A stretch of 48,904 nucleotides of DNA from contig JANYJP010000097.1 in assembly GCA_025358455.1 (NCBI GenBank), positions 1-48,904 of the forward strand, written 5' to 3'. The translations under genes and the position numbers were made by a program. This stretch comes from Bacteroidales bacterium (GTDB taxonomy: Bacteria > Bacteroidota > Bacteroidia > Bacteroidales > VadinHA17). Positions 1 through 48,904 of this stretch are shown here, one piece after another. Position 1 is the first letter of the stretch; each line of letters opens with the position of its first letter. The notes under the pieces are model-generated. The model saw only the letters and a program-made list of their open reading frames with translations. It made no database searches and was not told the DNA's origin.

Positions 1-255
1 CAACGCTTTTGCTAATGGGGCAGGTGTTGTTGCATTCAAAGAGCTTTCTCCATCAGTAGTACTCATGTGACTAATCACACGGTATAAACTATCTGCATTA
101 TCAAAATGCCTGTCGTAGCTCCATTCATCCTGAACCCATAAAAGTATTAATATTGCAGAAGCCATGCCCACGGCCATACCACTAATATTCAATATTGAAT
201 ATGTAGAATTTCTTTTGATATTCCGGATAGCAATTTTGAAATAATTCTTAATCAT
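1..255 (-). CDS. ABC-type permease, MacB/FtsX-like, 5' part only (cut by window edge)
   Basis: An open frame runs from an ATG at 255 down to the window edge without a stop, giving the first 85 residues. It begins MIKNYFKIAIRNIKRN, followed by a hydrophobic segment (about residues 17-42) and then a soluble part with WSYDRHFDNADSLYRV. This is the usual N-terminus of Bacteroidota FtsX/MacB-type permeases, with a short cytoplasmic start, the first membrane helix, and then a MacB periplasmic core. Such permeases work with a LolD/MacB-like ATPase in export or lipoprotein handling. The gene is divergent from the NtrC-type regulator at 563, which suggests that regulator controls it. The substrate cannot be told from the fragment. 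Confidence 0.82.
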   Translation of the reverse strand, partial: MIKNYFKIAIRNIKRNSTYSILNISGMAVGMASAILILLWVQDEWSYDRHFDNADSLYRVISHMSTTDGESSLNATTPAPLAKAL

Positions 256-562
256 ATAATTCTTTTGTTTTGCAGTCTTGCTGTCTTGCAGTCATGCTGT
301 CAGTTGTTTTCAATTCCCATACCAGCTTTTTTTACCTTCTGAAAATTAGCTATTTATGTGATAAAATCAAAATAATATTATTTATATTTGTCTAAAATAG
401 GTACAGTTCATGTCCATATTATAGACATTTATTTGAAGCTATAAGTTACACAGAGAAAATCCGGAGAACCACAGAGAATGGTAATAAAAAACTCTGTGCA
501 ACTCTGTGCTTCCTCTTTGGACCTCTGTGTAAGTTCTTTACAAATTTGAATAACAGCACCGT
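256..562. other. Intergenic region with short repeats, no gene seen
   Basis: No supported gene lies in these 307 bases between the divergent permease and response-regulator genes. The part at 270-302 is made of overlapping copies of a TCTTGC/GTC-type short repeat. A TATATTTG sequence at 383-390 matches the Bacteroidota -7 element on the plus strand but has no convincing -33 partner and lies 170 nt from the next start. The part at 446-532 is the CACAGAG inverted repeat listed separately. Confidence 0.5.
446..532. repeat. CACAGAG/CTCTGTG inverted-repeat cluster
   Basis: The stretch starts with TTACACAGAG (446-455) and ends with its exact reverse complement CTCTGTGTAA (523-532). Between them lie one more CACAGAG copy near 470 and two CTCTGTG copies near 492 and 502, so five copies of one heptamer are arranged so that several hairpins can form. 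It sits directly upstream of the response regulator at 563. It may be an interspersed intergenic repeat, a transcription-ending structure or a leader structure; the sequence alone does not decide. Confidence 0.6.
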
Positions 563-1927
563 ATGAATGGCAAATTGTTGATCGTTGACGATCATAAACA
601 GGTTCTAAAAGCTTTAATTCAATTGCTTGAGCCGGAATTTGACAGTATTATAGGATTATCAAATCCTAATCAAATCCTCAGTTATATAAACAAGGAAGTG
701 TTTGATGTTATCTTATTGGACATGAACTTTTCAGCAGGTGTTAATACAGGCAATGAAGGTTTATACTGGCTTAATCGTATATTAAAATCGGATCCTTTAG
801 CTGCTGTGGTAATGATAACTGCTTATTCCGACGTTAATCTGGCTGTAAGGGCAATAAAGGAAGGCGCCACTGATTTTGTAGTAAAGCCATGGGACAATAA
901 TAAACTAATTACTTCCCTGCAGACAGGATTTAAACTCAGGCAATCGAAGATTGAGAATAAAAAACTCCGCGACAGGCAAAAGCAAATAAATAAAGGTATC
1001 ATTAACCAAACTAATCCTCTGATAGGAAAATCACAGGCAATACAAAATGTTTTACAGGTAATAAAAAAGGTAGCCAAAACTGAAGCGAATGTTTTAGTCA
1101 TCGGCGAGAATGGGACAGGAAAAGAATTAATTGTAAAAGAGATTCATAATAATTCGCGCAGATCCGATGAAATCTTTATCAGCATTGATATAGGTACAAT
1201 TGCTGAATCATTATTTGAGAGTGAGATGTTCGGGTATATTAAAGGTGCATTTACTGATGCAAGAGAAGATAAAACCGGATGGTTTGAGACGGCTTCTGGT
1301 GGCACCCTGTTTCTGGATGAAATAGGAAATCTTTCTCTTACAATGCAATCAAAGCTTCTTGCAGCAATTCAAAACAGGGTAATATATAAGGTCGGCTCAA
1401 AAACGCCAATCCCTTTTGATATACGACTTGTGTGTGCAACAAATAAAAATCTGCAAGAAATGGTCTTAAAGAATCTCTTTCGCGAGGACTTATATTACCG
1501 GATTAACACAATTGTAATTGAAATACCTCCACTTCGCGATCGTGGCGAAGATATTGTCCTCCTTGCAGAGCATTTCCTGAAAGAGTATGCAAACAAATAT
1601 GAGAAATTCCATTTAAAATTCAGCAGTAAAACCCTTGACAAACTCCTTAAATATAACTGGCCGGGAAATGTAAGGGAGCTGCGTCATACAATTGAAAAAG
1701 CAGTGATATTATGTGATTCTGACATTTTAAGGCCGGAAGATTTTATAATCTCACATTCAATACGACAAACGTCTCTTAACCAAAAGCCGCCGACATTTGC
1801 CGAAATTGAAAAACAGGCCTTGCAAATTGCTCTCAATAACAATAATGGAAGTGTTTTAAAAGCATCCCTGGAATTGGAATTAGCAAGACAAACCATGTAC
1901 AATAAAATGCAAAAGTATAACCTCTAG
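563..1927 (+). CDS. Sigma54-dependent response regulator, NtrC/AtoC family
   Basis: This 454-residue protein activates sigma54 promoters when phosphorylated. Residues 1-120 are a receiver domain with the acid pair D9/D10, phosphoacceptor D53 (in ILLDMNF) and a late KPW lysine. Residues ~150-375 form the AAA+ domain with Walker A GENGTGKE (the usual Ser replaced by Asn), the sigma54-contacting GAFTDA loop and Walker B GGTLFLDEIGN. The C-terminal ~45 residues are a Fis-type helix-turn-helix (ASLELELARQTMYNKM). The kinase gene follows 11 nt downstream. The divergent permease at 1-255 is a plausible target, as such pairs commonly sit beside MacB/FtsX-type permeases in Bacteroidota (family knowledge). 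I did not find a convincing -24/-12 sigma54 promoter. Confidence 0.93.
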   Translation: MNGKLLIVDDHKQVLKALIQLLEPEFDSIIGLSNPNQILSYINKEVFDVILLDMNFSAGVNTGNEGLYWLNRILKSDPLAAVVMITAYSDVNLAVRAIKEGATDFVVKPWDNNKLITSLQTGFKLRQSKIENKKLRDRQKQINKGIINQTNPLIGKSQAIQNVLQVIKKVAKTEANVLVIGENGTGKELIVKEIHNNSRRSDEIFISIDIGTIAESLFESEMFGYIKGAFTDAREDKTGWFETASGGTLFLDEIGNLSLTMQSKLLAAIQNRVIYKVGSKTPIPFDIRLVCATNKNLQEMVLKNLFREDLYYRINTIVIEIPPLRDRGEDIVLLAEHFLKEYANKYEKFHLKFSSKTLDKLLKYNWPGNVRELRHTIEKAVILCDSDILRPEDFIISHSIRQTSLNQKPPTFAEIEKQALQIALNNNNGSVLKASLELELARQTMYNKMQKYNL

Positions 1928-1938
1928 AAAGCTGCAAT

Positions 1939-3297
1939 ATGTTATTAAATAAATTCTTTATTAATGTATTTGTCCGTGTAACTTTTATTGTATTAACCAG
2001 TGTAGTATTTGGAATAGCGTTGCAGCATCTTGAACGGGGATATTATTATACCCTGACAGGTGTGATTTTCCTGATCGGCTTTCAATCCTGGCTCCTGGTA
2101 AAACAGGTCAATAAAACTAATACAGATCTGGAAAAATTCTTTTCATCGGTTCAGGATCATGACTCATCCATTCAATTCTCTGAAAAAGCAAAAAATAACT
2201 CATTCGGAAATTTGCACAACAGAATGAACCAGTTAAATAAGATCATTCAGAGTGTTAAAATTGAAAATGAGAGAACAGGCCAGTTCCTGCAAAGTGTGGT
2301 TGATCATGTTGATATTGGACTCTTATCCTTTGATATAAATGGGAAAATTGGAATTTATAACAGAGCTGCAAAGAGGTATTTAAACATTCAACAACCTCAG
2401 CAGCTCTCTTCATTAAAAACCTTGAATAATGAATTATTCAAAATTATAAATACAATAAAACCAGGACAGGAAGTATTGCATAAGACGAAAACAGACAATC
2501 TTTTACAAAGTATTTTAGTAAAAGCCACTGAACTGAAATTTGAAAGCAATGTAATAAAACTGGTTTCTTTTCAGGACATTACCAATGAACTCGATAAAAA
2601 AGAATTGGATTCCTGGCAAAGATTAATCCGTGTGTTAACCCACGAAATAATGAATTCAATAAGTCCGATTACCTCCCTCACGGGCGTGATTGCAGGATAC
2701 TTTAAAAAGAAGGAAGATGGAAGCCAGATTCTATCGGAAAATATTGACCATCAAATAGTATCTAAAACACTTTCCGGGTTGAATACCATTGAAGAAACAG
2801 GAAAAGGTTTATTGGATTTTGTTGATAACTACAGAAGCTTAACATCATTGCCAAAACCTAATTTATGCAAATTCACTATTGACAATTTGTTCCGGAGATG
2901 CAAACTCCTCATGGAATCAAATTTTCCGGATAATATAAAAATCACTGTAGATGTGAAACCGGAAGATATTAATATAACTGCAGACTATGCCCAGGTTGAA
3001 CAGGTTCTTATCAATTTAATAAAAAACGCTATTGAAGCTTTGTCCATGAAGAAGAATGGAATTATTCACCTGAAGGCATTCAATGCAGATGATGGTACCA
3101 TTATTCAAGTTGAGGATAACGGCAGTGGAATATCCAATGATATTATTGAAGACATTTTTGTGCCTTTTTATACAACCAAAAAAAGTGGTTCAGGAATAGG
3201 ATTAAGCCTGTCGAAGCAGATAATGAAAAATCATGATGGCACAATTTCAGTGAACTCTGCTCCAAATAAGGGATCTGAGTTTACCCTAAAATTTTAG
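1939..3297 (+). CDS. Membrane sensor histidine kinase, NtrY-like
   Basis: This 452-residue kinase has two N-terminal membrane helices (about 7-28 and 36-55) with almost no periplasmic loop between them, so the signal is probably cytoplasmic or membrane-borne. A PAS-like region covers about 115-215 (VDHVDIGLLSFDINGKIGIY). The dimerisation box carries H235 (RVLTHEIMNS). The ATPase domain has the N box NLIKNAIEAL, G1 VEDNGSGIS and G2 GSGIGLSLSKQ. It lies 11 nt after the NtrC-type regulator in the same operon and is its likely partner. The HEIMN form of the H box fits NtrY-like kinases seen next to NtrC-type regulators. The signal is unknown. Confidence 0.9.
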   Translation: MLLNKFFINVFVRVTFIVLTSVVFGIALQHLERGYYYTLTGVIFLIGFQSWLLVKQVNKTNTDLEKFFSSVQDHDSSIQFSEKAKNNSFGNLHNRMNQLNKIIQSVKIENERTGQFLQSVVDHVDIGLLSFDINGKIGIYNRAAKRYLNIQQPQQLSSLKTLNNELFKIINTIKPGQEVLHKTKTDNLLQSILVKATELKFESNVIKLVSFQDITNELDKKELDSWQRLIRVLTHEIMNSISPITSLTGVIAGYFKKKEDGSQILSENIDHQIVSKTLSGLNTIEETGKGLLDFVDNYRSLTSLPKPNLCKFTIDNLFRRCKLLMESNFPDNIKITVDVKPEDINITADYAQVEQVLINLIKNAIEALSMKKNGIIHLKAFNADDGTIIQVEDNGSGISNDIIEDIFVPFYTTKKSGSGIGLSLSKQIMKNHDGTISVNSAPNKGSEFTLKF

Positions 3298-3403
3298 TCA
3301 TGACTATCTGCATGGCAGCATCTGCATCATATTTATATGAACACAGGTGTTCCATAAATAATGATGATATGACCGGAAATGCGTTTCTGTATTATATGAC
3401 CCC

Positions 3404-3431
3404 TTGAATATTTCAAATTTTCTTACTTTTG
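3404..3431 (+). promoter_or_regulatory. Bacteroidota-type promoter for pheT operon
   Basis: The -33 TTG is at 3404-3406 and the -7 element TACTTTTG (TAnnTTTG) at 3424-3431, with 17 nt between them. Transcription would start near 3437, about 30 nt before the pheT ATG. Confidence 0.72.
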
Positions 3432-3467
3432 CAGTCTTACTGGTAATATTTTAAGCAAAACCCAAAA

Positions 3468-5924
3468 ATGAAGATTTCTTATAACTGGATTAAGGATTAT
3501 TTAAAAATTGATCTTGAACCTGCTAAAGTAGCAGAGATACTCACCTCTATTGGACTTGAGATTGAGGGTATGGCTGAATGGGTATCTGTAAAAGGAGGCC
3601 TCGAAGGAGTTGTCATCGGTGAAGTACTTACCTGCAAAAAGCATCCCGATGCTGATAAGCTTTCCATAACAACAGTCAATATTGGCAACTCACATCCACT
3701 GCAGATTGTATGCGGAGCTCCGAATGTTGCAGCAGGACAGAAAGTTCCGGTGGCTACAGTGGGTACAATAGTATTCAAGGGTGAAGAGAGTGTGGAGATA
3801 AAGAAATCAAAAATCCGTGGTGAATTATCCGAGGGAATGATTTGTGCCGAAGACGAATTGGGGATTGGAACTTCCCATGATGGCATAATGATCCTCGACA
3901 AAGATGCAAATCCCGGAATGCCTGCAAGCAATTATTTTAAAATTGAAAGGGATTTCGTTTTTGAGATCGGACTAACTCCCAACAGGATAGACAGTGGCTC
4001 TCATTTCGGCGTAGCCAGGGATCTAGCCGCTTATCTGAATATAAATGCCGCTTTTAATGAAAAAGCGAGTCTCCCATCTGTAACTGATTTTAAACCTGAC
4101 AATAGCAATAACAGATACGATGTAGTTGTTGAAAACAAATCCGATTGCCCCCGATACACCGGAATAACTATCAGCGGCGTAACAATCGGGGAATCCCCCG
4201 ACTGGCTTAAAAACAGACTCAGGGCAGTAGGGCTAAATCCGATCAATAATGTTGTTGATATAACCAATTTTGTTCAGCAGGAAGTGGGACAGCCACTGCA
4301 CGCTTTTGATGCAGATAAAATTGAGGGAAAGAAAGTGATAATCAGAAATTTATCGGATAAAAGCAAATTCGTTACTCTCGATTCAGTTGAACGATCACTC
4401 TCCCCGCGCGATCTTATGATTTGTAACGCAAAGGAAGGGATGTGTATTGCCGGTGTTTTCGGAGGAATTAAGTCAGGGATTTCAGAGAGCACAAAAAACA
4501 TTTTCCTTGAAAGTGCTTATTTTAATCCTGTAACAATACGCAAAACTTCTAAACGACACGGACTTAAAACTGATGCCTCATTCAGGTTTGAAAGAGGTGC
4601 TGATCCGAACATTACGCCATATGCCCTGAAAAGAGCAATTATGCTTATAAAAGAGTTTGCCGGGGGAAATATTTCTTCGGAGATTATTGATGTTTACCCT
4701 GACCCCATAAAAAATGTACAGATAGTAGTTAACTATAGTAATATCAACAGACTAATTGGGAAAAAGATTGACCAACCGATAATTAAGCGCATACTTTCCC
4801 TTCTGGATATAAAGATATTAAATGAAGCCGGCGATAATCTGACCCTCGAAATTCCAACTTATCGTGTTGATGTAAAGAAGGAGGCAGATGTAATTGAAGA
4901 AATACTAAGAATTTACGGATATAATAATATAGAAATAAGCGATCATGTTAATTCAACACTTTCGTTTCCTGAAAAACCTGATAAGGATAAGATAGTAAAC
5001 ACTATATCTGATCTTCTTTCAGCTAATGGTTTTTCCGAAATAATGTGCAATTCACTCAACCCATCGGCGTGGTATGAGCAGAGTCCGGATTTTGACAAGA
5101 ATCAGCTTGTGATGCTTGCCAACCCACTAAGTTCTGATCTTAATGCAATGCGCCAATCCCTTCTTTACGGGGGGCTCAGTTCAGTAATATGGAACATCAA
5201 CAGACAGAATTCCGATCTTAAATTATATGAGTTCGGGCATTGCTATTTCTTCAATAAAACAGGAGAGTCGTACCCAAAAGCTCAGAATTATATTGAAAAT
5301 GCATCTCTCGATTTATTCATTTCGGGGAACACCAACCGCCCTACCTGGAACTGTAAAGTTAATCCGACTGACTTTTTCGGTATTAAATCTGCTGTTGAAA
5401 TGATCCTTTCACGTCTTGGAGTTGTACCGGAAAGTTTAACTAACGGGGAAAGTGATAAAAAATATTTTGCCGAGTCTCTGACATATATTCATAATAATAA
5501 GGTAGTTGCCGAGTCGGGAAGAATTTCAAAAGGTTATCTCCTGAAATTTGATATCGGACAGGATGTTTATTATGCCCATATCAACTGGGATCTTCTTTTG
5601 AAAATGGTAAAAACACACAGTATTTCATTCCATGAACTGCCAAAATATCCATCGGTACGGCGCGACCTTGCTTTGCTTCTTGACAGAGGAATCAAGTTCA
5701 GTCAGATACGGGAAATTGCGTTAAAAACTGAGAGAAACATTTTGCAGGAAGTAAGCCTGTTTGATGTCTACGAAAGTGATAATCTTGGCCAAAACAAAAA
5801 ATCCTACGCTGTTAGTTTTATCTTGCGCGATGATCTTAAAACTATGACTGACAAGAATATTGATAAGGTTATGAGCAATCTCATCAGGGCTTTCGGGAAA
5901 GACCTAAATGCACAGATAAGGTAA
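3468..5924 (+). CDS. pheT: Phenylalanine--tRNA ligase beta subunit
   Basis: This 818-residue protein has the full bacterial PheT layout. It starts with MKISYNWIKDYL, has an EMAP/Trbp111-type tRNA-binding domain at ~40-150 (VVIGEVLTCKKHPDADKLSI), a B3/B4 editing domain at ~215-375 (PLHAFDADKIEG), a B5 domain at ~405-470, a catalytic-like core, and a C-terminal ferredoxin-fold anticodon-binding domain at ~725-818 (HELPKYPSVRRDLALLLD). It charges tRNA-Phe as an alpha2-beta2 enzyme; pheS is not adjacent. The stop codon shares one base with the start of the macro-domain gene, so the two are probably translationally coupled. Confidence 0.98.
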   Translation: MKISYNWIKDYLKIDLEPAKVAEILTSIGLEIEGMAEWVSVKGGLEGVVIGEVLTCKKHPDADKLSITTVNIGNSHPLQIVCGAPNVAAGQKVPVATVGTIVFKGEESVEIKKSKIRGELSEGMICAEDELGIGTSHDGIMILDKDANPGMPASNYFKIERDFVFEIGLTPNRIDSGSHFGVARDLAAYLNINAAFNEKASLPSVTDFKPDNSNNRYDVVVENKSDCPRYTGITISGVTIGESPDWLKNRLRAVGLNPINNVVDITNFVQQEVGQPLHAFDADKIEGKKVIIRNLSDKSKFVTLDSVERSLSPRDLMICNAKEGMCIAGVFGGIKSGISESTKNIFLESAYFNPVTIRKTSKRHGLKTDASFRFERGADPNITPYALKRAIMLIKEFAGGNISSEIIDVYPDPIKNVQIVVNYSNINRLIGKKIDQPIIKRILSLLDIKILNEAGDNLTLEIPTYRVDVKKEADVIEEILRIYGYNNIEISDHVNSTLSFPEKPDKDKIVNTISDLLSANGFSEIMCNSLNPSAWYEQSPDFDKNQLVMLANPLSSDLNAMRQSLLYGGLSSVIWNINRQNSDLKLYEFGHCYFFNKTGESYPKAQNYIENASLDLFISGNTNRPTWNCKVNPTDFFGIKSAVEMILSRLGVVPESLTNGESDKKYFAESLTYIHNNKVVAESGRISKGYLLKFDIGQDVYYAHINWDLLLKMVKTHSISFHELPKYPSVRRDLALLLDRGIKFSQIREIALKTERNILQEVSLFDVYESDNLGQNKKSYAVSFILRDDLKTMTDKNIDKVMSNLIRAFGKDLNAQIR

Positions 5925-6436
5925 TGAATAAACAGAGGGTTGAACTTATAAAAGGAGATATTACATCAGTTGAAGTGGATGCAATAGTTAATGCAGCCAA
6001 CAACTCTCTTCTTGGCGGTGGCGGCGTTGATGGGGCTATTCATATTGCTGCAGGACCTGAGCTTCTCACTGAATGTGAGTCTCTTAACGGATGCGAAACA
6101 GGTCAATCCAAAATAACCAAAGGCTACCGTCTTAAAGCCAAACATGTAATTCATACTGTCGGTCCTGTCTGGTGTGGTGGGTATCGTGACGAACATACTT
6201 TGCTTGCATCATGCTATCAGACATGCCTTGCACTTGCAAAAATAAACAGGATCAAAACCATTGCGTTTCCGGGTATATCAACAGGTATTTATGGATTTCC
6301 AAAGGATATGGCAGCTTTGATAGCTGTAACTGAAACCAAAAGATTTCTTTCAAAAAACAGCCTTCCGGAGAAGGTGATCTTTGTTGCATATGGTGATGAA
6401 AATTTTGAAACTTACAGGAAGCTTCTCGATCAATGA
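5924..6436 (+). CDS. Macro-domain O-acetyl-ADP-ribose deacetylase (YmdB/MacroD type)
   Basis: This 170-residue single-domain protein removes the acetyl group from O-acetyl-ADP-ribose, and in many family members removes mono-ADP-ribose from acidic side chains. It shows the MacroD-type pattern: GDIT near residues 11-14, VNAANNSLL at 22-30 with the catalytic Asn/Asp region, the GGGGVDGAIH ligand loop at 31-40, and FPGISTGIYGFP near the end. Length is normal for YmdB. The ATG overlaps the pheT stop (TAATG) and its own stop overlaps the next ATG. The physiological substrate is not evident from the neighbours. Confidence 0.93.
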   Translation: MNKQRVELIKGDITSVEVDAIVNAANNSLLGGGGVDGAIHIAAGPELLTECESLNGCETGQSKITKGYRLKAKHVIHTVGPVWCGGYRDEHTLLASCYQTCLALAKINRIKTIAFPGISTGIYGFPKDMAALIAVTETKRFLSKNSLPEKVIFVAYGDENFETYRKLLDQ

Positions 6437-7305
6437 TTACTCCCATAAGATCGCTTAAAAACTATTTCTCTCTGGTAAAATTCAGTCATACGGTTTTTGC
6501 TATGCCTTTTGCCCTGATAGGATTTTCCCTGGCTGTATCAAAAGCTGAGTTCGGTTTCAGTTTAAAGCTTCTGCTTCTTATAATACTTTGCATGATCTTT
6601 GCCAGAAACGCTGCAATGGGATTTAACAGGCTGGCAGACAGGCGATTCGACGCATTAAATCCAAGAACCAGCAATAGAGAAATTCCTGCTGGAGTAATCG
6701 ATTCAAAAAATGCTACAGTTTTTGTGGTAATAAATGCCGTACTTTTTATCATTACTACAGCCTTTATTAACCGGCTGACTCTATATCTTTCTCCTGTCGC
6801 ACTTATCATTATTCTGGGGTATAGCCTTACTAAAAGAGTTACTGCACTCTGTCATTTTATTCTTGGTCTAGGACTGAGTCTTGCTCCTATCGGTGCATAT
6901 ATTTCCGTAACGGGAACATTTAGTATTCTTCCTCTGATCTATTCATTTATTGTTCTTACATGGGTAAGCGGATTCGACATAATATACGCGTTGCAGGATG
7001 ACGAGTTTGATAAATCAAATCAGTTACACTCATTACCGTCAGCCAGGGGAAGAAAAAAAGCTCTGGTAATTTCCATTATCGTCCATTCAATTACAATTTT
7101 ACTTGTTATCCTTGCTGGTTTAGCAGGAAAAGGAATTATATATTACTGGTCTGGAGCAGTTATTTTTACAGGGCTCTTAATTTACCAGCATCTTATTGTA
7201 AAACATGATGATCTGAGCAAAGTTACACTGGCGTTTGCAACAACCAATGGAATTGGCAGCATCCTCTTTGCCGCTTTCGTCATTATGGATCTGTTTTTAA
7301 GATGA
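6433..7305 (+). CDS. UbiA-family prenyltransferase, MqnP/4-hydroxybenzoate polyprenyltransferase-like
   Basis: This 290-residue membrane protein has about eight hydrophobic helices and both Asp-rich motifs of the UbiA family: N65-R-L-A-D69-R-R-F-D73 in loop 2-3 and D182...LQDDEFDK (to about 193) in loop 6-7, which bind Mg2+ and polyprenyl diphosphate. Proteins of this shape in menaquinone-using anaerobes are usually annotated as MqnP of the futalosine pathway or as UbiA-like 4-hydroxybenzoate polyprenyltransferase. No other quinone genes are nearby, so the aromatic acceptor is uncertain. The start overlaps the macro-domain stop by 4 nt (ATGA). Confidence 0.88.
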   Translation: MITPIRSLKNYFSLVKFSHTVFAMPFALIGFSLAVSKAEFGFSLKLLLLIILCMIFARNAAMGFNRLADRRFDALNPRTSNREIPAGVIDSKNATVFVVINAVLFIITTAFINRLTLYLSPVALIIILGYSLTKRVTALCHFILGLGLSLAPIGAYISVTGTFSILPLIYSFIVLTWVSGFDIIYALQDDEFDKSNQLHSLPSARGRKKALVISIIVHSITILLVILAGLAGKGIIYYWSGAVIFTGLLIYQHLIVKHDDLSKVTLAFATTNGIGSILFAAFVIMDLFLR

Positions 7306-7383
7306 AAATAAATTGTATTATATTACCAGGGAATTTGTTCCGAGTATTGATTTTTTGTTTCTTGCACAACTAAATATTTTTAT

Positions 7384-8505
7384 ATGGGGGAATTAGTTAT
7401 TAAAGAGGTCATTACTAAGAAAGAAAAACGCGATTTTATTTATCTGCCTGAAAAAGTTCATAGTAATGAACCGGACTGGCTTCCTCCAATATACATGGAT
7501 GAGTGGCTGTTATATAATAAGAAGAAAAACAAATCATACAAATATGCCGATGCAATCCTCCTTCTGGCTTACAGGGATCATATACCAGTAGGCAGGATCA
7601 TGGGGATCGTCAATAACAGGTACAATGCAATAAACAATGAACGTAATGGCCGTTTCTGTTTCATGGAATGCTACAATGACAAAGAGGTTTTTCATGCACT
7701 TTTATCAAAAGTAGAAGATTGGGTAAAAGAAAAAGGAATAACCCGAATAGTAGGTCCGCTTGGATTCTCAGATAAGGATCCACAGGGATTTCAGATTGAG
7801 GGATTTGAGTATCCCCAATTCATGACAGCTCCAAATAATTCAGGATACATGCCTGAGCTGATTGAAACAGAAGGATATCAAAAAAAGGTTGATCTGGTAA
7901 ACTACCTTGGCAAAATTCCTGATAAATTCCCTCTGATCTACGAAAAAGTGCTGGCAAGGATGGAGCACAATACCAGTTATAAAATCGTTGAATTCACTTC
8001 AAAAAAAGAATTAAAACCTTTTATAATTGATGTACTGGAACTTATGAATCAAACATTTGCAGAGATTTATGGTTTTGTCCCGCTTAACGATAGGGAGAAG
8101 ATAGATTTTGCTGCACGTTATCTGCCGGTACTCGATCCTAAATTCGTTAAAGTAATTCAGAAAGGTGGAAAACTTGTTGGTTTTGCTGTGGGAATGCCAG
8201 ATTTCAGCAGAGGAATAAGGGAAGCTAAAGGGAAATTGTTCCCGTTCGGGATTTTTAAAATCCTTAAAGACTCTAAAAGATCAAGGAAATTACTCATGAT
8301 GCTTGGAGGGGTTAAAAAGGAATTCCGGGGAAAAGGACTTGAGGTACTGATGGGTGTAAAAATCCTTCAGTCAGGTATTAAGCATAAGATGGATACATTA
8401 GATAGTCATCTGGTATTGGAAGACAATATTAAGATGAGAGCTGAATATGAGAGAATAGGATGTCAGGTAGTTAAAAAATTCAGGATATACCAGAAAGATC
8501 TATAG
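7384..8505 (+). CDS. GNAT-fold acyltransferase-like protein of unknown substrate
   Basis: This 373-residue soluble protein resembles a conserved Bacteroidota family with an N-terminal GNAT-like segment (DHIPVGRIMGIVNNRYN, GRFCFMECYND, RIVGPLGFSDKDPQGFQIEG) and a C-terminal GNAT-like half (KLVGFAVGMPDFSR, KKEFRGKGLEVLMGVKIL, ENIKMRAEYERIGCQVVKKFRIY). The RGKG stretch resembles an acyl-CoA pyrophosphate-binding loop. No substrate can be assigned. It follows the UbiA gene by 78 nt on the same strand and I see no clear promoter in the gap, so it may belong to the pheT operon. Confidence 0.7.
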   Translation: MGELVIKEVITKKEKRDFIYLPEKVHSNEPDWLPPIYMDEWLLYNKKKNKSYKYADAILLLAYRDHIPVGRIMGIVNNRYNAINNERNGRFCFMECYNDKEVFHALLSKVEDWVKEKGITRIVGPLGFSDKDPQGFQIEGFEYPQFMTAPNNSGYMPELIETEGYQKKVDLVNYLGKIPDKFPLIYEKVLARMEHNTSYKIVEFTSKKELKPFIIDVLELMNQTFAEIYGFVPLNDREKIDFAARYLPVLDPKFVKVIQKGGKLVGFAVGMPDFSRGIREAKGKLFPFGIFKILKDSKRSRKLLMMLGGVKKEFRGKGLEVLMGVKILQSGIKHKMDTLDSHLVLEDNIKMRAEYERIGCQVVKKFRIYQKDL

Positions 8506-8575
8506 AACCATTAAAAGTGTTAGAGGCTTTAATACTTTGGCATTTACAGCATCTTCAGCATCTGCAACATCACTT

Positions 8576-10402
8576 TCAGAATCTGAAAACGAAAGACAAG
8601 CCAATCATCTCTTTGAATTGTGTTCTTGCTGTTAACTTCTGAGTGCCGTCTGGTTTTAAAACGGGGTTTTTATTATTGTCAAGTTCAACAGTCCGCGTAT
8701 CGTCATCAAATATCAGATGAGTGTTTATTCTTAAATCTGTAAACCAATTCAGATTTACCACAGCTATCACTTCCCAGTCAATATCAATATTCTGCGGATT
8801 CTTAATGTAATTTGTAAAGAGCTGGAACCGGTTGGTTATTGCCAGGTTTTTAAATGGCCGCAATTCATTAGTAATCATAAAACTAACACCTGGTTCATTC
8901 AATGACCTCTTGCCTTTTGGTATACCATATGTTGTCGGGTCAATTCTGGCCGGATCAAGAATAAAAGTTCCCTTATATGACAGTGGTGAAAAGTTTATAG
9001 AGGTTCTTTTATTTGGTTTATAGTCAAGTCCAATACCAATGGTAAGTATAGCAGGGTTCATGAATTTCGATACCAGAAATGAGGTATCCCTGTTAAGAAC
9101 TTTGGAATAAGAATATCCGCTGGCTATCTGGGTTTTGAATAGCAGAATTGCGCTGAAGTCAAATTTACCAAAAGCTTTATGGTTAAGCTTGGAGTTGGTC
9201 TCAAGAAGGTCAACGTTTTTCCTTACAGGATCTGACCCTGTTTTCAAAAATCCCAGTTTTAACCTGGCAAAATTACTTGATGAAACCTTTAATGCCTTGT
9301 TATTATAGTCTGCATAACCTGTAATATCAATTGCTGTCGATACACTATTCTCCCCTCCTCTCACCCAGTTCGTAAGAGCAGTCTGGCTAAAAGCAAATGA
9401 TGTTTCTGTCCTGTATTTCCATAAATTTGATTTGACCAGGATTTTTTGAACCTCATGTAATTTGGAATTGTCAATTAACTCTACATTTATTTTTGCTTTG
9501 GAATAGTTGCCCTGTCTCACAGGTCTCCTGAAATTTACTCCCTGCTCAAGATAAAGACCGATGGTATTTCTTGCCGGATTACCGATCCATACAGTTACTG
9601 AATCGGAAAATTCGTTCTTTAGCCAGTATCGTGCCATAACATCTGATTTCGAATTTATCCAGAAAGGAATTACCGTTTTCCCCACTCCCGTAAAGTTTAC
9701 AATTGCAGAGTCTCGCCTCTCAAGATACTTCATAACTGATTCAACGGCAATCCGTATGGAATCACCCTGATAAGGGAAATTATAATATCTGAAGGGAAAT
9801 CCGGAAACAGAAGATAATACTTCATTCAGGGTATCAATTACTACCATAATAGTAGTGTCTTTTAGGCCTGCAACTTGTTTCTTCGCCAGTTGGTTCAGTA
9901 TAGTCAATGACTTAGAACGAGTGGAGTCATTAATAGCCTGAATTGCATTTGTGTCAGCTTTCATTGTTGAATCTTCCGGCGAATGAAATTCCGGAGGAGC
10001 GATAACAGGGATCTTTAATTTGAGAGGTTCCCAGATATAAAATTTATCCCATGAAATCTGCAGAGAATCATATGGATATCGCTCAAGAAACTTTTTAACT
10101 GTGTCATATATCGGATGAGATGCTTCATAAATAAGATGACTCAATGCCAGCCTGAAAGGATCATGCGAATCAATCCAATATTGAGGTTGGGTTCTTTGTT
10201 GAAGAAATCTCAGCGACTGGTCCGTTGAAAGAATAATCTCAGGTTTTTTGTGATTATAATTAAATATTATTCCGCTGTTTTTCAATGAATCGATTACTGT
10301 ATTGCCGACTTCTGCTTTCCCGGTATTTGTTTGTGAAAAACCTGACAAACAAATACATAAACCAACCACCGCAAGAAACAATCGATTAAATTCCTGCTTC
10401 AT
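8576..10402 (-). CDS. Secreted DUF3078-containing protein, probable outer-membrane-associated
   Basis: This 608-residue protein starts with a signal peptide (MKQEFNRLFLAVVGLCICLSGFSQ, cleavage near residue 24). The middle carries internal Ser/Thr/Pro-rich segments. The C-terminal ~270 residues match the Bacteroidota DUF3078 pattern: WKYRTETSFAFSQTALTNWV at its start, the GGENS turn, then alternating beta-strand-like segments ending in the aromatic terminus IGLSFVFRF, typical of an outer-membrane beta-barrel. Function is unknown. It stands alone between convergent and divergent neighbours. Confidence 0.8.
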   Translation of the reverse strand: MKQEFNRLFLAVVGLCICLSGFSQTNTGKAEVGNTVIDSLKNSGIIFNYNHKKPEIILSTDQSLRFLQQRTQPQYWIDSHDPFRLALSHLIYEASHPIYDTVKKFLERYPYDSLQISWDKFYIWEPLKLKIPVIAPPEFHSPEDSTMKADTNAIQAINDSTRSKSLTILNQLAKKQVAGLKDTTIMVVIDTLNEVLSSVSGFPFRYYNFPYQGDSIRIAVESVMKYLERRDSAIVNFTGVGKTVIPFWINSKSDVMARYWLKNEFSDSVTVWIGNPARNTIGLYLEQGVNFRRPVRQGNYSKAKINVELIDNSKLHEVQKILVKSNLWKYRTETSFAFSQTALTNWVRGGENSVSTAIDITGYADYNNKALKVSSSNFARLKLGFLKTGSDPVRKNVDLLETNSKLNHKAFGKFDFSAILLFKTQIASGYSYSKVLNRDTSFLVSKFMNPAILTIGIGLDYKPNKRTSINFSPLSYKGTFILDPARIDPTTYGIPKGKRSLNEPGVSFMITNELRPFKNLAITNRFQLFTNYIKNPQNIDIDWEVIAVVNLNWFTDLRINTHLIFDDDTRTVELDNNKNPVLKPDGTQKLTARTQFKEMIGLSFVFRF

Positions 10403-10786
10403 AACTACAATTTTATTTGACTATTTTCCCCGGTTGAATATATCATAAATACTATTAATTTTACATAACAATTTTTTCAAAATGATATCAGACCTTATCA
10501 TAACGCAAAATACCCGGCTTGATATATATAAAAATATCAAAAACAGAGATTTCTTTTCTGTTAATCTCCAGGAATGTACCAGGGACTGACTGTCATTATC
10601 CCATAACCACTTAACCACCACTTACTTACACTCACATTTACCTGAAACATGGCTAAAAGTGAGGTATTGATTATTAAGCGCCCTTAGGGGGCAGGGATGA
10701 TTAAGGAGGTAACATACTGATTTTAAATATATTAAATAATCCTCTATACGTTATAAATACAATTTTATAAATAATTCAATAATATT
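10403..10786. other. Intergenic region upstream of tryptophanase
   Basis: These 384 bases separate divergent genes. Besides the minus-strand promoter candidate they hold a short GCCC/GGGC stem at 10680-10692 and a 12-codon frame at 10649-10687 that ends Arg-Pro-stop. The last ~60 bases before the tryptophanase start are nearly all A and T. No convincing TAnnTTTG is seen for the tryptophanase gene. Confidence 0.4.
10444..10471 (-). promoter_or_regulatory. Candidate promoter for the DUF3078 gene
   Basis: On the minus strand TTG (CAA at 10469-10471) lies 17 nt before TATTTATG (10444-10451), a one-mismatch fit to TAnnTTTG. A start near 10437 would leave a 35-nt leader before the ATG at 10402. 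Confidence 0.45.
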
Positions 10787-12166
10787 ATGAACTTACCATT
10801 CACAGAACCGTTCAAGATCAAGATGGTTGAAAACATATACAGAAGTACAAAAGAACAAAGGCAAAACTGGTTAAGAGATGCATCATATAATCTTTTCAAT
10901 CTTAGATCCGAACAGGTCTTTATCGATCTTCTTACAGATTCCGGCACAGGAGCAATGAGCGACAAGCAATGGTCGGCAATGATGCTTGGGGATGAAAGTT
11001 ACGCAGGAGCTTCATCCTACTATAAACTTAAGGAAGCAATAAGAGATATAACCGGATTTGACTTTTTCCTTCCGACACATCAGGGAAGAGCTGCAGAGAA
11101 TGTTCTATTTTCGGTACTTGTTAAAGAGGGAGACCTCGTTCCTGGCAATTCACATTTTGATACAACAAAGGGGCACATTGAATTCCGGAAAGCTAAAGCT
11201 GTAGACTGCACAATCGATGAAGCATCAAATACAACTGTATGGCATCCGTTTAAAGGAAATGTTGATTTGGTAAAACTTGAAGATGTACTAATAAATAATC
11301 CGGCAGAAAAAATTTCCTGCATAATTATAACTATAACAAATAATTCTGCAGGAGGGCAGCCTGTAAGCATGTCTAACCTGAGAGAAACCGGTAAACTTGC
11401 CCGTAAATATGGAGTGAAGTTCATTATTGATTCGGCCCGTTTCGCTGAGAATGCATATTTCATTAAGATGCGTGAAAAGGGCTACGCTGATAAAGATATC
11501 AGGGATATTGCCAGGGAAATGTTCTCATATGCAGATGGGATGACAATGAGTTCAAAGAAAGATGCAATAGTAAATATGGGTGGGTTCATAGGGTTCAGGG
11601 ATGAAGAACTTTTCAGACAGGCATCGACATATAATATTATATATGAGGGGTTTATAACCTATGGCGGAATGTCAGGCAGAGATATGAATGCTCTTGCCCA
11701 GGGACTTTATGAAGGAACAGAATTCTCATTCCTTGAATCACGTATCAATCAGGTTGCATACCTTGGGTCAAAAATGAAGGAATCCGGCGTTCCAATATTG
11801 GAGCCAACCGGTGGACATGCTATATTCATAGATGCAAAAAAGTTCCTCCCTGAAATTCCAAAAGAAGAGTTTCCGGCTCAGACTCTCGCGAATGAGATCT
11901 ATATTGAAGGTGGGATAAGAGGTGTGGAAATTGGTGCTTTAATGGCCGACAGGGATCCGGTAACCAGGGAAAACAGGTTTCCCGATCTTGAAATGGTGCG
12001 CCTGGCAATACCACGAAGAGTCTATACAAATAATCATATGGACTATGTGGCAGCAGCAGTAAATAATGTTTTTGAAAGACGGAGTAATATAAATCGTGGA
12101 GTAAGAATTGTATGGGAAGCACCAATAATGAGGCACTTTACCATTATACTTGAAGTTGCTAAATAG
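10787..12166 (+). CDS. tnaA: Tryptophanase (tryptophan indole-lyase)
   Basis: This 459-residue PLP enzyme splits L-tryptophan into indole, pyruvate and ammonia. It matches the beta-eliminating lyase family end to end: FIDLLTDSGTGAMSDKQW, PTHQGRAAEN, ITNNSAGGQPVSM, and SSKKDA with the PLP lysine at K258. Three positions that separate tryptophanase from tyrosine phenol-lyase all favour tryptophanase: D125 in HFDTT (Thr in the phenol-lyase), VEIG near residue 385 (MERG in the phenol-lyase), and RHFT near the end (RFFT in the phenol-lyase). No tryptophan permease gene is adjacent. YicC, Gmk and NadD follow on the same strand. Confidence 0.95.
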   Translation: MNLPFTEPFKIKMVENIYRSTKEQRQNWLRDASYNLFNLRSEQVFIDLLTDSGTGAMSDKQWSAMMLGDESYAGASSYYKLKEAIRDITGFDFFLPTHQGRAAENVLFSVLVKEGDLVPGNSHFDTTKGHIEFRKAKAVDCTIDEASNTTVWHPFKGNVDLVKLEDVLINNPAEKISCIIITITNNSAGGQPVSMSNLRETGKLARKYGVKFIIDSARFAENAYFIKMREKGYADKDIRDIAREMFSYADGMTMSSKKDAIVNMGGFIGFRDEELFRQASTYNIIYEGFITYGGMSGRDMNALAQGLYEGTEFSFLESRINQVAYLGSKMKESGVPILEPTGGHAIFIDAKKFLPEIPKEEFPAQTLANEIYIEGGIRGVEIGALMADRDPVTRENRFPDLEMVRLAIPRRVYTNNHMDYVAAAVNNVFERRSNINRGVRIVWEAPIMRHFTIILEVAK

Positions 12167-12225
12167 AGTGAGAATTTGTAACTTTCAACAATATAATTCT
12201 ATCAACTTTAACCAACAGACGGGAG

Positions 12226-13101
12226 ATGATAAAATCAATGACAGGTTATGGAAAGGCAATAGCTGAAACTCCGCAGAAAAAAATTACCATCGAAATTAAA
12301 TCGCTCAATTCCAAGCAACTTGACCTTAACACCAAGCTACCATGGTTATATAAAGAAAAAGAACCTGAAATTAGGAATCTTATAAGTCAGAAACTTGACC
12401 GGGGAAAAATTGATTTTTCCATTTTCTGTGATATGCTTGATGATGAGGTTGTTACTATAATAAATAAATCGGCAGTCCGAAACTACTACAATCAATTTAA
12501 AGAGATCGCTGAGGAACTTAAAATAAGCCTGGATGATCAGATATTTACAGCTATAATGAAACTCCCCGACACTCTTAAAACTGAAAAACCTGAAATGCCG
12601 GAATCAGAATGGGAGATTGTTAAATCGAAGATAATTGAGTCAATAACAATGCTTGATCTATACAGAATTGAAGAAGGAAACTCAATTATGACCGACCTGA
12701 ATAAGTGTATAGGCAAGATTTTGTCATTACTCGAAAAAGTCGAGACGTTTGAAGCTGGAAGAATTACGAAGGTCAGGGAGAAGCTAATGTTATTACTTGA
12801 AGAGAACCTGGGTACCGAAAACCTTGATAAAAACAGGTTTGAACAGGAGCTCATATTCTATCTCGAGAAATATGACATCAATGAAGAAAAAGTAAGGCTT
12901 AAAACCCATTGTGATTATTTCATGGAAACCGTTGACACTCCGTCACCAAACGGGAAAATACTGAACTTTATCACTCAGGAGATTGGGAGAGAGATAAATA
13001 CGATCGGGTCAAAAGCAAATGATGCTTCAATCCAGAAGCTTGTGGTAATGATGAAGGATGAACTGGAAAAAATTAAAGAACAAACACTTAACGTATTATA
13101 A
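12226..13101 (+). CDS. yicC: YicC-family endoribonuclease
   Basis: This 291-residue protein begins MIKSMTGYGKA and ends with the family signature NFITQEIGREINTIGSKAND and a Lys/Glu-rich helix. The length is typical. YicC proteins are reported RNA-cleaving enzymes in E. coli and are often encoded beside gmk, as here. It lies 21 nt upstream of gmk and 59 nt downstream of tnaA. Confidence 0.93.
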   Translation: MIKSMTGYGKAIAETPQKKITIEIKSLNSKQLDLNTKLPWLYKEKEPEIRNLISQKLDRGKIDFSIFCDMLDDEVVTIINKSAVRNYYNQFKEIAEELKISLDDQIFTAIMKLPDTLKTEKPEMPESEWEIVKSKIIESITMLDLYRIEEGNSIMTDLNKCIGKILSLLEKVETFEAGRITKVREKLMLLLEENLGTENLDKNRFEQELIFYLEKYDINEEKVRLKTHCDYFMETVDTPSPNGKILNFITQEIGREINTIGSKANDASIQKLVVMMKDELEKIKEQTLNVL

Positions 13102-13122
13102 TACGGTGTAAAAAATAAAAGA

Positions 13123-13686
13123 GTGAAAGGCAAACTAGTAATAATATCGGCACCATCAGGTGCAGGAAAAACAACAATAGTTAAGTATCTGATCGATTCC
13201 GGATTGAACCTTTCATTTTCAGTATCCGCCACAACCAGGCCATTGAGAGGCAATGAAAAAAATGGCGAAGACTACTTTTTCATGACAGTTCCGGAATTCA
13301 GGAGAAGAGTCGAAAACAATGAGTTCGTTGAATGGGAGGAAGTTTATAAGGATCTGCTGTATGGCACACTCAAAAGTGAATTGGAAAGGATCTGGGCCGG
13401 AGGAAGCAATGTTCTGTTTGATGTGGATGTAAAAGGAGGAATTAATCTGAAAAAAAAATTCGGAACAAGATCAATTGCTATATTCATTATGCCTCCATCT
13501 GTCGGGGAGCTTGAAAACCGTTTGGTTAAAAGAGCTACAGACATTCCCGAAAAAATTAAAATGAGAGTTGAGAAGGCACGCGAGGAGATGATGCTCGCCA
13601 ATCAATTTGATACTATAATAGTTAACCACCAACTGGATAAAGCAAAAGAAGAAGCTTTTAAAATAGTAACCTCATTTCTTGAATAA
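13123..13686 (+). CDS. gmk: Guanylate kinase
   Basis: This 187-residue enzyme phosphorylates GMP to GDP. It has the P-loop SAPSGAGKTT at residues 9-18, a GMP-binding region with TTRPLRGNEKNGEDYFF, and the DVDVKGG stretch. The start is GTG at 13123 (VKGKLVIISAPSG), supported because the same frame is stopped by the yicC stop codon just upstream and the N-terminus aligns with normal Gmk. The chain ends about where the family ends. Confidence 0.97.
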   Translation: MKGKLVIISAPSGAGKTTIVKYLIDSGLNLSFSVSATTRPLRGNEKNGEDYFFMTVPEFRRRVENNEFVEWEEVYKDLLYGTLKSELERIWAGGSNVLFDVDVKGGINLKKKFGTRSIAIFIMPPSVGELENRLVKRATDIPEKIKMRVEKAREEMMLANQFDTIIVNHQLDKAKEEAFKIVTSFLE

Positions 13687-13703
13687 TAATTTCTTAGATT
13701 CTG

Positions 13704-14300
13704 ATGGCTAAAATTGGCTTATACTTTGGCTCATTTAATCCTGTACACATAGGGCATATTGCTATTGCAGGATACATGACAGAATTCGCCGGACTTGAGC
13801 AGGTCTGGTTTGTTGTCAGCCCGCAGAACCCTTTAAAAAAGAAAGAAACACTTCTTGCTGATCATAACAGGCTGCATATGACCAGGTTGGCTATAGGCGA
13901 TAACGACAGACTGAAAGCCTCAGATATTGAATTCAAACTTCCTGTTCCGTCCTTTACTATTGATACCCTGGCCTATCTGAAGGAGAAATATTCTGATAAT
14001 CAGTTTTGCCTGGTAATGGGTGAGGACAATCTATATACTCTTCATAAATGGAAAAACAGTGAAGAACTGGTAAAAAAGCACCCCATTTATGTTTATCCCA
14101 GACCCGATTCGGAAATACCGGCATCTCCCCTCCTCGATCAGATTCTTTCTGTGGCGCAAATTCATCATGTAAATGCACCACTCATGGATATCTCCGGAAC
14201 ATTTATAAGAAACGGAATTAAAAATGGAAAGGATATGTCGTATTTTCTTTCGCCGGCAGTATGGAAATATATAAAGGAGATGCATTTCTATGAGAAATAA
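13704..14300 (+). CDS. nadD: Nicotinate-nucleotide adenylyltransferase
   Basis: This 198-residue enzyme makes deamido-NAD from nicotinate mononucleotide and ATP. It carries the nucleotidyltransferase motif GSFNPVHIGH at residues 8-17, VSPQNPLKKK, FTIDTL, the MGEDN loop and the C-terminal ISGTFIR motif. It follows gmk by 17 nt in the tnaA-yicC-gmk-nadD run, a common yicC-gmk-nadD order in Bacteroidota. Confidence 0.96.
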   Translation: MAKIGLYFGSFNPVHIGHIAIAGYMTEFAGLEQVWFVVSPQNPLKKKETLLADHNRLHMTRLAIGDNDRLKASDIEFKLPVPSFTIDTLAYLKEKYSDNQFCLVMGEDNLYTLHKWKNSEELVKKHPIYVYPRPDSEIPASPLLDQILSVAQIHHVNAPLMDISGTFIRNGIKNGKDMSYFLSPAVWKYIKEMHFYEK

Positions 14301-14378
14301 GGCTGTAGGCCGAAGGCTGAAGCAACCGATAAATGGAATCTCCAAAACACAAAACAAATTTGTCAGAGAAGCATCTGA

Positions 14379-14924
14379 TTATGATACTTTCTTTATGATT
14401 TCAGTTCCCCGCTGAATAGCTTTCTCATTGATTGGAATAAGATTATGATATCTTTCAGGAAGCGATTTCTTCAGTCCTTTGATTACATTTTCCATTTTAA
14501 TAATTGGTTTTACCTTCAGAAAACCACCAAGGACAATTGTATTGAATATTTTCGGGTTATTCATTTTTGAAGCCTCTTCAGTTGCATCAACACGATAGAT
14601 AGTAATATCCTTTCTTTCAGGGTGCCTGGTAATACCATTACCATCATAAATAAGAATACCTCCCGGTTTAACTGAACTCTCAAATTTATCCATCGATTGC
14701 TGATTCAGAATAATTGCAGTATCGAAATGTTTGATAATTGGAGAACTGATTCTTTCACTGCTTATTATCACTATAACGTTTGCTGTTCCTCCACGCATCT
14801 CCGGTCCATATGAGGGCATCCAGCTTACTTCCATGTCTTGCATCACACCGGAATAAGCCATTATTTTACCCATTGACAGTACTCCCTGTCCTCCAAAGCC
14901 GGCAATTAATATTTCTTCAGTCAT
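14379..14924 (-). CDS. 2-oxoacid:ferredoxin oxidoreductase, gamma subunit
   Basis: This 181-residue subunit matches the gamma domain of POR/KOR/VOR enzymes: ILIAGFGGQGVLSMGKIMAYSG at its start, SWMPSYGPEMRGGTANVIV in the middle and a C-terminal KVKP...LKKSLPERYHNL region. It completes a heterotetramer that converts a 2-oxo acid and CoA into acyl-CoA, CO2 and reduced ferredoxin. It is the last gene of the minus-strand operon running down from 20679 and converges on nadD. Confidence 0.93.
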   Translation of the reverse strand: MTEEILIAGFGGQGVLSMGKIMAYSGVMQDMEVSWMPSYGPEMRGGTANVIVIISSERISSPIIKHFDTAIILNQQSMDKFESSVKPGGILIYDGNGITRHPERKDITIYRVDATEEASKMNNPKIFNTIVLGGFLKVKPIIKMENVIKGLKKSLPERYHNLIPINEKAIQRGTEIIKKVS

Positions 14925-14957
14925 TTTTTTCAGAATTACATTGTTCAGTTAGACATA

Positions 14958-15737
14958 TTATTCTACAGGAGTTTTAAGATCTCCGAGAGGATAATATGGG
15001 AACATATTTTCCTCCATCCATTTATTTGACTGTACCGGTGTCATCTTCCAGCCTGAAGGGCAGTTAGAAACTATTTCAATCAGGCATGTGCCCTTATCAA
15101 GTTTCTGGTACCGGACAGCTTTTCTTATTGCTTTCTTTGTCTTCTTTACGTTAGCGGGTGTATGAACACTTTGCCTGGTAACGTAGTACGATCCGGGAAG
15201 AGTTGCTACAATATCGGTCATTTTCAAGGGATTACCCATAGTCTTGACATCTCTTCCATATGGTGAAGTTGAAGATTTCATGCCAGGAAGTGTTGTCGGG
15301 GCCATCTGTCCTCCGGTCATTCCGTATATACCATTGTTAATGAAGATTATCATTATGTTTTCGCCACGGTTGCAGGCATGAATTGTTTCAGCGGTGCCTA
15401 TAGCAGCCAGGTCGCCATCACCCTGATAAGTAAATACAAACTTTTCAGGCATTAGTCGTTTTATTGCAGTTGCAACTGCAGGGGCACGTCCATGTGCAGC
15501 TTCCTGCCAGTCAATATCGAGATAATTATACAAAAGCACCGAACAGCCTACCGGAGAAACACCTATAGCTTCCGACTGGAGACCTTCTTCTTCAATAATC
15601 TCTGCAAGTATCCTGTGTGCAGTTCCATGTCCGCATCCCGGACAATACGACAGAATATTTTCTGTCATTATATTAGTTTTCTTATAAACCAGGTTCTCCG
15701 GTTTTATTATTTCTTTTATTCCTGTAACAACGGCCAT
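14958..15737 (-). CDS. 2-oxoacid:ferredoxin oxidoreductase, beta (thiamine diphosphate) subunit
   Basis: This 259-residue subunit binds thiamine diphosphate: YCPGCGHGTAHR near the N-terminus (a cluster- or TPP-proximal Cys pair), then the TPP motif GDGDLAAIGTAE...INNG. The TGGQMAPTT segment is typical of KorB/VorA. The size fits the four-subunit type in which the [4Fe-4S] clusters sit on a separate ferredoxin-like subunit. It starts 3 nt after the alpha-subunit stop. Confidence 0.94.
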   Translation of the reverse strand: MAVVTGIKEIIKPENLVYKKTNIMTENILSYCPGCGHGTAHRILAEIIEEEGLQSEAIGVSPVGCSVLLYNYLDIDWQEAAHGRAPAVATAIKRLMPEKFVFTYQGDGDLAAIGTAETIHACNRGENIMIIFINNGIYGMTGGQMAPTTLPGMKSSTSPYGRDVKTMGNPLKMTDIVATLPGSYYVTRQSVHTPANVKKTKKAIRKAVRYQKLDKGTCLIEIVSNCPSGWKMTPVQSNKWMEENMFPYYPLGDLKTPVE

Positions 15738-15740
15738 TGC

Positions 15741-16811
15741 TTAACCTCCTATGAATTTTGATTTAAGACATTCAACCACCTCTTCAGGTGTTGTAACTAT
15801 ACCTCCCATTCTTCCAAAGTGAAAAACCGGAACTTTGCCATTTACAGAAAGAAGCACATCTTCCACCATCTGTCCGGCACTCATCTCAACTGATAACATT
15901 CCTTTTACTCTGTTTGCCAGTTCATTTATCCTTTTTGAAGGGAATGGGAACAGAGTTATGGGACGCAGTAAACCAAGCTTTATACCTTCCTCTCTTGCAA
16001 GCTGAACCGACTTCTGACAAACGCGGGCGCTTGTTCCGTATGCCACCAGAAGATATTCAGCATCTTCAATTTGGAACTCCTCGTAGCGTACTTCATTTTC
16101 CCTTATCAGATTGTATTTTGCAATAAGTTTCAGGTTGAACAATTCCTGACCGTTTGGATCAAGATCAAGAGAAGTTATTATATTCCTTTCTCTTGTTGCA
16201 GGTTTACCTGTGGTGGCCCAATCATAAATTGTCTTTGATCTCTCCTTCTGAGGACTCAGATAAACTTTCTCCATCATCTGTCCGATAGCGCCGTCAGAGA
16301 GCATCATAACCGGGTTCCGGTATTTAAAGGCCAGTTCAAAGCTCAGGTCGACAAAGTCAGCCATTTCCTGAACAGAAGCCGGGGCAAGTACAATAAGGTG
16401 ATAATCACCATGTCCACCTCCCTTTGTTGCCTGGAAATAATCAGATTGGGCCGGTTGGATCGTGCCAAGTCCCGGACCTCCTCTTACAACATTTACTATT
16501 AAACAGGGAAGCTCCGCTCCTGCTATATATGTGATACCCTCCTGTTTAAGACTTATCCCGGGTGATGAAGAAGATGTCATTACTTTTTTCCCGCAGGCTG
16601 CACCGCCATATACCATATTAATAGCAGCAATTTCGCTTTCAGCCTGGAGCACTATCATTCCGGTTGTCTCAGCCGGGTTTGCCTCCATAAGGTATTCAAT
16701 GATTTCAGTCTGAGGTGTTATCGGGTACCCAAAGTAGCCATCTACTCCAGCCCTTATAGCAGCTTCTGCAACTGCTTCATTCCCCTTCATTAATCTTAGT
16801 TCCTTTTTCAT
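15741..16811 (-). CDS. 2-oxoacid:ferredoxin oxidoreductase, alpha subunit (KorA/VorB-like)
   Basis: This 356-residue subunit carries the pyrimidine-binding domain of the POR family: GNEAVAEAAIRAGVDGYFGY, PITPQTEIIEYL, AESEIAAINMVYGGAACG and SSSSPGISLKQEG. In Bacteroidota such subunits are often annotated VorB (branched-chain 2-oxo acids) or KorA (2-oxoglutarate). The association here with an aminotransferase and an ADP-forming acyl-CoA synthetase favours amino-acid-derived 2-oxo acids. The exact substrate is inference. Confidence 0.92.
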   Translation of the reverse strand: MKKELRLMKGNEAVAEAAIRAGVDGYFGYPITPQTEIIEYLMEANPAETTGMIVLQAESEIAAINMVYGGAACGKKVMTSSSSPGISLKQEGITYIAGAELPCLIVNVVRGGPGLGTIQPAQSDYFQATKGGGHGDYHLIVLAPASVQEMADFVDLSFELAFKYRNPVMMLSDGAIGQMMEKVYLSPQKERSKTIYDWATTGKPATRERNIITSLDLDPNGQELFNLKLIAKYNLIRENEVRYEEFQIEDAEYLLVAYGTSARVCQKSVQLAREEGIKLGLLRPITLFPFPSKRINELANRVKGMLSVEMSAGQMVEDVLLSVNGKVPVFHFGRMGGIVTTPEEVVECLKSKFIGG

Positions 16812-16818
16812 TACCTGC

Positions 16819-17043
16819 TTAAATTTTCGTTTTATATACTGTAATTACTCCGTCAGGACAAACCATTGCGCAATTCGCACAACCGATACAAAGTTCCGGA
16901 TTAGCCGGAAAAGCATAATAATAACCTTTCCCGTTTACTTCCTTAGCCATTGCGATGGTGCCTGTAGGACACGATACCATACATACTTCGCACCCCTTAC
17001 ATTTCTCAATGTTAACAACAATACTGCCTTTTATCTTTGCCAT
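16819..17043 (-). CDS. 2-oxoacid:ferredoxin oxidoreductase, delta subunit (2x[4Fe-4S] ferredoxin)
   Basis: This 74-residue protein carries two full CxxCxxCxxxCP motifs, CKGCEVCMVSCP and CIGCANCAMVCP, so it should hold two [4Fe-4S] clusters that pass electrons from the TPP centre to soluble ferredoxin. It lies 7 nt upstream of the alpha-subunit gene and 20 nt downstream of the aminotransferase. The order delta-alpha-beta-gamma is typical of Kor/Vor operons. Confidence 0.95.
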   Translation of the reverse strand: MAKIKGSIVVNIEKCKGCEVCMVSCPTGTIAMAKEVNGKGYYYAFPANPELCIGCANCAMVCPDGVITVYKTKI

Positions 17044-17063
17044 AATTAAAATTATTTATTCAA

Positions 17064-18377
17064 TTAAACCGGATGATCGTCGGAGAATTTTTTCAGACGT
17101 ATTCCGAGATCCCCGAACTGATCCCTGGAAACAAGGGAAACACACGCTCTTAATCCCTGTTTGTCACTTCCCGATATATCAAGTGATATAGAACTTATCC
17201 CATAACACAGAAGTTCTTCAAGCAATTTGCGACCACTAAAACCCGGATAAGAAATTGTAAAATAAAAGCCATCCGCGAGAGGTTCATCCAGGTCCTTGTC
17301 ATATACTATTTCAAAGTTATTTGACAAAAACATCTTTTTCATCTCACGGGCCTTTTCCCCATATTCAAATATATCGTCCCTAAATTTGTATACCCCATCA
17401 TTAACTGCCTTAAGCAGAGCAGCCAAACCATACTGAACGGAATGGGAAACGCCTGCTGACAATGCATATAATGCCCCAAAGATAGCTGAATGTCCAAACT
17501 TATCAGAAGAATAATACCTTAAAAGATCAGGATAGGACCTGTCAAAGAGCTTATCAGATATAGCCATCATACCTATTCTCTGTCCTGCATAACTGAAAAT
17601 TTTTGAGCTGGAAATGAGCATAATATAATTCTCTGCATAATGTGCTACTGTTGGCTGGTAAGGTGGTTTACCCGGGGTTGAATAATCTTTCCGGAAATCC
17701 ATTCCGAAATAAGCCAGGTCCTCAATTACTATTACATCATATTTATTTGCAAGTTCGCCTATTATTGCAAGCTCTTCCTGATTAAGACATATCCAGCTAG
17801 GGTTATTCGGATTTGAAAAAAGCAGAGAGGATATTTTCCCTGATTTAAGGTACGATTCAAGTTTATCCTTAAGTTTCTTCCCCCTGAAATTATATACATC
17901 AAAAGAACGGTAATCATGCCCGAGCATCTTTACCTGCTGTTTCTGGACAGGAAACCCGGGATCAATAAACAGGGTACCTTCCTTTGTTCTGTCATTTCTG
18001 TTTGCTACAAGAAAGCTTACCATTCCGCCCATCATTGACCCGACTGTTGGTATACAACCCTGAGGATTGAGGTCTATATCCAGAAAAAGTTTGATAAACC
18101 TGGAAGTTTCCTCTTTTAAAGGCGCAATACCGTTTATATCAGGATAAATCGCAGCAACCCCTTTTTTCAGGGCAGCTATTTCTGCCTCAATTGCTATTGA
18201 AGAAGTTTCAAGTCCGGGCACGCCCATTTCCATTCTGACGAACCTGATCCCTGTATGCTTTTCAATCTTATTTACCAGCTGGGCAATTTCGCGTATTGAG
18301 GAGTTCCCGGGTGTTGTTGCACCCAGAGTCTGTGACAGATTTTTTATTATTTCAGGAGATATAGGGATTTTAGTCAT
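17064..18377 (-). CDS. PLP-dependent aminotransferase, class I/II
   Basis: This 437-residue fold-type I enzyme has FSNPNNPSW at 187-195, VIEDLAYFGMDF at 217-228 (PLP-ring Asp and Tyr) and the Schiff-base lysine K259 in SSSKIFSYAGQRIG. A C-terminal Arg near 416 (GLRACVSL) is in the place that normally binds the substrate carboxylate. It would turn amino acids into the 2-oxo acids used by the adjacent oxidoreductase. Its start overlaps the stop of the small ORF upstream (ATGA), indicating translational coupling. Amino-acid preference cannot be read from the sequence. Confidence 0.9.
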   Translation of the reverse strand: MTKIPISPEIIKNLSQTLGATTPGNSSIREIAQLVNKIEKHTGIRFVRMEMGVPGLETSSIAIEAEIAALKKGVAAIYPDINGIAPLKEETSRFIKLFLDIDLNPQGCIPTVGSMMGGMVSFLVANRNDRTKEGTLFIDPGFPVQKQQVKMLGHDYRSFDVYNFRGKKLKDKLESYLKSGKISSLLFSNPNNPSWICLNQEELAIIGELANKYDVIVIEDLAYFGMDFRKDYSTPGKPPYQPTVAHYAENYIMLISSSKIFSYAGQRIGMMAISDKLFDRSYPDLLRYYSSDKFGHSAIFGALYALSAGVSHSVQYGLAALLKAVNDGVYKFRDDIFEYGEKAREMKKMFLSNNFEIVYDKDLDEPLADGFYFTISYPGFSGRKLLEELLCYGISSISLDISGSDKQGLRACVSLVSRDQFGDLGIRLKKFSDDHPV

Positions 18378-18541
18378 AGTAGGTTCAAAAATTTAAAATT
18401 TCCTTTATCAATAACAAAATGAGCTTTGCCTTCACATCTTTTAGCAGTTATCCTGATATTCTCCACTCCTGGATCCTCAATAACTTCGGTATGTAGCAGA
18501 GATTTATTTTCAAGAAAAACTGATAACTGGTGAATAATCAT
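18374..18541 (-). CDS. 55-residue ORF, possible ACT-domain remnant
   Basis: A short frame from ATG at 18541 to TGA at 18374-18376 encodes 55 residues. The first 14, MIIHQLSVFLENKS, look like the start of the small ACT-domain proteins common in Bacteroidota fermentation operons (usually ~140 residues). The rest (EDPGVENIRITAKRCEGKAH, then FVIDKGNFKFLNLL) does not continue the usual ACT pattern clearly, although IRITA could be one of its later strands. The stop overlaps the aminotransferase ATG by 4 nt, the usual sign of coupled translation. It is either a shortened regulator or a decaying copy kept because it couples the next gene. Confidence 0.55.
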   Translation of the reverse strand: MIIHQLSVFLENKSLLHTEVIEDPGVENIRITAKRCEGKAHFVIDKGNFKFLNLL

Positions 18542-18621
18542 GATTTTAAATGTTTTTTAAGTAAAAATAAATGGCGAATATAAACATAAAATTAATCGGC
18601 TTTGAGAAAACAATATGAAGA

Positions 18622-20679
18622 TCACTTTTCAATTCTGATCCTGGCATCAACCACAGTTATGTTTTCGGGGCTTCCAATCAGTGGGTTCAGATCCAGCTCA
18701 ACTATTTCTGTCGCATATCTTAATAAGCTTGATAACCTGACAATTATTTCAGCATATTTATTTTCATTTATTCCTGGCTTTCCCCGTGTTCCCTGAATGA
18801 TTTTATAGCTTCGAAGATTCCTTATCATTGAATGTGCTTCATTGAATGTCAATGGGGCCAGTCCGGAGGATACGTCACCCAGAACTTCGACAAATATTCC
18901 ACCTAATCCGCAAAGAATAATATGTCCGAAACGTGGTTCGTACTTTGCACCTATAAATAATTCAGTGCCGGAGAGCATTTGTTGAACAAGTACAGCCTTT
19001 ACCTCATTTATCTGCATCATTCTGGTGAATTCTGCCTCAAGGTGTTTAACTGATTTAATATTCAGAGTAACCCCTCCTACATCTGATTTATGTACAGGTC
19101 CCACAACTTTCAGAGCAAGCGGAAACCCGGTAATCTCAGCAACTGATAAAAGCTCGCTTTTTGAAGTGACGACAACCTCTTTAACCACCGGTATATGTGC
19201 CGCGTTCAGAAGCTGTTGTATTATTGCAGGCTCCAGATAACCATTTGGGGCATCTTTTATAATTTTCCTTACAAGTGGCACGTCAATGTTTTCCAGAAAA
19301 ATTTCCTCACCCGCGGGGGAAGGTGTGTTAAATATCTTAGTAAGAGCCCGTCCAAGTACAACCTCATCGGGGAAATTTACATGCCCTTTATTAAGAAAAT
19401 ATTCAAGTTCTTTTGAAGAGCTTATTACCGAAGGAAGTATAGGATATAACGGCTTATTACAGTTCATGATTTTTTTATGAAGCAGATCATAGATTTCTGT
19501 CATATCATTTAAACCATTACTGCCGAAGATCACACTCATGCCGTCGAACATAGGAATCTGTTTATCAACATATTCAATAACATTATCGAGTTGATCATTA
19601 GTTGCTGTTGCTATCATATCTATAGGGTTAACAGCCGAAGCCCCCGGGTTCATCATCGCGAGTAATTTGTCGGAATGTTCTCCAGATATTTTTGGAATAT
19701 TCATGCCTCCTGCTGATAAGGCATCAGTAAGCATAACTGCAGGGCCACCCGCGTGGGTAATAATTGCTATATTATTCCCTTTCAACGGTTTATGAAAGAA
19801 AACAGAAGCTACGGTTGTCAGTTCTTCTCTTCCGGAACATCTTACTATTCCGGCTTTACGGAACAAAGCTTCAACTGCTGAGTCGGATGATGCCATTGCT
19901 CCAGTATGCGACGAAGCAGCCCTGCTCCCTGCTTCAGTGGTACCAGCTTTTATTGCTGCAATCCTGCACCCCTTGCGTATAAGTGATGATGAATGATGTA
20001 GAAGTTTATCAGGATTCTGAATGCTTTCGACATAGATTAATTTAATCGTTGAACTGCTTGCCGGATCAAAGGTTTTGTCCCAGTATTCCAGAACCTCTTC
20101 AACACCTGTCTGGGCGCTGTTCCCGACTGAAAAGACAGATGAAAAGTTAAGGCCTTTTGGTATAGCAGATTCAAAAATAAAAACTGCCGTGGCCCCTGAT
20201 CCTGAAACAAAATCACATCCCCGGTTATTAAGTTTTGGAACTGGTGTTGTAAATACACCCTGATAGGATTGGGTTATTACACCGATACAGTTGGGTCCGA
20301 TCAGACATCCATCTGCTTTGTTTATCCGGTCAGCTATTTCTTTTTCAAGTTTTCGTCCCTCTTCCCCGGCTTCACTGAACCCCGCGGAGATGATTATAAA
20401 GGCTTTGGTCTTTTTGTCTCTTACAAGTATTTCAACAGCAGGTAAACACAATCTGGAGGAAATTGCCAGGATAGCGAGGTCTGTTTCCGGAATATCATTT
20501 AAATCTCTGAATGATTTTATCCCTTGTACAATATCCTGTTTTGGATTGACAACATAAAGTTTTCCCGAAAATTTTCCATCAATTATATTTTTAAGGATTT
20601 TCCCTCCCGGTTTGAAAAGATCGTCCGATCCTCCTAAAACAACAATGCTTTCTGGATTTATAAGTTTATCATTTATCAT
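18622..20679 (-). CDS. ADP-forming acyl-CoA (acetyl-CoA) synthetase, fused alpha-beta
   Basis: This 685-residue enzyme converts acyl-CoA, ADP and phosphate into the free acid, CoA and ATP. Domains in order: CoA-binding Rossmann domain (1-~130; VVLGGSDDLFKPGGK, LIGPNCIGVI), succinyl-CoA-ligase-like domains (~140-450; SGSGATAVFI, ASSHTGAMASSD with the probable phosphohistidine, THAGGPAVMLTDAL) and an ATP-grasp-type beta part (~465-685; FPLALKVVGPVHKSDVGGV, PRFGHIILCGLGGIFVE, ELDLNPLIG). It leads the operon with the small ORF, aminotransferase and 2-oxoacid oxidoreductase, where it would conserve ATP from amino-acid oxidation. Confidence 0.94.
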   Translation of the reverse strand: MINDKLINPESIVVLGGSDDLFKPGGKILKNIIDGKFSGKLYVVNPKQDIVQGIKSFRDLNDIPETDLAILAISSRLCLPAVEILVRDKKTKAFIIISAGFSEAGEEGRKLEKEIADRINKADGCLIGPNCIGVITQSYQGVFTTPVPKLNNRGCDFVSGSGATAVFIFESAIPKGLNFSSVFSVGNSAQTGVEEVLEYWDKTFDPASSSTIKLIYVESIQNPDKLLHHSSSLIRKGCRIAAIKAGTTEAGSRAASSHTGAMASSDSAVEALFRKAGIVRCSGREELTTVASVFFHKPLKGNNIAIITHAGGPAVMLTDALSAGGMNIPKISGEHSDKLLAMMNPGASAVNPIDMIATATNDQLDNVIEYVDKQIPMFDGMSVIFGSNGLNDMTEIYDLLHKKIMNCNKPLYPILPSVISSSKELEYFLNKGHVNFPDEVVLGRALTKIFNTPSPAGEEIFLENIDVPLVRKIIKDAPNGYLEPAIIQQLLNAAHIPVVKEVVVTSKSELLSVAEITGFPLALKVVGPVHKSDVGGVTLNIKSVKHLEAEFTRMMQINEVKAVLVQQMLSGTELFIGAKYEPRFGHIILCGLGGIFVEVLGDVSSGLAPLTFNEAHSMIRNLRSYKIIQGTRGKPGINENKYAEIIVRLSSLLRYATEIVELDLNPLIGSPENITVVDARIRIEK

Positions 20680-21026
20680 AGTCTGGAATAATGTTGAAGA
20701 AATGAATTATGAAATTCAATAATCCGGGCAGACAGAAAACTATAAACCGGCAAACCTCTTGAGGAAGCCTACATTATGTGCAACGACAAATAAATATGTC
20801 TCTGATATATAATGGATTGTGAACAAAACACACACTGAATTTACTACGACAAGATAATAAAAATAAATAGTACAAAACAAGATAATTATCATGGATGAAA
20901 ATAAGTACATACCCACACCGGTGGGAAAATTATATACTTAAAAGTATTCAGCATATAAAATAATGGTGTAAAAAATTACTTTTGTGATTGAAGTCTGATT
21001 CAAAAATATTCAATAAAATTCCTCTT
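20680..21026. other. Divergent intergenic region between acyl-CoA synthetase and C69 peptidase
   Basis: These 347 bases separate divergent genes. The plus-strand -7 element at 20977-20984 is listed separately. I found no TAnnTTTG on the minus strand for the acyl-CoA synthetase and no clear Rex or other operator. The region is AT-rich with no supported ORF. Confidence 0.4.
20977..20984 (+). promoter_or_regulatory. -7 promoter element for the C69 peptidase
   Basis: TACTTTTG matches TAnnTTTG exactly. Transcription would start near 20990, which puts the TTG codon at 20988 at or before the transcript start and so supports the ATG at 21027. No good -33 TTG is seen. Confidence 0.55.
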
Positions 21027-22646
21027 ATGAAAAAATCTGTTTCAAAAAATGCCTGGTTCATTCTGATTATCCTTTTTGGCATTTCAGTTTCGACTTATGC
21101 TCAATATTCAGATATCGACACTGATGGTCCGGGCTATGGTGAGAATTGTACAACAATTATGGTAGGCAGACTGGCTTCCACTGATGGTTCTGTCATGACC
21201 TCTCATAGCTGCGACGGTAACTACAGGACATGGCTTGAAATTTTTCCACCTCAGAAATACAGTAAAGGAACAATGCATCCTGTATACTGGGGAATGTTGC
21301 ATTCAGAAGAAGCCTGGGATATGTCAAAAGTGACAAAAAAAGGTGAAATACCTGAAATTGATGAGACTTATGCATATCTTAATACAGCATATCCATGTAT
21401 GAATGAGAAGCAGCTCGCCATTGGGGAAACCACAATATATGGCCGGGAAGATCTCATTAATGAAGATGGACTTTTTCTGATCGAGGAACTTGAAAAAATA
21501 GCCCTTCAGCGGTGCAAGACTGCAAGAGAAGCTATTGCTTTAATTGGCAGGCTTGCCGAACAGTATGGATATGGCGACCTTGCTGAGTGCATAACTATTG
21601 CTGATCCGAAAGAGGTATGGCAGCTGGAAATTGCCGGATCCGGAAAAGGCAAACCATCATCGATCTGGTGTGCAGAAAGAATTCCGGATAACAACGTCGG
21701 AATATGTGCTAATATTCCAAGAATTTCTACAATAGATTTAAAGAATCCAGATTCATTCATGTACAGCACTGACATACAAAATGTTGCAAAAAAACTAGGT
21801 TATTGGGATGGTAAAGAACCACTGAAATTCTGGAAAATCATTAACGGGAAAAAGCCCTATTCCATAAGAGAGTATTATGTTCTCAGCACTTTGGCACCAT
21901 CATTAAACCTCTCCTATGATGCTGAAGAACTGCCTTTTTCGGTTAAACCGGAAAAAAAATTATCACCTCGTGATGTGATGAAATATTTCAGGGAAACTTA
22001 TGAAGGAACCCAGTGGGATATGACAAAAAACCTTCTCGTTTCAATAAAAGAAAAAGACAAGGATGGTAACGAAATAGAGAAGAAGGTTAAAACTCCGGTC
22101 ATAAACAACTGGATGAGTAATGATCTCCGCACGTTACTCAACGAAATCAAACCAGGACTGATTGAGCGACAGAGAACCATTGCAATTACAGGCTGCTCAT
22201 ATTCACATGTTATTCAGTGCCGTTCATGGCTTCCCGATGAAGTCGGAGCAGTAGCCTGGTTTTCATTTGATAACCCGGGAGAGAGCCCCAGGATCCCTAT
22301 CTTTTCGGGAGTCTTAAGCCTTCCATCTTCATTCAATATCTGTGGCCAGCAGAGGTACAGAACAGATGCTGCAATCTGGTCATTCAGGGAAGCGAACAGA
22401 CTTGCCACTGTAAATTGGTCAAAAGGCAGAACACTTATTGATCCTGCTGTTGCAGAGTTCGAAGATAAAGCATTCGAAGAGCTCCCGGGAATTGATAAAA
22501 AGGTTGTCGAACTGGTTAAAGAGGGGAAAAATGATGAAGCAAAAAAATATGTAACAGCATATACCAATAGTTTCGCAGGAGCTGCAATGAGCAGATGGCA
22601 GGAAATGAAGGTAACATTGTGGGGAATGTTCGGACGATCATTCTAA
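21027..22646 (+). CDS. Secreted C69-family dipeptidase
   Basis: From the ATG at 21027 the protein has 539 residues. The first 26 form a signal peptide (basic MKKSVSKN, hydrophobic core, ending STYAQ). C41 in GENCTTIMVGRLAS aligns with the nucleophile cysteine that becomes N-terminal in C69 (PepD-like) Ntn hydrolases, followed by STDGSVMTSHSCDG. Later segments (GYGDLAECITIADPKEVW, WCAERIPDNNVG, ITGCSYSHVIQCRSWLP) fit the family. It would release amino acids from dipeptides outside the cytoplasm, feeding the neighbouring amino-acid fermentation genes. A longer frame from TTG at 20988 is disfavoured by the promoter position and by the signal peptide. Confidence 0.92.
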   Translation: MKKSVSKNAWFILIILFGISVSTYAQYSDIDTDGPGYGENCTTIMVGRLASTDGSVMTSHSCDGNYRTWLEIFPPQKYSKGTMHPVYWGMLHSEEAWDMSKVTKKGEIPEIDETYAYLNTAYPCMNEKQLAIGETTIYGREDLINEDGLFLIEELEKIALQRCKTAREAIALIGRLAEQYGYGDLAECITIADPKEVWQLEIAGSGKGKPSSIWCAERIPDNNVGICANIPRISTIDLKNPDSFMYSTDIQNVAKKLGYWDGKEPLKFWKIINGKKPYSIREYYVLSTLAPSLNLSYDAEELPFSVKPEKKLSPRDVMKYFRETYEGTQWDMTKNLLVSIKEKDKDGNEIEKKVKTPVINNWMSNDLRTLLNEIKPGLIERQRTIAITGCSYSHVIQCRSWLPDEVGAVAWFSFDNPGESPRIPIFSGVLSLPSSFNICGQQRYRTDAAIWSFREANRLATVNWSKGRTLIDPAVAEFEDKAFEELPGIDKKVVELVKEGKNDEAKKYVTAYTNSFAGAAMSRWQEMKVTLWGMFGRSF

Positions 22647-22654
22647 GGAATGAT
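22637..22654 (+). other. Short hairpin at the end of the C69 gene
   Basis: ATCATTC (22637-22643) and GAATGAT (22648-22654) form a perfect 7-bp stem with a 4-base loop that contains the peptidase stop codon. No T-run follows, so it is at best a weak terminator or mRNA end structure. Confidence 0.3.
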
Positions 22655-22684
22655 TTGATGATCCTGGTTTGCCAGTCCCGTGTT

Positions 22685-22717
22685 TTGTAATTCCAGAGGG
22701 GGATTTTGTTATCTTTG
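22685..22717 (+). promoter_or_regulatory. Promoter for hydE
   Basis: TTG at 22685-22687 and TATCTTTG at 22710-22717 are 22 nt apart. A start near 22723 would give a ~15-nt leader to the ATG at 22738 and excludes the ATG at 22669. Confidence 0.6.
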
Positions 22718-22737
22718 CAGACCCATTTATAATAATT

Positions 22738-23841
22738 ATGACTAGTGCAATTATAGATTTACTGAAACAAGACCAATTTTTTAAAAAAGATATTATCAGG
22801 CTTTTGGAAACACATGGAGAAGACAGAACTCTGCTCTTTAAAAAATCTGCTGAAGTCAAGGAAAAGTATATTGGAAACAAGGTTTGGTTCAGGGGATTAA
22901 TAGAGTTCTCAAATATTTGTGGAAAAGATTGTCTTTATTGTGGTATAAGAAAAGGAAATAAAAACTTAACCAGATACAATCTATCTGATGATGAGATACT
23001 TGCAGCAGCCAGATTTGCTTATAACAACAAATACGGGTCAATTGCACTGCAGTCAGGGGAACTGGAAGGCAGCTTCGTTGCTGAAAGGATTGAGAATCTT
23101 TTGAATAAGATCAAAGAGCTGTCCCATGGAGAACTTGGTATTACCCTGTCGGTTGGTGAACAGGAGCCTGAAGTATATAAAAAATGGTATGATGCGGGTG
23201 CTCATCGCTATCTTCTTAGAGTTGAAGCCACCAACGAGGCACTTTACAGGAAGATACATCCTGATGATTCAAAACATAATTTCAGACGCAGACTTGATTG
23301 CCTGAAAAGCCTGCAGGATATTGGTTACCAGACTGGTACAGGGGTCATGATTGGATTGCCATTTCAGACAATGGCAGATCTTGCGGATGACCTTCTATAC
23401 ATGAAGGAATTTAATATCGATATGTGTGGAATGGGACCCTATATTGAACATGCCGATACCCCGCTTATTGAACATTCAGGCACTCTGTTGCCGCTAAAAG
23501 AGAGATTTGATCTGACACTGAAGATGATCGCCATCTTAAGGATTATGATGAAAGATATAAATATTGTAGCTGCAACCGCGTTGCAGGCAATTGACCCAAT
23601 CGGAAGAGAAAAAGCAGTTAAGATCGGTGCAAATATCCTAATGCCAAATATTACTCCCGGTAAATATCGTGATAGTTACAAACTGTATGACAATAAACCG
23701 TGTACGGACGATTCCGCCGAGGATTGCCAGAGTTGTCTTGAGGCAAGGGTAAGCCTTGCTGATGCTGTAGTAGTTTATGGTGAATGGGGCGATTCAAAAC
23801 ATTACTCGGAAAGAAGAAACATCCAGGCCGGAAAGGATTAA
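22738..23841 (+). CDS. hydE: [FeFe] hydrogenase H-cluster radical SAM maturase HydE
   Basis: From ATG 22738 the protein has 367 residues. The radical-SAM motif CGKDCLYC gives Cys 61, 65 and 68 (CX3CX2C). GIRKGNKN, SGE and the C-terminal PNITPGKYRDSYKLYDNKPC with the ECXXC-like Cys cluster fit HydE. HydE helps build the azadithiolate bridge of the H-cluster with HydG and HydF. The longer frame from 22669 would add 23 residues encoded across the promoter, so I reject that start. hydG lies ~480 nt downstream. The annotation BioB/HydE-like is the fallback. Confidence 0.93.
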   Translation: MTSAIIDLLKQDQFFKKDIIRLLETHGEDRTLLFKKSAEVKEKYIGNKVWFRGLIEFSNICGKDCLYCGIRKGNKNLTRYNLSDDEILAAARFAYNNKYGSIALQSGELEGSFVAERIENLLNKIKELSHGELGITLSVGEQEPEVYKKWYDAGAHRYLLRVEATNEALYRKIHPDDSKHNFRRRLDCLKSLQDIGYQTGTGVMIGLPFQTMADLADDLLYMKEFNIDMCGMGPYIEHADTPLIEHSGTLLPLKERFDLTLKMIAILRIMMKDINIVAATALQAIDPIGREKAVKIGANILMPNITPGKYRDSYKLYDNKPCTDDSAEDCQSCLEARVSLADAVVVYGEWGDSKHYSERRNIQAGKD

Positions 23842-24067
23842 TAACTGCATTATTTTAATGAAATTGCAGGAGTCCAAAAAGTCCTTCCTTATTTACTGAA
23901 AACATTTTATAATGACTATTATCTGATAAAATTTACTTAATTATTATCCTTAAAACCCGAAAAATTTAGCTACTTTTGCACGCTGACAATTCTGAGAAAC
24001 GGTTAACACTTTTTCAAAGTCTGTCAGTGAAATATTTAAACGTATATCCAATCCAAAAGCTCATCTG
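23842..24067. other. Leader region before the TM1266-like gene
   Basis: These 226 bases hold a clear -7 element, TACTTTTG at 23971-23978, without a good -33 TTG. Transcription would start near 23984, leaving an ~84-nt leader before the ATG at 24068, long for this window. I see no recognised riboswitch fold in it. Confidence 0.4.
23971..23978 (+). promoter_or_regulatory. -7 promoter element for the regulator-hydG operon
   Basis: TACTTTTG is an exact TAnnTTTG match upstream of the TM1266-like gene. It implies that hydG is transcribed separately from hydE. Confidence 0.55.
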
Positions 24068-24361
24068 ATGGAAAAGAGAATCGGCACAATTACAATTTTA
24101 ATCAAAGGCAAAACCTCAGTTCCTGTTGTAAATGCCTTATTATCTGAATATAGCAGCATTATTCTTGCCCGTCAGGGCTTACCACTGCATCATCGGAATA
24201 TAAATGTAATTTCTCTTGTCATCGAAGGCACAATTGAGACAATCAGTGCTCTTACCGGAAAGATTGGACGTTTAGAAGATGTTGAAGTCAAATCTATTCT
24301 TACAAAATACAAGGAGGAGCAAAATGATGAACAAGAACGAAAGGAACAAAATATTTATTGA
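24068..24361 (+). CDS. TM1266-family putative [FeFe]-hydrogenase-system regulator
   Basis: This 97-residue protein starts MEKRIGTITILIKGKTSVPV and continues VNALLSEYSSIILARQGLPL, HHRNINVISLVIEGTIETIS and ALTGKIGRLEDVEVKSILTK. That is the TM1266 family, a small ferredoxin-like/NikR-C-like fold found beside hydrogenase maturation genes and annotated as an iron-only hydrogenase system regulator. It has no DNA-binding domain of its own. Its 3' end overlaps the hydG start by 38 nt in another frame. Confidence 0.85.
   Translation: MEKRIGTITILIKGKTSVPVVNALLSEYSSIILARQGLPLHHRNINVISLVIEGTIETISALTGKIGRLEDVEVKSILTKYKEEQNDEQERKEQNIY
24311..24317 (+). promoter_or_regulatory. Strong Shine-Dalgarno that fixes the hydG start
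   Basis: AAGGAGG ends 6 nt before the ATG at 24324. It lies inside the upstream gene. Such strong ribosome-binding sites are rare in Bacteroidota, and it decides for 24324 over the ATG at 24279. Confidence 0.7.
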
Positions 24362-25733
24362 TCGGGACAAAATATATTCACTCATTGAGGGCAAAACGCC
24401 TACCGAAGTCCAAACAAACACTATTCTTAATAAGGCGCTGAAGCTTAGAGGCTTAAATCTTGAGGATGTAGCTGCTTTATTGCGTGTTGAAGATCCTTCT
24501 GTAATACGTAAAATTATGGAGACTGCCCATACGGTAAAGGAAGAGATCTATGGGAAAAGGCTGGTTATATTCGCTCCTATTTATACAGGAAACGTATGCA
24601 TAAACAACTGCACTTATTGTTCATTCAGATCTGATAATAAACAAATTAAGCGGAAGGTGCTTTCCATGGAAGAGATCGCTGACGAGACACGTTCTCTCCT
24701 CAGAGAAGGACATAAACGGGTGCTTCTGATTTGTGGTGAAAGCAACCGCAACAATACAGACTATATGGTGGAAGCCATAAGAACAACTTACAGCGTCAGG
24801 GAGCATGGAGGCAGGGATTATGTGAGGCGAATCAATGTGGAACTGGCCCCTATGGAAGTTGAGGACTTTGCGAAACTTAAAGCTGAAAAAATCGGTACAT
24901 ATGTTTGTTTTCAGGAAACATATGACCCGTTATTATATAAGGAGTTTCATCCGGCAAACACAAAAAAGGGAGATTATGAATATCGCCTTACCGTAATGGA
25001 CAGGGCCATGGAAGGTGGAATAAATGATATTGGGATTGGGGCTCTGCTCGGATTAATTGATTATCGTTTTGAGGTTCTGGCGATGATGGAACATGCTCAT
25101 CATCTGGAAAGTGCCTTTGGCTGCGGGCCTCATACTGTCAGTGTACCCCGGATAGAGTATGCAGTCGGAGCTCCTCATTCAGAAAACATACCTTCAAAGG
25201 TCAGCGATAATGATTTTAAGAAAATTGTTGGTATTATACGTATTGCACTGCCTTACACGGGCATCATCCTGAGTACCCGCGAAAATGATGTTATGCGTAA
25301 TGAGCTATGCGATTATGGCATAAGTCAGGTTTCTGCAGGATCAAGAACTAACCCCGGATCATATTCGCACGAAGAAGAGCAGTCAGGCAGTCAGTTCACT
25401 TTAGGTGACCACCGCACACTCGATCAGGTGATCTCATCACTTGCCGACGGTGGTTATATACCATCCTTTTGTACAGGATGTTATCGCAAGGGAAGAGTTG
25501 GACAGGATTTTATGGATCTTGCTAAACCAGGACTGATCAAGCAATATTGTATGCCAAATGCTCTTTTCACATTCCAGGAATATCTCGAGGACTTTGCCTC
25601 ACCTGAGACAATGGAAAAAGGATTTGCATTAATTAATAAAATTGTCAGTGAAGTTGAGAATGACGCACTTAAAACGAAAATATCAGGCAATCTGACGTCA
25701 ATTGAAGAAGGCCAGCGGGATATCTATTTTTAG
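24324..25733 (+). CDS. hydG: [FeFe] hydrogenase H-cluster radical SAM maturase HydG
   Basis: From ATG 24324 the protein has 469 residues. The radical-SAM motif CINNCTYC gives Cys 92, 96 and 99. The C-terminal dangler-cluster motif CTGC-(22 residues)-C (FCTGCY...LIKQYC) is present, which separates HydG from the related tyrosine lyase ThiH. HydG cleaves tyrosine to supply CO and CN- as an Fe synthon for the H-cluster. It overlaps the TM1266-like gene by 38 nt and converges with the RibF-like gene, overlapping its end by 4 nt. Confidence 0.96.
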   Translation: MMNKNERNKIFIDRDKIYSLIEGKTPTEVQTNTILNKALKLRGLNLEDVAALLRVEDPSVIRKIMETAHTVKEEIYGKRLVIFAPIYTGNVCINNCTYCSFRSDNKQIKRKVLSMEEIADETRSLLREGHKRVLLICGESNRNNTDYMVEAIRTTYSVREHGGRDYVRRINVELAPMEVEDFAKLKAEKIGTYVCFQETYDPLLYKEFHPANTKKGDYEYRLTVMDRAMEGGINDIGIGALLGLIDYRFEVLAMMEHAHHLESAFGCGPHTVSVPRIEYAVGAPHSENIPSKVSDNDFKKIVGIIRIALPYTGIILSTRENDVMRNELCDYGISQVSAGSRTNPGSYSHEEEQSGSQFTLGDHRTLDQVISSLADGGYIPSFCTGCYRKGRVGQDFMDLAKPGLIKQYCMPNALFTFQEYLEDFASPETMEKGFALINKIVSEVENDALKTKISGNLTSIEEGQRDIYF

Positions 25734-26656
25734 TAGATCAGCTCTGAAATCTCGTCTCTTGCAATACTTATTTTCGCAGGTGCGTTGCTATCTGAAAGAT
25801 TAACAGCACCGTGGATTTTTTTATGGAAATATAAAGTCATGTTCCCCGATATTTGAGGTTCCGGTGTATCAAAAATGTTAACCAGAACCTCGGGTTGATC
25901 TTCCGTATTTTTATGAATAATTACCATGCCTTTAGAGTGTATCTGTTCTGATTCCACTGATACCGCATAAATCCCGGCCGGAGGTAGCAGTTTGCATTCT
26001 TCAGTTAATGGAACACTGAACAAACGAGGTAGTTCAATTGTGCCCTGCAAATAAAAAGAATATTCCTTTGGCTTACCTATAATAATATAATAGTGATCGA
26101 GATAGGCATTTGCTCTCTGTATATATCCTTCACTTATAGCCTGCCTGATTTTGGTTGAGCTTACTGTTTCATGATATACCTCCTGTTCGGGAATCTCTTC
26201 AGCTTCAAAATTATACTTTTCCTGCCATGCCCATAAATGTTTATAATCGCCTTCTTTATTGAATCCAAAATGATGATTAAAACCGACGACTATCACTCTT
26301 GCGTTCAACATCCCATGAAGGAAGTCTTTGACAAACTGCTCGCTTGTGATTTTTGAAAATTCCCTGGTGAATTCAATGATAATTACGTTATTAAGTCCTG
26401 CTTTCTCAAGAAGTTCAATCTTTTCCTCCTGAGAATTGATAAGCTTCAGATCTTTCCCGGCAGTTTCAGGATAAAGCACTTTCCTGGGATGAGGGTCAAA
26501 CGTAATAAGTACAGATTCTCCGTTATGCTTCTCAGCCAGCATCTTAAGGCGGTTAAGTATTGTTTTATGCCCGATGTGAACACCATCAAATGATCCTGTT
26601 GTTACAACAGGATTTCTGATAACTTTTGCCTCTTCGAAGCTTCTGTAAATATTCAT
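25730..26656 (-). CDS. RibF-like FAD synthetase with a divergent riboflavin-kinase half
   Basis: This 308-residue protein has an intact FMN adenylyltransferase half: TTGSFDGVHIGHKTIL at ~20-35, TFDPHPRKVLYPE, the VVGFNHHFG loop and VSSTKIRQAI near 185. The C-terminal half aligns with riboflavin kinase by length and by LPPAGIYAVSVE, but the ATP/Mg2+-binding GFPTAN motif is absent (the segment reads QGTIELPRLFSVPLTEE). It may therefore make FAD from FMN but not FMN from riboflavin. It is the last gene of the rex operon, 15 nt after rex; a normal RibF may exist elsewhere. Confidence 0.8.
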   Translation of the reverse strand: MNIYRSFEEAKVIRNPVVTTGSFDGVHIGHKTILNRLKMLAEKHNGESVLITFDPHPRKVLYPETAGKDLKLINSQEEKIELLEKAGLNNVIIIEFTREFSKITSEQFVKDFLHGMLNARVIVVGFNHHFGFNKEGDYKHLWAWQEKYNFEAEEIPEQEVYHETVSSTKIRQAISEGYIQRANAYLDHYYIIIGKPKEYSFYLQGTIELPRLFSVPLTEECKLLPPAGIYAVSVESEQIHSKGMVIIHKNTEDQPEVLVNIFDTPEPQISGNMTLYFHKKIHGAVNLSDSNAPAKISIARDEISELIY

Positions 26657-26671
26657 TCTGGAACTAGGATG

Positions 26672-27298
26672 CTAATTTAGACTCCCTTTTGCAAAATATG
26701 CAACCTTTTCAATTGAAGTAATCATATCATATTCTTCGAGATAGACTCCTGATGGCACATTAAGCGGAATAGTGGTAAAATTTAGAATTCCTTTTATCCC
26801 AAAGCGCACTGCTTCTTCTGAAATCTCTCTTGCAGAATCAGGAGGAACAGTCAGAATTGCGATTTTTATATCAAGGTCTTTTATCATCTTTTCAATTTCA
26901 TTGTAAGGATAACATTTCACCCCGGAAATAACTTTATTAACTTTCTGAGGATCATTGTCAAAAGAAGCCACAAGGTTGAGTTTTGATCGTTTCCCTTTGA
27001 AATAGCCTGCAACGGCTCTCCCCAGGTTACCAATACCGATAACTGCAACATTCATGCTCTCTTCGGAATCGATAATTTTGCCAATTGTATCAATAAGTTC
27101 CCTCACGTCATAACCTTTTCTGAGAACGCTTGAATAACCAATCAGCATAAGGTCGCGCCTGACCTGCACTGCAGTTATGTGCAGCCGGGCTGCAAGATCA
27201 TGAGAGTAGATGAAGTTTCTTTTTTCCTTTAGGCAATCAAGAAGTGACCTTCTGTATTCGCTGAGCCTTTCTACTGTTTTTCCTGGTAGTTTCATCAT
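26672..27298 (-). CDS. rex: Redox-sensing transcriptional repressor Rex
   Basis: This 208-residue repressor senses NADH/NAD+. Residues 1-75 form a winged helix (PGKTVERLSEYRRSLL, VRRDLMLIGY with the recognition helix) and residues ~82-200 a Rossmann fold with GIGNLG at 87-92 and a domain-swap helix at the end. In the NAD+ state Rex binds TTGTGAA/TTGTTAA-type palindromes; excess NADH releases it. Candidate operators are at 35094-35128 and 28898-28915 in this window, both upstream of genes in this same minus-strand cluster. It lies 5 nt after the hybrid kinase gene. Confidence 0.95.
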   Translation of the reverse strand: MMKLPGKTVERLSEYRRSLLDCLKEKRNFIYSHDLAARLHITAVQVRRDLMLIGYSSVLRKGYDVRELIDTIGKIIDSEESMNVAVIGIGNLGRAVAGYFKGKRSKLNLVASFDNDPQKVNKVISGVKCYPYNEIEKMIKDLDIKIAILTVPPDSAREISEEAVRFGIKGILNFTTIPLNVPSGVYLEEYDMITSIEKVAYFAKGSLN

Positions 27299-27303
27299 TT
27301 TTT

Positions 27304-28440
27304 TCAGGTACTGGTTAATGGTTTTTTTGGTAGCCGGATGGTAAATACTGTTCCCACATCAGGGGTGCTGTCAACCTTAATTGTTCCATGATATAATTCC
27401 ACAACTTTCTTAACAATTGATAAGCCCAGTCCGCTGCCTGAAATGTTCCTGGTTTTTTCATTTTTGATTCTTACAAACTCAGCAAACAGGTTTTCAGTAT
27501 CATCTTTTGTTATCCCTATACCGGTATCTGATATTATTAATATCGCCTCGGTTTCTGAGCTATCTATGGTTATTTCAGCCTTTCCGCCTATTTTATTGTA
27601 CTTTACTGCATTAGATATGAGGTTATTAAAAACGATCTCCATATCATCAGGATCAGCCATAATAACTACATCAGATCTGACATCGAGATTAATATTCACA
27701 TCCATCTGGATAGCATAAGGCTGGACTGTTACAATTGAAGAAGAAGCTACTTCCGCCAGATTTACTTCCTGGATCTTTTCCTCTTTTTTTTCAAGCCGGA
27801 TCTTAGTAAAATCCAGCAGATCCATTATAAGATTCCTCATTCCCTGGATTCGTTGGAGCGATCGTTCAATCGGAGTTGCATAATCATCTATCAATTCCCC
27901 TGCCTGTTTCCCCTGCATCATTCTCAAATAACCTTCAAGCGCATTCAAAGGAGCTTTTAATTCATGTGAAAGGACGGAGAGAAACTGATATCTTATCTTC
28001 TTCCCCTCCTGTTTCAACTTATGAGTTATCCTCTTTAGATATTGCTGCTTAGTAATATTTTCGATACTCGATTTAAGCTCCTGTGGAGTAAAGGGTTTTG
28101 GGATGAAATCAATTGCTCCGTCACGGGTAGCTCTTATTGCCACATCGAGTGATGCGTAAGAGGTTATCATTGCAACAACGATGTCGTAATTTCTTTTCCG
28201 GATATATTCCAGAACATCAACTCCCTGTATACCAGGTAATTTATTATCCAGCAAAAGTATATCCGGCATATCGCGTTCAAGTATTTCTATACCATCTTCT
28301 CCGGTGGCAGCTTCTATGACTTCGAATGTATAATCCTCATCCATAAAAGGATATGTTACATGGAAATTGTTCAGTATTCGTGAAACACCAGACCGTATGC
28401 CTGGTTCATCGTCAATAACAAGTACTCTTAGAACAGCCAT
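27304..28440 (-). CDS. Receiver-histidine kinase hybrid (REC-HisKA-HATPase)
   Basis: This 378-residue cytoplasmic protein starts with a receiver domain (1-125) with D10/D11, phosphoacceptor D65 (ILLLDNKLPG) and the IPKPF lysine. A coiled linker leads to a HisKA domain with H159 (FLSVLSHELKAPLNALEG) and a HATPase domain with the N box NLISNAVKYN, ISDTGIGI and GSGLGLSIVKK. The kinase is unusual in being output, not input, of its receiver. It starts 1 nt after the single-domain receiver gene stops and precedes rex. Confidence 0.9.
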   Translation of the reverse strand: MAVLRVLVIDDEPGIRSGVSRILNNFHVTYPFMDEDYTFEVIEAATGEDGIEILERDMPDILLLDNKLPGIQGVDVLEYIRKRNYDIVVAMITSYASLDVAIRATRDGAIDFIPKPFTPQELKSSIENITKQQYLKRITHKLKQEGKKIRYQFLSVLSHELKAPLNALEGYLRMMQGKQAGELIDDYATPIERSLQRIQGMRNLIMDLLDFTKIRLEKKEEKIQEVNLAEVASSSIVTVQPYAIQMDVNINLDVRSDVVIMADPDDMEIVFNNLISNAVKYNKIGGKAEITIDSSETEAILIISDTGIGITKDDTENLFAEFVRIKNEKTRNISGSGLGLSIVKKVVELYHGTIKVDSTPDVGTVFTIRLPKKPLTST

Positions 28441-28441
28441 T

Positions 28442-28837
28442 TTAAAGTTTTAAAAGTTTCATAACCTCCTGATCAAGCTGCTCAGGTCTAATTCCTTTCT
28501 CAAGATATTTGTCAGCCCTGATCCAGGCCTTGTCCTGTTCCGAATCAATACTAAATGTCAAACCTGTTTCGTGCGATACTGCAGTTGCAAGGATCACAGG
28601 TACATCCGGATATTTCCTTTTCATCTTGTAACACAGAATGAATCCACTATCGTCACTCTCCATCATGAGATCGAATATTGCCAGACTTGGTTTGAATCGG
28701 GCAATAACCGATTCGGCTTCTGCCTGGCTCTCCACTGCCATTGTTTTATAACCGGCTTTCTCCAGGTTAAATACTGTTTGAAAAAGATAATCAGGATCAT
28801 CATCGGCAACCAGTATTGTAAAGTCACTCTTATTCAT
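28442..28837 (-). CDS. Single-domain response regulator (REC only)
   Basis: This 131-residue protein is only a receiver domain: D12/D13/D14 in VADDDPD, phosphoacceptor D56 (LAIFDLMME), and a conserved lysine in RADKYLEKG. There is no output domain. It sits between the hydrogenase-like histidine kinase and the receiver-kinase hybrid and could pass phosphate between them. A Rex-like box lies 61 nt upstream. Confidence 0.88.
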   Translation of the reverse strand: MNKSDFTILVADDDPDYLFQTVFNLEKAGYKTMAVESQAEAESVIARFKPSLAIFDLMMESDDSGFILCYKMKRKYPDVPVILATAVSHETGLTFSIDSEQDKAWIRADKYLEKGIRPEQLDQEVMKLLKL

Positions 28838-28897
28838 CTTTATACAAATTTCTAAAAAATCTTTAAATCAAAGAGTTAATATGATAAATATGATTTA

Positions 28898-28915
28898 ACG
28901 TTAAAATATTAACAT
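28898..28915 (-). promoter_or_regulatory. Rex-like operator upstream of the response-regulator gene
   Basis: The 18 bases ACGTTAAAATATTAACAT match TTGTTAA-N4-TTAACAA at 11 of 14 half-site positions, with GTTAA and TTAAC as perfect arms. It overlaps the end of the upstream kinase gene and lies 61 nt from the next start, a spacing like that of the box at 35094. No clear TAnnTTTG is seen in the 77-nt gap. Confidence 0.45.
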
Positions 28916-30876
28916 TACGCCTTCCTTCTCGGCAATACAATCTTAAAACTGGTACCGGTTGGTCCCTTTGCAGGGTCATCATTCGATTCAACAGTTATCT
29001 GACCTTTGTGCATCTTCACCACTCCATATGCTGTTGCAAGTCCCAGACCGGTTCCCTGTCCGATACTTTTCGTTGTAAAGAACGGCTCAAATATCTTAGC
29101 CCTGTCTTCTTCCCTGATCCCTGTTCCTGTATCACTTAAAATGATTATAACATCACTAAGTGTATCTTCAAGTTTTATGTTGATAAATCCTCCCTGTGCC
29201 ATAGCGTCTATTGCATTTTTGATCAGGTTTGTAAGAACCTGCATCATTTGTTCCAGATCGAGCATAGCATCCGGATTAGTTGACTCATCTGATATCGTTA
29301 TCTTAACTTTTGCAGGTATTATAAGACTCTCAAGACTATGATTTACCAGGTCTTTAATACTCACCTGCTGATGATTAACCTGGTTTTTTCTGGCAAAATT
29401 CAAAAGTCCTGCAACTATTTTTTTACATCTTCCGGCCTGTTCCACAATCAGTTTGAGGTCTTCCTTCATGGGATCTCCTTCGGTGGACTCATCAAGCAGT
29501 ATATTGCTGTACATTATCACAACACCAAGGGGGTTATTTAACTCATGGGCAATTCCTGCAGAAAGCTGCCCCATATGAGCAAGTTTCTCAGACTGTTTCA
29601 ATGCCTGCTTCATTGAGGTTAACTTCTCATTCGAAAGTGCCAGATCTTTTACAGATTTATGTAGTTTTTCGATTGCATAAGGCAGACACATCTCAACTTC
29701 AGCCAAGCCTTTTTTTATAGCTATCGCGTGATCGACACAACTCTCGTAACCGCAGGCACCACAATCCAGCTGGTCCTTCTTTGTAATCATTCCCATCTTT
29801 ATAAGAACCTCATTCACATCTTTTTCAGTGAGGTCCTCAATACGTCGATCGTCAGCTTTATGCCGTATTGATAAATCAAGCTCCGCGTATTCGTCAAATG
29901 ACTTCTGCCAGCTTTCAGAATCGATATTCTGCATTTTAGTATTTGCATAAGAACTTACGAGAGAACGTCTGTTATACTGTTTTCCGTTTTTCGATAATCC
30001 GGGTCCCATAATGCAGCCTTCACAGCAAAGAAGTTCCATATGCTGATTTTTTATCAGCCCTGCTTCAAATTCTTTTAATGCACCCTGAAAATCGATCCTT
30101 CCTTCTGCTGCTATTATATTTCCGGTAATTGCGTTATCACTGATCTTAGCCGTCTGAAGCAATCCCCTTGCAACAGGAAAGATTGCACCTCTACCACCTA
30201 CCGGCTGATCAAAATCAACCGGAGTACTGTTCTCTGCAGATATACCCCTGTCGATAAGCATATCTCTTAATTCAGTGAATGTAATAGCTTCGTCCACCTC
30301 ATTGCTTTCAGCTTTCTTCGCCACACATGGTCCGATAAACACTATCCGGGTATCATTACCATATTTTAAACGGATAACCTTACTCATTGCCACCATGGGT
30401 GATACTATAGGAGCAAGGTTATCAACCAGAGCCGGGTGATAGAATTTGACATAATTTACAATTGAAGGACAATCAGAAGAGATATAAAAATTTTTACTCT
30501 CAGAAACAAGCTTTTTATATCTGTCGGCTACCAGGTCGGCTCCAAAAGAGACTTCTGCCACATATTCAAAACCTAAAGATTTTACCATCCCCACAAGAAT
30601 ATGGTGGTCTGGAACATCCCCGAATTCTGCCGGGAAACTGGGTGCAACAATCGCGGCAACTTTCGAATTGCTTTCAAGCAGTTTCACGACTCTGTCTGTG
30701 GTATTGAGAAAAACCTTTGCGCCCTGACTGCATACTTTTGTACAGTTTCCGCAGGCAATACATCTTTCATCAATCACCTCAGCCTGACCGCCAACAATAC
30801 GGATAGCTTTGGCAGGGCATTCTCTGACACAGGTATAACAAGTACGGCACAGTTCCTTTATAGTGTAAACCAACAT
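28915..30876 (-). CDS. Hydrogenase-like sensor histidine kinase (group C HydS-like)
   Basis: This 653-residue protein joins a ferredoxin and hydrogenase-like sensor to a kinase. Residues 1-52 hold two [4Fe-4S] motifs (C10/13/16/20 and C39/42/45/49). Residues ~70-330 resemble the H-cluster domain: L1 SSDCPSIV with C136, L2 IGPCVAKK with C184 and K187, L3 ELLCCEGCIMGPG with C284 and C288. A Fe-S domain follows (C372, C375, C380, C397), then a coiled coil, HisKA with H444 (GIAHELNNPL) and HATPase (NLIKNAIDAM, GTGLGLATAYG). All four H-cluster cysteines are present, but the L1 Cys/Thr residues used for catalysis are not. Family knowledge places this with group C, histidine-kinase-linked sensory [FeFe] hydrogenases. 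Confidence 0.88.
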   Translation of the reverse strand: MLVYTIKELCRTCYTCVRECPAKAIRIVGGQAEVIDERCIACGNCTKVCSQGAKVFLNTTDRVVKLLESNSKVAAIVAPSFPAEFGDVPDHHILVGMVKSLGFEYVAEVSFGADLVADRYKKLVSESKNFYISSDCPSIVNYVKFYHPALVDNLAPIVSPMVAMSKVIRLKYGNDTRIVFIGPCVAKKAESNEVDEAITFTELRDMLIDRGISAENSTPVDFDQPVGGRGAIFPVARGLLQTAKISDNAITGNIIAAEGRIDFQGALKEFEAGLIKNQHMELLCCEGCIMGPGLSKNGKQYNRRSLVSSYANTKMQNIDSESWQKSFDEYAELDLSIRHKADDRRIEDLTEKDVNEVLIKMGMITKKDQLDCGACGYESCVDHAIAIKKGLAEVEMCLPYAIEKLHKSVKDLALSNEKLTSMKQALKQSEKLAHMGQLSAGIAHELNNPLGVVIMYSNILLDESTEGDPMKEDLKLIVEQAGRCKKIVAGLLNFARKNQVNHQQVSIKDLVNHSLESLIIPAKVKITISDESTNPDAMLDLEQMMQVLTNLIKNAIDAMAQGGFINIKLEDTLSDVIIILSDTGTGIREEDRAKIFEPFFTTKSIGQGTGLGLATAYGVVKMHKGQITVESNDDPAKGPTGTSFKIVLPRRKA

Positions 30877-30894
30877 ATCCAGATAGTTTGTTGA

Positions 30895-32616
30895 TTATAA
30901 TAATACGTTTCTTTTCTCAAAGTGAGTATAGAATATCTTTTTATCTGCAATATCGCTATTATCCTTTAAAAGCTTTTCATACAAATTAATACATGAAGGA
31001 GATTTACATGGCAGGTTTATAGCCTCAGTATCATCAGATTGGTAGACCAGTTTGGCCCTGCTTTTAATCTCATCTTTTGAAGGACTAAAAGGCAATCCAG
31101 CGCCATGGACGCATCCTCCCGGGCATGTCATTACTTCAATCAGATCATATTTTTTCCCTGAAGCCAGTGATATTTTCAATTTTTCGAGACCGGTCAATCC
31201 GTCTACAACAGCAACCCTTACATCTTTTTCGTCAATCTGAAGACTAGTTTCCCGGAACAAGCCTCCCGACCTTAGTTTTTTGAATAACTGTTTGTCAGGT
31301 TCTTTTTTCATTTTCATGAAATGTAATGATCGCAGTACACTTTCCGCCAATCCTCCGGATACTTCTGCCATTATTGCGGCTGAGCTTCTTCCGGCCATTG
31401 GTTCGTCGGCAGGTTCCTCTTCAATATTTGAAGTATCGATGCCGTACAGCCTTATTAGCCTGGCAAGTTCTCTTACGGTGAGTACAGAATCAACATCACT
31501 GATTCCTTTCCTCATCATACCATCGCGCCTGGCCTCAAATTTCATTGCCATACAAGGAGTTGCAGAAACAGAAAATATCTCCTCGGGTTTTACTCCGAGC
31601 TGACCTGCTACCAAAGTCTTAATTAAAACACCTGTTATTTGTTGTGGTGACTTAACAGTTGAGAGTTCCGGGATAAGTGAGGGAATAAACTGCTCAACAT
31701 ATTTGACCCAAGCAGGGCAAGCGGAAATATATAATGGTTTATCAGCTTTATTTTCAATTCTTTCCGATAATTGTCCGGTAATTTCAGTAATACAAACGTC
31801 AGTGCCGGTACCGGTTTTGAAGACCTTATCGAAACCAATTTTACGAAGGATAGCATTTAGTGTCTTATCAAATCCTTTAGTATATCGCAACCCGAGTTCT
31901 TCAGCTATTCCATAAACAACCATTGATGAATATTGAATGACTTTCACCATTTCAGGTTTATTAAGGTATTCCTGAACTTCTGCCAGATAGTGTTTTTCAT
32001 GAAGAGCGCCTGTGGGGCAAACCAACACACACTGGCCACAATGAATACAACTTGAAAAATTAAAATCCTTATCCATAGTTGCACCAACATGAGTCTCGCG
32101 TCCTTTATTTATGAAATCAAGAGAAGTTGCTGTAATCACCTCTTCACATACTCTTACACAGCGACCGCAAAGAATGCATTTCGATAATTCTCTGACTATT
32201 GACGGACTTGACTGGTCGAGACGAGGTTTAATTTTCCTTGCACGGATACGCCTTTCCCTGATATTCAGCTCTTCGGCCAGACGCTGGAGCTCACAATTCA
32301 GGTTTCTGTCGCAATAGAGGCAATCATCAGGATGGTTTGAAAGAAGCAGTTCTACAATAGTTTTTCTTGCTGTGATAACCCGTGGCGAGTGGGTCTTAAT
32401 TTTCATCCATTCTTCCACAGGCTGAGAACATGCAGTAACTAACCTGTCACGGCCCTCAACCTCCACAACACACATTCTACAGGCTCCGGTTGGAGTAAAC
32501 TCTTTCATCCTGCAAAGAGTTGGTATAATAATACCATTACGGTTTAAAGCTGAAAGGATTGTTTCACCTTTTTCGGCCCTGATCTTTTTATTGTTTACCT
32601 GTATTGTAAAAAGCAT
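30895..32616 (-). CDS. hydA: HydA-like [FeFe] hydrogenase subunit with altered active-site motifs
   Basis: This 573-residue subunit has the layout of the trimeric bifurcating HydA: plant-type [2Fe-2S] (C35, C46, C49, C63), the His-Cys cluster (H95...CLYCDRNLNC), two [4Fe-4S] motifs (C147-157, C190-200), the H domain (~210-510) and a C-terminal small-subunit-like tail (LPCKSPSCINLYEKLLK). The four H-cluster Cys are kept (C300, C355, C498, C502). By my alignment to C. pasteurianum CpI, E279, E282, C299, M353 and K358 are Ile, Gln, Ala, Thr and Met, while S319 is kept. It may be a poor or altered hydrogenase. hydB lies 5 nt upstream. The symbol reflects homology and position only. Confidence 0.85.
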   Translation of the reverse strand: MLFTIQVNNKKIRAEKGETILSALNRNGIIIPTLCRMKEFTPTGACRMCVVEVEGRDRLVTACSQPVEEWMKIKTHSPRVITARKTIVELLLSNHPDDCLYCDRNLNCELQRLAEELNIRERRIRARKIKPRLDQSSPSIVRELSKCILCGRCVRVCEEVITATSLDFINKGRETHVGATMDKDFNFSSCIHCGQCVLVCPTGALHEKHYLAEVQEYLNKPEMVKVIQYSSMVVYGIAEELGLRYTKGFDKTLNAILRKIGFDKVFKTGTGTDVCITEITGQLSERIENKADKPLYISACPAWVKYVEQFIPSLIPELSTVKSPQQITGVLIKTLVAGQLGVKPEEIFSVSATPCMAMKFEARRDGMMRKGISDVDSVLTVRELARLIRLYGIDTSNIEEEPADEPMAGRSSAAIMAEVSGGLAESVLRSLHFMKMKKEPDKQLFKKLRSGGLFRETSLQIDEKDVRVAVVDGLTGLEKLKISLASGKKYDLIEVMTCPGGCVHGAGLPFSPSKDEIKSRAKLVYQSDDTEAINLPCKSPSCINLYEKLLKDNSDIADKKIFYTHFEKRNVLL

Positions 32617-32621
32617 ATAGG

Positions 32622-34556
32622 CTATTTAACTTTTATTGCACTGAACTTACATATATCAAAACAGATACCACAACCAATACATTTTTCCTCAACTATGAAG
32701 AATGGCTGAAGCCTGGTTCCATAAATCGCATTTACAGGACACCTGGAAGCACAAGCTGTGCATCCTGTGCACTTGTCAACATCAATAGAGAATGACCTCA
32801 GTCCCCGGCAGATATTGGCCCTGCACTTCCTGTCAAAGATATGTTCTTCAAATTCATCCCTGAAATTTTTCAGGGCACTGATAAACGGGTTAGGTGCTGT
32901 CTGTCCAAGTCCGCAAAGCGAAGTGTCCTTCATCACCGATGCAATAGTCTCAAGTTGCATTACTCCTTTAAACCGTTCAAGAGTTGTTCCCGACTCTTCA
33001 TTTAAGGGTTTACGGATAACACTTTCAAGTATTTCAAGCATCCTTCCTGTTCCTTCACGGCATGGGATACATTTGCCGCAACTTTCGTTACGAATGAACT
33101 CCATATAATATCTCACGAGATCAACCATACAGGTATTCTCATCAATTATCACGAAGCCACCTGCTCCCATTCCTATTCCGTTTTCCCAAAGTTCCTCATA
33201 ATCAATTGCCAGATCGAGATTCTCTCTGGTAATAAAGGAACCCGATGCACCTCCAAGCTGTATCGCTTTAAACTCCCTTCCCTCCCTGATTCCGTCTGCA
33301 ATATCTTCCAGGATGGTCCTGATAGTAGTACCCATTTCAACCTCAATTACGCCGGACATGCGACCCTTGCCTGCCAGAGCAAAAACTTTGGTTCCGGGAC
33401 TATTCTCTGTCCCCAGTGAACGGAACCATTCCGGACCATTTTGCATAATTAACGGGACATTCATGAGGGTCTCAACATTGTTTATGACGGTTGGTTTTCC
33501 GAATAATCCTGACGTTGTGGGATAAGGTGGTTTAAGTTGTGGCATACCCCTTTTACCCTCCAGTGTATTAATCAGGGCTGTTTCTTCACCACAGACAAAC
33601 GCTCCCGGTTCTTTTCTTATAATAATATCGAGGTTATAACCGCTGGAGAAAATATTATGCCCGAAAAGTCCATATTCCCTGGCCATGTCTATTGCCTTCT
33701 GAAGCCTGTTTCGTGCATGGTCGGAACCTGATCTGATGAATACTATTGCATTTGACGCTCCAATGGCATATGCAGCTATCGCAATACCTTCAATAAGCCG
33801 GTGAGGATCGCTCTCAAGGATGGTCCTGTCGGTGAATGCTCCTGGATCACTCTCCTTTGCATTACAGATCAGATACCTGTTATTTGAGCTGGTATTTAGT
33901 GCATGCTTCCACTTAAGACCCGTAAGGTATCCGCCACCACTTCTCCCCCTCAGTCCGCTTTTTTCTATAATATCACACACTTCTTCAAATGTGTAATGTC
34001 TTATCGCTTTGACATATGACCGGTAACCACCTCTTGCAATATATTCTTCAATGCTCTCGGGATCGTAACAACCACAATTGCCAAGCACCACTCTTTTCTG
34101 GTTTGTAAAGAACGGAAGCTCATCCATAAAAGGTATACCCGGCCACAGCTCAAACCCTTTTGTACCGGTCTGACCGGCCAGGTCATCTTCGTTTATATCA
34201 TTATGGAAAACACCGTTCAGCAGAGGTTCAACTTTTTCCTCGGTAATATTTCTGAAAAACAATTTATTCTTTCCAGGAATCTGCACACATAACATCGGCT
34301 CAAAATTCGAAGGCCCGGTACACCCCACGCGAATTAGTCCTGCAGAAAGCTCATTTTCAGCAATATAAGTCTGAGTAGCAGAATATGTCTTTTCTGATCC
34401 GGAAATAATACTGCTGGTTCCGGACGATACAAAGATCACAGGATGATCAGGCTTTTCGCGCCTGACTTTCTGTAATACCTTCTCCGTTTCGGATGACAAA
34501 GTATCTGATTCAAACAACAGAACCTTTTCAATAAGGAGTGATTTCAAATCTTCCAT
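32622..34556 (-). CDS. hydB: HydB/NuoF-like NADH- and flavin-binding subunit
   Basis: This 644-residue subunit carries the FMN/NADH site. Order: a thioredoxin-like N-terminus (~1-120), the NADH loop GLRGRSGGGYLTGLKW, the FMN loop NAKESDPGAFTDR, KEPGAFVCGEETAL, an SLBB region, an N3-type [4Fe-4S] site (NESCGKCIPCREG...SLCGLGQ) and two C-terminal [4Fe-4S] motifs (CTGCTACASRCP, CIGCGICFDIC). The N-terminal domain has lost its [2Fe-2S] ligands: the first CxxxxC place reads SSGTSS and only C79 remains at the second pair. It lies between hydC and hydA and should be the NAD(H)-reacting and possibly bifurcating subunit. Confidence 0.92.
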   Translation of the reverse strand: MEDLKSLLIEKVLLFESDTLSSETEKVLQKVRREKPDHPVIFVSSGTSSIISGSEKTYSATQTYIAENELSAGLIRVGCTGPSNFEPMLCVQIPGKNKLFFRNITEEKVEPLLNGVFHNDINEDDLAGQTGTKGFELWPGIPFMDELPFFTNQKRVVLGNCGCYDPESIEEYIARGGYRSYVKAIRHYTFEEVCDIIEKSGLRGRSGGGYLTGLKWKHALNTSSNNRYLICNAKESDPGAFTDRTILESDPHRLIEGIAIAAYAIGASNAIVFIRSGSDHARNRLQKAIDMAREYGLFGHNIFSSGYNLDIIIRKEPGAFVCGEETALINTLEGKRGMPQLKPPYPTTSGLFGKPTVINNVETLMNVPLIMQNGPEWFRSLGTENSPGTKVFALAGKGRMSGVIEVEMGTTIRTILEDIADGIREGREFKAIQLGGASGSFITRENLDLAIDYEELWENGIGMGAGGFVIIDENTCMVDLVRYYMEFIRNESCGKCIPCREGTGRMLEILESVIRKPLNEESGTTLERFKGVMQLETIASVMKDTSLCGLGQTAPNPFISALKNFRDEFEEHIFDRKCRANICRGLRSFSIDVDKCTGCTACASRCPVNAIYGTRLQPFFIVEEKCIGCGICFDICKFSAIKVK

Positions 34557-34574
34557 CTGAAGAACTTAATAGAA

Positions 34575-35045
34575 TTAGTCGTTATCAATAACGTACTTTA
34601 ATTTTTTGATCAGTTCGGGCAGCTGCTCAGGTTTAATATGAGTATGATATTCGCCGTTAACATTCATAACCGGTCCGTTATTGCAACCACCCATACATGA
34701 AACTATCTCATAACTGAAGTTTCCATCTCTTGACGTTTGCCCGGCAACTATCCCCGTCTCTTCTTTTATCTTGTTAATAACGGCTTGCGATCCATTAAGG
34801 AAACATGATGTTCCATGACAGATTTTTATCTGGATCTTACCCGATGGTATAAACCTGAATTTGTCGTAAAATGTGGCAAGCCCATATATCTTTGTTGTGC
34901 TTAACCCAAGGAAGTTGCCAGTCTTTACAATCGCTTCTTCAGAAAGATAGCCGTGATCCTCCTGAATTTCCTGAAGAATTGGAATAAGATCCTCTCTTTT
35001 TCCCTGTTTGTATTTCTTCAGAATAATGTCAAGATCTGTACCCAT
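34575..35045 (-). CDS. hydC: HydC/NuoE-like [2Fe-2S] subunit
   Basis: This 156-residue thioredoxin-like protein binds one [2Fe-2S] cluster through C76, C81, C117 and C121 (KICHGTSCFLNG and SCMGGCNNGP; CX4C and CX3C). The N-terminal helical part (ILQEIQEDHGYLSEEAI) is typical of NuoE/HydC. It is the first gene of the minus-strand hyd cluster; its start lies 18 nt upstream of hydB, and a Rex-like double operator lies about 50 nt before it. Confidence 0.95.
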   Translation of the reverse strand: MGTDLDIILKKYKQGKREDLIPILQEIQEDHGYLSEEAIVKTGNFLGLSTTKIYGLATFYDKFRFIPSGKIQIKICHGTSCFLNGSQAVINKIKEETGIVAGQTSRDGNFSYEIVSCMGGCNNGPVMNVNGEYHTHIKPEQLPELIKKLKYVIDND

Positions 35046-35075
35046 CCAAATAATATATAGTATAAAAATTTAATG

Positions 35076-35083
35076 CAAAGATA
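35076..35083 (-). promoter_or_regulatory. -7 promoter element of the hydCBA operon
   Basis: On the minus strand TATCTTTG matches TAnnTTTG exactly; transcription would begin near 35069, leaving a ~24-nt leader. The nearest upstream TTG is 25 nt away, slightly too far. The Rex-like boxes begin 10 nt upstream of this element, so a bound repressor would block it. Confidence 0.6.
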
Positions 35084-35086
35084 ATT

Positions 35087-35135
35087 TATTTTATTGTTAA
35101 TAAATAAACAATGTTATTTTATTAACAATAAAATA
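35087..35135. promoter_or_regulatory. Double Rex-like operator within a perfect 18-bp inverted repeat
   Basis: Bases 35087-35104 and 35118-35135 are exact reverse complements with a 13-nt spacer centred on 35111. Each arm carries TTGTTAA or TTAACAA. Read as Rex sites (TTGTTAA-N4-TTAACAA), 35094-35111 matches 13 of 14 half-site bases and 35111-35128 matches 12 of 14; they share base 35111 and are related by the same dyad. The site lies between the hydC promoter and the divergent gene at 35329. Assignment to Rex is inference, supported by rex being in the same cluster. Confidence 0.68.
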
Positions 35136-35283
35136 CTGAGAACAAACAATCTGATTCCTTATTATATATTGCTGATTTATAATTTGTTATATAACATTTG
35201 TAAGGGTCTGATATTTTCAACTTCATACAGTATTTGATTGAATATTGTGATTTAAACTCAGAATCGAATGCATTCTGATTCTG

Positions 35284-35312
35284 TTGATACAGAGAAAAAA
35301 ATATTACTTTTG
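35284..35312 (+). promoter_or_regulatory. Promoter of the divergent sensor-phosphatase operon
   Basis: TTG at 35284-35286 and TACTTTTG at 35305-35312 are 18 nt apart, an excellent Bacteroidota promoter. Transcription would start near 35318, 11 nt before the ATG at 35329 and 26 nt before the in-frame ATG at 35344. Confidence 0.72.
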
Positions 35313-35328
35313 AGGTTGTTGTTTATTT

Positions 35329-35598
35329 ATGAACAGTAAGAAAATGGCTCAGAGAATTGAGATGCAAATTTGTCTAGGCAGTTCCTGTTTTTCAAGAGGT
35401 AACAAAGATGTTGTGATGTTTATCAAGGAATATCTCAGAAAGAATCATCTCGATGATAAGGTCATTTTCAGAGGAGCGCGTTGCATGGGTCTTTGCAGCA
35501 ATGGTCCTAACCTCACTATAAACGGGGTGTCAATAGAAGGCGTTACTCTTATAAAAATAGAGAGTATCCTGGAAAAAGAATTTGCCGGATTCATTTAA
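35329..35598 (+). CDS. Small [2Fe-2S] thioredoxin-like ferredoxin
   Basis: This 89-residue protein has the NuoE-type ligand set C15, C20, C52, C56 (ICLGSSCFSRG and GARCMGLCSNGP) and no extra domain, so it is a free-standing [2Fe-2S] thioredoxin-like ferredoxin. The in-frame ATG at 35344 (MAQRIEM) may be the real start given the promoter position. It is the first gene of the operon with the PAS-bearing hydrogenase-like sensor and the SpoIIE phosphatase and could carry electrons to the sensor. Confidence 0.88.
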   Translation: MNSKKMAQRIEMQICLGSSCFSRGNKDVVMFIKEYLRKNHLDDKVIFRGARCMGLCSNGPNLTINGVSIEGVTLIKIESILEKEFAGFI

Positions 35599-35615
35599 AC
35601 ACGAAAGAAATTAAT

Positions 35616-37508
35616 ATGACAGACAGAAAACCTGTTCTTTATATAAATGATGAAAAATGCAGAAACTCATATTCCTGTGTGCGTGTATGTCCGGTTAATG
35701 CCATTGAGGTAAAACCACAGAAAGCTCATCCGTTTATTCTTCCCAACAGATGTATCGGTTGCGGATTATGCTATGTATCATGTACGCCTCATGCAATAAG
35801 TTTCCGCGATTCGATGGAGGATGTAAAAAACCTGATTTCGTCAGGCAGAAAAACTGCCGCTCTGATAGAACCAAGCATTGCTTCGGAGTTTGACGACATA
35901 ACTGACTACCGGAAATTTGTTGGTATGATCAGGGCGCTGGGATTTGATTATGTGCATGAGGTTTCCTTTGGGGTTGATCTCATAGCTGCTTTATATGCAA
36001 AGCTATTTAAAAAAGCAGAAGGCAAGTATATGATTACTGCCAATTGTCCGTCTATTGTCAAACTTATTGAGAAGTTCCACCCCGAACTGGTACCCAATCT
36101 TGCACCTTTGGTCTCTCCTATGATTGCCACAGCTATGGTAGTAAAGGAATTATATGGTAACGCTGTTGCTACAGTTCAGATTGGTCCATGCATTGATTCA
36201 AAGGATGAAGCACTGAGGTACAAATCAGGAACACCGGTTGACGGGGTCCTTACATTTGTTGAGCTCAGGCAACTGTTTGATGAGGCAAAAATACAGGAGA
36301 GGCTGGTTAAATTGTCTGATTTCGATCCCCCTCATGGAAACTGGGGCGCCCTCTACCCTCTTCCTGCAGGTATAATTCAGGCCGGAGGAATAAAACGCGA
36401 CATGGTATCAAGCAGTGTAATTACAGCTTCGGGTAAGGAGGAGATTCTTGAAGCTATCAACGATTTTGATAAATATATAGATACGATTCAACATCATTTC
36501 AATCTATTTTTCTGTCACGGCTGCCTGCTTGGTCCAGGGATGCAACATCACAACGAGCGATTCCTGAGAAGGTCGCTTGTAAGGCACTATGCAGAAAAGA
36601 GAGTCGGTAAACTCGATAAGAATCTCTGGGAGAAGAATATGGAGAAATGGTCAAAGCTCGATTTTTCAAGAAGCTTTACACCCAACGACCAGCGTATCCC
36701 TGAACCACCGGAAGAAGCAGTACTTGAAGTTCTTAAGATCATAGGAAAAGATAATCCTGAAGAAGAGATTAATTGCGGAGCCTGCGGATACCTATCCTGT
36801 CGTGATTTTGCTACAACAGTTGCCAAAGGGCTTGCAGTTCCTGAGATGTGCCATACTTTCAATCTGAGAAATAAGCAGGAATATATAGAAACACTGAGGC
36901 AGACAAACAGAAAACTGGCTGATACCAAAAAGGCACTCAAAGAGTCTGAAGAGCTTGCCCGCAGAGAAAAAGAGGTAGCACAGAGCGCTTCTGATATGAT
37001 GAATAATATGCTTGAGAAACTTCCGACAGGTGTTGTCATTGTTGATAATTATCTTAAAATTTTGCACTCAAATCAAAGCTTCATCAATATAATTGGCGAA
37101 GATGCCAGGGCCATATCTGATGTGATTCCCGGACTTGCAGGAGCTGATATTAAAACACTTATTCCCTTTAATGTATATAACATGTTCACTTTTGTATTAA
37201 AGGAAGATGAGCCTGTTGTGAGCAAGGATGTTCATTTTGAGGATAAAATGCTGAATATCTCTATATTCCCGATCAAGAAAAACAAAATGTGCGGAGCAAT
37301 AATCCGCGACCTTTACTCTCCTGAAGTACAGGGGGAAGAGGTTACAAACAGGGTGAGTGAGGTAATTGAAAAAAATCTTGAAATGGTACAGAAGATAGGA
37401 TTCCTGCTTGGGGAAGGCGCTTCTGAAACGGAACAAATGTTAAACTCAATCATTGAGTCATATAAATCAAAAAAAAGCAGTCTTCAAAATAATCTGAAAA
37501 AACCATAG
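35616..37508 (+). CDS. Hydrogenase-like sensor with PAS domain (group C, phosphatase-linked type)
   Basis: This 630-residue protein is a paralogue of the sensor kinase at 28915. Ferredoxin motif 1 is C15-xx-S18-xx-C21-xxx-C25, with Ser for the second Cys; motif 2 is complete (C46/49/52/56). The H-cluster-like domain (~80-340) has L1 TANCPSIV with C144, L2 IGPCIDSK with C192 but Ser at the usual Lys place, and L3 FFCHGCLLGPG with C300 and C303, where the usual first L3 Cys position is F299. The Fe-S domain is complete (C387, C390, C395, C412), followed by a coiled coil and a PAS domain (~460-565). It has no kinase. The SpoIIE gene follows directly and is the likely output. Confidence 0.87.
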   Translation: MTDRKPVLYINDEKCRNSYSCVRVCPVNAIEVKPQKAHPFILPNRCIGCGLCYVSCTPHAISFRDSMEDVKNLISSGRKTAALIEPSIASEFDDITDYRKFVGMIRALGFDYVHEVSFGVDLIAALYAKLFKKAEGKYMITANCPSIVKLIEKFHPELVPNLAPLVSPMIATAMVVKELYGNAVATVQIGPCIDSKDEALRYKSGTPVDGVLTFVELRQLFDEAKIQERLVKLSDFDPPHGNWGALYPLPAGIIQAGGIKRDMVSSSVITASGKEEILEAINDFDKYIDTIQHHFNLFFCHGCLLGPGMQHHNERFLRRSLVRHYAEKRVGKLDKNLWEKNMEKWSKLDFSRSFTPNDQRIPEPPEEAVLEVLKIIGKDNPEEEINCGACGYLSCRDFATTVAKGLAVPEMCHTFNLRNKQEYIETLRQTNRKLADTKKALKESEELARREKEVAQSASDMMNNMLEKLPTGVVIVDNYLKILHSNQSFINIIGEDARAISDVIPGLAGADIKTLIPFNVYNMFTFVLKEDEPVVSKDVHFEDKMLNISIFPIKKNKMCGAIIRDLYSPEVQGEEVTNRVSEVIEKNLEMVQKIGFLLGEGASETEQMLNSIIESYKSKKSSLQNNLKKP

Positions 37509-38693
37509 GTGAACAGAAACTTTTTTATAGAGGTAAACAGCCAGCAGAGAAACCACGATGGAGAAAGGATCAGCGGGGATGTATTTCTGTATCGCTATAT
37601 TAAGGAGGAAGATAGAGTAATTGCAGTATTATCTGACGGAATGGGGCACGGAGTTAAAGCAAATATCCTGGCAACCCTTACGGCAACAATGGCAATTAGT
37701 TTTACCAGAGAACATAAAGAAGTTGACCGGATAGCTGAGATAATTATGAATACTCTGCCGGTATGCAGTGAGCGAAAAATCAGCTATTCAACTTTCACAA
37801 TAATTGATATTGAGAGCAGTGGACGCGTTACCGTACTTGAGTATGATAACCCATCGACAATCATTTTGAGGGGAAATCAGATTTTTGATCCTTCATGGAA
37901 AAAGGTTGTTCTTCAAAAAGGAAAACACTCAGGAAAGGTATTGAAAACATGCTCCTTTATGCCTGAGAAAGAAGACAGAATAATATTTTGCTCCGATGGA
38001 GTATCGCAGAGCGGAATGGGAAGTGAAGCTTATCCGTTTGGATGGGAAAGAGATAATATAGCAACTTATGCTGCCTCTCTTGTAACAAGCGAATCATCTA
38101 TTTCAGCAATCATGCTTTCCGGAAAAATTGTTACCATGGCTCATAAAAACGATAGCTACAAAGCCAGAGATGATATAAGCTGCGCAACAATTTATTTTCG
38201 GGAACCACGTAAATTACTGGTTTGTACCGGTCCCCCTTATGAGAAGGATAAAGATAAAGAGCTGGCAGGAAAAGTCATTGGGTACAAAGGGAAGGTTATC
38301 CTTTGCGGTGGAACAACAGCTGATATAGTTGCCAGGGAACTGAACCGGACAGTTGTCGATGAACTTATATTTGAAGATCCTGAACTACCCCCCGAAAGCT
38401 TCCTGGAGGGGATTGACCTTGTTACTGAAGGAATACTTACACTTCAGAAGGTAAATGAAATTCTGAAAACCTTTAATAACAGTATCAAGCTGGGTAAAGG
38501 ACCTGCAGATAAGATAGTAAGACTCCTTATGGAAAGTGATGAAATCCACTTTGTTATCGGAACAAGAATAAATATTGCACACCAGGATCCCAATCTTCCT
38601 GTAGACCTCGAGATCAGAAGAACTGTTGTAAAACGCATTGCACGGTTGCTGGAAGAAAAATGGCTGAAAAAAGTTAGTTTCGAATATATATAG
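37509..38693 (+). CDS. SpoIIE-type PP2C phosphatase linked to the hydrogenase-like sensor
   Basis: This 394-residue protein has a PP2C/SpoIIE domain (~1-230) with metal-binding ERISGDVF (D24), VLSDGMGHG (D43), FCSDGVSQSG and RDDISCATI. The last ~150 residues (LLVCTGPPYEKDKDKELAGK, VILCGGTTADIVAREL, ILKTFNNSIKL) are a separate conserved extension of unknown role. It should dephosphorylate a Ser/Thr-phosphorylated partner. It starts with GTG immediately after the sensor stop codon, so the pair is tightly coupled. No anti-sigma factor or STAS target is visible in the window. Confidence 0.88.
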   Translation: MNRNFFIEVNSQQRNHDGERISGDVFLYRYIKEEDRVIAVLSDGMGHGVKANILATLTATMAISFTREHKEVDRIAEIIMNTLPVCSERKISYSTFTIIDIESSGRVTVLEYDNPSTIILRGNQIFDPSWKKVVLQKGKHSGKVLKTCSFMPEKEDRIIFCSDGVSQSGMGSEAYPFGWERDNIATYAASLVTSESSISAIMLSGKIVTMAHKNDSYKARDDISCATIYFREPRKLLVCTGPPYEKDKDKELAGKVIGYKGKVILCGGTTADIVARELNRTVVDELIFEDPELPPESFLEGIDLVTEGILTLQKVNEILKTFNNSIKLGKGPADKIVRLLMESDEIHFVIGTRINIAHQDPNLPVDLEIRRTVVKRIARLLEEKWLKKVSFEYI

Positions 38694-38728
38694 TTCAAGG
38701 TAAAAGACATCCCGATAGCTATCTGTAC

Positions 38729-39169
38729 TTAGCGCCCTTTGCGGATATTGCAAAAGAATTCCAGTGTTTTTTTGAAGAGATGGGGCTGAATATCAGGGTG
38801 AGTGTTCTCTTCAGGAAGTTGCCCTGCTGAGATAACCTCAGCTATTTCAGAAAGGTCAGGTATCGGTCCAATTTCTGTTACGTGGGCCAGATAAAGTCTC
38901 CCCCATCCTTTCACTCCATCCTTGTTAACCGAATAGGTTGCGATACATTCTATACTGAACTGCATTGCCCCGGTTTCCTCCATTAATTCCCTGCACGCAG
39001 CTTCATGGGAGGTCTCTCCTTTTTCAATATGCCCGCCGGCAATCTCAAAAGTAGTCCTCAGATGATGGCGGACAAACAGCCATTTGTCTTTGTACCTGGC
39101 GGAAATAACAGAATATGTCAGAACTGCATAAGGTTCAAATAATGGATCATAAAACTTAACTTCAGTCAT
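38729..39169 (-). CDS. Nudix hydrolase
   Basis: This 146-residue protein has a full Nudix box starting at G46: GHIEKGETSHEAACRELMEE then TG (GX5EX7REUXEEXG), with E64/E65 as metal ligands. It begins MTEVKFYDPL and would hydrolyse a nucleoside diphosphate linked to another group. The substrate cannot be read. It stands alone between converging and diverging genes. Confidence 0.9.
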   Translation of the reverse strand: MTEVKFYDPLFEPYAVLTYSVISARYKDKWLFVRHHLRTTFEIAGGHIEKGETSHEAACRELMEETGAMQFSIECIATYSVNKDGVKGWGRLYLAHVTEIGPIPDLSEIAEVISAGQLPEENTHPDIQPHLFKKTLEFFCNIRKGR

Positions 39170-39254
39170 ACCGATTACACAATTTACAATTGCGAATGTA
39201 AGAATAATCAGGATAATTAATAATTAAGTACTTTTACTCACTAAATTATTTTTA

Positions 39255-40436
39255 ATGGGATTATTGCTAATTCTTCTATTAACAGATATTCTGACTCCGG
39301 CAGTTTTGCGGCAGCATTATCACCCCGTTTCAAAAGCAAAATACTTTGTATTAATCATCATTCATATAATTCTGAGTCTTTGGCTCTGGATTTTGTTTTT
39401 TGAAATAAACGGTTACAATACTTTTTTCGATACTCCGCGTCATGTTTGGATGATGATGAATCTTACAGGCATGATCTGCGCAGTTGTGGTTCCCAGGATC
39501 ATTCTTATTCTTTTCCACTTTTCAGGAAGACTGGCAAGAAGTAAAAGTGGCGGCCATTTAAGGTGGTTGACTAATATCGGGATGGCAATAATGGTTTTTA
39601 TTTTTTCCGTAATTGCAGTCTCAACATTATATGGCAGATTTAATTTCAAAACCGAAGAAGTCACTATAAAAATCAAAGGACTGAATAAAGATCTTGATGG
39701 TTTAAAAATTGTACAGCTATCGGATATGCATCTGGCAGGATTTTATCATCACCATAAAATACTTCATCAGGTTATGGAGAAGGTCAATACTTTTAAACCT
39801 GACCTTATTCTTAATACCGGTGATTTCGTTACTTTTGGTTGGAGAGAATTTGACAGAAACGACACGATTCTTTCAATTGTCAAAAGCAAATATGGTAATT
39901 TTGCGGTACTTGGTAACCATGACTTCGGAACATACGATCCCTATTTCACTGAGGCTGATAAAGACAATAATGTATTGATAATGAATAAGTTGATACAAGC
40001 TTCAGGTTACAGGGTTCTTAATAATGAGTATACAAAGGTTAAAATCGGAAATGCAAAAATTGCACTGATAGGTATAATAACAAAAGGCCGGCATCCTGAT
40101 ATGGTTCACGGGGATGTAAAAACTGCCATCTCAGGTCTGGACAGTGTTGATCTGAAGATACTTCTCAGTCATGATCCGAATCAGTGGAAAGAAGATGTAG
40201 CAGGCAAAACTGATATAGATATAACCCTGTCGGGCCATACACATGGCATGCAGATGGGTATTCTTACTAAAAAGTTCCGGTGGAGCCCTTCAAAATATTT
40301 TTATCCACACTGGAATGGACTTTATTCCGAGGGTAAACAGTTTCACTATGTGAACAGGGGGCTTGGGGTACTCGCAATCCCTTTCAGAATATGGATGCCT
40401 CCGGAGATAACATTAATCACTTTAAAACAGGAGTAA
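39255..40436 (+). CDS. Membrane-anchored metallophosphoesterase
   Basis: This 393-residue protein has about four N-terminal membrane helices (within 1-130), then a calcineurin-like phosphoesterase domain with all metal motifs in order: QLSDMHLAGF, LNTGDFV, VLGNHDFG, LLSHDPNQW and SGHTHGMQMG. The length and layout are like YkuE/YaeI-type phosphoesterases that act at the membrane, some on lipid substrates. A near-consensus -7 element TACTTTTA is at 39229-39236. It is followed by a strong hairpin at 40476. Confidence 0.9.
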   Translation: MGLLLILLLTDILTPAVLRQHYHPVSKAKYFVLIIIHIILSLWLWILFFEINGYNTFFDTPRHVWMMMNLTGMICAVVVPRIILILFHFSGRLARSKSGGHLRWLTNIGMAIMVFIFSVIAVSTLYGRFNFKTEEVTIKIKGLNKDLDGLKIVQLSDMHLAGFYHHHKILHQVMEKVNTFKPDLILNTGDFVTFGWREFDRNDTILSIVKSKYGNFAVLGNHDFGTYDPYFTEADKDNNVLIMNKLIQASGYRVLNNEYTKVKIGNAKIALIGIITKGRHPDMVHGDVKTAISGLDSVDLKILLSHDPNQWKEDVAGKTDIDITLSGHTHGMQMGILTKKFRWSPSKYFYPHWNGLYSEGKQFHYVNRGLGVLAIPFRIWMPPEITLITLKQE

Positions 40437-40475
40437 GGTCAATTATTAAAAGTGGTTTTATTCCGGTTAAAAGGA

Positions 40476-40505
40476 AACGGGCAGCAGAATAAACTGCTGC
40501 CCGTT
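40476..40505 (+). terminator. Strong hairpin terminator after the metallophosphoesterase
   Basis: AACGGGCAGCAG (40476-40487) and CTGCTGCCCGTT (40494-40505) form a perfect 12-bp GC-rich stem with the 6-base loop AATAAA. It starts 39 bases after the end of the gene. The following GTAATT is not a proper T-run, so ending may depend on the stem alone or the element may stabilise the mRNA end. Confidence 0.65.
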
Positions 40506-40858
40506 GTAATTACCCTTCCCTGAAGTAAAACTAACCACCTAACCTTGTTTGACTTGGCTGAAAATAGACTAACCGAATATTTTGCTAACCAATATCAGGG
40601 CGGGTAACGGGGAAATAGTTCTAATATTTATCTGACAAAATAAATTATCAGATTATGTCTTATTAACTGTTGCCTAAATTCAATTATCCAACAGTTAAAA
40701 TAATCCGCTAATGAAAAAGTTCAAAAATATTTTTATTATTATTCCTGTAACTTACTAACTCATTAGAGCCCAGAGGTTGGAACCGTCTTTCGTTATTTAT
40801 GATGTTGAGGTCTTCTTTTTTATTAAATTGCACAACCCTATCTATTACCGGAAAGAAT

Positions 40859-40978
40859 ATGAAAAATATATTTATATCGCTAATTATCTGTTCCTTAACT
40901 TATAGCGCATCGAGTCAGGTTAATAATGATTGCTGGATAAGAATCAATCAGCTTGGATCTCAGACTCCTGATATTTAG
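40859..40978 (+). pseudogene. Truncated start of a secreted protein (39 codons)
   Basis: A frame from ATG 40859 to TAG 40976-40978 encodes a signal peptide (MKNIFISLIICSLTYSASSQ) followed by NNDCWIRINQLGSQTPDI. The WIRINQLG stretch resembles the first strand of the immunoglobulin-like N-terminal domain of Bacteroidota glycoside hydrolases (usual form INQLGY), so this looks like the start of a lost secreted enzyme. No continuation is seen downstream in any frame. Homology rests on a short motif, so this is moderately uncertain. Confidence 0.5.
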
Positions 40979-41090
40979 GAGAACTGATAAGTTTTATCTT
41001 CGTCTTCACTCAATTTTAAAGTACCTTGAAAAGAAAAATTATAAGTTTCTTTCATTTTCCCAAGTTAATTAACAGAACTATAAATAATTA

Positions 41091-41798
41091 ATGACAAAAG
41101 ATCAAAGAACCGGAAACATTCAGGGTATAGAATTCAAAGTGATATATTCATCCAGAAGGAGTCTGGGGATAAGTGTACTTCCTGATTCATCGGTAATTGT
41201 AAGAGTACCCAACAGGACTACTGACAAAACAATCAGCAGGATCGTTAATGAAAAAGCTTCCTGGATAATTAAACACAGGGATAATTACATAAAACTGGAT
41301 AATAGTAAACTTAAAAGATCATATGCTGAGGGAGAGATCCATCTTTTTCGCGGACAGGAATCGGTTCTCAGGATTGAAAAATCAGCAAGATCATATATCA
41401 GATTCTGTGATAGTTTCATTGAACTAGGTCTGGCAGGGACAGATGATGCAAGGGCAATAAAGAGTTTGCTTTATAAGGGTTACAAGAACGAAGCAATGAT
41501 TCTCTTCCCAATGATCTTAAATGCAATGTTGAAAAAATATGAAGATCAGATGTTTAAACCGGCAAGTCTGGTGATACGTACTATGAAAAGGCGATGGGGA
41601 AGCTGTTCAAACAGAGGAATAATAACTCTGAGTACCGAGTTGGTAAAACTTCCCGACTTGTATATTGAATACGTTGTTACTCACGAATTATGCCATCTCA
41701 AACACCATAATCATGGTGCAAAATATTATATCCTTTTATCAGAACTCTTTCCAGAATGGAAAACAGTCAGAAAAGAGCTAAGGAAATATATCCAGTAA
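41091..41798 (+). CDS. YgjP-like (DUF45) zinc metallopeptidase
   Basis: This 235-residue protein carries RRWGSCSNRGIITLSTELVK followed by the zinc motif H198-E-L-C-H202 and H208 in HHNHGAKYY, the pattern of the YgjP/SprT-like metallopeptidase family often encoded beside restriction-modification genes, though none is seen here. The catalytic Glu199 and three His ligands are present. The target is unknown. It converges with the beta-CASP gene, 25 nt away. Confidence 0.9.
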   Translation: MTKDQRTGNIQGIEFKVIYSSRRSLGISVLPDSSVIVRVPNRTTDKTISRIVNEKASWIIKHRDNYIKLDNSKLKRSYAEGEIHLFRGQESVLRIEKSARSYIRFCDSFIELGLAGTDDARAIKSLLYKGYKNEAMILFPMILNAMLKKYEDQMFKPASLVIRTMKRRWGSCSNRGIITLSTELVKLPDLYIEYVVTHELCHLKHHNHGAKYYILLSELFPEWKTVRKELRKYIQ

Positions 41799-41823
41799 GT
41801 TACTTTAAAGACATCAAAAGCTA

Positions 41824-43224
41824 TTACAAATCAAACTCCTGGCCTTTAGCGGGAATTTCAATGTTTTTATATCCTTCAGCCTGTAGAGACGCAACATATT
41901 TCTTCTGAGTTTCATACTCTCCATGAACAATAAATGTCTTTCCCAGTGCGCTTTTATCCTGACAATTTAAGAAACTGATAAGTTCCTTGTAATCGCCATG
42001 ACCGCTGAATGATTCGATTTTTTTCACTTCAGCTTTTACCTCGTGAATTGTTCCAAATATTGAAACTTCTTTATCTCCTCTGCCTATTCTGGCTCCTAAA
42101 GTTGTCGGGGCACAATATCCTACTATCAGAATGGTGTTTTTAGGATCTGAAATATTATTTGCCAGATGATGTTTAATACGTCCTGCTTCCATCATACCCG
42201 ATGCAGAAATAATTACACATGGTTTTTTATGATCATTAAGTTTTTTTGAATCTTCTACCTTGTTTATGTAAAAAAGATTATCAAAACCAAACGGATCCGG
42301 ATCTGCCTCCAGCACCTTTAGAAAATTATTGTTATAACACTCGGGATGCATCCTGAACACTGTTGTTGCATTCACGGCGAGAGGGCTATCGACAAAAATG
42401 TCAATTTTAGGAAGTTTCCCCTGATTAAAGAAGTTATTAAGAGCAAATACAATTTCCTGTGTACGGCCTACGCTGAAAGCAGGAATAATCAGCTTTCCAC
42501 CTTTGTTTACACAGGTATCTATAACAATACTCAATAACTCATCAATTGCAACTACAGTATCGTGATGCAACCTGTCTCCATATGTTGATTCTGTAATAAG
42601 TATATCAGCCTGCGGGAATGGTTGCGGAGAGGCAAGTATCTGGTCAACAGGTCTGCCAATATCTCCTGTATATGCTATCCTTTTAATCTGACCCTTTTCA
42701 ATTATCTGGATGTTAGCTACTCCACTGCCAAGCATATGGCCCGTGTTGGTGAATTTAACCTTAATGTTATCGTCGATCCTGAATTTCATATCGTACGGAA
42801 CACCAATAAAGAGTTTCATACAAGCTGTAGCATCATCCTTTGTATAAATAGGAGTTATAACGGGAAGACCTTTTTTAACCCTCCGTTTATTGAATGTAAT
42901 AGCATCATGTTCCTGTATAAATGCTGAGTCTGCAAGCATTATTGCGCATAAATCTCTGGTCGCATTCGTACATACAACGGATCCCCTGAAGCCGAGCTTA
43001 TATGCATAAGGTATCAATCCGGCATGATCAATATGGGCGTGTGTAAGGATGATATGGTCGATTTGTGAGGGATCAAACATAAGATCCCTGTTCATACCAT
43101 CTGTCTCTAGTCCTTTGCCCTGAAACATTCCGCAATCGAGTAGTATTTTTTTTCCTAAGTCTGTAATAATAAGATGTTTACTTCCAGTAACCTCACGTGC
43201 AGCACCAATAAATTTTATTTTCAT
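41824..43224 (-). CDS. Beta-CASP metallo-beta-lactamase-fold RNase-like protein
   Basis: This 466-residue enzyme has the MBL zinc motif H62-A-H64-I-D66-H67, the later TGDIG and TESTYGDR motifs, a beta-CASP insert (AFSVGRTQEIVFALNNF, VDSPLAVNATTVFRMHPEC, IISASGMMEAGRIKHHLAN) and C-terminal SGHGDYKELI and VHGE, with the expected His residues. It belongs to the CPSF73-like RNA-processing group without a KH domain. It probably cuts RNA. The gene stands alone. Confidence 0.9.
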   Translation of the reverse strand: MKIKFIGAAREVTGSKHLIITDLGKKILLDCGMFQGKGLETDGMNRDLMFDPSQIDHIILTHAHIDHAGLIPYAYKLGFRGSVVCTNATRDLCAIMLADSAFIQEHDAITFNKRRVKKGLPVITPIYTKDDATACMKLFIGVPYDMKFRIDDNIKVKFTNTGHMLGSGVANIQIIEKGQIKRIAYTGDIGRPVDQILASPQPFPQADILITESTYGDRLHHDTVVAIDELLSIVIDTCVNKGGKLIIPAFSVGRTQEIVFALNNFFNQGKLPKIDIFVDSPLAVNATTVFRMHPECYNNNFLKVLEADPDPFGFDNLFYINKVEDSKKLNDHKKPCVIISASGMMEAGRIKHHLANNISDPKNTILIVGYCAPTTLGARIGRGDKEVSIFGTIHEVKAEVKKIESFSGHGDYKELISFLNCQDKSALGKTFIVHGEYETQKKYVASLQAEGYKNIEIPAKGQEFDL

Positions 43225-43269
43225 CCTATGTTTTTTTAAAGCGATTAAAGGTAATAAATTTGCTCAAGA

Positions 43270-43320
43270 CAAAATACAAATGACAAAATACAAAAGACAA
43301 ATGGGAAAAGACAAAAGTTG
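43270..43320. repeat. GACAAAATACAAA short tandem repeat
   Basis: The stretch contains two close copies of GACAAAATACAAA, followed by two degenerate copies (GACAAATGGG, AAGACAAAAG) between the beta-CASP and propeller-phosphatase genes. It has no coding potential I can see. Its role is unknown. Confidence 0.5.
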
Positions 43321-43362
43321 AAGAGTTGAGTGCCGCTTACCCCATACCTGAGAACCAACATT

Positions 43363-46300
43363 CTAAATTCTTACACCAATCATTGTTAAATCGTCTACCT
43401 GATCTCCTGAGCCCTTCCACATTTCGAATTCAGCCTCAATAATGTTGCGTTGTTCAGTCATTGGTTTGTGGTGTATACTTGATAATAGCTTCTTAAGGTT
43501 TGCTTTCTTGTACTTAACTCCGTGAGGTCCTCCAAACTGATCAGCCAACCCATCAGAAAAAATGTAAATTGTATCGCCTTTCCTGATATTGATTTCATAA
43601 TTTGTGAATGACTTCTCTTCCCCATAATAAATGCCGACTGGCATTCTGTCGGCTTTGTATTCTTTAAACTCAGCTCCCCGGAATATAAACAATGGGTTAT
43701 AGGCGCCTGAAAATTCGAGAGTTTTCCGGTTCTTGCTCAGAGCACAGAATGCAACATCCATACCATCAGCCGCTTCTCCAAATTTGCCTGTCTGATGAAG
43801 TGAAGTCTTTATTTTCTCGCGTAAAAGATTGAGCACCGTATTTGCATGAAGGCCGCAGTCATTAGTAATTATCTCATTAAGTGTCGATATTCCAAGGGTA
43901 CTCATAAAAGCTCCGGGTACACCGTGGCCCGTACAATCCGCAACAGTTAAGAATACATGTTTTTCACCCTCACCAATCCAGTAGAAATCACCACTCACAA
44001 TATCCCTGGGTTTGAAAATAATAAAATAGTCGGAGAAAAATGCTTTAAAATGATCATCCATGGGCAGCATGGCCCTCTGTATCCTGCTTGCATATTCAAT
44101 ACTTGAAGTTATCGCTTCTTTCTGTGCATCAATTTCCGCTGTTCTCTCTTTAACTTTCTCTTCGAGAAGTTTATTTTTCTTTAGAAGCCGTCCTTCCCAA
44201 AAACGTACAAATAGTAAAATGAAGAGCAAAACGGCTAATGTCGAAAGAACATAGAAAATGGTGGTCCTTGTAAAGGGAGCTTTGATTGTAAATTTCACAG
44301 TTAAAGGTTCCCCGATATTCCCCCAAATATCTTTTGCCTTTACTCTGAGCGTATAATCACCAGGAATAGTTACTGCAATATTATAATTTGTACGAATAGA
44401 CCACGGTGACCAATCGGTCATTAGTTTATTAATTGTATACTGATACTGTGTTGTATTTTGTTTCAGATAACCGGGTGCAATTATATCAAAATTTATTATA
44501 TTATCTCCTCTGTTAAAAACTATATTGGACAACTTGAAAGAAGTTCCGCTTTCGTTGTAAATAGTTTTAACGAAAACATTTATTTCGGGGTTAATTTTAG
44601 AAGGTTTATTAAGATCTATCCTGAATAACCTGTTCTCGCCACTAACTATCCAGAGGTTCCTGTTTTCTGAATTGACCGATACAACATCGTTAAATAATTT
44701 AAGGAGTGACACCTCCCTGCTTGTAAAGGAATTTGCAGAATTCAAATTTATCCAGTCCTCCCCATGCTTAATCCACAAGGCATTTGAAAGAGGATATATA
44801 AATTTCTGTTTAGATCCTTCATGACCGGAGTAAGACCGGGCTTGCGTAAATCCCTTCGAGAGGTTATCGTAAAAAAAAATGCCGGATTCAGTAAAAAGGA
44901 ATAGGGAATCATTTGCAAAATCAAGTATATATCGTTGTGGAAAATCATTACTGATTCTTACAGAAGTATACTTAACTGTTTCATTTACAGCGTCAAAATC
45001 AGCTCTTAAAGCGGCATTGTCAACACCTAGCCACAAGGTATTCCGACTCGTTTTAACAATTGAATAAACAGGATCTTTATATTTAGGGTCAGGAGATTCG
45101 CTCACCCACCTCCCATTCAGAAATTTTACATAGAAATAACCCTCACCCGTTGCAATATAATACTTACCATCCACCGGCTGCCAGCTTATTAAATTAATGT
45201 ACCTGTCACCGCCAATTAATTCGGCTCTATGATTATTTATTACCTGAAGGCCTTTATTGGAAGCTGCCAATATCCCATTAGGCGTTAATACGAGCTGACG
45301 ACATTTTTCGTTAAACAACTCAACTTTTTTGTATAAATAAATAATCGACTTAAGCCTGTTATCTGTATTATTAGCGTACCCGTTCACTGAAGTTTTAGAA
45401 GAAACGATTTCTGAAGAAATACCGGTTGAAGTGTTTTTATCTTTAGCTACTTTTTTGCCGAAAATTCTGGTAAAAATATTTTTCCGACTCCCCTGCAACT
45501 CCAGATGTATTCCTTTCTTACTGGTTTTTATTCCAGGATCATTTTTAACGAGAATCTGAACATCAGAATAATTATTAACCTCGGTAAGATAAAAGACTCC
45601 TTCGCTGGTTCCTACATACAACTCCCCCTTATAGCGCAAAGATGAAGTGAGGTTACCTTTTAATCCGGGATAGATACTTAAATTTTCAACAGGAAGATTA
45701 AGGTCAGCACGGGTAAGTCCATATTGATGAGAGAGCCATAATCCGCCACTCTTATCAAGCCCCATGGCAAATATCTCATCATCAGGCAGTTCATTCTGAT
45801 TATTTATTGTGAAGCGGATTTTGCCGCTCTTTTTTTCTATCACAAGAGCCCCACCGTCAAGTGTTGAGAATGCATAAAGACTATCACTTACTACTATACC
45901 TTCAGACAATATATTATCCCTGAGGTAACCATCATCCCTGATCTGATAATCATAGTATTTTTTCCCATCGAAAAGTGACAGTTTTCCGTTGCTAAGACCC
46001 AAAAGAACCATATTGTTATTATATGGAAGTGAAAATAATATATCAACTTTCTCTGTGAGGTATCCGGTAGCCATCGGGAAAAGAGAGTCGCTCTCAAGTC
46101 TGTATAATCCGGAGTTCATTTTGTTGATAAATGTATTTTTTGGAGCCACAAACATTCCTGAAAACGGATTAGTATCATTCGATTTCAGACGAACTTCAAG
46201 TTTGTAATTATCAAGATTATGTCTGCTTACAGACTGGTCCCCGTAAAACCACACAATCGAATCATTAAATATAATTTTCGTAATTATGCCAATATCATTA

Positions 46301-46644
46301 GCTTTTCCTGATATGGGCACATAATTATATGCCCCCATCTCATCCTTCATGAGGTACCCATAACTATTCTCTCCTCCGACAAAGATCTTCCCATCTTTTG
46401 GATTTGAATGCATTGCATAAGGGATGATAGGTATACGGATAGAAATCCAATCCTTTCCGTCGAATGACAGGATACCCTTCCTGTTTGCAAAAAGCATTAC
46501 ATTATTCATATCCTGGCAGATAGCCCAGTTCTGATTTTCAATATCCCTGCTTTCCTTAAAATTAGTAAGAAGAGGTGCCCCTTCCTGGGCAGAAATAGAA
46601 ACAATAGTAAATAATAAACAGAACAATGAAAAAAAATTCCTCAT
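43363..46644 (-). CDS. Propeller-type membrane sensor with SpoIIE phosphatase output
   Basis: From ATG 46644 the protein has 1093 residues. Order: signal peptide (MRNFFSLFCLLFTIVSISAQ), a long region of beta-propeller repeats like those of hybrid two-component sensors (QNWAICQDMNNVMLFANRKG, GKIFVGGENSYGYL, LGVDNAALRADF), a Y_Y_Y domain (YQYTINKLMTDWSPW), one membrane helix (~810-835), a coiled coil, and a C-terminal PP2C/SpoIIE domain (PRDIVSGDFYWIGEG, VADCTGHGVPGAFMS, TIYIFSDGLADQFGG, VDDLTMIGVRI). It senses an external signal and outputs as a Ser/Thr phosphatase. The frame could begin at 46677, but 46644 gives the signal peptide and suits the promoter. Confidence 0.9.
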   Translation of the reverse strand: MRNFFSLFCLLFTIVSISAQEGAPLLTNFKESRDIENQNWAICQDMNNVMLFANRKGILSFDGKDWISIRIPIIPYAMHSNPKDGKIFVGGENSYGYLMKDEMGAYNYVPISGKANDIGIITKIIFNDSIVWFYGDQSVSRHNLDNYKLEVRLKSNDTNPFSGMFVAPKNTFINKMNSGLYRLESDSLFPMATGYLTEKVDILFSLPYNNNMVLLGLSNGKLSLFDGKKYYDYQIRDDGYLRDNILSEGIVVSDSLYAFSTLDGGALVIEKKSGKIRFTINNQNELPDDEIFAMGLDKSGGLWLSHQYGLTRADLNLPVENLSIYPGLKGNLTSSLRYKGELYVGTSEGVFYLTEVNNYSDVQILVKNDPGIKTSKKGIHLELQGSRKNIFTRIFGKKVAKDKNTSTGISSEIVSSKTSVNGYANNTDNRLKSIIYLYKKVELFNEKCRQLVLTPNGILAASNKGLQVINNHRAELIGGDRYINLISWQPVDGKYYIATGEGYFYVKFLNGRWVSESPDPKYKDPVYSIVKTSRNTLWLGVDNAALRADFDAVNETVKYTSVRISNDFPQRYILDFANDSLFLFTESGIFFYDNLSKGFTQARSYSGHEGSKQKFIYPLSNALWIKHGEDWINLNSANSFTSREVSLLKLFNDVVSVNSENRNLWIVSGENRLFRIDLNKPSKINPEINVFVKTIYNESGTSFKLSNIVFNRGDNIINFDIIAPGYLKQNTTQYQYTINKLMTDWSPWSIRTNYNIAVTIPGDYTLRVKAKDIWGNIGEPLTVKFTIKAPFTRTTIFYVLSTLAVLLFILLFVRFWEGRLLKKNKLLEEKVKERTAEIDAQKEAITSSIEYASRIQRAMLPMDDHFKAFFSDYFIIFKPRDIVSGDFYWIGEGEKHVFLTVADCTGHGVPGAFMSTLGISTLNEIITNDCGLHANTVLNLLREKIKTSLHQTGKFGEAADGMDVAFCALSKNRKTLEFSGAYNPLFIFRGAEFKEYKADRMPVGIYYGEEKSFTNYEINIRKGDTIYIFSDGLADQFGGPHGVKYKKANLKKLLSSIHHKPMTEQRNIIEAEFEMWKGSGDQVDDLTMIGVRI

Positions 46645-46693
46645 ATTAAGTAGACTTCCGGATGAATTAACATTCATTACGCTGGTAAATTTA

Positions 46694-46701
46694 CAAAAAT
46701 A
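46694..46701 (-). promoter_or_regulatory. -7 element for the propeller-phosphatase gene
   Basis: On the minus strand TATTTTTG matches TAnnTTTG. Transcription would start near 46688, 44 nt before the ATG at 46644, favouring that start over 46677. No good -33 TTG is seen. Confidence 0.5.
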
Positions 46702-46741
46702 TTTTAATTTTCATAATGGAAAAATTACCGGCAACACAAGC

Positions 46742-48061
46742 CTATTTAATAAACAGGCTAAGTACCATAACACCTATCAGCCCCATTACACCAATAGATG
46801 TCTCCATAACACTCCACGTTTTTAAAGTATTTTTAATACTGAGATTGAAATATTCTTTAAAGAGCCAGAATCCGCCGTCGTTCACATGCCCGAACATAAG
46901 ACTCCCTGAACCAATTGCCAGAACCATTAATTCAGGGTTTACTACTCCCCCCGTGACCAAAGGAAGAACTATGCCTGCCGTAGTAATACCCGCCACAGTA
47001 GCTGAGCCGACACAAAAGCGCAATATGGTTGCAATAAGCCATCCAAGAAATAAAGGAGAAAGGGTAGATTGACTCAACAGTTCACCAATATATTTGCTTA
47101 CACCGCTATCTACCAGAACCTGTTTCAAAGCCCCTGCTCCTGCAATCAGCAACATAATCATGGTGATTGTTGTAACTGAATGTGCCAGTGAATTCATAAT
47201 GTCAGTCATTTTTCTGCCTCTGGCCAGGCCAAGAGTATAAATAGAAAATAAAACGGCTACCAGCATAGCAATAACCGGGTTACCTATATATCCCAGAACT
47301 TTTCTTAACCCGTTATCTTCCGGCAGCAGGAATCCGGCTATTGTTGAAATTGTAATCAGGAGAACCGGCAGAAGGGAAGAAAAGAAACTAACCCAAAAGC
47401 CAGGCATCTCCTCATCGGTTAAAACCTTTAGATTTAAAAATTCCTGCAATGGTTTAGCCTCAATTTTACTCAGAACTTTTGATAATATGGGGCCTGAAAT
47501 TATAATTGCGGGAATTGCAACGATAATTCCATAAAATAATGTTTTTCCCAGATCCGCATGAAACATTGCGACCATAGCAGTTGGCGCAGGATGAGGAGGA
47601 AGGTAACCATGAGTAACAGAAAGCGACGCCAGCATCGGTAGTCCGACATAAAGCAAGGGAAGTCCGGTTGAGGCTGCAACTGTAAATACGAGCGGGATCA
47701 TAATAAAAAACCCAACATCGTAGAATAGTGAAATACCAACAATAAACCCGGTAAGCATTAATGCCAACTGGATACGTTTTATACCAAAAGCCTGAACCAG
47801 TTTAGAAGTTATTCTCTGAGCGGCTCCGCTTTCTGAAACAAGTTTACCAAGCATTGCCCCAAAACCCAGCACCAGAACCAGAAAACCCATTGTACTGCCA
47901 ATTCCGTTTTCAATTGAAACAACGGCCTTGTCTATGGTCATTCCTTCTGCCAGACCCACTGCAAGAGAAACAATTACAAATGATAAAAAGGAATTGAATT
48001 TTAATACCAGTATCAGAAATAGCAGAAGGCAAATTCCAAGAATTACGATGACAAGCGGCAT
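46742..48061 (-). CDS. GntP-family gluconate/sugar-acid:H+ symporter
   Basis: This 439-residue membrane protein has about 12 hydrophobic helices and clear GntP signatures: GFGAMLGKLVSESGAAQRI, GISLFYDVGFFIMIPLVF, LSVTHGYLPPHPAPTAM, ATILRFCVGSATVAGITTAG and the end segment FGHVNDGGFWLFKEY. It should import gluconate or a related sugar acid with protons. It lies 12 nt after the Gfo/Idh/MocA oxidoreductase and is probably co-transcribed with it. The exact substrate is unknown. Confidence 0.95.
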   Translation of the reverse strand: MPLVIVILGICLLLFLILVLKFNSFLSFVIVSLAVGLAEGMTIDKAVVSIENGIGSTMGFLVLVLGFGAMLGKLVSESGAAQRITSKLVQAFGIKRIQLALMLTGFIVGISLFYDVGFFIMIPLVFTVAASTGLPLLYVGLPMLASLSVTHGYLPPHPAPTAMVAMFHADLGKTLFYGIIVAIPAIIISGPILSKVLSKIEAKPLQEFLNLKVLTDEEMPGFWVSFFSSLLPVLLITISTIAGFLLPEDNGLRKVLGYIGNPVIAMLVAVLFSIYTLGLARGRKMTDIMNSLAHSVTTITMIMLLIAGAGALKQVLVDSGVSKYIGELLSQSTLSPLFLGWLIATILRFCVGSATVAGITTAGIVLPLVTGGVVNPELMVLAIGSGSLMFGHVNDGGFWLFKEYFNLSIKNTLKTWSVMETSIGVMGLIGVMVLSLFIK

Positions 48062-48073
48062 AATATGTTTATA

Positions 48074-48904
48074 TTAAGGTTCGGGATTCAATGGAAATCT
48101 GATAGGTAAATTATCGCGCGTTGAACGGTAAATTGCAGTAAAAAGTTCAACAGTTCTGCGACCATCTTCACCTGTTACTGCAGGTTCTATACCAATCCCT
48201 ATTGCATGAAGGTATTCTTCAATCTGGTATTGGAAATATCTGACAGTAGGATCGCAATTATTAAAAGTATCAGTATCCTCACTTATCCAACTTTTCAATA
48301 AGCTTTCTTCGCCCGGAATGGTCCATAAATCATTTACGGGTGGCTCGGTAACACCTGTACTGCCTGCAATGAACATGGCCCCTCCATCAGTCTGTACACC
48401 TACTGAGGCGCCATTTTCACCATGTATATGAACCTTCCCGTAAAGACCAGGTTTCTGGGAGTTACTTACAAGAATATTTCCAATAGCGCCACTCTTAAAT
48501 TTAACAATGGCCAGCGCTGTATCGTCTACCTCTATGTAAGGATGATTGAGGTTCCGCCAGATACCATAGACCTCATCTATTTCTCCCATATACCATAAAA
48601 GTAAATCAAGCTGATGGGGAGCCTGGTTAACAAGCACACCACCACCTTCTTTTTTCCACGAGCCCCTCCAGGCATCTGAATCATAGTATGCTTTATCGCG
48701 CCAACCCAAGATAGTTACAACTGCCAGTACCGGTTTCCCTATTTTTGCGCGATCAATTGCATCCTTTACTCTTTTTACAGGTTCGTACCATCGCCGTTGA
48801 CTTATTACACCCAGACTCACATTGCTCTTTTTACATGCATTAATGATATCATCACAATCCTGAAGATCGGAAGCAAGCGGTTTCTCAACCAGCACATTAG
48901 CTCC
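48074..48904 (-). CDS. Gfo/Idh/MocA-family oxidoreductase, C-terminal part (cut by window edge)
   Basis: The frame is open to the window end at 48904; 276 residues are visible and the N-terminal Rossmann start lies outside. The first visible part NVLVEKPLASDLQDC holds the family EKP motif, whose lysine helps bind NAD(P) and substrate. The rest (GGGVLVNQAPHQLDLLLWYM, VHIHGENGASVGV) is the normal C-terminal domain with the catalytic His in NQAPHQLD. It oxidises a sugar or sugar derivative. With the GntP symporter it suggests a sugar-acid uptake and use unit. Confidence 0.93.
   Translation of the reverse strand, partial: GANVLVEKPLASDLQDCDDIINACKKSNVSLGVISQRRWYEPVKRVKDAIDRAKIGKPVLAVVTILGWRDKAYYDSDAWRGSWKKEGGGVLVNQAPHQLDLLLWYMGEIDEVYGIWRNLNHPYIEVDDTALAIVKFKSGAIGNILVSNSQKPGLYGKVHIHGENGASVGVQTDGGAMFIAGSTGVTEPPVNDLWTIPGEESLLKSWISEDTDTFNNCDPTVRYFQYQIEEYLHAIGIGIEPAVTGEDGRRTVELFTAIYRSTRDNLPIRFPLNPEP

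Follow-up and report, generated by a model that had tools for sequence, protein, structure and literature searches.

The window analysed here is a 48,904-nucleotide stretch of a Bacteroidales genome (contig JANYJP010000097.1), in which a HydABC-like gene set lies between two hydrogenase-like sensors, S1 and S2 (Table 1). The initial annotation had described this bracketing, and all of its open reading frames were recovered at the positions given. S1 lies downstream of hydCBA, and S2 is encoded divergently on the other side of the promoter region. HydF is encoded away from the HydE/HydG string, at G000:C66; nine weaker matches to the HydF model fell below the cut-off and were ignored. Residue numbers for HydA coincide with CpI numbering in the 279-358 stretch.

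Table 1. Genes and sites at the locus (positions in the window)
Feature	Position	Strand	Remarks
HydE, TM1266-like, HydG maturation/associated genes	22669..25733	+	
Rex, NADH/NAD+-sensing repressor	26672..27298	-	Within the same gene string
Receiver-histidine kinase hybrid (REC-HisKA-HATPase; RR-HK)	27304..28440	-	Co-conserved
Stand-alone receiver domain (RR)	28442..28837	-	Co-conserved
S1 sensor kinase	28915..30876	-	2x[4Fe-4S] + H domain + FeS + HisKA/HATPase_c; P1 SSDCP, P2 GPCVAKK, P3 CCEGC
HydA-like subunit	30895..32616	-	I279, Q282, A299, S319, T353, M358; all 19 conserved Fe-S Cys present
HydB-like FMN/NADH subunit	32622..34556	-	N-terminal [2Fe-2S] ligand positions S48, C79, S83; flavin pocket CNADE to CNAKE (K234); remaining Fe-S/Zn Cys retained
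HydC-like [2Fe-2S] thioredoxin-fold subunit	34575..35045	-	4 Cys present
Rex-operator-like palindrome TTGTTAA-N4-TTAACAA	35094..35111	.	1 mismatch; divergent promoter region
c2, 89-aa [2Fe-2S] thioredoxin-like protein	35329..35598	+	First gene of the S2 string
S2 sensor	35616..37508	+	2x[4Fe-4S] + H domain + FeS + long helix + PAS-like; P1 TANCP, P2 GPCIDSK, P3 FCHGC
SpoIIE/PPM phosphatase	37509..38693	+	Conserved C-terminal part (~234-394) without Pfam match

Two sensors at a conserved locus

The two sensors have the same front end, in which Pfam detects PF02906 (146 bits in S1, 134 bits in S2) and PF04060, and S1 also carries HisKA and HATPase_c. The front ends are 38% identical over 406 aligned positions, which bears out the proposal that S2 is a paralog of S1. 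The PAS domain and coupled SpoIIE phosphatase previously ascribed to S2 fared unequally: the phosphatase is present as a separate ORF (PF07228, 46 bits) with the predicted fold of a PPM phosphatase (pLDDT 83) and structural matches to SpoIIE, RsbU, and RsbX, but the PAS domain appears in Pfam only below threshold (PAS_8, E=0.0028; PAS, E=0.016). The AF2 model of S2 has a PAS-like order of strands and helices at residues 471-570 (block pLDDT ~69-84) within a model that is poor as a whole (pLDDT 54, pTM 0.36). A fold search with this low-confidence model gave hydrogenases only among the best 50 matches listed, and the PAS assignment rests on the other evidence.

Both proteins have the architecture of group C sensory hydrogenases, FeS-H domain-FeS followed by an output or PAS part (sub-threshold in S2), with C299 replaced by Asp in S1 and by Asn in S2. 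The lysine K358 is absent from S2 as well as from the window HydA. The H-cluster ligand positions are intact in 68 of 69 aligned S1 rows, the remaining row being gapped at P2, and in 84 of 86 S2 rows, the exceptions being L038 and L122. In L038, S2 lacks every H-cluster Cys and the gene is still retained. BfuT proteins bearing PAS and those bearing HK are both classed as C3, and HATPase_c is found in C1 proteins too (PMC11406978); group C proteins are described as having a still putative sensory role (PMC8924675).

Loci in which both HydA and S2 were seen are termed dual (n=89 distinct). S1 is present in 85 of them, c2 in 87, and SpoIIE in 84, so that the two output types are indeed co-conserved with HydABC at one locus, as had been suggested; four of the five dual loci missing SpoIIE sit on stretches shorter than 12 kb. 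The same order of genes is found in dozens of relatives and is therefore not a chance neighborhood, and both sensors are present in many Bacteroidales families. However, the idea that this arrangement has no described counterpart had to be abandoned: the window and its relatives carry a sensor on either side of the enzyme genes, the first upstream of hydC and the second downstream of hydA, and this is the layout of the two bfuT sensors flanking bfuABC already reported in three Bacteroidota (PMC11406978, 2024). In two members of the window's genus (L007=L064 and L013=L082), S1 is absent and the degenerate HydA is still there.

Loci with only S1 nearby are mostly not a product of contig truncation, as 19 canonical C299/K358 loci (22 rows minus 3 other-type rows) extend at least 2.5 kb beyond hydC without S2. 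In the S1-only clade, 21 of 25 genomes have a single whole-genome match to the S1 front end (E<=1e-25). A Rex-operator-like site occurs in 50 of 54 Ala/Met loci (the window's type) vs 2.7% of shuffles; the Rex gene and the palindrome are conserved above chance, which at the level of sequence points to a putative Rex regulon.

Residue losses in HydA and HydB

The proton pathway of [FeFe]-hydrogenases runs through E282-S319-E279-C299 (PMC6226526). In the window HydA, C299-E279-S319-E282 reads A-I-S-Q, so that three of the four residues are lost (E279I, E282Q, C299A) and only S319 is kept; K358 and M353 are missing as well, and P2 reads TPCMAMK instead of the group A3 motif MPCxAKK. The protein falls short of the NCBIfam cut-offs for group A [FeFe]-hydrogenases (NF040763, 577/765 bits; TIGR02512, 348/406 bits), and HydA and HydB still match models of bifurcating hydrogenases. 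The label of a HydABC-like enzyme obscures what matters most, namely that the surroundings of the H2 active site are non-canonical. The Fe-S cysteines of hydA, hydB, and hydC are all present, except in the N-terminal cluster of HydB. All 19 conserved HydA Fe-S Cys are found in every aligned dual and S1-only row, and the four [4Fe-4S]H cysteines (equivalents of C300, C355, C499, and C503) are present in the window and in 129/129 rows. The alignment holds 132 rows, after merging identical ones and dropping those with fewer than 400 aligned residues (e.g., L066, split in two).

A complete pathway is found in 0/89 dual loci vs 18/21 S1-only loci, and in 10/19 loci not assignable to either class (L044-L046 stand outside these counts). 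Nor is it found in any of the 36 dual loci of types other than Ala/Met. Of the three S1-only exceptions, two come from genomes that carry an H-domain gene of S2 size at another site (G192:C33, G117:C25). Among the dual loci, E279 is lost in 85 and C299 in 76, with C299 kept in 13 and Asp at this position in nine rows. In the clade of the window, the changes at E279 and C299, and mostly at E282 (Q in 37/59, E in 8/59), came along with those at K358, M353, the [2Fe-2S] ligands of HydB, and the flavin-site Asp. Ala299 and Met358 are shared by 31/31 HydA rows seen in the window's genus, and dN/dS in the Ala/Met clade is 0.039 for HydA (25 pairs) and 0.038 for HydB (23 pairs).

The N-terminal [2Fe-2S] cluster of HydB was scored on three columns; canonical rows here show three Cys, not four. 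Two of the three are Ser in the window, vs C, C, C in the 19 canonical S1-only rows scored, and the triad is complete in 37/41 rows with C299 intact vs 13/80 with C299 lost. The flavin-pocket Asp is replaced by Lys or Arg in 55/55 Ala/Met rows and is Asp in 20/21 S1-only rows. A phylogenetically independent comparison of HydB cluster state with C299 or K358 gave no support for an association (median p 1 and 0.5).

On the HydB tree, loss of the proton pathway is one change, and the canonical S1-only rows form one clade (25 rows, SH-aLRT 99.5). Because of this single event, the association of dual loci with pathway loss is no independent test, and the dual vs S1-only comparison is phylogenetically confounded. 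The S1 tree groups the S1-only rows less cleanly (L136 and L140 lie outside the group and the dual rows L133 and L148 within it, with weak support), and on it the dual/S1-only state and pathway loss change seven times each. Phylogenetically independent pairs on starred branches give no proof of the association, as they number 2-3 on either tree (3 on the S1 tree) with a sign test p of 1. The trees and pathway-change counts leave aside L171, L167, and the other-type hydrogenases L044-L046, and the S1 tree and HydB-cluster analysis also the loci lacking a long HydB or S1; one earlier tree kept L171, L167, and L045. For the trees only, 12-13 of the 59 Ala/Met rows were retained.

Possible roles of the locus

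In many anaerobic Bacteroidales, this locus looks more like an H2/redox sensing device than an H2-making enzyme plus sensors. We put at roughly one half the probability that Rex here controls an H2/redox sensing module in which HydABC has been repurposed. The Fe-S wiring of HydABC is kept but the group A proton pathway is lost, and the complex would therefore bind H2 or read the H2/redox state instead of turning H2 over quickly. The two paralogous sensors would then report the state sensed by HydABC, S1 through a His-Asp phosphorelay involving RR and RR-HK, and S2, with c2, by setting the activity of the SpoIIE phosphatase on some phosphoprotein. Rex, encoded in the gene string, would read NADH/NAD+ and, judging from motif and linkage, may gate both divergent operons through the operator between them. 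The result would be a two-branch H2/redox response, in which the identity of the signal, the passage of electrons from HydABC to the sensors or back, and the targets are what we infer, whereas the gene content, the co-conservation, the lost residues, the purifying selection, the conserved operator-like motif, and the other canonical hydrogenases are observed; exchange of HydABC with S1 or S2 does not follow from linkage alone. More tentatively, a whole electron-bifurcating complex may have become a non-catalytic H2/redox sensor core that feeds two outputs, a His-Asp relay and a Ser/Thr dephosphorylation branch, all controlled by Rex, the pathway having been broken near the base of the dual-sensor lineage and eroded further many times, with the Fe-S wiring held by selection.

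The complex may still turn over H2, because TmHydS with Ala at the C299 position retains low activity (PMC10055695) and an alternative proton route has been published for a sensory-type enzyme (PMC10407848). HydABC would then be an ordinary but slower hydrogenase that interconverts H2 by another proton route and is merely regulated by the sensors. The H-cluster ligands, the A-subunit clusters, and the maturases HydE, HydF, and HydG are all there, and CaHydA C298D has a kcat only ~2-fold lower (PMC3485046); Asp occurs in nine dual rows. However, the combined changes in the window clade argue against this, as do the variants of CpI, in which C299A was without significant activity, E279A leaves a gap that cannot be bridged, and E282Q has lost most activity (PMC6226526); we regard a slower hydrogenase as rather improbable. 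Slightly less credit is given to a non-hydrogenase oxidoreductase that, for example, supplies electrons to the sensors or another partner with H2 uninvolved. An Fe-S chain under purifying selection without proton path or K358, the c2 protein beside S2 in nearly all dual loci, and the S2 of L038 would fit such a role, but the flavin/NADH pocket is also altered, which argues against unchanged NADH chemistry, and the sensors have kept their H-cluster ligand positions. Finally, HydA might simply be decaying at a locus without a special role, made redundant by other hydrogenases. Other PF02906 matches of at least 300 bits number at least one in 27/27 and at least two in 24/27 dual genomes, whereas among 25 S1-only-clade genomes 11 have none, 14 have one, and none has two; the other canonical hydrogenases of the dual genomes would relax the need for HydA. 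Yet the low dN/dS in the clade with most residue losses and the invariant Ala299 and Met358 of the genus make decay very improbable.

Judged by their domains, such loci resemble bifurcating hydrogenases and would enter metagenome counts as H2 producers or consumers. If dual-locus HydA does not turn over H2, these counts would be in error across a large group of anaerobic Bacteroidales. The natural gradient at C299 (Cys; Asp; Ala, His, Ser, Asn, and others; with or without Lys358) also offers a ready series for separating residues of catalysis from those of sensing.

Comparison with known systems

The sensor pair is known. The loss of the enzyme's proton-pathway residues is what we did not find in print; no report of a proton-path-deficient HydABC beside two sensors was recognized in a search of partial coverage, a weak negative. 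In the BfuABC(T) sub-types IV and V and the two-bfuT Bacteroidota loci, sensor genes likewise lie on both sides, upstream of bfuC and downstream of bfuA, and the BfuT proteins include a type with PAS and a type with HK, as in the window (PMC11406978). Unlike in the window, the accessible text describes neither the catalytic Cys nor the proton path as lost from BfuA; it likewise makes no mention of a missing N-terminal HydB cluster in these loci or of genes for SpoIIE, Rex, or a relay, and its P1 motif is xTSCxPxWx, compared with SSDCP in S1 and TANCP in S2.

Group A3 HydABC (T. maritima and T. kivui) has the same subunits and nearly all of the Fe-S clusters, and the HydA of 8a6t is the best solved relative. 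Compared with group A3, the window HydA lacks E279, E282, C299, M353, and K358, and HydB keeps a single N-terminal [2Fe-2S] Cys out of three and has lost the canonical flavin-site Asp. TmHydS (group C) and TamHydS (group D) resemble the window HydA in that C299 is replaced and M353 is a small residue; Ala and Thr are letters that occur at these positions in sensory HydS (PMC10055695). They also share the FeS-H-FeS front end of S1 and S2, the latter with its PAS-like part. In contrast, the window HydA has no output domain and is a complete subunit of HydABC, and it and S2 lack the K358 lysine. In the NiFe-HydABCSL of A. mobile, catalysis comes from extra NiFe subunits, of which the window gene string has none, and HydA has no H cluster, whereas the H-cluster Cys are kept here; this system shows that a HydABC core can serve even when HydA has no active site (PMC9304861).

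Layout and recurrence of the two-sensor locus

The arrangement of two hydrogenase-like sensors around hydABC proposed in the initial annotation is borne out, with each of its open reading frames recovered. The minus strand carries, in order, hydC, hydB, hydA, S1 (an H-domain sensor with a histidine kinase), RR (a stand-alone receiver), RR-HK (a receiver-histidine kinase hybrid), Rex (an NADH/NAD+-sensing repressor) and ribF, opposite c2 (a small [2Fe-2S] thioredoxin-like protein), S2 (an H-domain sensor with a PAS-like part) and SpoIIE on the plus strand. The front ends of S1 and S2 share 38% identity and, judged by sequence, are paralogues. S2 had been described as a paralogue with PAS and a SpoIIE partner; the paralogy and the partner, which is a separate ORF, stand, but the PAS match is weak by sequence, with support from a strand/helix order that is locally better within an otherwise poor structure model.

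Features of the sensor locus
Feature	Position	Strand	Basis
hydC	34575-35045	-	ORF search
S1	28915-30876	-	Pfam: Fer4, Fe_hyd_lg_C, FeS, HisKA, HATPase_c
c2	35329-35598	+	ORF search
S2	35616-37508	+	Pfam: Fer4, Fe_hyd_lg_C, FeS
SpoIIE	37509-38693	+	own ORF, separate from S2

The structure model of the SpoIIE protein (pLDDT 83) resembles SpoIIE, RsbU and RsbX structures, and D24, D43, D163 and D222, which we take to be metal-binding residues, are invariant in 18/18 aligned sequences. Its C-terminal 161 residues (38208-38690, plus strand) are strongly conserved and gave no Pfam match up to E=5. About 5 kb away from the sensor locus, 43363-46677 (minus strand) encodes an apparent second PPM phosphatase of 1104 aa, in which inspection by eye shows a propeller-like sensor portion followed by a C-terminal SpoIIE-type phosphatase.

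Gene order was compared in same-genus and same-order relatives, in 80 loci retained out of 163 relatives in genome_contigs, and in 60 loci drawn from the order's other families. SpoIIE-S2-c2 opposite hydC-hydB-hydA-S1-RR-RR-HK-Rex recurs wherever the relative's stretch is long enough, some gaps excepted; the co-conservation that the initial annotation had left to be checked thus extends across the genus, the order and its other families. Relatives of the S1 front end (E<=1e-25), with S2 and others counted in, occur in 212/393 sampled genomes of the order, and S2 lies alongside in 24 of the 60 other-family loci, which were selected for S1. Four of these 60 loci (L128, L135, L164, L176) have an S1 orthologue without hydABC within the stretch fetched. 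Natural losses of S1 from between hydA and RR/RR-HK, with RR/RR-HK retained, are seen in L007 (the same as L064), L013 (the same as L082) and L043. In one S2 orthologue (L038:3631-5577, G042) all H-cluster cysteines are gone and the remainder of the gene is kept, which suggests that S2 may signal without an H-cluster.

Proton pathway of HydA and accompanying changes in HydB

In the alignment to the solved HydA, the window protein reads ISACPAW and TPCMAMKFE where T. kivui HydA has TSCCPSW and MPCIGKKFE, giving I279, Q282, A299, S319, T353 and M358 (its numbering coincides with that of CpI in this stretch). The proton pathway is E282-S319-E279-C299; C299A shows no significant activity, the gap in E279A cannot be closed and E282Q is largely inactive (PMC6226526, in excerpt). 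The HydA set held 132 distinct rows, of which three of other hydrogenase types were set aside. The remaining 129 comprise 89 from dual loci (HydA and S2 both present), 21 from S1-only loci, where S2 is absent from a stretch of 2.5 kb or more past hydC (or past hydB, after subtracting 500 bases), and a last 19 in neither class. The full pathway is intact in 0/89 dual, 18/21 S1-only and 10/19 remaining loci, and in 0/36 dual rows once the 53 of Ala/Met type (Ala299 with Met358) are removed. The S1-only exceptions are L181, L137 and the very divergent L171; in the genomes of the first two, a different contig carries an H-domain gene of S2 size (G117:C25 and G192:C33).

Residues 299/358 of the dual rows are Ala-Met (53), Cys-Lys (12), Asp-Lys (9) or, in the other 15, feature His, Ser, Asn, Glu, Phe, Leu, Ala-Arg or Cys-Gly; the 13 that keep C299 each lack at least one other pathway residue. 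The four H-cluster cysteines are present in 129/129 rows, as are the other 15 conserved Fe-S cysteines in every aligned dual and S1-only row. Median dN/dS in the Ala/Met clade is 0.039 for HydA (25 close pairs) and 0.038 for HydB (23 close pairs), rough values given the common ancestry of the pairs and a median dS of 0.7-0.9. HydA of this clade is under purifying selection despite its residue losses.

In CaHydA, efficient turnover was kept only by Asp at the C299-equivalent position (excerpt of PMC3485046), so HydA of the Asp rows could still work, whereas most other replacements should not. In sensory hydrogenases the C299 position is taken by Ala (~43%) or Cys (17%) and the M353 position by Gly, Ser or Thr (PMC10055695, in part); the Ala/Thr pair of the window's HydA thus matches the sensory type, and it sits within a full HydABC. 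The same excerpts report TmHydS (Ala) to be more active than CpI C299A, which argues against Ala meaning zero activity.

In HydB the [2Fe-2S] cluster, B1, sits close to FMN at a distance of 12 A from C1 (PMC9499530, in excerpt). The three [2Fe-2S] Cys columns of HydB are complete in 37/41 C299-intact versus 13/80 C299-lost rows, and nine of these 13 have Asp at 299. In 55/55 Ala/Met rows the flavin pocket reads CNAKE or CNARE in place of CNADE, whose Asp is kept in 20/21 S1-only and 25/36 other dual rows.

Phylogeny and other hydrogenases of the same genomes

Canonical S1-only loci form a single clade in the HydB tree (25 rows, SH-aLRT 99.5), which needs 3-4 changes between dual and S1-only and one change for full-pathway loss. 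The split is less clean in the S1 tree, wherein L136 and L140 are placed apart from the main S1-only group, dual L133 and L148 are placed within it, and each trait changes seven times; its three starred independent pairs gave on average one as expected, none opposite and two without difference. By parsimony, C299 (Cys or not) changed at least 8-10 times. Phylogeny therefore limits how far dual loci and pathway loss can be linked. The contrast of 0/89 with 18/21 is a strong pattern, probably one early event then repeated erosion, and is no proof that S2 gain caused pathway loss.

Canonical hydrogenases (PF02906 match of at least 300 bits) besides the S1 locus number at least one in 27/27 dual-sensor genomes and at least two in 24/27 (both sensors at one locus in 26, apparently on two contigs in G192). 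Among 25 S1-only-clade genomes (18 with S2 absence shown locally, seven with short flanks), 14 carry a single canonical hydrogenase besides the S1 locus and the other 11 lack any; no genome reaches two. Outside the window, its own genome encodes HydF and two HydA that retain C299, K358 and the entire pathway. The HydA of L044 (G000:C38, in this genome) and L046 read TSCSP, retaining C299 with Ser at the C300 ligand position; Ser at C300 is common in most sub-types of BfuA, the literature name for this subunit (PMC11406978, in excerpt). At a third H-domain regulator of the window's genome (L045:4210-12603, G000:C83), small proteins read by inspection as DRTGG-like, an RsbW-like HATPase and a 462-aa HydS-like protein with P1 motif SSYCP lie ahead of canonical hydB-hydA-hydC. 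H domains also occur in very large open frames of S1-only genomes (1089-1335 aa; G384:C224, G298:C414, G208:C934, G125:C122:74255), which may represent another type of multidomain sensor.

Proposed signalling and comparison with known systems

The Rex gene is part of the minus-strand string, and the region upstream of hydC was scanned against shuffles for sites like TTGTTAA-N4-TTAACAA (at most two mismatches), presumably the Rex operator consensus. Such sites occur in 50/54 Ala/Met loci (shuffles 2.7%), 23/36 other dual loci (1.8%) and 4/31 remaining loci (1.5%); the window copy, at 35094-35111, has one mismatch. In the likeliest reading, to which we give a probability of about one half, the locus senses both NADH/NAD+ and H2 or redox state, with two outputs. 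NADH/NAD+ would be taken in through Rex and H2/redox state through the H domains. S1 would hand its signal to RR and RR-HK; as neither has a DNA-binding domain by Pfam, the output of this branch would lie elsewhere. In the other branch, the SpoIIE phosphatase would act on a phosphoprotein. RsbW-like kinases are found in the window's genome (those on C13 and C83 clearly above cut-off), and none at the locus itself.

The initial annotation could name no described system with this arrangement, yet PMC11406978 already reports two bfuT (sensor) genes around bfuABC (the HydABC-type complex): three Bacteroidota have an extra bfuT upstream of bfuC beside that downstream of bfuA, with implications the authors call unclear. 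PAS-bearing and HK-bearing BfuT are both placed there in C3, HATPase_c nonetheless being found in C1 proteins; C1 and C3 are putatively HK-linked and phosphatase-linked, respectively (PMC5037454, in excerpt). In Thermoanaerobacter, an HK gene and another hydrogenase-like gene adjoin the bifurcating cluster (excerpt of PMC3608648). The two-sensor arrangement is thus conserved and published, and the novelty here is the altered enzyme. Its loss of Lys358 goes beyond sensory hydrogenases, in which the H-bonding residues holding the [2Fe] cofactor are said to be conserved (PMC10055695, in part). Furthermore, whereas several BfuB clusters are absent from non-bifurcating homologues (PMC9304861, in excerpt), HydB here lacks only the N-terminal cluster.
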